Below, in pieces: positions 1-34,456 of a stretch of DNA of 34,456 bases (the stretch's first letter is position 1; each line of letters starts with the position of its first letter). The position numbers and the translations under genes were made by a program. Source of the stretch: Bacteroidia bacterium. Its GTDB lineage: Bacteria > Bacteroidota > Bacteroidia > J057 > JAIXKT01. Below the pieces are notes generated by a model. That model ran no database searches and was not told where the DNA came from. It saw only the letters and a program-made list of their open reading frames with translations. The stretch is from assembly GCA_026932145.1 (NCBI GenBank), contig JAIXKT010000051.1, forward strand, positions 1 through 34,456. The letters are read 5' to 3'.

Positions 1-51
1 AATTTACAACAAACGATGCAAGGCAAAAACTCAGAAGACTTTATCCGTTAA
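1..51 (+). CDS. possible C-terminal tail of an upstream gene (partial)
   Basis: Frame 1 is open from the window edge to a TAA at 49-51 and reads NLQQTMQGKNSEDFIR. The codon choice looks ordinary, and an AT-rich non-coding stretch follows directly, as expected after a gene end. Only 16 residues are visible, so no family can be named. An open frame this short can arise by chance. Confidence 0.3.
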   Translation, partial: NLQQTMQGKNSEDFIR

Positions 52-211
52 TTTAAGATTAACATAACACTAAATAAATTTCAAAATAAATTATATTAAA
101 AATATGTTGTATAACATTTTTTTAGATATTTGGCTTTCCTTTTAAGTATTCAGAAAAATACCTAAATTTCGCCAAAATAATATTAATTAAACTTTTTTAA
201 TTTACTATAAA

Positions 212-892
212 ATGCTTATTAACAGTAAAATGATACGTTTTGTTTACCTGTCTCTGGGTATAATGTTGTTGTATGGATGTGGTTCTAAACCAGAGAATAC
301 CGGTGGTCAGGTGGCTTCGGCAGATACTGCCGCTAAAACTCCGGATCAGTTATTCGTTACCTGCACTGCTTGTCATGGTCAAAATGGTGGCGGTAACGAA
401 ACGATGTTCGCACCCGGAATTGTAAACCAAGATCCCGACTATTTAGTACGCCAGCTAAAAAATCTGAAAGGGGGTGTTCGCGGCGGCCATGAAAAAGATA
501 CTTACGGAAAGCAAATGGTCGGAATCGCCGCCAACTTAAAAGACAGTGAAATAGAACCTATCGTAAAGTATATCAAAACACTCCCGCCTACTACGGTTCA
601 AAAGACTGTGAAAGGAAATGTGGAAGCCGGAAAAGCTAAATATACTGCGATATGTGCCGCTTGCCATGGCCCTGACGCTGCCGGCAATAAAGCTCTATTT
701 GCTCCGAGATTAACCGGCGTAGGGGATTGGTATCTCAAAAGACAAGTGCATAACTTCATAGAAGGCATTCGCGGTGCGCACCCCCAAGACGTACAAGGTG
801 CTCAAATGGCCGCTATGGCCAAAACAATAGGCGACGACCAAGCTATTACAGATGTTGTCGCTTATATCCAGACCTTAGAAAAATCTAAGTAA
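212..892 (+). CDS. di-heme cytochrome c, c4-like, lipoprotein
   Basis: Periplasmic electron carrier with two covalently bound hemes. The N-terminus has a lipoprotein signal ending in the lipobox LLYGC, so the mature protein is probably lipid-anchored. Two similar cytochrome c domains follow, each with a CxxCH motif (CTACH near residue 51, CAACH near 149) and a candidate axial methionine further on (KQMVG, AQMAA). The duplicated layout and length match cytochrome c4-type proteins. It is the first gene of a six-gene operon; its TAA overlaps the next ATG by one base (TAATG), suggesting translational coupling. An in-frame ATG at 230 (MIRFVYLSLG) would give a more typical signal peptide and may be the real start. 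The AT-rich leader 52-211 should hold the operon promoter, but no convincing TTTG/TAnnTTTG pair is visible. Its likely role is to take electrons from the dehydrogenase encoded downstream. Confidence 0.88.
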   Translation: MLINSKMIRFVYLSLGIMLLYGCGSKPENTGGQVASADTAAKTPDQLFVTCTACHGQNGGGNETMFAPGIVNQDPDYLVRQLKNLKGGVRGGHEKDTYGKQMVGIAANLKDSEIEPIVKYIKTLPPTTVQKTVKGNVEAGKAKYTAICAACHGPDAAGNKALFAPRLTGVGDWYLKRQVHNFIEGIRGAHPQDVQGAQMAAMAKTIGDDQAITDVVAYIQTLEKSK

Positions 893-2109
893 TGGCCTCG
901 CGCTATTGCATAATAGTTTGTTTATTAATATTTTGGATAGCTTCTTGTAAAGAACCTGCCCAAAGATCGGTATCAAATTCGGTATCAAAACCATCCGAAA
1001 TAACTTTATGCAATAGCTGCCCGCCGGGCTTTGAACTCACAAAAGATAACCGCTGTTTGCTGCGAAACCAATATCAACAATATCGTTCACTCGTTACTGT
1101 AGGTGTTGGCGGATTGCAAACAGCGTTACCACAATACAGAGACGGCTTTACACCACAACAAATTGATTTAGGCCGTTATCTTTTCTTTGACCCCTTACTT
1201 TCCAAAGATAAAACATTATCTTGTGCCAGTTGCCACCATCCTGATAAAGGCTTTAGTGATGCAAAACCCCAAAGTATTGGATATAAAGGAGTTTTGCTAA
1301 GTAGGTCGGCTCCTACGATCTGGAATGTAGCTTTTTTAAAGTCATTCTTTTGGGACGGGCGCGCCAACACCTTAGAAGGGCAAATGGAAGGCCCTTTGTT
1401 TAACCCACAGGAAATGGCTAATGACCCCGAAAATTTAATCAAAACAATCAATGAAGTTCCTGATTATAAGCGATTATTCGCTGATGCTTTCCCCCAAAAA
1501 GACTCAACAAATATCTCCTTATCAGAAATTTGCACCGCAATCGCTGCCTTTGAGGCCTCCCTCGTATCCTTAAACAGCCGTTATGACCAATATGCTCATG
1601 GTTATGCAGAAGCATTAAACTCCAAAGAAATAGCCGGATTCAATGTATTTCGTTCATTTGTAGCACGTTGCTCTGAGTGTCATACACCGCCGTTATTTAC
1701 CAACCAGCAATTAGCGGTATTGGGAGTCCCTGAACCAACCGGAAAACCACTTGATATTGGAGCCGAAAAAGTATTTCACGAACCCTCCTTGCGTGCTGCC
1801 TTTAAAGTTCCTACCTTGCGGAATATTGAAAAAACAGCACCCTATATGCACTCCGGAGTCTTTAAAACCCTCAAAGAAACCGTAAAGTTCTACACAGACG
1901 GACGAGGCCACGCTGTTCCCAAAGGAGAAAACCTCAAAATCCATTGGCATATATGGGAACCAAAACTAACTGATGAGGAATTAGACCGCTTAGTAGATTT
2001 TCTCAAAACACTTACTGATGAAAGCTTTAAACCTGCTATTCCCCAAGTAGTCCCCTCCGGTATCAATATCCAAGCGTATCTAACCGCCGAAAATGGAATA
2101 ACAAAATGA
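892..2109 (+). CDS. di-heme cytochrome c peroxidase / MauG family lipoprotein
   Basis: Periplasmic di-heme enzyme of the CcpA/MauG superfamily, whose members reduce hydrogen peroxide or oxidise protein partners. A signal peptide ends in a lipobox-like IASC near residue 19. A small Cys-containing segment (CNSCPPGFEL) comes before the first heme motif CASCH (near residue 111); the second, CSECH, lies near residue 260. The family block FKVPTLRNIEKTAPYMHSG follows the second heme, and the total length of 405 residues is normal. The ATG overlaps the stop of the preceding cytochrome gene, and the end overlaps the next gene by four bases (ATGA). The sequence does not let me separate a true peroxidase from a MauG-like maturation enzyme. 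In this operon it may act on, or draw electrons from, the co-encoded cytochromes. Confidence 0.88.
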   Translation: MASRYCIIVCLLIFWIASCKEPAQRSVSNSVSKPSEITLCNSCPPGFELTKDNRCLLRNQYQQYRSLVTVGVGGLQTALPQYRDGFTPQQIDLGRYLFFDPLLSKDKTLSCASCHHPDKGFSDAKPQSIGYKGVLLSRSAPTIWNVAFLKSFFWDGRANTLEGQMEGPLFNPQEMANDPENLIKTINEVPDYKRLFADAFPQKDSTNISLSEICTAIAAFEASLVSLNSRYDQYAHGYAEALNSKEIAGFNVFRSFVARCSECHTPPLFTNQQLAVLGVPEPTGKPLDIGAEKVFHEPSLRAAFKVPTLRNIEKTAPYMHSGVFKTLKETVKFYTDGRGHAVPKGENLKIHWHIWEPKLTDEELDRLVDFLKTLTDESFKPAIPQVVPSGINIQAYLTAENGITK

Positions 2110-3602
2110 ATACAAGTAAGTCATTAAAATACATAGGTTTGCTATTTGTAGGGGTTCTTATCTACATTGCCGGAACTTTCACCTCGCGGTTATTTTTTAA
2201 TAGCCAACCGCCGCCGCCACCTGTTCCCAAATTTTTTCAAGGTACAAGCGGACGCAAGACTACTATCTCTGAAAAAATAACCGGAAAAACCTTTGATGTT
2301 AAAAGCGGGCAATCAATTATGGATGCCGTTAGAAAGGCAAATTCCGGAGACCTTATCCGTATTTACCCCGGTACTTACTACGAAACAGTTTATATTGATA
2401 AAGATAACATAACCATTCAAGGAGTTATTATAGACAATCAATGGCCAACTCTCGATGGACAAGAAAAACTAAATGATGCTTTCCTATATTCTGGTAGCAA
2501 CATAACCATTGAAAATTTTAAAATTCAAAACTATAAGGGAAATGGAATTATGGGGCAAAGCGGCAACAATTTTGTTCTTCGAAACAACTGGGTTATCAAC
2601 ACCGGTGTATATGGGATTTTCCCTGAATACGGCAAAAATGGGTTAATAGAACGAAATATTCTCACTAACATCGAAGATGCCGCCATTTATGTAGGAATGT
2701 GCGATAATATTGATGTTCGTTTTAACGAAGTCTATGCCAGCGTAGCCGGCATAGAAATAGAAAATTCAAGACACGCTTTGGTAGAATACAACAACGTTTA
2801 TGATAATACCGGCGGTATTTTGGCCTTTATTACACCTGGTTTACCCATCAAAACTTGTTACGATATTATTATTCGGAATAATTATATCGTAAATAATAAT
2901 CACAAAAACTTCGGTGCTCCCGGCTCCATTGTTTCGTTTCTACCCGTAGGCACTGGCATTATCATAATGGCCGCTGATGATGTAATTGTTGAAAACAACT
3001 TCATTTCCGGTAATGACAATATCGGCATTGCTATTGTGGATCATAAGTTTATTGCAGATATAGCCGTTGATCCGGAAAGTGAACCCAATCCAGATAGAAT
3101 CGTAATTTTAGATAACTTCATGTTTAATAACGGTAATAATCCCGTTAAAGAAGTTAAAGCGGCAATGGCAACCAAATTTTCCGCTAAAGGCCCGGATATT
3201 TTAGCTTACGGAGGTGGAACAGGCAGTTGTATCCGCGATATAAATCGTTATCGAACTTATGGGTTGGATAAATTTGCTCGCTGTGAATTAAACTCTACTG
3301 ACGAAGTACTGTCTTATATGCTTGACAAGCCGGTAGAGCCGCTGCAAATCACCCAAGAAACACGCGGAAAATTGACGTATTATGGAGTTTGCTCCGGCTG
3401 CCATGCCTACAACGTACGTATGATAGGCCCTCCGGTGCAGGCAATACAAGCGATTTACAAAGATAACCCACAAGGTATTGCAGATTATATCGCCAAACCA
3501 ATAAAAAAACGGACAGACCACCCAGAAATGCCTAAACAAGATTACCTGCCGCCAGAAACTCGGTTAGAAGTGGCTAAGTTTATGCTTACTATTACCAAGT
3601 AG
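2106..3602 (+). CDS. parallel beta-helix protein with C-terminal cytochrome c domain
   Basis: The N-terminus has one hydrophobic segment (about residues 9-31) that anchors or exports the protein. From about residue 60 to 330 there are irregular repeats rich in N, I and V (IRIYPGTYYE, ITIENFKIQNY, FVLRNNWVINT, ALVEYNNVYDN, VIVENNFISGN). These are typical of right-handed parallel beta-helix proteins of the NosD/pectate-lyase type. A linker follows, and then one heme motif, CSGCH, near residue 431, with a candidate axial Met in HPEMPKQ. The last 75 residues therefore form a mono-heme cytochrome c domain. The ATG overlaps the previous stop (ATGA), and the TAG shares one base with the GTG of the next gene. 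Beta-helix domains often bind polysaccharides, so substrate binding next to an electron acceptor is possible, but this is inference. The fusion is unusual. Confidence 0.85.
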   Translation: MNTSKSLKYIGLLFVGVLIYIAGTFTSRLFFNSQPPPPPVPKFFQGTSGRKTTISEKITGKTFDVKSGQSIMDAVRKANSGDLIRIYPGTYYETVYIDKDNITIQGVIIDNQWPTLDGQEKLNDAFLYSGSNITIENFKIQNYKGNGIMGQSGNNFVLRNNWVINTGVYGIFPEYGKNGLIERNILTNIEDAAIYVGMCDNIDVRFNEVYASVAGIEIENSRHALVEYNNVYDNTGGILAFITPGLPIKTCYDIIIRNNYIVNNNHKNFGAPGSIVSFLPVGTGIIIMAADDVIVENNFISGNDNIGIAIVDHKFIADIAVDPESEPNPDRIVILDNFMFNNGNNPVKEVKAAMATKFSAKGPDILAYGGGTGSCIRDINRYRTYGLDKFARCELNSTDEVLSYMLDKPVEPLQITQETRGKLTYYGVCSGCHAYNVRMIGPPVQAIQAIYKDNPQGIADYIAKPIKKRTDHPEMPKQDYLPPETRLEVAKFMLTITK

Positions 3603-4639
3603 TGAAACCGGAGCAATTTGATACTATTCCGCGTATTGGTTGGGCTACTTTGGCAACGCCTATTACTGAATTACCGCAAATTGCGCAACAATTTGGTGCA
3701 ACTTGGATGGGCTGTAAGCGAGATGACCTCTGTTCTGGATTACTTGGAGGCTCAAAAGTGCGGAAGTTAGACTTTTTGTTAGCAGATTCCCATTTTCAAA
3801 ACGCATCTTCATGGGCATCTATTGGGGCAATCGGATCAGGCCATTTGGTAGCCTGCGCTGCCGCTGCTCATATCCTCCAAAGAAAATTTCAAGCCCATTG
3901 CTTCTTTGAACCTACCTCTGAGGAAATTTTAAAAAACCTCGCATTCATAGCTGAACACACTGAAAAAATACATTTCTATCGCTCTCGTATGGAAGTCTTA
4001 CTGACAAGGCCGGCAGTATTTTTTCGCAAAACAGTCCAAAACTGTAGCTTTATTCCGCCGGGGGGTAGCTCTGCATTGGGAATAGTAGGTATGGTTCGAG
4101 CAGGCGTAGAATTGGCAGCACAAATCCAAGCAGGGATGATACCTGTACCAGATAGGATTTATGTAGCCGCCGGAACCTGTGGAACTGTAGCCGGATTAGC
4201 CGTAGGATTAGCCGTAGCCGGATTCCAAATACCCATAAAAGCAATAGCTACCGTAGAAAAAATAATTGTATCTACATGGAGAATAAACTTCTTGATTAAC
4301 CAAGTTTGTAAATTATTACTGTCTTTTGGCTTTCAGGAAGTAAAAAAAATAAAAAATATCCCAATTGTGATTGATTATAAACAACTTGGAAAGGGATACG
4401 CCTACCCTACCGAAGCAGCAAATATGGCCGTAAAAATCTTTGACTCAGCAGAGATTTCTTTAGAACCGGTTTATACCGGAAAAATGGCCGCGGCAATATT
4501 ACACGATTTAAAAAATGGCTTTAATGGTAAAGTTTTATTTTGGAACTCCCACAGAAGAAACTTGCCTCCAACAAAGAGCGATTGGAAAAATAAACTCCCA
4601 GTAAGACTACAAAAACTATTAGTATTGCCTCTCAAATGA
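3602..4639 (+). CDS. PLP-dependent enzyme, ACC deaminase / D-cysteine desulfhydrase-like, divergent
   Basis: Predicted cytoplasmic fold-type II PLP enzyme of 345 residues, the usual length for the ACC deaminase/D-cysteine desulfhydrase family. The block GCKRDDLCSGLLGGSKVRKL (about residues 37-56) carries the PLP-lysine motif; relatives have KREDL...GGNKVRKLE. The glycine-rich phosphate loop is AAGTCGTVAGL near residue 190. The catalytic block usually read as QSNH is changed to GSGH (AIGSGHLVACAAA), so the activity may differ from both named enzymes. The start is GTG, in a TAGTG overlap with the preceding stop; no Shine-Dalgarno sequence is seen, which fits translational coupling. It has no signal peptide although its neighbours are exported redox proteins, so its place in the operon is unexplained. 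The superfamily is secure; the substrate is unknown. Confidence 0.75.
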   Translation: MKPEQFDTIPRIGWATLATPITELPQIAQQFGATWMGCKRDDLCSGLLGGSKVRKLDFLLADSHFQNASSWASIGAIGSGHLVACAAAAHILQRKFQAHCFFEPTSEEILKNLAFIAEHTEKIHFYRSRMEVLLTRPAVFFRKTVQNCSFIPPGGSSALGIVGMVRAGVELAAQIQAGMIPVPDRIYVAAGTCGTVAGLAVGLAVAGFQIPIKAIATVEKIIVSTWRINFLINQVCKLLLSFGFQEVKKIKNIPIVIDYKQLGKGYAYPTEAANMAVKIFDSAEISLEPVYTGKMAAAILHDLKNGFNGKVLFWNSHRRNLPPTKSDWKNKLPVRLQKLLVLPLK

Positions 4640-4646
4640 TTGTGCT

Positions 4647-5219
4647 ATGTCCAAAATATCCAGACGTAAATTCTTTTTTATCGGAATGGCTGCATTATCA
4701 GCTATTCCGATTCCTTTTATATTAACGAGAATTTACAATTATCCCAAAATTAACTCATGGGATGGCAAAATTCTTTCCCATAGGCACGCCTCCATATTAT
4801 TTCTTGCAGCCCAAGAGTTTATCCCCGAAAAAAGTGAAATTGTATATCAAAATATCACCGGAAATATAGATTCTTTTTTGTCTAAACTACCGGAAACTAT
4901 GGTTAGTCAGGTTCGAGATGCCGTTGAAGCATTTGAAAATATGACTTTTTTGACCCCAAGCCTCAATTCTTTTTCACAAATGGCAAGCCCAGCTCGCCAA
5001 GAATACCTTGAGCGGATGTTTGGTTTAGGCGGTATTTTTCGTTTGGTTGCCAAAACCATACGGGACTTATGCTTGTTTGGGTATTACCAACAAGATAGTT
5101 CTTGGGCTTCTATACGCTACTTAGGTCCGATGGTAGCTGAAAGTCGCTCAGTTTCAGAGCAGTATCTAACTTTGGTAGCTTCTTCTGGAGATATTCCTAA
5201 GTCATTAATGACAGAATAG
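4647..5219 (+). CDS. Tat-exported gluconate 2-dehydrogenase subunit 3-like protein
   Basis: Small partner subunit of a periplasmic flavin dehydrogenase. The N-terminus is a twin-arginine signal (SRRKFFFIGMAALSAIPIPF), so the folded protein is exported through Tat, perhaps together with the signal-less flavoprotein that follows. The mature part is helical and resembles the gluconate dehydrogenase gamma/subunit-3 family, with the run FGYYQQDSSWASIRYLGPM near the C-terminus. The 190-residue length is usual. The gene ends two bases before the ATG of the GMC oxidoreductase gene, the standard arrangement for this pair. In characterised relatives the third component is a multi-heme cytochrome c; here the di-heme cytochrome gene at the head of the operon could fill that role (inference). 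Confidence 0.75.
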   Translation: MSKISRRKFFFIGMAALSAIPIPFILTRIYNYPKINSWDGKILSHRHASILFLAAQEFIPEKSEIVYQNITGNIDSFLSKLPETMVSQVRDAVEAFENMTFLTPSLNSFSQMASPARQEYLERMFGLGGIFRLVAKTIRDLCLFGYYQQDSSWASIRYLGPMVAESRSVSEQYLTLVASSGDIPKSLMTE

Positions 5220-5221
5220 TT

Positions 5222-6784
5222 ATGATTTTTGATAGCAGACATTTTAAGTTTCCACTTCGGTTGCGGGCAGATTTATGCGTTATTGGTTCCGGTGCTGGCG
5301 GCAGTATGGCGGCTATGGTAGCCGCAGAAGCAGGTATGCGCGTAGTGGTGTTAGAACCCGGTAGCTTCATGACTCCCGACAAAATGAACCAACGCGAAGA
5401 CACAATGCTCCCAAAACTACTGTGGGAAGCCGGCGGACGAACTAATACCGATAGAAATATCCATATTTATCAAGGAAAAGGGGTGGGCGGTTCTACCCTG
5501 CACAATCTTAACCTCATCAAACGTATCCCTACAGAAATATTACAACACTGGATACAAAACAGAAAGTTAAATCATTTACCACTAAGTGCTTGGGATTCTT
5601 TGTATGCTGAAGTAGAATCATTATTGAGTGTTTCAGGTATTACACCAGAAATGATGAATCAACATAACAGGATATTTCAGCAAGGAATACAACAGTTAGG
5701 TTGGAAAGGGGGCTTGATGAAACATAACCGTACCGGCTGCGTAGGGAGCGGCTTTTGTGAACTTGGCTGCGCTTATGATGCCAAAAACAATGCCAGCAAA
5801 GTCCTTATTCCCAGACTCATAAAAGCAAATGGTGAGGTTTTTACACACTGCTTAGCTACCCAAATTTCGCACCAAAACGGAATTGTGGACGGCGTGAAAG
5901 CCGTTGTCATGGACCCAGAAAATTACCGCATTTTAGGAGAAGTAATCGTTCAGGCTAATCAGGTCTGTTTAAGTGCCTCAGCTACTGCCTCTGCCGCTAT
6001 TATTTTACGTTCAACTATTCCTTATCCAGAAGGAACTGTGGGTCAAACACTTAGGATTCATCCGGCTACATTGGTTGCCGGAGAGTTTGATGTTCCCATA
6101 CGAGCTTGGGAGGGAATACCACAATCATTTGAATGCACCGAATTTTTGAATTTTGAGCAAGCAATAGCTCAAGAAAAGAGCGGTAAGCCTGCTTCATCGG
6201 CAGAAAAAGCAAATCGTCTTTGGCTAATACCGGCATTTGCACATCCTGTGGGAACAGCTACTTTTTTGCCCGGGTACGGAAAAGAACATCAAACTACGAT
6301 GGAACGATATGAAAATATTGCCGTCATAACCTCAGTACTTCACGAACACTCTACTGGAACTATCAAAAATACCGGAAAAACAGAATTTCAAATTGATTAT
6401 CAGCTAATTCCGGAAGATAAGCAAGAGTTAGTGAAAGGCTTGCAGGCAAGTGCTGAAATTCTTTTTGCCGCCGGAGCTAAAAAAGTAATGATTCCAACGT
6501 ACCCACGTCTTGAGCTACTTACGAAAAACGATATTCAGAAAATATCCATCGAAAATACCTTAGAGAATGGCTTAGAATTAGCTGCCGTTCATCCGATGGG
6601 ATCAATTCCTATGGGAGATGACTCTGTTACAGCAGCCGTGGACTCATCAGGACGTTTTCGGCACATAAAAGGTCTTTGGATCGCCGATGGCTCTCTTTTT
6701 CCAACCTCCATTGGAGTACCTCCCCAGCTGTCTATTTATGCAATGGGACTACATATAGGGAAAAATATCGCAACAAATACATAG
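5222..6784 (+). CDS. GMC-family FAD-dependent oxidoreductase (flavoprotein subunit)
   Basis: FAD-containing alcohol or sugar dehydrogenase of the glucose-methanol-choline family, 520 residues. The ADP-binding Rossmann motif CVIGSGAGGSMAAMVAAEAG starts near residue 19 and ends in a strand with an acidic residue (VVVLEPG). A second FAD contact block is GKGVGGSTLHNLN near residue 90. The C-terminal catalytic region has HPMGSIPMG and then ADGSLFPTSIGVPPQLS. The Asn or His usually found after the PTS(x)GV stretch appears as Pro here. The protein has no signal peptide of its own, so export by hitchhiking on the Tat-tagged partner encoded two bases upstream is likely. It is the last gene of the operon. 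Electrons from its substrate would pass to the co-encoded cytochromes. The substrate cannot be named. Confidence 0.88.
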   Translation: MIFDSRHFKFPLRLRADLCVIGSGAGGSMAAMVAAEAGMRVVVLEPGSFMTPDKMNQREDTMLPKLLWEAGGRTNTDRNIHIYQGKGVGGSTLHNLNLIKRIPTEILQHWIQNRKLNHLPLSAWDSLYAEVESLLSVSGITPEMMNQHNRIFQQGIQQLGWKGGLMKHNRTGCVGSGFCELGCAYDAKNNASKVLIPRLIKANGEVFTHCLATQISHQNGIVDGVKAVVMDPENYRILGEVIVQANQVCLSASATASAAIILRSTIPYPEGTVGQTLRIHPATLVAGEFDVPIRAWEGIPQSFECTEFLNFEQAIAQEKSGKPASSAEKANRLWLIPAFAHPVGTATFLPGYGKEHQTTMERYENIAVITSVLHEHSTGTIKNTGKTEFQIDYQLIPEDKQELVKGLQASAEILFAAGAKKVMIPTYPRLELLTKNDIQKISIENTLENGLELAAVHPMGSIPMGDDSVTAAVDSSGRFRHIKGLWIADGSLFPTSIGVPPQLSIYAMGLHIGKNIATNT

Positions 6785-6840
6785 CGTAACCTAAAATCCG
6801 TGAATAATATTTCACTATTACTTAAAAGCAAAAAAACAAC

Positions 6841-6857
6841 TAATTGATAATCAATTA
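6841..6857. promoter_or_regulatory. 17-bp dyad in the leader of the tail-specific protease gene
   Basis: TAATTGAT-A-ATCAATTA is a perfect dyad with 8-bp arms and a one-base centre. It lies about 75 bp upstream of the predicted promoter of the protease gene and 57 bp after the GMC gene. The centre is too short for an RNA hairpin loop, so a site for a dimeric DNA-binding protein is more likely. AT-rich spacers produce such dyads by chance quite often. Confidence 0.25.
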
Positions 6858-6932
6858 CGATGTATAGTTTAATACTGATTTTCCCTAAAAAAAGAATTAT
6901 CAAAACTTTATGAAGAATTAGAACCTTTTTAA

Positions 6933-6940
6933 TAGCTTTG
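6933..6940 (+). promoter_or_regulatory. predicted -7 element for the tail-specific protease gene
   Basis: TAGCTTTG is an exact match to the Bacteroidota -7 consensus TAnnTTTG. It lies 24 bp before the ATG at 6965, so the leader would be only about 18 nt. A weak -33 match (TTTA at 6907-6910, spacing 22) lies upstream. Confidence 0.45.
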
Positions 6941-6964
6941 CGTAGTTAAGAAAAAGTTTAGCCG

Positions 6965-9040
6965 ATGAGACGAATTGCGCCAAGAAGCGTATATTATTTA
7001 TCTTTTGTGATAGGGCTGTTTTGCCTCTCGCAAGTGTATGCACAAAGCCAAGACACAATTGCTCAAGCAAGTTCTCCCCTTTCTCCTGAGCCTAAACATT
7101 CAGTTGCTTGCAGAGAATCTATCAAAGCATTACAACTATATCATTGGAAAAAGCCGGAGTTAAACGATTCCCTTTCTTCACAAGTCTTTGATGCTTACCT
7201 AAAACGAATAGACCCCAACAAAATATACTTTACCAAACAAGATGTAGATGAATTTCAGGTATTTCGATATGCCCTTGATAATGATTTATCTACCGGAGAC
7301 CTAAGTAAGGTGTTCATCATTTACAATAAATTTCGCATCAGAATTAACGAACGAATAGATTTAGCCCTCAAGCTAACTCCCAAAAATTATGATTACACTA
7401 CTGATGAAATATATGAATACGACCGCAGCGAGTCTCCGTGGCTAATTGAACCGGAAATACAAAAGTTGTGGGAGAAAAAAATAAAATATGAACTATTAGA
7501 AGTTCGCTTAGATAGCAGCGGCAGCGTAAAAACAGTCGAAAACAGATATAAAAATCTGCGTAAAAATTTATACAAACAGAAAGCCGACAATGTATTCGAG
7601 TTTTTTATGAATAGTTTCACCGAAACAATAGAGCCACATACAAACTATTTTTCACCGCGTTCTGCTGACGACTTTAATATCTCCATGAGCCAGTCATTAG
7701 AAGGTATTGGTTGCACATTACGTCAAGATAATGACTACATCCAAATAACCGATATTGTGAAAGGCGGGCCTGCCAGCCGTAGCAGACAAATCCAGATTAA
7801 TGACAAAATCTTAGCTGTTGCCCAAGGAGATGACGGAGAATTTGTAGATGTAGTAGGCTGGACGACCTCGGAAGCCGTTATCCTCATCCGAGGCCCCAAA
7901 GGAACTATCGTCCGCCTAAAAATGTTCTCGGCTGCAAACAACAAAAGCTATCAAGTTCGCTTAGTAAGAGATAAAATTATCTTAGAAGAACAATCAGCCA
8001 AAAGCTCCATCCTTGAAACAAAACAAAACAATACGAAACATAAAATCGGAGTCATCACCTTACCCACTTTTTATATGGATTGGGAAGGAATGCAAAAAGG
8101 AGAAAAAAACTACAAAAGCACAACACGAGACGTTCGCCGGCTGATAGAAGATCTCAAAAAAGAAAAAATAGAAGGCTTAGTCATTGACCTACGGAATAAC
8201 GGAGGAGGCTCATTAGTGGAAGCCATTGATTTATCCGGTTTATTCATCAAAGAAGGGCCGGTCGTTCAGGTTAAAGAAGCCAGCGGACTTTTGCAGGTGC
8301 ATCGAGATAATGACCCCGAAATCACTTGGAATGGACCACTTGTGGTGCTTATCAACCGTTTTAGCGCATCTGCCTCCGAAATATTTGCCGCCTGCTTGCA
8401 AGACTATAACAGAGGAATTATCGTAGGAGAAAATTCTTTTGGAAAAGGAACAGTCCAGAATATGCTGGATCTAAATAAGCTACTCCCATTTGAAAGCGAT
8501 AAATTAGGACAATTAAAAATCACTTTTGCAAAATTTTATAGAGTTACCGGCAGCAGCACCCAACACAAAGGCGTAATCCCTGATATAAGTTTCCCAACAA
8601 TTTTTTCTGCCGAAGAATTTGGGGAAAGTTCATACCCAACTGCCCTACCCTGGGACCAAATTCAGCCTACGCTATTTTCTGTACTTCCTGATATTACCGA
8701 ACTGCGTCAGCATCTTTTAGATATACACTTAAAAAGAGTTTTGAACGAAAGAGAATATAAATACCTAACCGAAGATGTAAATGCCATTAAGAAGAAACGG
8801 GAGCAAAAATATGTTTCTCTCAATGAAGCACAATTACGCAAAGAGCATCAGCAAGAAGATGAAAAGAACTGGCTTCGAACGAACGAAAGACGTGCCGCCG
8901 CCGGATTAAAACTACTGAAAGCCGGAGAGCAACCCGGAAAAGACGATAAAGCACCGGATTTTATTTTGCAAGAAAGTGGAAATATCTTGGTAGATATGGC
9001 CACCATGATGCACGAAAACCCAAAAGCAATGCGGCCTTAA
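6965..9040 (+). CDS. prc: tail-specific (C-terminal processing) protease, S41 family
   Basis: Periplasmic serine protease that degrades or trims proteins from their C-terminus. A signal peptide ends near VYAQ (residues 1-27). An N-terminal TSP-type helical domain covers about 40-240, a PDZ domain about 245-330 (LEGIGCTLRQDNDYIQITDI), and the S41 core about 350-560. The catalytic dyad fits Ser469 in RFSASASE and Lys494 in SFGKGTVQ, with the usual 25-residue spacing. A C-terminal helical extension of the DUF3340 type completes the 691 residues, a normal length for Prc-type rather than short CtpA-type proteases. The gene is monocistronic. Its TAA is followed with no gap by the stop of the convergent aroC gene. 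Confidence 0.92.
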   Translation: MRRIAPRSVYYLSFVIGLFCLSQVYAQSQDTIAQASSPLSPEPKHSVACRESIKALQLYHWKKPELNDSLSSQVFDAYLKRIDPNKIYFTKQDVDEFQVFRYALDNDLSTGDLSKVFIIYNKFRIRINERIDLALKLTPKNYDYTTDEIYEYDRSESPWLIEPEIQKLWEKKIKYELLEVRLDSSGSVKTVENRYKNLRKNLYKQKADNVFEFFMNSFTETIEPHTNYFSPRSADDFNISMSQSLEGIGCTLRQDNDYIQITDIVKGGPASRSRQIQINDKILAVAQGDDGEFVDVVGWTTSEAVILIRGPKGTIVRLKMFSAANNKSYQVRLVRDKIILEEQSAKSSILETKQNNTKHKIGVITLPTFYMDWEGMQKGEKNYKSTTRDVRRLIEDLKKEKIEGLVIDLRNNGGGSLVEAIDLSGLFIKEGPVVQVKEASGLLQVHRDNDPEITWNGPLVVLINRFSASASEIFAACLQDYNRGIIVGENSFGKGTVQNMLDLNKLLPFESDKLGQLKITFAKFYRVTGSSTQHKGVIPDISFPTIFSAEEFGESSYPTALPWDQIQPTLFSVLPDITELRQHLLDIHLKRVLNEREYKYLTEDVNAIKKKREQKYVSLNEAQLRKEHQQEDEKNWLRTNERRAAAGLKLLKAGEQPGKDDKAPDFILQESGNILVDMATMMHENPKAMRP

Positions 9041-10126
9041 TCAAGGAACATCAAATGCTTTAGCCAATAGCCAGTGGTCATATAAAACTATGGCTGTCAT
9101 AGCTTCTACAATCGGGATAGCACGGGGGACTACACAAGGGTCATGCCGGCCTCGTCCTGAAAAAATAATGCTATTTCCCTCTTTATCAACAGTTTGTTGC
9201 TGTTTTACAATTGTAGCAACGGGTTTGAAAGCAACCCTAAAATAAATATCCATGCCGTTTGTGATGCCACCAAGTGTCCCGCCGGCGTGATTTGTGGCCG
9301 TAAGAAACCTGTTTTTTTCAAACACAATCGGGTCATTATGTTGGCTACCCAAAAGTTTCGTTCCCGAAAAACCCGATCCAAATTCAAGTCCCTTAACGGC
9401 ATTAATGCTAAAAACGGCCTTTGCTAAGTCAGCCTGAATTTTATCAAATACCGGCTGACCGATTCCGGCTGGAACTCCCGTTGCCACACAGGTAACGACT
9501 CCACCTAAGCTATCTCCGGACTTTCTAACCTCTTGAATAAGCGAAATCATAGCCGCGGCAGTCTCTTCATGGGGGCAACGCACTATATTTTTTTCAATAT
9601 CTGCCGGATTTATCTCTGAATAATCGAGCGGTATATCCAAATTTCCGATGGAATTAGTGTATCCATAAATTTGAATCCCCAAAGGCTGTAAAAATTGTTT
9701 TGCGACAGCACCGGCGATAACCCGCGCAACGGTTTCACGTGCAGAAGCCCGCCCTCCTCCTCGATAATCATAGTGTTTATATCGCTGAAAATAAGCTAAA
9801 TCTGCATGGCTTGGGCGAAAAATATGCTGAAATAATGCATAGTCTTGGCTACGCACATCGTTATTGTGAACCAATATCGTAAGCGGAGTACCGGTTGTTT
9901 TTCCCTCCCAAAAACCCGAAACAATATGAATTTTATCTGTTTCTTTTCGTTGAGTAGAAATAGCCGACTGGCCGGGTCTTCTACGATTTACCTCTTGCTG
10001 AATAAAATTTGTATCTAAGGGGAAGCCACTCGGGCAGCCCTCTATCACAACTCCTAACATTTCTCCATGAGATTCCCCAAAAGTAGATATTTTGAAAATT
10101 TTCCCAAAAGTATTCCCCAAGCCCAT
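9041..10126 (-). CDS. aroC: chorismate synthase
   Basis: Cytoplasmic FMN-dependent lyase that converts 5-enolpyruvylshikimate-3-phosphate to chorismate, the last step of the shikimate pathway. Signature blocks are present: GESHGEMLGVVIEGCPSG near residue 17, the RRRPGQS stretch near residue 48, DYRGGGRASARETVARVIAG near residue 119, and the C-terminal RGRHDPCVVPRAIPIVEAM. The 361-residue length and the MGLGNTFG start are typical. It stands alone on the minus strand, converging on the protease gene with abutting stop codons, so neither gene has room for its own terminator. A near-consensus -7 (TATCTTTC, 10172-10179) lies upstream but lacks a -33 partner. Confidence 0.96.
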   Translation of the reverse strand: MGLGNTFGKIFKISTFGESHGEMLGVVIEGCPSGFPLDTNFIQQEVNRRRPGQSAISTQRKETDKIHIVSGFWEGKTTGTPLTILVHNNDVRSQDYALFQHIFRPSHADLAYFQRYKHYDYRGGGRASARETVARVIAGAVAKQFLQPLGIQIYGYTNSIGNLDIPLDYSEINPADIEKNIVRCPHEETAAAMISLIQEVRKSGDSLGGVVTCVATGVPAGIGQPVFDKIQADLAKAVFSINAVKGLEFGSGFSGTKLLGSQHNDPIVFEKNRFLTATNHAGGTLGGITNGMDIYFRVAFKPVATIVKQQQTVDKEGNSIIFSGRGRHDPCVVPRAIPIVEAMTAIVLYDHWLLAKAFDVP

Positions 10127-10264
10127 ATTTCAGAATAGAGACTTTTTAACTGCTAATTTTGTAGAAAAACTGAAAGATATTATTGATATGTTTCGTAATT
10201 ATGGTATTTCTACCTAAATCAATAGTTATCTAAATCTTGTAATCTATTTTCTAATCGCTTGATT

Positions 10265-12646
10265 TTAAATTGTTAGTGAACTTCTTTGGATAATTTCGTC
10301 TTTCATTTCTGGAGAAAGATCATTAAAATAGGCAGAGTATCCTGAAACGCGAACAATCAGCCAAGGATATTTTTGTGGATTTAGTTTAGCGTCTTTGAGC
10401 ATTTCGGTATCCAAAACATTTAGCTGAACCTGCATTCCGCCGTTATTGAAGTACGTTAGCAGTAGTGCTTTTAGGATTTCTTTTCCGTGTTCTCCTTTTA
10501 GGGTTGCGGTGTCAAATTTAGCATTTACGTTTGCGCCGTTATGGGCACGTTCAAAGTCTATGCTATTAATAGAGTTAAAAAATGCAGTGGGTCCTTTTTT
10601 ATCCATGCCGTTTGTTGGGGCAATTCCGGAAGTAAAGGGAGTGCCTTTAAGGCGGCCATTAGCTGTCGCGCCAGTATATAAGCCAAAACTGTAATGCGTT
10701 GTAGTAGAATAAAATCCGGCTACAAATTTCCCTCCCCGAGTATTTATCAAGCCTTCAAAAGAATCATAAAAGGTATCAGCTACCCATTTGCTATAAGCAT
10801 CAGCTTCAGGATTGTCATTGCCAAATTTCGGGATAGCTAACATCAAGTTGCGAAGTTTTTCTTGGTCTTTGAAATTATTGGATAATGCATTAACGATTTC
10901 TGTAAGTGTATATTTTTGGGTTTTAAAAACCAATTCATTGATAATAAATAGGCTATCTGCTGCATCCGTAACGCCAACACCTTGTACACCACTGAAATTA
11001 TAGGTTGCGCCTCCTGCCGTTACATCTGTCCCTTTTTCCATACAGCCTTGAATGAGTGCAGAAGTTAGCGGCGTAGGATGAAAATCTCGATTAGCAAACT
11101 CTATGGGTTCTAATACTTTATGTAATTTCTTGATAATGTAGTATAGTTGCTGTTTAAAGGCATTTTTAACATCTTCGATGTTTTTAAAAGTAGAAATTGG
11201 TGGTGTTTTGCAGCCACTTAGTTTAGATTTTCCAAAGAGTTTTCCCTCATTTAAAGCCATCTCAAGGCATATTGGGATGTTTACCAAAGCAGCATCGGTA
11301 GAACCAAAGGTTTTTCCGGCAGCACAAAGCTCTACACAACCTAAGGTTGAATATTCTCTTGCATCATTTTGGGACATTCCACACATTTGTAAAGACTTGA
11401 TAATCAAATCATCATTATAGACAGCCGGAGAATTTACTCCTTTGACTAAATTTGACATGATTTTTTCAAGGTATTGTTGCGGAGGGTTTTGGGAGATTCT
11501 GGCATGATAATTAGGTTGGCGCATTCTAATTTCATCCATCAGTTCTAAGAACAGATATGACAATTCATTGGTTACGTCCTGCCCGTTTTGGTTTATTCCT
11601 CCGATAGTGAGGGCTTGCCCGCTCAAAAAGCCGCCATGGCTTTTGGATATTTTGGTGCTAAAAACAGGAATAATTTCAGCTGTTTTGATAACAAAACAGC
11701 CAATTAGTTCTTTGGCTTTTTCTCTGTCAATTTTTTCGGCAGCGATGTCTCTTTCATAAAATGGGTTTAGATACTGGTCCATACGTCCCAAGCTGATTCC
11801 GTTATCTAAGCCTTCCAGCGTAATCGCGGTGTGAAGAATCCAAATTGATTGTAAGGCTTCATGTAGGGTTCGTGCAGGGTTTGCTGGTACGTGGGCCAAG
11901 ATTTCTGCTATTTGCAATAATTCTTGTTTGCGCTCAAAGTCGGGTTCTGTTTCAGCTAAGGTTCTTACTTCGGCGGCATAATTATCAGCCATTTTCAATA
12001 CACCTTTGCAAATAGTTATTACTGCTTGATAAAATCCTTGCCGTTTGTCGTCTTGGGCTAAAGTTGCAATAGCGGCTTCTGCCTGCGCTATGATTGGGTT
12101 TAACCCTTGGTTGATAAGCCCTTCATAATCCGGTATTAAGTGCCCGATTCCGCCAGTTTCATTAATCAGGTAAAATTTAGGATTCAATTGGTCTAACACA
12201 AAGTCAAAAAGTTCCTTTCCGGAAAAAGCCTTGTATGCCAAAAACTTATTCAACCAAAAAGGAGCTACATCTTTGATTAATTTAAAGATTTCACCGGTAG
12301 AAATTTGCAAGGGATTTAATTTTCTGGAAGAAAAATTGAATAAGTCTTCCATGACCGGTAGGCCGTGTAGTTCCGGATAGAGAGGCCCTGCTACACGTTT
12401 TGAAGTGGTGCTGCCTACAATAAGCTCGTTGGGATATATCTGTACCTTCTTGTGAATCAGCAAATAAGCCAAAGCCTCTGCTTTTTGAACGATAACTGGC
12501 TTATTTTTACTTTTAGCCATTTTGAAATATTCAGTTATCAAAACAGCCCGCTCGATACAAACAGAATAGGGACTGGAAGTTACAGCCTCTTTCAATTTGT
12601 TTAGCCTTGCAATAGCGTTTACGGAAACGGTAGTTGGTGTGTTCAT
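10265..12646 (-). CDS. glycyl radical enzyme of the GCVE (dehydratase/eliminase) type
   Basis: Oxygen-sensitive radical enzyme of the pyruvate formate-lyase superfamily, 793 residues. The active-site loop reads STLGCVELCAAGK, with thiyl Cys437 and general-base Glu439. The Cys-x-Glu pair marks the eliminating branch, which includes glycerol, propanediol and trans-4-hydroxyproline dehydratases and choline TMA-lyase; PFL itself has two adjacent Cys. The glycyl radical loop RVSGYSAYF puts the radical at Gly769. The PFL-type N-terminal domain and the 332-residue Cys-to-Gly spacing are normal. The residues after the active-site Cys (SIDE-chain context TFGSTDAAL) differ from the GWHDAAFFN pattern of better known members, so the substrate is unassigned. 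The activase gene lies 18 bp upstream in the same operon. No microcompartment shell genes or proC are nearby. Confidence 0.9.
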   Translation of the reverse strand: MNTPTTVSVNAIARLNKLKEAVTSSPYSVCIERAVLITEYFKMAKSKNKPVIVQKAEALAYLLIHKKVQIYPNELIVGSTTSKRVAGPLYPELHGLPVMEDLFNFSSRKLNPLQISTGEIFKLIKDVAPFWLNKFLAYKAFSGKELFDFVLDQLNPKFYLINETGGIGHLIPDYEGLINQGLNPIIAQAEAAIATLAQDDKRQGFYQAVITICKGVLKMADNYAAEVRTLAETEPDFERKQELLQIAEILAHVPANPARTLHEALQSIWILHTAITLEGLDNGISLGRMDQYLNPFYERDIAAEKIDREKAKELIGCFVIKTAEIIPVFSTKISKSHGGFLSGQALTIGGINQNGQDVTNELSYLFLELMDEIRMRQPNYHARISQNPPQQYLEKIMSNLVKGVNSPAVYNDDLIIKSLQMCGMSQNDAREYSTLGCVELCAAGKTFGSTDAALVNIPICLEMALNEGKLFGKSKLSGCKTPPISTFKNIEDVKNAFKQQLYYIIKKLHKVLEPIEFANRDFHPTPLTSALIQGCMEKGTDVTAGGATYNFSGVQGVGVTDAADSLFIINELVFKTQKYTLTEIVNALSNNFKDQEKLRNLMLAIPKFGNDNPEADAYSKWVADTFYDSFEGLINTRGGKFVAGFYSTTTHYSFGLYTGATANGRLKGTPFTSGIAPTNGMDKKGPTAFFNSINSIDFERAHNGANVNAKFDTATLKGEHGKEILKALLLTYFNNGGMQVQLNVLDTEMLKDAKLNPQKYPWLIVRVSGYSAYFNDLSPEMKDEIIQRSSLTI

Positions 12647-12664
12647 AATCTTTGGCAGTCAAAA

Positions 12665-13561
12665 TTAACGAAAACAAATGGTTTTTATCTCCTGGGATTC
12701 AAAAAAATCTCTAAATTGTTGAATTTCATTAACTGTAAAGGGTTGAAATCCAAGTTTTGGTAAAGAGCTGTTTATTTTTTCGGCTTTGCTTTCTCCCATA
12801 CTATGGTACGGAAGTAAGTGTAATTCAGTTATGTTATTTTTTTGTAAAATAGTTAAAATATCATTTAGGTTTTCTGGATTGGCCGTATATTGCGGAATCA
12901 GCGGTAATCGAAATTTAACAGGAGCTTTCGCCTGAACTAAATTAGTTATATTTTGTAGAATTTTATCATTGGTTGCAGATAAATGTTGCTTGTGCTGAAC
13001 TGAATTGACAATTTTAATATCAAAATAAATTAAGTCAAGCATAGGTAAAATTTTTTGAAATTTTTCCCATGAAAAATAACCATTGGTTTCGATATTGGTA
13101 TGAATTTGGTGTTCTTTACAGCGGATTAGGAGTTCGTAGATAAAGTCTATGTGCAGGGTTGGTTCGCCACCGGAAAAAGTTATTCCGCCGCCAGAGGTAT
13201 CATAATAACTTTTATCTCTCAAGATTTCTTGCATCACAGAATCTATACTATACTCTTTACCAACGACTTTCACACCTTCGGTAACGCAACTTACGGTGCA
13301 ATTGTAGCAGGTGCTGCAAATATTCCTGTCTATAATTAACGTCCCTTCGTAGGATAGAGCTTGTTTTGGGCAGCTTTTCACACAATCTTGACTTCCGATG
13401 CAATTAGCCGGATAATATGCAAGTTCGGGCTTATGAGATATAGACTCAGGGTTTTGGCACCAAGGGCATTCTAAGTTACAGCCTTTAAAAAAGATGGTTG
13501 TTCGGATGCCCGGACCGTCATGGATAGAAAAACGCTGAATATCAAAAATTAAAGGTCGCAT
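12665..13561 (-). CDS. glycyl radical enzyme activating enzyme (radical SAM)
   Basis: Uses SAM and a [4Fe-4S] cluster to abstract a hydrogen from the glycine of its partner enzyme. The N-terminal block FSIHDGPGIRTTIFFKGC leads into the radical SAM motif CNLECPWC (CxxxCxxC, about residues 29-36). A ferredoxin-like insertion follows. It holds one cluster motif with only three clear Cys (CIGSQDCVKSCP) and a second full motif (CSTCYNCTVSC). GGGITFSGGEPTLH is the SAM-binding GGE region. The insertion is typical of activases of the GCVE-type enzymes and absent from PFL activase. It is the first gene of a two-gene operon, 18 bp before the glycyl radical enzyme gene, which fixes its target. Length 298 is normal. 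Confidence 0.93.
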   Translation of the reverse strand: MRPLIFDIQRFSIHDGPGIRTTIFFKGCNLECPWCQNPESISHKPELAYYPANCIGSQDCVKSCPKQALSYEGTLIIDRNICSTCYNCTVSCVTEGVKVVGKEYSIDSVMQEILRDKSYYDTSGGGITFSGGEPTLHIDFIYELLIRCKEHQIHTNIETNGYFSWEKFQKILPMLDLIYFDIKIVNSVQHKQHLSATNDKILQNITNLVQAKAPVKFRLPLIPQYTANPENLNDILTILQKNNITELHLLPYHSMGESKAEKINSSLPKLGFQPFTVNEIQQFRDFFESQEIKTICFR

Positions 13562-13577
13562 TCAAGAAAAAGATATG

Positions 13578-13608
13578 CAAGAATAACATTTTTAGGGCAT
13601 TATTGAAA
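13578..13608 (-). promoter_or_regulatory. candidate promoter of the glycyl radical operon
   Basis: On the minus strand TTTC (13608-13605) is followed after 19 bp by TATTCTTG (13585-13578). Each element has one mismatch to the Bacteroidota consensus TTTG/TAnnTTTG, but the spacing is exactly right. It lies 17 bp before the activase ATG. Confidence 0.3.
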
Positions 13609-13726
13609 GATGGATTTTTAGAGTTTTCGGATATTATTTAGCAAAAGCTACGGCTATTATCGGAATCCGGCGGAAGCACTTATTCAGTAGAGACATAAGC
13701 CTTAAAAACGAAAAAACGGATGATTT

Positions 13727-15766
13727 TCAGGATTCCATAATTTTTTTGAGGATTTGGATAGCTGCATGCGCAATATGGGTTCCGGGGCCAAAAATACCCA
13801 TTACGCCACTTTTGTATAGAAACTCATAATCTTTTGGGGGGATTACTCCGCCTACGATGACTTTAATATCTGGCCTGCCTAATTCTTTTAGGGCATAAAT
13901 TAATTGCGGGACTAAGGTTTTATGGCCGGCGGCCAAGCTGGATATTCCTACTATATGTACGTCATTTTCAACGGCTTGTTTTGCGGCTTCTTCCGGTGTT
14001 TGGAATAATGCACCTATGTCCACATCAAAGCCTAAGTCTGCGAATGCGGTTGCTATTACTTTTGCGCCTCTGTCGTGGCCATCTTGGCCTAATTTGGCTA
14101 TCAAGATTCGGGGGTTTCGTCCGTCCATTTCGGCAAAGTCAGCACATAGTTTTCGGCATTGTGCCAATACCTCTTCTTCGGAATATTCTGCTGAATAGAT
14201 TCCGGATACTGCCCGAATGGTTGCTTGGTGTCTGCCCCACACTTTTTCTAAGGCATCTGAAATTTCTCCCAGCGTAGCTCGTGCCCGAGCAGCCGATACT
14301 GATAATGCCAGCAAATTGCCATTTTGGGTACGAGCACATTCCGTTAAAGCCGCCAAAGTAGATTCTACTTCTTGTTGGTTGCGGGTACTTTTTATCGCAG
14401 AAAGTTTTTGAAGTTGGCTTTTTAAAACCGCTTGATTATCCACTTCTAATAAATCCATAGTTACTTCTTCCGAAAAATGATACTGATTAACGCCGATAAT
14501 TTTATCTCTTTTGGCATCAATACGGGCTTGTTTTCGGGCGGCGGCTTCTTCTATACGCAACTTAGGCAGTCCGGTTTCAATTGCTTTGGTCATACCGCCG
14601 ATTTCTTCAATTTCTTGGATTAGTTTCCATGCTTCGTCGGTAATTTTTCCGGTTAAATATTCTACGTAATAGCTTCCGCCCCAGGGGTCAACGACTTCAC
14701 AGAGTCCTGTTTCTTGTTGTAGCCAAATTTGGGTATTTCGAGCAATTCTGGCCGAAAAATCAGACGGGAGTGCCAATGCTTCGTCTAAGGCGTTAGTATG
14801 TAGCGATTGGGTGCCCCCCCAAGCGGCAGCCATCGCTTCTAAGGCAGTTCTGGCCACGTTGTTAAACGGGTCATGTTCTTGCAAACTCCAGCCGGAAGTC
14901 TGACAATGGGTTCTAAGTGCCAATGATTTTTCATTTTTGGGGTTAAAAGTCTGAACAATTTTTGCCCATAAGAGTCTGGCAGCACGTAGTTTAGCAATCT
15001 CCATAAAGACATTCATTCCCACACCAAAAAAGAAAGATAAGCGAGGTGCAAAGGAATCTATGGATAAGCCCGACCGGATACCGGCACGCAAGTATTCCAA
15101 GCCGTCAGCTAATGTGTAAGCTAATTCTATTTCTGGAGTTCCACCTGCTTCTTGAATATGATAGCCACTAATACTGATAGAGTTAAACTTGGGCATTTCT
15201 TGAGAGGTATAGGCAAAAATATCCGTTATGATACGCATAGACGGATTCGGCGGGTAGATGTAGGTATTTCGTACCAAAAATTCTTTTAAGATGTCGTTTT
15301 GGATAGTTCCTGAAAGGGCTGCTTGGGCTACCCCTTGTTCTTCTGCTGCAACGATATAAAATGCCATGATTGGTAGGACGGCTCCGTTCATGGTCATGGA
15401 AACGGACATTTCATTTAGTGGGATTCCGTTAAACAGTATTTTCATGTCTTCTACGGTATCTATGGCTACGCCGGCTTTTCCTACATCTCCAGTTACACGC
15501 GGGTGGTCAGAATCGTAGCCGCGATGAGTAGCTAAATCAAAGGCAACGGAAAGCCCTTTTTGGCCGGCAGCTAAGTTTTTTCGGTAAAAAATATTTGATT
15601 CTTCAGCCGTAGAAAAGCCGGCATACTGGCGAATAGTCCACGGTTTTTGAGTGTACATAGAGGCGTAAGGCCCTCGTAAAAACGGTGCTATCCCAGCCGC
15701 ATATTCCAAATGGTCAAAATCAACTAAATCTTCCGGACGAATATTCTGTGGTATTTTGAAAGACAT
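13727..15766 (-). CDS. mutB: methylmalonyl-CoA mutase, large (catalytic, B12-binding) chain
   Basis: Adenosylcobalamin enzyme that interconverts (R)-methylmalonyl-CoA and succinyl-CoA. The TIM-barrel part has [16 protein letters not shown] and [20 protein letters not shown]. The Tyr of RQYAG and the Arg of PSMRI are the residues that mark methylmalonyl- rather than isobutyryl-CoA mutases. The C-terminal cobalamin domain (from about residue 545) has the axial-His motif DGHDRG and the GG(V/I)IPP loop. I start it at the ATG at 15766 (MSFKIPQ); the frame extends two codons to a TTG. At 679 residues it is about 35 residues shorter at the N-terminus than typical large chains. No small-chain mutA gene is adjacent, so the partner must be encoded elsewhere or the enzyme is a homodimer. 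Confidence 0.93.
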
Positions 15767-15789
15767 ACTCAAAAAACAATTTCTTGCTT

Positions 15790-15797
15790 CAAAGTTA
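15790..15797 (-). promoter_or_regulatory. predicted -7 element for the methylmalonyl-CoA mutase gene
   Basis: TAACTTTG on the minus strand matches TAnnTTTG exactly and lies 23 bp before the ATG at 15766. It falls just after the hairpin that follows folP, as expected for a new transcription start. No clear TTTG is seen at the -33 position. Confidence 0.35.
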
Positions 15798-15826
15798 CAT
15801 ATCTTTGTTTAGGGCGCGTTTATAGC

Positions 15827-15852
15827 TTTGTTAAAAAAGGGTTTTTAACAAA
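15827..15852 (-). terminator. AT-rich hairpin after folP
   Basis: TTTGTTAAAAA and TTTTTAACAAA form a perfect 11-bp stem with a 4-nt loop, three bases past the folP stop. The stem is AT-rich and no long U-run follows on the minus strand, so it is a weak intrinsic terminator at best, or a 3'-end stabiliser. Confidence 0.45.
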
Positions 15853-15855
15853 ACC

Positions 15856-16707
15856 TCAATCTAAGGTTTCATAAGCCGGTAATGATTGCAGTTCTTCCGC
15901 AATTTTGATTGCTTGCATAGCCGGCAAAACCTCATGCGCCCGAAGAATTCGCGCGCCTTTCATCAAGGAAAAAAGATGAATGGCAGTATTTGCCGGTAAT
16001 GATTCTGACCACTGAATTTGTAACGTTCTGTTAATAAAAGATTTTCTGGAAATACCAACTAAAATTGGCTTTCTTAAAAGCGTGATAGTTGATAATTTTT
16101 GAAGTAATTCCCAATTATGAGTAACCGTTTTACCGAAACCAAATCCGGGGTCTAATATAATTTGGAAAAAGTTATGTCGCTCTAAAGCAGCTATTTTTTG
16201 AACAAAATAGTCAATAACCTCTTTTACAACATCTTCATAAACAGGATTTTGTTGCATATTTTGGGGAGTACCTTGTATGTGCATCAACACATAGGCAACG
16301 GGTTTCTGTGCCAAAAGTAACGGCATTTTTTCATCAATATTAAATCCTGAAATATCGTTGATAATGTGCGCCCCTGCTTCTATGGCTAAGGCTGCAGTCT
16401 GGCTGTGAACTGTGTCTATGGAAAAAAAAACTTCCGGAAAATAGTTTATCAACTTGGGTAGAATCGCTTCTAATCTTTTCCATTCGTCTTGTGGAGAGAT
16501 AATATTGTTACCTGGTTTAGAGGACATTGCGCCCACATCAATGATATAAGCACCTGCTGAAAGCATTTTTTCAGTTTGCCTGAAACAGGTTTCTATGGTT
16601 TGGTATTTTCCGCCATCGGTAAAGGAATCCGGCGTAATGTTCAAAACTCCCATTATCCGCGGAACGCGCAAATCTAATAGCCGTCCGTGGCAATTCATTA
16701 AGTCCAT
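15856..16707 (-). CDS. folP: dihydropteroate synthase
   Basis: Cytoplasmic folate enzyme that joins p-aminobenzoate to the pterin pyrophosphate. All family blocks are visible: IMGVLNITPDSFTDGGKY, IIDVGAMSSKPGN (the pterin/pABA loop, usually GGESTRPG), FFSIDTVHS, HIINDISGFN, YVLMHIQGTPQNMQ, LDPGFGFGKTVTHN and ILVGISRKSFI. The length of about 283 is normal. I chose the ATG at 16707 (MDLMNCHGR); the frame extends upstream to a TTG at 16716, and another ATG lies at 16698. It lies 18 bp downstream of rfaD on the same strand and is probably co-transcribed with it. An AT-rich hairpin follows the stop. Confidence 0.94.
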   Translation of the reverse strand: MDLMNCHGRLLDLRVPRIMGVLNITPDSFTDGGKYQTIETCFRQTEKMLSAGAYIIDVGAMSSKPGNNIISPQDEWKRLEAILPKLINYFPEVFFSIDTVHSQTAALAIEAGAHIINDISGFNIDEKMPLLLAQKPVAYVLMHIQGTPQNMQQNPVYEDVVKEVIDYFVQKIAALERHNFFQIILDPGFGFGKTVTHNWELLQKLSTITLLRKPILVGISRKSFINRTLQIQWSESLPANTAIHLFSLMKGARILRAHEVLPAMQAIKIAEELQSLPAYETLD

Positions 16708-16725
16708 GAATATCAACGACTAAGG

Positions 16726-17691
16726 TTACCAATATTTTTGGGGAAGTAAATATTGCTGTACATAATCCTGAACTCCCGCTTCAAGGGTAGTAAATGGTTT
16801 ATGATAACCAATGCTGCGTAAGCGGTGCATATTCGCCTGAGTAAAGTATTGATAGCTATCCCGAATATCTAAGGGAATATCAATGAATCTTATATTTGTT
16901 TTTAAGCCTAATGCGGCAAAAGTAGCTTCTCCGAGTGCCAAAAAGGTTTGTGCTTGCCCTGCCCCAAGGTTATATATTCCGGATTGATAGCGGGTATTAA
17001 TCAAAAATAAGATAACGTCTGTAACGTCTTTTACATAGATAAAGTCCCTCAATTGTGCTCCATCTGCATATTCGGGATGGTGGGAGCGAAATAGTTTTAA
17101 ATATCCGGCTTCTTGAATTTGCTTAAAGGCATGGAAAATAACGGAAGCCATACGCCCTTTGTGGTATTCATTGGGGCCATAAACGTTGAAAAATTTAAGT
17201 CCAGCCCAAAAATAGGGTTTTTGCTCTTGGGATAATGCCCAGCAATCGAAATCATGTTTACTTTGGCCGTATGGGTTTAGCGGTAGCAAGGTGTTTATGC
17301 GGGATTCATCATCGTCAAAGCCCAAACTTCCGTCCCCATAAGTAGCTGCACTTGAGGCATAAACAAACGGAATTTGCTGTTCTGTGCAGTATTCCCAGAG
17401 TCTTTTAGAATAGTTTAGGTTCAGTTCATCAAAAATAGCTTTGTTTTTTTCGGTCGTATCGGTGCGGGCACCTAAGTGAATAACTACTTGTATTGGAATA
17501 GATTGCAGGCTAAGCCATTCAAAGAGTTCGGTACGTGGCACTATCTGTGAGTAGCTTTTATCTTTGTAGTTAGGAAACTTCACTTGATTGGAAAAGTCAT
17601 CAACCAAAACAATATCTTTGTAGCCTTCTTGATTGAGTTTAGCTAACATACAGCTTCCTATAAAACCGGCTGCACCGGTTAGAATAATCAT
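16726..17691 (-). CDS. rfaD: ADP-L-glycero-D-manno-heptose 6-epimerase
   Basis: NAD(P)-dependent extended short-chain dehydrogenase that makes ADP-L-glycero-D-manno-heptose for the lipopolysaccharide inner core, evidence for a Gram-negative envelope. The nucleotide-binding motif is TGAAGFIGSCML at residues 5-16; VLVDDFSNQVKF is typical of this epimerase. The catalytic set is SSAATYG with the YGQSK (YxxxK) motif. NVYGPNEYHKGRMASV and the C-terminal block are also characteristic. Length 321 is normal. It starts a likely operon with folP. Its predicted promoter lies in the 40-bp space shared with the divergent M16 peptidase gene and reaches into that gene's first codons. Confidence 0.93.
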   Translation of the reverse strand: MIILTGAAGFIGSCMLAKLNQEGYKDIVLVDDFSNQVKFPNYKDKSYSQIVPRTELFEWLSLQSIPIQVVIHLGARTDTTEKNKAIFDELNLNYSKRLWEYCTEQQIPFVYASSAATYGDGSLGFDDDESRINTLLPLNPYGQSKHDFDCWALSQEQKPYFWAGLKFFNVYGPNEYHKGRMASVIFHAFKQIQEAGYLKLFRSHHPEYADGAQLRDFIYVKDVTDVILFLINTRYQSGIYNLGAGQAQTFLALGEATFAALGLKTNIRFIDIPLDIRDSYQYFTQANMHRLRSIGYHKPFTTLEAGVQDYVQQYLLPQKYW

Positions 17692-17711
17692 AATCTGGAA
17701 AAATTGAGGTT

Positions 17712-17742
17712 CAAAAATACCAATATTCTACATGCGTTCAAA
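17712..17742 (-). promoter_or_regulatory. promoter of rfaD-folP
   Basis: The minus strand shows TTTG (17742-17739), a 19-bp spacer, and TATTTTTG (17719-17712). This is an exact match to the Bacteroidota sigma-A promoter in both elements and spacing. The expected start point is near 17705, about 14 nt before the rfaD ATG. The -33 element lies inside the first codons of the divergent M16 peptidase gene. Confidence 0.6.
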
Positions 17743-18970
17743 TTCATCCCAAGTAGTAGTTTTGCCCAACGGCGTTCAGGCGTTGTGGATACCGGCAAAA
17801 AGTAAATTGATTCACTTATGTGTGGTGCTACGGGCAGGTGTACTCTACGAAACGCCGGAACAGCTTGGTATTTCGCACTTTTTGGAGCACATGCTATTCA
17901 AAAAAACCACCAAAAGAAGTTTATACCATATTTTGAGTGCCGTAGAGCGCGTTGGCGGAGACCTAAACGCCTATACTACCCGCGAAAAACTCTGCATCCA
18001 TGCTACCGTGCCTAAAACCCATTTACTTCAAACCATTGATTTACTGGCAGATATAATCCAAAACTCTACCTTTCCGCAGCATGAAATAGAACGAGAAAAA
18101 GCCGTTATCCATGAAGAAATTGATTTATATCAAGATAGCCCTGATGAGCAGGTCTTTGAAGATTTTGACGCTTTGGTGTTTCCAAACCACCCGTACGGAA
18201 ACCCCATATTAGGAACCCATGATACTATCAAGCAATTTGACCAACACTTGCTGCTCGATTTTAGCCAAAAAGTAATTGTGGGTGAAAATATCTGCGTTGG
18301 AATCTGGGGGCAAATTACCCAACAAAACTTTGAAAAACTTATACATGAATATTTTTCAGCCATAAAACCTGGCAATAAAATACAAGAACTCCTCCCTAAT
18401 AAACCACAAAATACTCATAATAAACAACTTAAACCATCTACAAAATACCAACAGGCTTATTGTATTTTGGGAAAAGAATCGTACGACCTCAGTAACCCTA
18501 AATATCAAGGTTTTGCTGCACTGAATAATTACTTGTGTGGAAGTTTTATGTATGCAAAAATTCCCTATGAAATTCGTGAAAAAAAAGCCCTATGTTACTC
18601 TATACAAGGATTTTATACTCCATATTTATTTAGCGGAATCTGGGGAATCATGTTTAGCTGCGACCCACAGAAATATGAAAAGATAATTACCTTAATCCAA
18701 AAACTACTACGCGAAGTTCGAGAACAAGGTCTCTCTATCTGGAAATGTAATGAAATGAAAAAACAGTTTTTTGGCAGTATGCTTTTGGGAATGGATAGCG
18801 GGCTTCACTACCTCACAACCAGTTGTAAAGAACTATTAGACACCGGAAAACCAATCCTCTTTAACGAAATTATCCAAGAAATCAACAAAATACAACCCGC
18901 TGAATTTAAAACTATTGCAGAAGAAATGTTTGATGACAACTACTTTATGCAGATAAATCTACCGGAATAA
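17732..18970 (+). CDS. M16 family zinc metallopeptidase (processing-peptidase-like)
   Basis: Zinc protease of the M16 (pitrilysin/processing peptidase) family. The inverted zinc motif HFLEH (HxxEH) is at residues 49-53, and the third ligand should be a Glu about 70 residues later, in the segment EREKAVIHEEIDLYQD. The N-terminal catalytic half and the inactive C-terminal half together give 412 residues, the usual size for the single-chain bacterial form. No signal peptide is evident, so the protein is probably cytoplasmic. The gene is divergent from rfaD with only 40 bp between starts. The ABC exporter gene follows 74 bp downstream on the same strand. Confidence 0.9.
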   Translation: MRSNSSQVVVLPNGVQALWIPAKSKLIHLCVVLRAGVLYETPEQLGISHFLEHMLFKKTTKRSLYHILSAVERVGGDLNAYTTREKLCIHATVPKTHLLQTIDLLADIIQNSTFPQHEIEREKAVIHEEIDLYQDSPDEQVFEDFDALVFPNHPYGNPILGTHDTIKQFDQHLLLDFSQKVIVGENICVGIWGQITQQNFEKLIHEYFSAIKPGNKIQELLPNKPQNTHNKQLKPSTKYQQAYCILGKESYDLSNPKYQGFAALNNYLCGSFMYAKIPYEIREKKALCYSIQGFYTPYLFSGIWGIMFSCDPQKYEKIITLIQKLLREVREQGLSIWKCNEMKKQFFGSMLLGMDSGLHYLTTSCKELLDTGKPILFNEIIQEINKIQPAEFKTIAEEMFDDNYFMQINLPE

Positions 18971-19044
18971 TTTTTGGATAACAATAGCTTAAACCATTGC
19001 TTAAATGAAACCCTTTTTTAGTTCTGTTTGTTAGCCCTTACCGA

Positions 19045-20805
19045 ATGAAACAAGCGTCAGAGTCTGTTTTAAAACGAATGTTAAGCCTCTTTAATCCTTA
19101 CAGGGGGCTATTCGGAACGGCTCTATTCCTTACCATTATTCTGGCAGTATTATCACCCTTAAAGCCATACTTAGTTAAGTATGTGATAGATAGTATTTTG
19201 CCGCAAAAAAATATATCCGCTATTAATTTTTGGATGTTTATTTTTTTAGGATTAACGGTTCTTTCTGCAATTATTCAGTATGCTCAAACTATGCTGACAA
19301 ACTTTTTGGGGCAATCTGTTATGAATGATTTACGTAAACGGGTTTTTCAGAAGATTCTTTCATTACGGCTCAGTTTTTATGATAATACTCCCGTTGGCAC
19401 ACTGCAAACGCGAACTATTTCGGATATAGAGACTCTCAATGCTGTTTTTAGCCAAGGGTTTGTAACTATTTTGGGAGAGTTATTACAGTTAGTCGCTATG
19501 CTGGTTGTGATGGCTTACACCAATTGGCGTTTAACCTGTGTAGTATTGCTTATATTACCACTATTAGCTTGGGCTACGCAATGGTTTCGAGTTAATATAA
19601 AAGCCGCCTTTGAGCAGGTACGTAAATATGTTGGCCAACTGAATGCTTTTACCCAAGAACATCTTTCTGGCATGGCCATTACGCAACTATTTAATAGAGA
19701 ATATATTGAACTGAATAAATTTACAGCAATTAATCAAAAACATCGTCAAGGAAATATCCAAACGATTTGGTATTACAGTATTTTTTTTCCCCTTATAGAG
19801 CTTATTTCGGCCTTAGCAATTGCGCTATTGGTATGGTATGGCACAGGGTCGGTGCTAAAAAACACGGTAACTTTTGGGGAACTTGTAGCTTTCCAGATGT
19901 ATATCCAGTTATTTTTTCGCCCGATTCGGCTGTTAGCAGATCAGTTTAATACATTACAATTAGGAACAGTCAGTGCCGAAAGAATATTTTCCTTATTAGA
20001 TATTCACGATGAGATTTCTGATACCGGAAAGGATAATGCACTTATTGGGGGTGCTATTTTTTCAACCCCGCCGTCTATTGTTTTTGACCACGTTAATTTT
20101 GCCTACAATAGCCAAAACCAAGTGTTGCATGATGTTTCATTTGAAGTTCCAGCCGGAAAAATGATAGCACTTGTGGGCACTACAGGCTCAGGAAAATCAA
20201 CTATTGCGTCGCTTATTCCGCGATTCTATGACCTAAATTCCGGGAATATTTATATTCAAGGTATCCGGCATACGGAAATTCCGTTAGATGAGTTAATCCG
20301 AAATATCGGTTTTGTGCAGCAGGATGCCACCCTGTTTTCGGGCACTATTTTAGATAATATCACCCTTCGGGACAAATCCATTCCTTTAGAAAAAGTTCAA
20401 GCGATAGCAACGTTAGTAGGTGCAAATCAGTTTATTGAGCAGTTTCCCAATGGATATTTTCATTCTATTTCGGAACGTGGGCACTCTTTATCGAGTGGGC
20501 AGCGCCAGTTGATAGCCTTTGTGCGTGTGTTGGTATATGATCCCAAAATACTCATCTTAGATGAAGCTACTTCAAATGTAGATACTGATTCTGAAGAACT
20601 TATACAACGAGCAATCAGCACTTTATTATCTGGGCGAACTGCTATTGTGATTGCACACCGGTTATCTACGATTCGCCAAGCGGATAAAATTATTGCTTTA
20701 CGCAGCGGAAAAATCGTGGAATCCGGTAGCCATGCCGAACTTATTAAATTCAACGGCTACTATAAACGTTTATATGAATTGCAATTCCAGCAAATACAAG
20801 CCTAA
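19045..20805 (+). CDS. ABC transporter, fused permease-ATPase (MsbA/exporter type)
   Basis: Inner-membrane half-transporter that works as a homodimer. The N-terminal domain (about residues 1-315) has six hydrophobic segments of the ABC type 1 exporter fold. The ATPase domain (about 345-586) has Walker A GTTGSGKST near residue 378, a Q-loop at GFVQQDATLFSGT, signature LSSGQRQ, Walker B ILILDEATSNVD and the switch His in VIAHRLST. Length 586 is normal for MsbA-like lipid or drug exporters. The substrate cannot be told from sequence; the nearby LPS gene rfaD makes a lipid role possible but is weak evidence. It converges with the TPR-like gene across a 39-bp spacer without a clear terminator. Confidence 0.94.
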   Translation: MKQASESVLKRMLSLFNPYRGLFGTALFLTIILAVLSPLKPYLVKYVIDSILPQKNISAINFWMFIFLGLTVLSAIIQYAQTMLTNFLGQSVMNDLRKRVFQKILSLRLSFYDNTPVGTLQTRTISDIETLNAVFSQGFVTILGELLQLVAMLVVMAYTNWRLTCVVLLILPLLAWATQWFRVNIKAAFEQVRKYVGQLNAFTQEHLSGMAITQLFNREYIELNKFTAINQKHRQGNIQTIWYYSIFFPLIELISALAIALLVWYGTGSVLKNTVTFGELVAFQMYIQLFFRPIRLLADQFNTLQLGTVSAERIFSLLDIHDEISDTGKDNALIGGAIFSTPPSIVFDHVNFAYNSQNQVLHDVSFEVPAGKMIALVGTTGSGKSTIASLIPRFYDLNSGNIYIQGIRHTEIPLDELIRNIGFVQQDATLFSGTILDNITLRDKSIPLEKVQAIATLVGANQFIEQFPNGYFHSISERGHSLSSGQRQLIAFVRVLVYDPKILILDEATSNVDTDSEELIQRAISTLLSGRTAIVIAHRLSTIRQADKIIALRSGKIVESGSHAELIKFNGYYKRLYELQFQQIQA

Positions 20806-20844
20806 TTTTTTAAGGTTATTTTAATATATCTTCTTAGGTAACAA

Positions 20845-22347
20845 TTAGTTATCTGTTAAGTTAAGTTGTGTAGGTGTGGGTAAATATTCCCTAAATACTT
20901 TCCAATAAGGCTCCTTACGAACTTTAGCAACTAACCAACAATCTTCTCGAATTAATTCATAAGTATTTGGTTTCCAAATTAGTTTTTCAAATAATTCCTG
21001 AATAAAATTGTATTTGGTAAGTACCTTCTTGAAATCCCCAGACTCATGGATGATTTTAGATAACAGTTTATATCGCAGATAATCTCTTTCTTCCTTTTGT
21101 AAATATTTTTCTACGTGCTTTCTAAGTGTATCTATTTTGTATTGCGCTAAGTCAAAGTCCTCTTTTTCAATCAATAAGAGTAATTCCATAAATCGGATTC
21201 CGATATTCCAGCCTGCCTTATCTTTGAGTAAAGAGTCAGCTTGTTCTAAGGCTTTTAATGCTTCGGTATAGTTTTCTTGAACAAAATTTATGGATGCTTG
21301 CTGATAGGCGATGATAGCATAAATTTCAGGGTGGCGGGTGGATACTGCTAAATCAGTCAAGATTTTAGCAAGGTTTTCAAAGTCTGCTTGTAAAAACAAC
21401 GCTAAATTTAGGCTTAATTGAATGCTTAAACTGTTCTTACTACCGGATGGATATAGAGAAAGAGATTGTTTAAAATAACTTTTTGCATACTGATAATGAG
21501 CACTTTCTAAATATAGCTGCCCCATTTGAGACAGCAATATTGCCATTCTGTTTTTACTTCCAACTTCTTTACGGCTACTCAACCAATTTTGCAAGTATGA
21601 AAAATACGAATGCGCTTGCGAAAAGTTTTTTCGCTGTGTTTCGGCGATTCCGGCCAAATAGTAGGCATAAAAAACGGCTCTTGGGCTTTGGGTTTTGTCT
21701 GCACGTTTCAGCATTTCCGGAATTTCTGCGACTAAAAAATCTACGGCAGGATCTGTATTTAAAGAATATTGAGAAAGTTGGTTGAAAGTATCAAAAACAG
21801 TTCTATTCAAGGTATCTGCGTAGATAGCCTCTAACAGCCGACGAACCACCTGCGCACGGGCTGTATCTACTTCTATCTCGCTTGGTGCCATTGCCCGTAC
21901 TTGCATCAACGATTCTAAGGCAATATCCGGATAGCCGATTTCGTCAGCTTTTGTGTAAACATCTTCAAACCAATCTATTGCTAAACTCTTGAAACCTTTT
22001 TGTTTTAGATATTCTGCTTGTAGCTGCTTACGTCTCAGCTCTAATAAATTTGCAAACTCAATGTCTTTACTCAAAGCTATATTACTTGCCAAACAGCAAA
22101 ATTCTACCAATCGCTCAGCAAGTCTTCTTTGCAGCATAAAAAAAGCCTTTCGGGAAATATCCGAAAAATAGTCTTCATACAAAGAATCTATTGACTGTGC
22201 AGAGCCTGAATTTTGGCGATATAAGTCAAATATCTGTTTTATTCGGGAATTTTCTTTGGAGGCAAACATCGTACTAAAGACACGGAACCGGTCTGCTTCC
22301 GGCTCTGTAAGATGCTGTGCTAAACGAGCTAAGGTTGAGTTATCCAT
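20845..22347 (-). CDS. unrecognised TPR-like helical protein
   Basis: I do not recognise this 500-residue protein as a named family. It is predicted to be cytoplasmic, with no signal peptide or membrane segment. It is strongly helical, rich in Leu, Ala, Gln and Lys. The middle (about residues 220-400) has TPR-like helical pairs, for example AGIAETQRKNFSQAHSYFSYL, GQLYLESAHYQYAKSYFKQS and ASINFVQENYTEALKALEQAD. Such repeats usually act as protein-binding scaffolds. It lies just after the act operon terminator and so is probably transcribed separately. No catalytic motif is seen. Confidence 0.7.
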   Translation of the reverse strand: MDNSTLARLAQHLTEPEADRFRVFSTMFASKENSRIKQIFDLYRQNSGSAQSIDSLYEDYFSDISRKAFFMLQRRLAERLVEFCCLASNIALSKDIEFANLLELRRKQLQAEYLKQKGFKSLAIDWFEDVYTKADEIGYPDIALESLMQVRAMAPSEIEVDTARAQVVRRLLEAIYADTLNRTVFDTFNQLSQYSLNTDPAVDFLVAEIPEMLKRADKTQSPRAVFYAYYLAGIAETQRKNFSQAHSYFSYLQNWLSSRKEVGSKNRMAILLSQMGQLYLESAHYQYAKSYFKQSLSLYPSGSKNSLSIQLSLNLALFLQADFENLAKILTDLAVSTRHPEIYAIIAYQQASINFVQENYTEALKALEQADSLLKDKAGWNIGIRFMELLLLIEKEDFDLAQYKIDTLRKHVEKYLQKEERDYLRYKLLSKIIHESGDFKKVLTKYNFIQELFEKLIWKPNTYELIREDCWLVAKVRKEPYWKVFREYLPTPTQLNLTDN

Positions 22348-22374
22348 AAGCTAAAAACTTCTTTTAAACTTTAA

Positions 22375-22393
22375 AAGCCCCGAAAAGGGGCTT
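22375..22393 (-). terminator. intrinsic terminator of the act operon
   Basis: AAGCCCC-GAAAA-GGGGCTT is a perfect 7-bp, GC-rich hairpin, 31 bp past the actF stop. On the minus strand it runs straight into CTTTTAAAG, a short U-rich tail. It separates the act operon from the TPR-like gene. Confidence 0.75.
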
Positions 22394-22424
22394 CTAAAAT
22401 TTTTATGCACTAAATAAATCCGTA

Positions 22425-23702
22425 TTACGTTGTATGATGTAGGCTTTCTTCAAGATAGGGATGATATTTTGGAGCTAATGGGCATTTTTCAAGAGCTTTT
22501 GCCGTAACAAACCAGAAAATCCCCATATAGGTTAAAAATACTCCTAATTCAAGTGGAGAAAACAACCACTCTCCGTGCTCTGCACCAACTGCTCCGGGCA
22601 TTACCATCATAAATAAATCAGTATAATGTCCGATCAATACGATAACAGCTACCATTACCAATGAAGAAGTATTCCGCTTAGAGTTTCTGGTCATTAAAAT
22701 CAGAAACGGTAAAACCCAAGAAAGAATAGCATCTAAAAAGAAGTAGGGCTTGTATCCGTTTTCCCACCTACGGGCAAAGTAAATACCTTCTTCAGGAATA
22801 TTGGCATACCAAATCAATAAAAATTGGCAAAACCAAATGTATGCCCAGAAAGTACAGAAAGCAAACAAAAACTTACCTAAATCATGTAAATGACTTTCTG
22901 AAACATATCCCAAATACCCAAGACTTTTTAAATAAGAAACAATGATGATGGTCATCGCTAAAAAGCCTACAAAACTACCGGCAAAGGAATATACAGAAAA
23001 CATTGTACTAAACCAATGTGCTTCAATAGACATTATCCAATCCCAACTGGAAGCAGATATTGACAAAGCAAATAAGGCTGTGAATAAACTTCCATAAACA
23101 GGTCCTTTGTTAAATCCCTCTAAACTGGGAGAGTTATCCATTGAGTTTGATATTTTGGATAGTATTTGGTAGAAAAATATCCAAATCAGAAAATAAACAA
23201 CCATCCTACCTACAAAGCCGGTTTTGTTTAACCATGCTGACTTTGCCGATAGTATTGGATCTGCTGCAACAACTTGACTATCAGTCCAATGATAAAATGA
23301 ATGGCCAAATAGTGCATAAGCAGCAACCAAGAGCATCAAAATAGCTCCGGGTATTAAGAACGCCCCCATCGCTTGTGGTATGCGCATCAAAACAACGGCC
23401 CAGCCCGCATTAGAAACATGTTGCAGGGCCATGAAAAATACGGCTAATAAAGCTATTCCAACAAAGTAAAAGTTATTCAGCAATATATTAGCCCATAGCC
23501 GTGTTACCCAAGTTGCCCCGTGGTGTCCCGCGTGTGCTTCTGCCGTATGCTCGCCGCCATGCCCGCCCATAGTTGCTATAATAATACCTATGATTGTAAG
23601 CAACAGACCAGCACCAATGAAACCAAAAATATACTTTTTAGTTTTATCATCTAACACAAACCGTTCAACCGAGAATGTGTGTGTGTGCGAATGTGATCCC
23701 AT
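22425..23702 (-). CDS. actF: alternative complex III subunit ActF (quinone-binding membrane subunit)
   Basis: Integral membrane subunit of alternative complex III, which oxidises menaquinol and reduces cytochrome c. About ten hydrophobic segments span the 425 residues, for example IFGFIGAGLLLTIIGIIIAT and LPFLILMTRNSK near the C-terminal part. It is homologous in layout to the NrfD-like ActC and to ActF proteins. The N-terminus is His-rich (MGSHSHTHTF), encoded by a GT-repeat; a second His cluster (GGHGGEHTAEAHAGHHG) sits in the first loop. It is the last gene of the operon, 72 bp after actE, and a GC-rich terminator follows. Confidence 0.92.
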   Translation of the reverse strand: MGSHSHTHTFSVERFVLDDKTKKYIFGFIGAGLLLTIIGIIIATMGGHGGEHTAEAHAGHHGATWVTRLWANILLNNFYFVGIALLAVFFMALQHVSNAGWAVVLMRIPQAMGAFLIPGAILMLLVAAYALFGHSFYHWTDSQVVAADPILSAKSAWLNKTGFVGRMVVYFLIWIFFYQILSKISNSMDNSPSLEGFNKGPVYGSLFTALFALSISASSWDWIMSIEAHWFSTMFSVYSFAGSFVGFLAMTIIIVSYLKSLGYLGYVSESHLHDLGKFLFAFCTFWAYIWFCQFLLIWYANIPEEGIYFARRWENGYKPYFFLDAILSWVLPFLILMTRNSKRNTSSLVMVAVIVLIGHYTDLFMMVMPGAVGAEHGEWLFSPLELGVFLTYMGIFWFVTAKALEKCPLAPKYHPYLEESLHHTT

Positions 23703-23774
23703 ATCTAAAATAATTTCTGTCTTAATTGTTATTAAAAAGTTTCCAAAAATAGATGTTAAACACCTTTAATCTAA

Positions 23775-24344
23775 TTAACTGCCGGATTTTTGAAGTGTTT
23801 GGATATATAAAATAATTTCCCAACGTTCTTCCGGCGTTAATTGTGAAGCATGAGACCCCATCAAGTTTTTACCATACTGCAAAGTGTGGAACATTTTTCC
23901 TTCTGGAAGCTCTTTTAATGGGCCGTTGTAAGCTGGAGGTGGCGGGAATTTTCCGGCAGCGGGAACAGTTCCATCTCCTCCACCAGTTTTTCCATGACAA
24001 TGGACGCAATAATGACCATACAAACGCTTACCTTCTGCAACGTTTTCAGGAGTGTTGGGTAAAGGATTTTTTAATTCTTTACCTGCTGCCTCATAGCCGT
24101 CAAAGTTATTTGGATAAGGGTAAGCATAACTTTCTTTTCCGCGAGCTACCGTGTGCTCTACTGGAGTTTGTGCATTCTTACCGTCAGAAAAGTTTTTGTT
24201 GTCTGCCAACTGTGTATATGGCTCAACGGGTATAGCATGATACATCTGTGGAGCATATTCCCAGCCGGTATCATTTCCATCGTAACCACAGCCACTTAGA
24301 AATGCAATTAAGATACTAAAAACTGCTAAATATTGTGTTTTCAT
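23775..24344 (-). CDS. actE: alternative complex III subunit ActE (mono-heme cytochrome c lipoprotein)
   Basis: Periplasmic mono-heme cytochrome c subunit of alternative complex III, thought to pass electrons from the complex to its acceptor. The signal peptide ends with the lipobox LSGC (FLSGCGYDG), so the protein is lipid-anchored. The heme motif CVHCH lies about residue 113, with a candidate axial Met in KNLMGSHASQL. I start at the ATG at 24344 (MKTQYLAVF), two bases after the actD stop; the open frame reaches a TTG at 24353, which would overlap actD. Length 189 is normal. Confidence 0.92.
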   Translation of the reverse strand: MKTQYLAVFSILIAFLSGCGYDGNDTGWEYAPQMYHAIPVEPYTQLADNKNFSDGKNAQTPVEHTVARGKESYAYPYPNNFDGYEAAGKELKNPLPNTPENVAEGKRLYGHYCVHCHGKTGGGDGTVPAAGKFPPPPAYNGPLKELPEGKMFHTLQYGKNLMGSHASQLTPEERWEIILYIQTLQKSGS

Positions 24345-24346
24345 TA

Positions 24347-24883
24347 TTACCAATCAAGTTTACTAATCCCTAACTCTTTTTCATTTACTTCAACAGCACC
24401 GGTATCATTGAAAGCTTGTTTTACAAGGCTATCTTTTTCTCCTTCGGTAGCTTCTACAACTATCACAAAGCGGTCATCTGTTTGTCTTTCATGTGCCAAA
24501 CTTACTGACTGGCCCGGAAATAGTTTATTAACTACCAAATAAACTGCAACCATTCCCAATGAAGCGATTAGAACTGTAAGCTCAAATGTTATTGGGATAA
24601 AACTTGGGAAAGCATAATTTGGTTTTCCGCCTACATCCATTGGCCAATCAAATCCCAGCATATAGGACTGCATACCTATAGCTGATAAGCCCCCAAGCGC
24701 ACCAAAACAGAAAGCTGCGATAGGCAAGCGTGAACGCTTTATGCCTAACAAATCATCTATGCCGTGAATCGGAAAGGGTGTGTACACTTCAAAAATTTCA
24801 ATACCCCGATTCTTGATATTGCGTACAGCAGACAACATTACCTCGTCATCTGAATATACACCAACTAAATATTTCTTAGACAT
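24347..24883 (-). CDS. actD: alternative complex III subunit ActD (DUF3341)
   Basis: Small membrane subunit of alternative complex III with no cofactor. It starts with a soluble domain (KKYLVGVYSDDEVMLSAVRN, then VYTPFPIHGIDDLLGI) and has two transmembrane segments (about 58-78 and 95-120), the standard DUF3341 layout. Length 178 is normal. It lies four bases after actC and two bases before the actE ATG, within the conserved gene order A-B-C-D-E-F. Confidence 0.93.
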   Translation of the reverse strand: MSKKYLVGVYSDDEVMLSAVRNIKNRGIEIFEVYTPFPIHGIDDLLGIKRSRLPIAAFCFGALGGLSAIGMQSYMLGFDWPMDVGGKPNYAFPSFIPITFELTVLIASLGMVAVYLVVNKLFPGQSVSLAHERQTDDRFVIVVEATEGEKDSLVKQAFNDTGAVEVNEKELGISKLDW

Positions 24884-24887
24884 TTTC

Positions 24888-26321
24888 TTAATGATGATTG
24901 GAATGAACAGTAGCTAAATTATCACCTACAACACCTGACTCAATAGCTTCTTTTTCTTGGCGGCGTTGCGGAGAATCAGATGCAGATTTTTGAATTGATT
25001 TTACCTCTGCCATAGCAATTACCGGTAAAAATCTCGCAAATAATAGATACAATGTTAAAAATATACCGAATGTCCCGATAAATACACTGATTTCAACCCA
25101 AGTCGGGCTGTACATCGCCCAACTTGAAGGAAGATAATCTCTGTGTAATGAAGTAACGATAATCACAAAACGCTCAAACCACATCCCAACATTTACAAAT
25201 ATTGAAATAATGAAGATTATTAACGGATTGGTTCGTATTTTTTTGAACCAAAACAATTGTGGGGTAACTACGTTACAGGTAAGCATAGACCAATATGCCC
25301 ACCAATATGGGCCAAAGGCTCTGTTTTTAAAGCAGAATACTTCGTATGGATTTCCAGAATACCAAGCAATAAAGAACTCCGTTCCATAAGCTAAACCAAC
25401 CATAGAACCGGTTAGAATAATCACCTTACACATTGCCTCTAAGTGGCTAATTGTAATATAATCTTCTAATTTAAGGACAACCCTGGTTACAATCATCAAT
25501 GTAAGCACCATTCCGAAGCCTGAAAATATAGCTCCTGCAACGAAATACGGTGGAAAAATAGTGGTGTGCCAGCCGGGTATTACTGAAGTAGCGAAGTCAA
25601 AACTAACTATCGTGTGAACAGAGAGTACCAAAGGAGTGGCCATACCGGCTAAAATCAAGCAAAGTACTTCAAAACGAGACCATGCTTTTGCTGAACCTGT
25701 CCAACCCATTGATAATGCTCCGTAGATAGCTTTTGTCATTTTTGACTTAGCACGATCCCGTATCGTTGCTAAATCAGGAATTAAACCTATGTACCAGAAT
25801 ACTAACGAAACTGTAAAATATGTACTAATCGCGAATACGTCCCAAAGTAGTGGAGAGTTAAAGTTCACCCACAAAGATCCGTGTACGTTTGGAATTGGAA
25901 ATACCCAGAACATCAACCATGGCCGCCCCATATGAAGCAGTGGAAATAGCCCTGCGCAAACAACCGCGAAAATAGTCATAGCTTCAGCCGCACGGTTGAT
26001 AGATGTCCGCCACTTCTGGCGAAAGAGTAGTAAAATAGCAGAAATAAGTGTCCCCGCGTGGCCAATACCAATCCAAAAAACGAAATTGGTAATATCCCAT
26101 GCCCAACCAACGGTTTTGTTTAGCCCCCATGCTCCAATTCCTTTGAACAAAGTAACTGTTATGGCGACAATTCCTAGTATGGCTGCTAAGCTAGAAACAG
26201 TAATAGCTCCGAACCAAGCCATAGGCGTTTTGCCTAAAATCGGGCGAACCACATCATCGGAAATATCTGTATAAGATTTTCCTCCGGTTACTAATGGCTC
26301 TCGTATTGGTGATTCAATCAT
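24888..26321 (-). CDS. actC: alternative complex III subunit ActC (NrfD-like)
   Basis: Polytopic membrane subunit of the NrfD/PsrC family that carries the menaquinol-binding site of alternative complex III. About ten transmembrane segments are visible across residues 35-440. Typical blocks are [20 protein letters not shown] in the second helix region and [14 protein letters not shown]. Length 477 is normal. It starts 20 bp after the actB stop and ends four bases before actD, inside one operon. Confidence 0.94.
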
Positions 26322-26341
26322 ATTTTGTTCTGTTGTTTTGT

Positions 26342-29341
26342 TTAAGATTTAGTTTGTTCATCTTTATTACGTACTTTAACTAAGTAGCTTACGTGCGGTT
26401 TCGTTTTGACTTCTTCTAACAAGCGGTAAGCGCGGTCGGACTTGTATAGTTTAGCTATTTGGCTATCCGGATCATTCAAATCGCCGAATACTATTGCGCC
26501 AGAGGGGCAGGAGGCTGAGCAAGCTGTTTGTAGCTGCCCGTCCGGTAAAGGTTTGCCGGAAACCTTAGCGGCTATCTTGGCAGCCTGAATCCGCTGTACA
26601 CAAAATGAGCATTTTTCCATTGTACCGCGAGAACGAACCGTAACATCTGGATTAAGTACCATTCTACCCAAATCATCTACCGGATTATACTGGAAGTTAT
26701 TCACGTTGGTATAATCTAACCAATTGAAACGGCGCACTTTATAAGCGCAGTTGTTCGCACAATATCTCGTACCTACACAACGATTATATACTTGCTGGTT
26801 TAATCCGTCAATACTGTGAACGGTAGCAAGGACTGGACAAACTGTTTCACAAGAAGCATTATCACAATGCTGGCACATTAATGGCTGGAACACTACTTCC
26901 GGCATTTCGGAGGCATCAATGATATTTTCTTTTTCGCTGGAATAATAGCGGTCTATTCTCATCCAGTGCATTTCACGGCGAACAAGCACTTCTTCTTTGC
27001 CAACGACCGGTATGTTATTTTCAGCTTGGCAACTTACGACACAAGCTCCGCATCCGGTGCAAGCGTTTAAGTCAATAGCCATTGCCCAATAGTGGCCGTT
27101 TTTATCATGTTCTGCCCAAAGAGAAACTAAGTCAAATTTTTCATGATTAGCAGCTTGGGGGTCTTTTACATATTCAGATAGAATGGTTTCTTTAACGATT
27201 GGGCGGTTATATTGTGTTGGTTGTGTTTGTGCTAATGCTAATTTATAGCCGGATCCAACTTTGGTGGCTTTAGTAACTTTTGCCCAAGGTTGCCAGTTTC
27301 CATTCAGTATTCCTGTAAGTGTAGCGGCATTTTTTCCGATTCCCAATGCAGCTTTTGGAGCTTTAGTGCGTCCGTATCCCAAGGCTATGCCGAAAGTTCC
27401 TCGGGTTTGGCCGGGTTGGATAATCACCGGTAAATCTATAGATTTACCGCCTTCAACCTCTAACTTCATGATGTCTCCTTGTTCAACTTTCAGTGTTTTA
27501 GCATCTTCGCGGTTCACTGTTATGTAGTTATCCCAAGTTGCTTTCGTTATGGGGTCAGGTAGTTCTTGCAGCCAAGGGTTCCCGGCCATTTCACCGGTTC
27601 CTATACCTACTTTTTGGTAAACCATTAACTCCATAGCTGCACCGCTTGTCTGGGTAACCTCCTGAATGGCAGCAGATAACCCTTTATCGCTGAATTTAAC
27701 CGTTGAAGCCTCAGCCGGAAGTTCTAAAATACCTTCATGAAGTGTGTGTGTCCAAAAAGTCGGGAATGCCGCAGTAGAACCAGTTTTAGGGAATATTGTG
27801 TTTTTCCAATAATCTGCTAAGAAAAGATAAGGATCCCGTGTATCTCCCAACCAAGATAGTAAGTTTTGCTGGAATTGCCGCGTATTAAACAAATGGTTAA
27901 TTGTTGGCTGCTGAATACTAAAACTATTGTGGAATGGCTCTGCATCTCCCCAAGATTCTAAGTAGTTATTATCAGGAAGTACGTATTGGCAAACATCGGA
28001 TGTTTCATCAATATGGCTGGAGAAAGAAACGGATAACTTTAATTTTCCAATAGCATTTTTGATGGTTTCTCCATTGGGGTGGGAATATACCGGATTGCAG
28101 TTGTAAAGTAGCAATCCTTCTACAGAACCGGCATTAATTTCTTCTATTAATTTAGCCATTTCCGAATCTTTTCCTTGTCGTAGGTTTGAAGGGCGGCTAA
28201 AATCTATTGTTGTGCCGACATTTCCAAGTAGGTTATTGATGGTATTCACCAATATTTGAACTCCTACTTGGTTTGATCCGGAAACTACAATTCCGTTTCC
28301 TTTATTTGCCCAGAGGTCTTGCGCAGCTTTTGAAACCAGATTTCCGGCAGCATCCATACCGCCTTCTGCACCGGCCTGCCCAGCTAACTTGGCAATTTCA
28401 TTATACAGTTTTAAAACGTATTTACCTTCATCACTTGGCTTCATCGGAGCCCGATAATCAGCGTTAGATCCTGTTAATGAAAGGTTTGTTTCAAACTGAT
28501 AATGACGAGACATTTCTTTTTGGCCATTTACCAAAGAACGGTTTTTAACCCATTGTTTAGTAAATGTGGTTGGTGTTAGCCAAGTTCCCAAAAAGTCTGC
28601 ATTAAATCCGACTATAATTTTAGCCTTATCAAAGCGATAGTGAGGTAATACTGCCTTATCAAAGCATTGTTGGTTAGCTTCTAAAATAGCAGAAGAAGAA
28701 TATGAGTCGTAAGTAATATGACGAACTTTAAACTTTTCTGCAAAAGTCTGTATTAATGAGCGAGTTGAGGGGCTTAAAATAGAATGACTCAGTAATACTA
28801 TCTTTCCTGATAGTTCGCCGAGTTTTGTTTTTATTTGGTTATCAACATCTTCCCATTTTGTTTCTGTTTTATTGGCTATTGGGCCTTTTAATCGTGCATT
28901 ATCATATAAGCTCAACACGGAGGCGTGTGCGCGTGTACTTACGCCGCCCTCAGAGATAGGGGAAGTTGAGTTTCCTTCAATTTTGATTGGGCGGCCTTCA
29001 CGGGTTTTTACTAAAATACTGTTATATTCTGATCCGTCATAAAATGTTGAAGCATAGTAATTTGGGACACCCGGCATCAGATCATTGGGCTTTACGATGT
29101 AGGGTAAAGCGTATCTAACTGGGGTTTTTTCACAAGCGGCCAAGGTAGCTGCGGTGATACCAAATCCCAAATATTTTAGAAAATCCCGCCGATTGCTGTT
29201 TAGACCTAATGAGGAGTCATCAAAGATCTCCTCAACGGGGATATCTTTATTATTTTCCGGCTGATTTTCTGTAGAAGGGTTAATAACTCCCTCTAAATCA
29301 GTAAAATCCGTAAAACAAATTTTATTATTTTTATCTTCCAT
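26342..29341 (-). CDS. actB: alternative complex III subunit ActB (molybdopterin-like plus iron-sulfur)
   Basis: Large periplasmic subunit of alternative complex III, 999 residues. A Tat-type signal lies after a 50-residue leader ([20 protein letters not shown]). Residues of about 80-740 resemble the molybdopterin oxidoreductase fold, which carries no molybdenum cofactor in characterised ActB. The C-terminal 250 residues hold the ferredoxin-like domain with four cluster motifs: [35 protein letters not shown] and CSFCVQRI...CSASC. In the known complex these bind three [4Fe-4S] and one [3Fe-4S] cluster. This fused form joins what are separate subunits in PSR-type enzymes. It starts 45 bp after actA, preceded by a weak TCTCC-containing stretch. 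Confidence 0.95.
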
Positions 29342-29386
29342 GGAGATTTAATTATGAGTTAATTTTTTACGAAAAGTCAATATTTC

Positions 29387-30703
29387 TTAATAGTGGCAAC
29401 GGGCACAGTCTATTCCTCCGAGTTTTGCTACTGTAATTTTTTCTTCTTTTCCGATTTTACCTTTTTGGAGTTCATCATGAACTTTCAGGTAATAATCATT
29501 TTTAGCTACATCTACTTCGGTTTCTCTATGGCAATTTATACACCAGCCCATTGTGAGCGGGGCATATTGATAAACAACTTCCATTTCTTGAACCTGACCG
29601 TGGCAAGTTTGGCACTCTAATTTGCCGCCTTTAACGTGCATTGAGTGATTAAAAGAAACGAAGTCTGGTAGGTTGTGTACCCGTACCCACTTTATTGGTT
29701 GGCCTGTTTCTTTAGCTTTATATAGTTTTTGGATTTCCGGCTTGTCGCTGGCTGTATAGATGTGGCAATTCATACAGATATTTACAGAGGGAATTGTAGC
29801 GTTTTTGCTTTTTTCTACCCCTACGTGGCAATAGTTACAGCTGATCTGATACTGCCCTGCATGTAGTTTGTGTGAATATGCTATAGGCTGCGTAGGTTGG
29901 TAGTATTGTTTTACGCCAACGGCGCGGGCTTTTTCTACTACAAAACCTCCAACTACACATAAGATAACGAACCCAAATCCGGCTATTACGAATGGATTTT
30001 TCAACATAGCCATCAATGATTCTTTGTAGGTATAAGGTTGCTGGGTAGTTTTTTCGCGCATTCCCTTTTGCAGGGCTGCAGCAATTAATAGTATTAAGAA
30101 CAACCCGAAAGCGGTTATTATTGATACAGGGAATAATATAGAACCTGGCGGGGTGAATTTGTGCTGTCCTGTAGCAGTAGTCTGCTGGGCTGCGGTAGTT
30201 TTTCCGGCAGATGTATCTTTGGATGCCGTGGCTCCGGCTTTTAACTTGGCTTCTTCATCCTTAACATAGGTAAATATTGCCTTAATGTCATCGTCAGAAA
30301 GAGTTGTAAAAGGAGTCATTGGGATTTTATTATACTCCTCAAAAAGTTTTACGGCATAGGCATCTCCAGATTTAACTAAATCTTGGGAGTTTTTTACCCA
30401 TTTAATTAACCAATCCATCTGTCGCCGTTCCTCGATTCCTTGCAGAGCAGGCCCTACTAATTTTTTATCTACCGCATGACAAGCGGAACAATTTGCCTTA
30501 AACAATTGTTCTCCATTTGGCTGCGCGTAGGCAGAAAGCCCAAAAAATAGCAGCATAAAGAGAAAACTCAACACTTTATACAGCCCTACATTTCTCGAAG
30601 GCGACAACTCTTCAAAAAAATTATCTTTGTAATTTTCTGATTCAAAGATTTTTAAACAATTTTTATCCATGCTTTTATCAGTCGTTTTTGGCAGTAACAA
30701 CAT
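29387..30703 (-). CDS. actA: alternative complex III subunit ActA with N-terminal cytochrome c (six hemes)
   Basis: Multi-heme cytochrome c subunit of alternative complex III. Six CxxCH motifs are seen: CSACH near residue 72 in a separate N-terminal mono-heme domain, then CNYCH, CMNCH, CQTCH, CINCH and CARCH in the classic penta-heme domain (about residues 285-438). Two membrane segments lie between them (ILFPVSIITAFGLFLILLI near 190 and FVIAGFGFVILCVVGGFVV near 240). The signal-like segment LSFLFMLLFFGLSAYAQ begins only near residue 45, so the N-terminus is long; the ATG at 30670 (MDKNCLK) is another possible start. It is the first gene of the act operon. The mono-heme fusion adds an electron-transfer module to the usual five hemes. 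Confidence 0.93.
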   Translation of the reverse strand: MLLLPKTTDKSMDKNCLKIFESENYKDNFFEELSPSRNVGLYKVLSFLFMLLFFGLSAYAQPNGEQLFKANCSACHAVDKKLVGPALQGIEERRQMDWLIKWVKNSQDLVKSGDAYAVKLFEEYNKIPMTPFTTLSDDDIKAIFTYVKDEEAKLKAGATASKDTSAGKTTAAQQTTATGQHKFTPPGSILFPVSIITAFGLFLILLIAAALQKGMREKTTQQPYTYKESLMAMLKNPFVIAGFGFVILCVVGGFVVEKARAVGVKQYYQPTQPIAYSHKLHAGQYQISCNYCHVGVEKSKNATIPSVNICMNCHIYTASDKPEIQKLYKAKETGQPIKWVRVHNLPDFVSFNHSMHVKGGKLECQTCHGQVQEMEVVYQYAPLTMGWCINCHRETEVDVAKNDYYLKVHDELQKGKIGKEEKITVAKLGGIDCARCHY

Positions 30704-30744
30704 ACTCTAAAACGGCTGCAAGTTAGCAAGCCCAAGTCATTGCA

Positions 30745-30772
30745 CAAATATTGTTGAGATTTTTTTTCAAAA
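30745..30772 (-). promoter_or_regulatory. weak promoter candidate for the act operon
   Basis: On the minus strand TTTTG (30772-30768) is followed after 15 bp by AATATTTG (30752-30745), one mismatch from TAnnTTTG. It lies about 42 bp before the actA ATG. The spacing is about four bases shorter than usual, so the match is weak. Confidence 0.2.
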
Positions 30773-30880
30773 TATTTTAATTTTGAATTATTCTAAATTA
30801 CTTGACGTTTTTTTTGTGTAGTCTTTGTGCTCCTAATGCCTATTTAGGCTCTTGCTTTTGAGAAATAAATATCCCAATGC

Positions 30881-30896
30881 CAAAACTATAGTTTTG
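30881..30896. promoter_or_regulatory. 16-bp perfect palindrome between dgt and the act operon
   Basis: CAAAACTATAGTTTTG is its own reverse complement. Each strand contains TAGTTTTG, an exact TAnnTTTG -7 match, so it could be a promoter element in either direction, an operator, or a short hairpin after the dGTPase gene (stop at 30927). On the minus strand GTTG lies 21 bp upstream as a partial -33. It sits about 180 bp before actA. Confidence 0.3.
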
Positions 30897-30926
30897 TATT
30901 TTTGAACCACAACCCAAGATTGTAAC

Positions 30927-32300
30927 CTAAATAGCAATTCCTAACTTTCTGGAAAAATCTAATACATATAAGTCTGTCATGCCGGCAACAAAGCAAACTA
31001 TGCCCATTAATTGATTATAGAGGCCGTTATCACCACTACTTCCAGACCCCGGAACACCATATCTACTAACAGGATCTCTTACTAAGTGTTCATAGATAAA
31101 TTGTTTGGGGATAAACTTTTTGATTTTAGCACTTCGTGTAGTATTTGGGTTTTCTATGAGTGCTTCTATCAAGACTTTTAGAAGTTCCTGAAGTTGTCGG
31201 TTGCCATCAAGTTCCATACTCAATACATGCGGATGCTCATACAGGCGGGTACGGGTAATTATTTTGATTTCTTTTAATACTTGGCTTTGGGCACTTGGAA
31301 TGGACTTTATCAAAGGTTCAAAAACAGGTTGGTCATCGGGGCATAATAAGGTATCCATTTTTTCTTCAAAAACTTGGGAAACTTGATGTACCAGTTTGTT
31401 GATACATCTTCCGCGCAAATAGGCAATACATTCATTGGCATCTTGAATGTGGTGGTAGTTATAGGTTCTGATTTCTTCTGCTGCGATAGTCTGCAAGAGT
31501 GTTTCTGCTTCCTGAAATGTTACTAATTGGAGGCGGAAAGCGTCTTCAAAATCCATAATTTGATAGCAAATATCATCAGCGGCTTCTACTAAGAATGCAA
31601 GTGGATGCCTTAGATAACAGCCGTATTCATATTCAACGAGTTGTGCGTGGTTAGCTAATTTTAGCATATTTTCTGCCTCTGCCTGAAAATATCCCCATTT
31701 AGGGAAACCACTATGAGTAGAGTGGTGCGGATACTTACTGAAAGCAAGCAGTGTAGATGCCGTTAAATGTAAGCCCCCTAAATTATTTTTTGAGTTAGTA
31801 TTCGTAAGTAGGTGAAAACCATGAGCATTGCCTTCAAAGTTTTCAAAGTCAGATTTATATTTTTCGGGTAAATCTTCGGTAAGGTTATAGCCATAGCCGT
31901 TTTTAAAAAAGTCCGAGATAGCATCTTCGCCTGCGTGGCCAAAAGGGGGATTTCCAACGTCATGAGCTAATGCCGCCGCTGCAACAATAGCTCCAATATC
32001 TCCCTGCGTTAATACTTTTTGTAGCGTAGGAGATTTTTGTAGAATAAAACTCCCGCACATCCTGCCCAGTGACCGCCCTACGCTGGATACTTCTAAGCTG
32101 TGTGTTAATCGGTTATGAACCAAAACACTTCCCGGTAATGGATAAACTTGGGTTTTATTTTGAAGTCGGCGAAAAAAAGAGGAAAATATTATCCGGTCAA
32201 AATCCCGTTCAAACTCTGACCGAGCATATTCTTGGCTTGGCAGAAATTCTGATTGTCCATAACGGTTCAGCGGAAATAACGTATCCCAATCTAAAGGCAT
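30927..32300 (-). CDS. dgt: dGTP triphosphohydrolase (HD superfamily)
   Basis: Hydrolyses dGTP (or other dNTPs) to the nucleoside and triphosphate; metal-dependent HD enzyme in the cytoplasm. The N-terminal block FERDFDRIIFSSFFRRLQNK and QVYPLPGSVLVHNRLTHSLE carry the first metal-binding His; the HD pair is in AAALAHDVGNPPFGHAGE near residue 115. VEAADDICYQIMDFEDA holds the last metal Asp. These are the standard dGTPase blocks, and length 457 is normal for the family. It starts six bases after the stop of the Rrf2-type regulator gene, so the two form one operon. Substrate preference and allosteric behaviour cannot be read from sequence. Confidence 0.94.
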   Translation of the reverse strand: MPLDWDTLFPLNRYGQSEFLPSQEYARSEFERDFDRIIFSSFFRRLQNKTQVYPLPGSVLVHNRLTHSLEVSSVGRSLGRMCGSFILQKSPTLQKVLTQGDIGAIVAAAALAHDVGNPPFGHAGEDAISDFFKNGYGYNLTEDLPEKYKSDFENFEGNAHGFHLLTNTNSKNNLGGLHLTASTLLAFSKYPHHSTHSGFPKWGYFQAEAENMLKLANHAQLVEYEYGCYLRHPLAFLVEAADDICYQIMDFEDAFRLQLVTFQEAETLLQTIAAEEIRTYNYHHIQDANECIAYLRGRCINKLVHQVSQVFEEKMDTLLCPDDQPVFEPLIKSIPSAQSQVLKEIKIITRTRLYEHPHVLSMELDGNRQLQELLKVLIEALIENPNTTRSAKIKKFIPKQFIYEHLVRDPVSRYGVPGSGSSGDNGLYNQLMGIVCFVAGMTDLYVLDFSRKLGIAI

Positions 32301-32306
32301 TAGAAA

Positions 32307-32756
32307 CTACTCGGATTGTTGTATAGCTTTCGTAAGATTATCTTCCCTATCCAAAATAGATTGTAGGCTATTTTCTTTTAGTAATTGGACGGAACTGTTT
32401 CGTACGTCAATAAATACATCTCGGATGCCGCAGGTTTTTTCGTCATTACAGTCGCTACAGCGTTCATAAAACTGAAAAGTAGTACATGGAAGAAGTCCGA
32501 TGGCACCGTTCAAAAGCCGGATAACTTCTGCTATACTTACCTCATGAGGGGGACGAGCCAAATAATAGCCTCCTTTACGTCCTTTTTTGCTCCCTAATAT
32601 TCCGTGATTTTTCATATCTAACAAAATTGCTTCCAGAAATTTTCTGGGAAGTTTTTGATTTTTAGATATATCGCTGATTAAAACCGGGCCTTCGTTGTAG
32701 TGCTTAGCTAAATACACTAAACTGCTTATTCCATACTTTGCTCTCTTGGATAGCAT
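32307..32756 (-). CDS. Rrf2 family transcriptional regulator with a cysteine cluster
   Basis: Small winged-helix repressor of the Rrf2/IscR family, 149 residues. The DNA-binding half is typical (MLSKRAKYGISSLVYLAKHY, ISKNQKLPRKFLEAILLDMK, KGRKGGYYLARPPHEVS). The C-terminal half has four Cys in CTTFQFYERCSDCNDEKTC (C-x8-C-x2-C-x5-C), a plausible iron-sulfur site for sensing iron, redox state or nitric oxide. It is the first gene of an operon with dgt, six bases apart. A strong promoter with a 12-bp palindrome in its spacer lies directly upstream, which suggests autoregulation. Which other genes it controls cannot be told. Confidence 0.9.
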   Translation of the reverse strand: MLSKRAKYGISSLVYLAKHYNEGPVLISDISKNQKLPRKFLEAILLDMKNHGILGSKKGRKGGYYLARPPHEVSIAEVIRLLNGAIGLLPCTTFQFYERCSDCNDEKTCGIRDVFIDVRNSSVQLLKENSLQSILDREDNLTKAIQQSE

Positions 32757-32778
32757 GATAAATTCTATTTTGGGTACG

Positions 32779-32810
32779 CAAATATAACTATCGTAATAAT
32801 ATTATTCAAA
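32779..32810 (-). promoter_or_regulatory. promoter of the Rrf2-dgt operon with embedded palindrome
   Basis: The minus strand has TTTG (32810-32807), a 20-bp spacer, and TATATTTG (32786-32779), an exact Bacteroidota promoter. The expected start is near 32772, 16 nt before the ATG. The spacer contains AATAATATTATT (32795-32806), a perfect 12-bp palindrome placed where a bound repressor would block RNA polymerase. The regulator encoded directly downstream is the obvious candidate. Confidence 0.6.
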
Positions 32811-33175
32811 GATTTTATAGTGAAATAGCTATATTTTAGGTTGGCTTTTAGCTATGATTTAAACTGTATGGAAACTATAAAAAAATTGTTGCAGGTTTAA
32901 TGAATTTAAGAACTGCAACAATCTTGATTTGCTTTTAAGCGATATTATTTGGGAATAAATCTTTCCGAAAAATATCTTGAAAAACAGAATTAACTGCCGT
33001 TTTCAAGATATTGGCATCGGTTCGGCAGTTTGGCAAAGATGATTAGCTCTTTTGGCTAAGTTGCTTGTTTGGAATTTTCAGTTTTTCCTCTATGTAAAGC
33101 AAAATTTGATTATGCAGTAAAAGCTAAATCTTGTGCTTATTCTTTTAAGATACAAAGATTTTTTCGAAAAATCCC
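32811..33175. other. gene-free spacer with several paired segments, possible structured RNA
   Basis: No convincing reading frame is seen in this part of the 473-bp gap between the Rrf2 and DUF1573 genes. It holds three strong pairings: ATTGTTGCAG (32885-32894) with CTGCAACAAT (32913-32922); AATATCTTGAAAA (32971-32983) with TTTTCAAGATATT (33000-33012); and AACTGCCG (32992-32999) with CGGCAGTT (33023-33030). The last pairs the loop of the second hairpin with downstream sequence, which is the layout of an H-type pseudoknot. No tRNA, tmRNA, SRP RNA or RNase P RNA signature was recognised. A small RNA or a regulatory leader is possible but unproven. Confidence 0.4.
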
Positions 33176-33214
33176 TTGCCTTATCACTAACTAATTATGT
33201 TAGCGATAAGGCAA
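33176..33214 (-). terminator. hairpin terminator after the DUF1573 gene
   Basis: A 16-bp stem (33176-33191 with 33199-33214) closes a 7-nt loop, 15 bp past the DUF1573 stop. The one imperfect pair is a G-U wobble in the minus-strand RNA but an A-C mismatch on the plus strand, which points to use on the minus strand. A GGGATTTTT stretch follows on that strand. Confidence 0.65.
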
Positions 33215-33229
33215 AATGCTGTTTACTGC

Positions 33230-33748
33230 TTAGTTATTGTTGGGAACAGCTTGAGCCGTAACTTCGCCTTCTATGTAAATCATGGTTACTGCCGGTTCTG
33301 TGTTTGCAGTGATAGTAACTGCTTTTTTCTGGGGTCCCATTTTTCCTGCGGTGTTAAATGCTACTTGAATTTCGCCGCTATTGCCGGGTTTAATTGGGTC
33401 TCTGCTCCAACTGGGGGTTGTGCAACCGCAACTTGCTTGAACATTAGATAGAATTAAATCCGACTTTCCGGTGTTTGTAAACTTAAAGGTGTATTTTACA
33501 ACTTCTCCCTGTGTGGCCTTCCCAAAGTTATAGGTGTTTTGTGCAAAAACAATGGCAGGCGATTTAGATTGGGCGGTTTCGGTAGCCGGTTTGGGCTGGA
33601 GTTCCATATTTTCAGCCGGAGTAGTTACCGGTGCTTCTACCGAACTCTCGGTAGGGGCTTTCTCTTTCTTCTTTTTCTGTCCATAACCGAGAAACGAAAC
33701 AAATAAGAATACAGCCAGAAAAGCTATTTTAGTTAAAGATGAGTACAT
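33230..33748 (-). CDS. DUF1573 domain-containing secreted protein
   Basis: Exported protein of 172 residues. The signal peptide is MYSSLTKIAFLAVFLFVSFLGYG, then a Lys-rich stretch (QKKKKEKAP) and a low-complexity Pro/Glu/Thr linker to about residue 65. The rest is one DUF1573 domain, an immunoglobulin-like fold common in Bacteroidota (NTYNFGKATQGEVVKYTFKF, ASCGCTTPSWSRDPIKPG, then GEIQVAFNTAGKMG). The ASCGCT motif is the family hallmark. The function is unknown. It appears monocistronic, with a clear hairpin terminator directly after it. Confidence 0.88.
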   Translation of the reverse strand: MYSSLTKIAFLAVFLFVSFLGYGQKKKKEKAPTESSVEAPVTTPAENMELQPKPATETAQSKSPAIVFAQNTYNFGKATQGEVVKYTFKFTNTGKSDLILSNVQASCGCTTPSWSRDPIKPGNSGEIQVAFNTAGKMGPQKKAVTITANTEPAVTMIYIEGEVTAQAVPNNN

Positions 33749-33853
33749 ATTCTTTTTAAAAAAATTGAACGCGAATATACTAATTTTTATCTGAAAAAAT
33801 AATGTTATCTGAAATAAAAAATAATGCTATGGCACTAAATACATATTCGGTAG

Positions 33854-33907
33854 CAATAGCGTCCTAAATAAATTTTAAGCCAATCAAATTTATTTAGGAC
33901 GCTATTG
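33854..33907. repeat. perfect 22-bp inverted repeat with 10-nt loop
   Basis: The arms 33854-33875 and 33886-33907 are exact reverse complements; the core is AGCGTCCTAAATAAATTT. The right arm contains the stop codon of the HNH reading frame (33902-33904). It could work as a two-way hairpin terminator between the DUF1573 promoter region and the HNH gene, although neither side has a U-run. A remnant of a mobile element or a recombination site is another option. Confidence 0.7.
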
Positions 33908-34141
33908 GTTAATAATCTCTTTTAGTTCCGCTATTGTCAATATAGTGTTATTTTCAAGTTTTGAAATTCCTTTGTGTATCATTTTATGACAATTGCTACA
34001 AACAAGTGCAATATCGTTTTTCGTTGTTTTAGTTTCTTTCGTTTCGTTTAATGGTTTCAAATGATGTGCTTCAATAAAACCTTGTCCTAATAAACCATAT
34101 TTTTCAAAAAATGAAAAACCACAAACTTCACAGTTAAGCAT
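33902..34141 (-). CDS. HNH endonuclease domain, C-terminal piece of a frameshifted gene
   Basis: Small nuclease domain. It has the zinc-binding Cys pairs CEVC and CSNC, the catalytic HNH-type motif EAHHLKPLNE, and DIALVCSNCHKMIH, all typical of stand-alone HNH endonucleases related to restriction enzymes. At 79 residues starting with MLNCEVCGF it lacks the usual N-terminal part. The same frame extended upstream reads KALLSNPMLNCEVCG, which continues naturally from the end of the preceding piece (34146-34361). One extra A in the AAAA run at about 34164-34167 would join both. So the ATG at 34141 is probably an internal Met, and the gene is broken or mis-sequenced here. Its stop lies in the arm of a perfect inverted repeat. 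Confidence 0.7.
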   Translation of the reverse strand: MLNCEVCGFSFFEKYGLLGQGFIEAHHLKPLNETKETKTTKNDIALVCSNCHKMIHKGISKLENNTILTIAELKEIINQ

Positions 34142-34145
34142 TGGA

Positions 34146-34361
34146 TTAGAAAGAAGTGCCTTTTATTTTCTTAATCAAATTACTATCTCTTTCATAACGC
34201 ATATGAACAGCAAGTTTAGTTTGTCCTTCGATAGAAACAGGCTCAAATTCCTCTTGTATTTCAATGCTTTTTCTGGTTTCTATTTCATTTTTTGGTTTGT
34301 ATAGTTTTAAAATGTTCCCATGAGTGCGTTGCATAACCTCTAAATCTTTAAAAAACCCCAA
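34146..34361 (-). pseudogene. N-terminal piece of the frameshifted HNH endonuclease gene
   Basis: The reading frame of 71 residues ends in VHMRYERDSNLIKKIKGTSF, and RERDxxLxxxxK is the conserved helix that comes directly before the CEVCG block in intact HNH proteins. A one-base deletion in the A-run after ATTAAGAAAAT shifts the frame to a premature TAA. The start is TTG at 34361, preceded by GGGAG at a good distance, one of the few Shine-Dalgarno-like sites in the window; an ATG at 34334 (MQRTHGN) is the alternative. An intact gene would encode about 150 residues. Confidence 0.6.
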
Positions 34362-34390
34362 ATTTTCTCCCGTTCAAAATAAATTTTGAT

Positions 34391-34412
34391 TTTTTGGGGA
34401 GTTTTTGGGGAG
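34391..34412. repeat. two tandem copies of an 11-bp unit
   Basis: TTTTTGGGGAG is repeated twice without a gap and followed by a T-run, 30 bp upstream of the HNH gene start. On the coding strand the unit reads CTCCCCAAAAA. It may be a slippage product or a protein site. Confidence 0.45.
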
Positions 34413-34417
34413 TTTTT

Positions 34418-34456
34418 TTACATTTTACGTCTTTTTTTGTGGGTGTGGGGTTTCAT
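34418..34456 (-). CDS. short basic reading frame at the window edge (partial?)
   Basis: The minus strand is open from the window edge to a TAA at 34418-34420 and reads MKPHTHKKRRKM. The ATG coincides with the last base of the window, so this may be the tail of a longer gene. The Lys/Arg-rich end is protein-like, but 12 residues prove nothing. Confidence 0.2.
   Translation of the reverse strand: MKPHTHKKRRKM

Follow-up and report, generated by a model that had tools for sequence, protein, structure and literature searches.

Two separable redox modules adjoin in a six-gene locus of a Bacteroidota genome

Introduction

Do six closely packed genes at the start of a Bacteroidota contig make up one oxidation system, or do they belong to two? 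The window analyzed here is the entire contig, 34,456 bp long. An initial annotation had read its first six genes as one six-part module: a gluconate-type dehydrogenase made of a flavoprotein, a small Tat-tagged protein and a cytochrome, extended by a peroxidase-like di-heme protein, a possibly carbohydrate-binding cytochrome, and a pyridoxal phosphate (PLP) enzyme. We compared the locus with related loci and with the closest known systems.

Results

The locus contains the following features, with modules A and B denoting its two halves.

212..892, plus strand: c4-type di-heme cytochrome c, likely a lipoprotein, with two Cytochrom_C stretches (module A)
892..2109, plus strand: MauG-type di-heme enzyme, CCP_MauG E 2e-54 (module A)
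2106..3602, plus strand: bhc, a parallel beta-helix with a C-terminal mono-heme cytochrome c, TIGR03805 197 bits (module A)
3602..4639, plus strand: fold-type II PLP enzyme of the D-cysteine desulfhydrase/CuyA superfamily, PALP E 6e-17 (module B)
4647..5219, plus strand: Tat-tagged small protein, subunit-3-like, with an SRRKFF motif (module B)
5222..6784, plus strand: GMC flavoprotein with GMC_N/GMC_C and CX5CX3C (module B)
4680..4711, plus strand: perfect hairpin of 13 bp in the Tat-signal-encoding 5' part of the small-protein gene, with a folding z of -3.8

The annotated layout of six plus-strand genes with small gaps and overlaps was confirmed in the sequence. The junctions read TAATG between the c4 and MauG-type genes, ATGA between the MauG-type gene and bhc, and TAGTG between bhc and the PLP gene; gaps of 7 bp (PLP/small protein) and 2 bp (small protein/GMC) follow. 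This tight packing is our one reason to infer that the six genes are co-transcribed. Promoter-like and terminator-like sites were no more frequent at the locus than in shuffled sequences, and the hairpin at 4680-4711 could uncouple expression of the small-protein and GMC genes from that of the genes before them. The contig starts only 211 bp 5' of the first gene, and additional upstream genes are possible; the next downstream gene lies at 6965, 180 bp beyond the set. Five of the six genes passed Pfam cut-offs (Cytochrom_C twice, CCP_MauG, Beta_helix, PALP, and GMC_N/C), bearing out the annotated identities of these five, while the small protein matched no Pfam or NCBIfam family.

A search with bhc returned a first relative in genome G311, where the gene for a 61%-identical protein has a 64%-identical MauG-type gene immediately upstream. 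A profile of MauG-type protein plus bhc was then run against 395 genomes of the class and 120 genomes of the family of G311 and detected additional strong relatives. The module A loci comprise 20 further neighborhoods and L085 (21 in all), with bhc relatives 58-67% identical. In all 20 other Bacteroidia loci that have the upstream side on the contig, a MauG-type gene stands directly upstream of bhc on the same strand. Gaps between the two genes range from -50 to 45 bp across module A loci, and a c4-type cytochrome gene precedes the MauG-type gene in 12 of those 20 loci, often with a 4-bp overlap. In another class of the phylum (genome G426, locus L086, 7686-9980), the MauG-type and beta-helix proteins form one 764-residue frame devoid of the C-terminal heme. 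Within 7 kb of the module A relatives, as far as contig ends permitted, we found no gene for a PLP enzyme, the small protein, or a matching GMC protein.

The heme-binding motifs of module A are well kept. The residues C51/C54/H55/M102 and C148/C151/H152/M199 of the c4-type protein are invariant among 15 aligned sequences. The match of bhc to TIGR03805 (197 bits) exceeds the cut-off of 141.5; its C-terminal cytochrome domain falls under the Pfam cut-off (18.5 bits), and its CXXCH is kept in all relatives with the exception of the MauG-fused one. Like the known pairs of a TIGR03805 beta-helix with an SO2930-type di-heme protein (TIGR03806), module A combines such a beta-helix with a c-type heme partner; unlike in those pairs, the beta-helix protein has a heme of its own and the partner is MauG-type. 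Both kinds of pair lie side by side in L136. Carbohydrate binding, which had been proposed for the beta-helix protein, found no support. Distances in the MauG-type and bhc trees correlated (r 0.83), with just 5 of 18 splits shared and no species tree included, and we make no claim of co-evolution. A CsgG-like/caspase-domain protein pair is conserved beside MauG-bhc in one family (L131, 5234-8844; also L129 and L132).

Genome searches that used the GMC or PLP protein as query turned up one close relative of module B, at locus L034 of genome G047 (MAG nzgw115, JAHEXY010000001.1). Its rarity rests mainly on these genome searches; a contig scan of genomes, which used two peptide patterns only, returned one locus, and a viral-contig scan returned no relative. 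In L034, a single 544-residue frame covers both PLP enzyme and small protein. Its junction contains no in-frame ATG, GTG, or TTG, and the twin-arginine motif is retained within the fusion. The gene for a 56%-identical GMC protein follows directly after the stop of this frame (L034/L042).

Thus, module A occurs without module B in all 20 other loci, and module B occurs without module A in L034. The six genes are two separable modules, A (c4-MauG-bhc) and B (PLP-small protein-GMC), and not one six-part system. The initial annotation had named a gene order found only here as grounds to refute it; the genome searches with these two module B proteins, GMC and PLP, found the full order nowhere else.

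The GMC flavoprotein scored above the GMC_oxred_N/C cut-offs and has a GxGxxG motif at 22-27. The spacing of C173, C179, and C183 (CX5CX3C) equals that of the 3Fe-4S ligands Cys212/218/222 of Burkholderia cepacia glucose dehydrogenase, BcGDH (PMC6719666), which suggests that the protein carries a putative 3Fe-4S cluster. This cysteine spacing, the Tat-tagged small protein, and the c-type cytochromes uphold the annotated gluconate/glucose-type flavoprotein arrangement with a MauG-like enzyme. BcGDH uses a His/Asn catalytic pair (PMC6719666). The catalytic His is kept as H457, and its partner Asn is replaced by Pro500. Only the flavoproteins of the window and L034 have Pro at this position, which is occupied by Asn or Asp in all other GMC proteins aligned. 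Since the flavoproteins of both module B loci carry this change, their activity as dehydrogenases is uncertain. A structure model of the GMC protein from a two-row alignment was too poor in quality for use. GMC relatives at about 30% identity come from a different type of cluster, one that includes an AttH/CrtC-like lipocalin. This second recurrent cluster (small protein, GMC, and lipocalin) was seen at L035 (9044-12005; same genome, C1), L036, L037, L038, and L150, and a related arrangement lies 5' of module B in L034 (7584-10832).

The small protein contains the twin-arginine motif SRRKFF, and its gene stands directly before the GMC gene. It is weakly similar to proteins encoded just 5' of other GMC genes, and these proteins in turn match PF13618 only at scores under the cut-off. 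Gene position, motif, and these weak intermediates led us to call it subunit-3-like. Its fold model (two-row alignment) reached a pLDDT of 53, too poor to judge, and a Foldseek search matched nothing. A profile search against the PDB gave ribosomal matches only, which we rejected as implausible.

Module B resembles the DET-type FAD dehydrogenases (B. cepacia glucose dehydrogenase, gluconate-type) in its GMC protein without a signal peptide and with CX5CX3C, and in having a gene for a Tat-tagged small protein immediately 5' of the GMC gene; c-type cytochromes are likewise present in the operon. It differs from them in the Pro in place of the catalytic Asn and in the small protein, which stays under the family thresholds. 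In addition, the di-heme c4 and the beta-helix cytochrome replace the three-heme subunit, and a PLP enzyme and a MauG-type enzyme are added. No gene for a three-heme membrane cytochrome subunit was found in 212-9040, on a contig that begins 211 bp upstream of the first gene.

In the MauG-type protein, Y334, W154, and E174, at the places of the Tyr ligand, bridging Trp, and distal Glu of MauG, are invariant among 22 aligned MauG-type sequences. Y334 aligned with the position of the methionine in the classical bacterial peroxidase 3o5c that we take to be its heme ligand. The annotated description as a peroxidase-like di-heme protein therefore held for the CCP_MauG domain and failed for the ligand, which is a Tyr as in MauG and not the Met of classical peroxidases. 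Tyr ligation sets MauG and BthA apart from classical bacterial peroxidases (PMC6405878). With these proteins and MbnH, the window protein shares the CCP_MauG domain, two CXXCH motifs, the Tyr at the sixth-ligand position, and the conserved Trp and Glu. The nearest NCBIfam models were MbnH and MauG, both scoring under their cut-offs (188.9 vs 443.9 bits for the MauG model, TIGR03791); on this basis, the protein appears to be MauG-like rather than a MauG orthologue. Further unlike in these systems, no mau or methanobactin genes were seen, and the strict partner is the beta-helix cytochrome. Among the window genes scanned by family search, none encoded an amine dehydrogenase.

The PLP protein shares with D-cysteine desulfhydrase, ACC deaminase, and CuyA the fold-type II PALP domain with its PLP lysine. 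It differs from them in its linkage, or fusion, to a small protein of Tat type and in reaching no equivalog cut-off; all scores were far under, with CuyA the best (133 bits vs a cut-off of 450). Both copies retain K52, Y291, and most glycines of the phosphate loop. Two active-site motifs are changed, GGNK to GGSK and SNH to SGH, so that Ser and Gly replace the Asn residues of relatives. No close PLP relative was found outside this gene context in 395 genomes of the phylum, and relatives at about 30% identity have no GMC or small-protein gene in their 1.5-kb flanks.

Gene neighborhoods of the relatives vary between groups. One group of module A relatives adjoins FadJ, an SDR, a carotenoid-isomerase-like flavoprotein, a second beta-helix, and a thiolase (the last assigned by eye); in one case, a TIGR03806 cytochrome accompanies the second beta-helix. 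Flavobacteria-type module A loci have an aldehyde dehydrogenase as a neighbor, together with a LytTR-like regulator and SusC/SusD-like proteins (by eye from sequence). In L034, a tocopherol-cyclase-like protein and another GMC protein are encoded 5' of module B, and a cholesterol-oxidase-like GMC protein, an FAD-linked oxidase, and a GlpD-like gene lie 3' of it. These neighbors of module A relatives and of the L034 module weakly favor lipid-like alcohols over sugars as substrates. Nitrous-oxide reductase operons were ruled out as an identity of the relatives' clusters, the neighbors of about 710 residues being FadJ and not NosZ; nos-like genes stand beside module B in L034 only (by eye from proteins). 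The window also encodes a glycyl radical enzyme and its activase at 10265-13561, and homologues are encoded directly downstream of c4-MauG-bhc in L139, L141, and L144.

Discussion

What, then, does the joined locus do? The operon most likely links the oxidation of an alcohol in the periplasm to c-type cytochromes. Module B would represent a variant form of Tat-exported FAD dehydrogenase, and its GMC flavoprotein, which has no signal peptide, probably rides out on the Tat-tagged small protein. Two electrons from an alcohol, probably a hydrophobic one, would reduce the FAD and move on through the 3Fe-4S cluster, and the c4-type cytochrome and the beta-helix-bound heme would accept them and feed the respiratory chain. 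Genes resembling Alternative complex III (ActD, NrfD, molybdopterin/FeS, and a multiheme cytochrome) are present at 23775-30703 of the window, and this complex is a possible acceptor. The MauG-type enzyme may perform a peroxide-dependent or high-potential oxidation with the beta-helix protein as its natural partner. The PLP enzyme may work from the cytoplasm; the PLP-small protein fusion in L034 suggests that it could be anchored to the foot of the complex. Pro500, the small protein without a family match, and the missing three-heme subunit speak against this reading, and conservation does not support the coupling of A to B, since the joined arrangement was seen in one genome only. Overall, we consider the chances evenly balanced that the locus is an operon joining two independently existing redox modules, with B oxidizing an alcohol and A supplying the cytochromes.

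Alternatively, the modules could be mere neighbors in one transcript, A being an independent heme module and B serving another pathway, with no electron flow between them. Their separate occurrence and the single instance of the joined order are what such neighbors would leave. However, the TAGTG overlap spans the module boundary, and flavoproteins of this type depend on a c-type acceptor, of which module B encodes none. We regard the neighbor explanation as rather unlikely.

Within the joined operon, the MauG-type enzyme could act as a maturase that uses peroxide to modify Tyr or Trp residues of bhc or the GMC protein to a protein-derived cofactor, a sub-hypothesis compatible with coupled modules. 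Tyr ligation and an acid-base Glu are described in PMC6405878, and the invariant Tyr, Trp, and Glu, as in MauG, the strict pairing and occasional fusion with the beta-helix protein, and MbnH and MauG as the nearest models, albeit below cut-off, all fit such a role. BthA has Tyr ligation too, yet it acts as a peroxidase (PMC6405878), and we consider maturation unlikely.

The divergence of the PLP protein, its two replaced Asn residues, its fusion to the small protein in L034, and its confinement to this context among the phylum genomes searched would also suit a role in scaffolding or maturing the GMC-small protein complex rather than that of an enzyme acting alone. The conserved K52, Y291, and phosphate-loop glycines argue against this role, which we find decidedly improbable. 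Equally far-fetched is a membrane-spanning, two-sided enzyme in which the cytoplasmic PLP domain is tethered through an uncleaved internal Tat anchor to the periplasmic FAD/3Fe-4S flavoprotein (Pro for Asn) and wired to the MauG/beta-helix heme module.

The c4-MauG-bhc set recurs in several Bacteroidia families, and in the literature searched we found no published description of it. With it, the unexplained TIGR03805 beta-helix family gains a strict, sometimes fused, heme-enzyme partner. The exchange of Asn for Pro poses a testable question on GMC catalysis, and the PLP-Tat fusion would link a cytoplasmic cofactor enzyme with a periplasmic dehydrogenase, an unusual connection.
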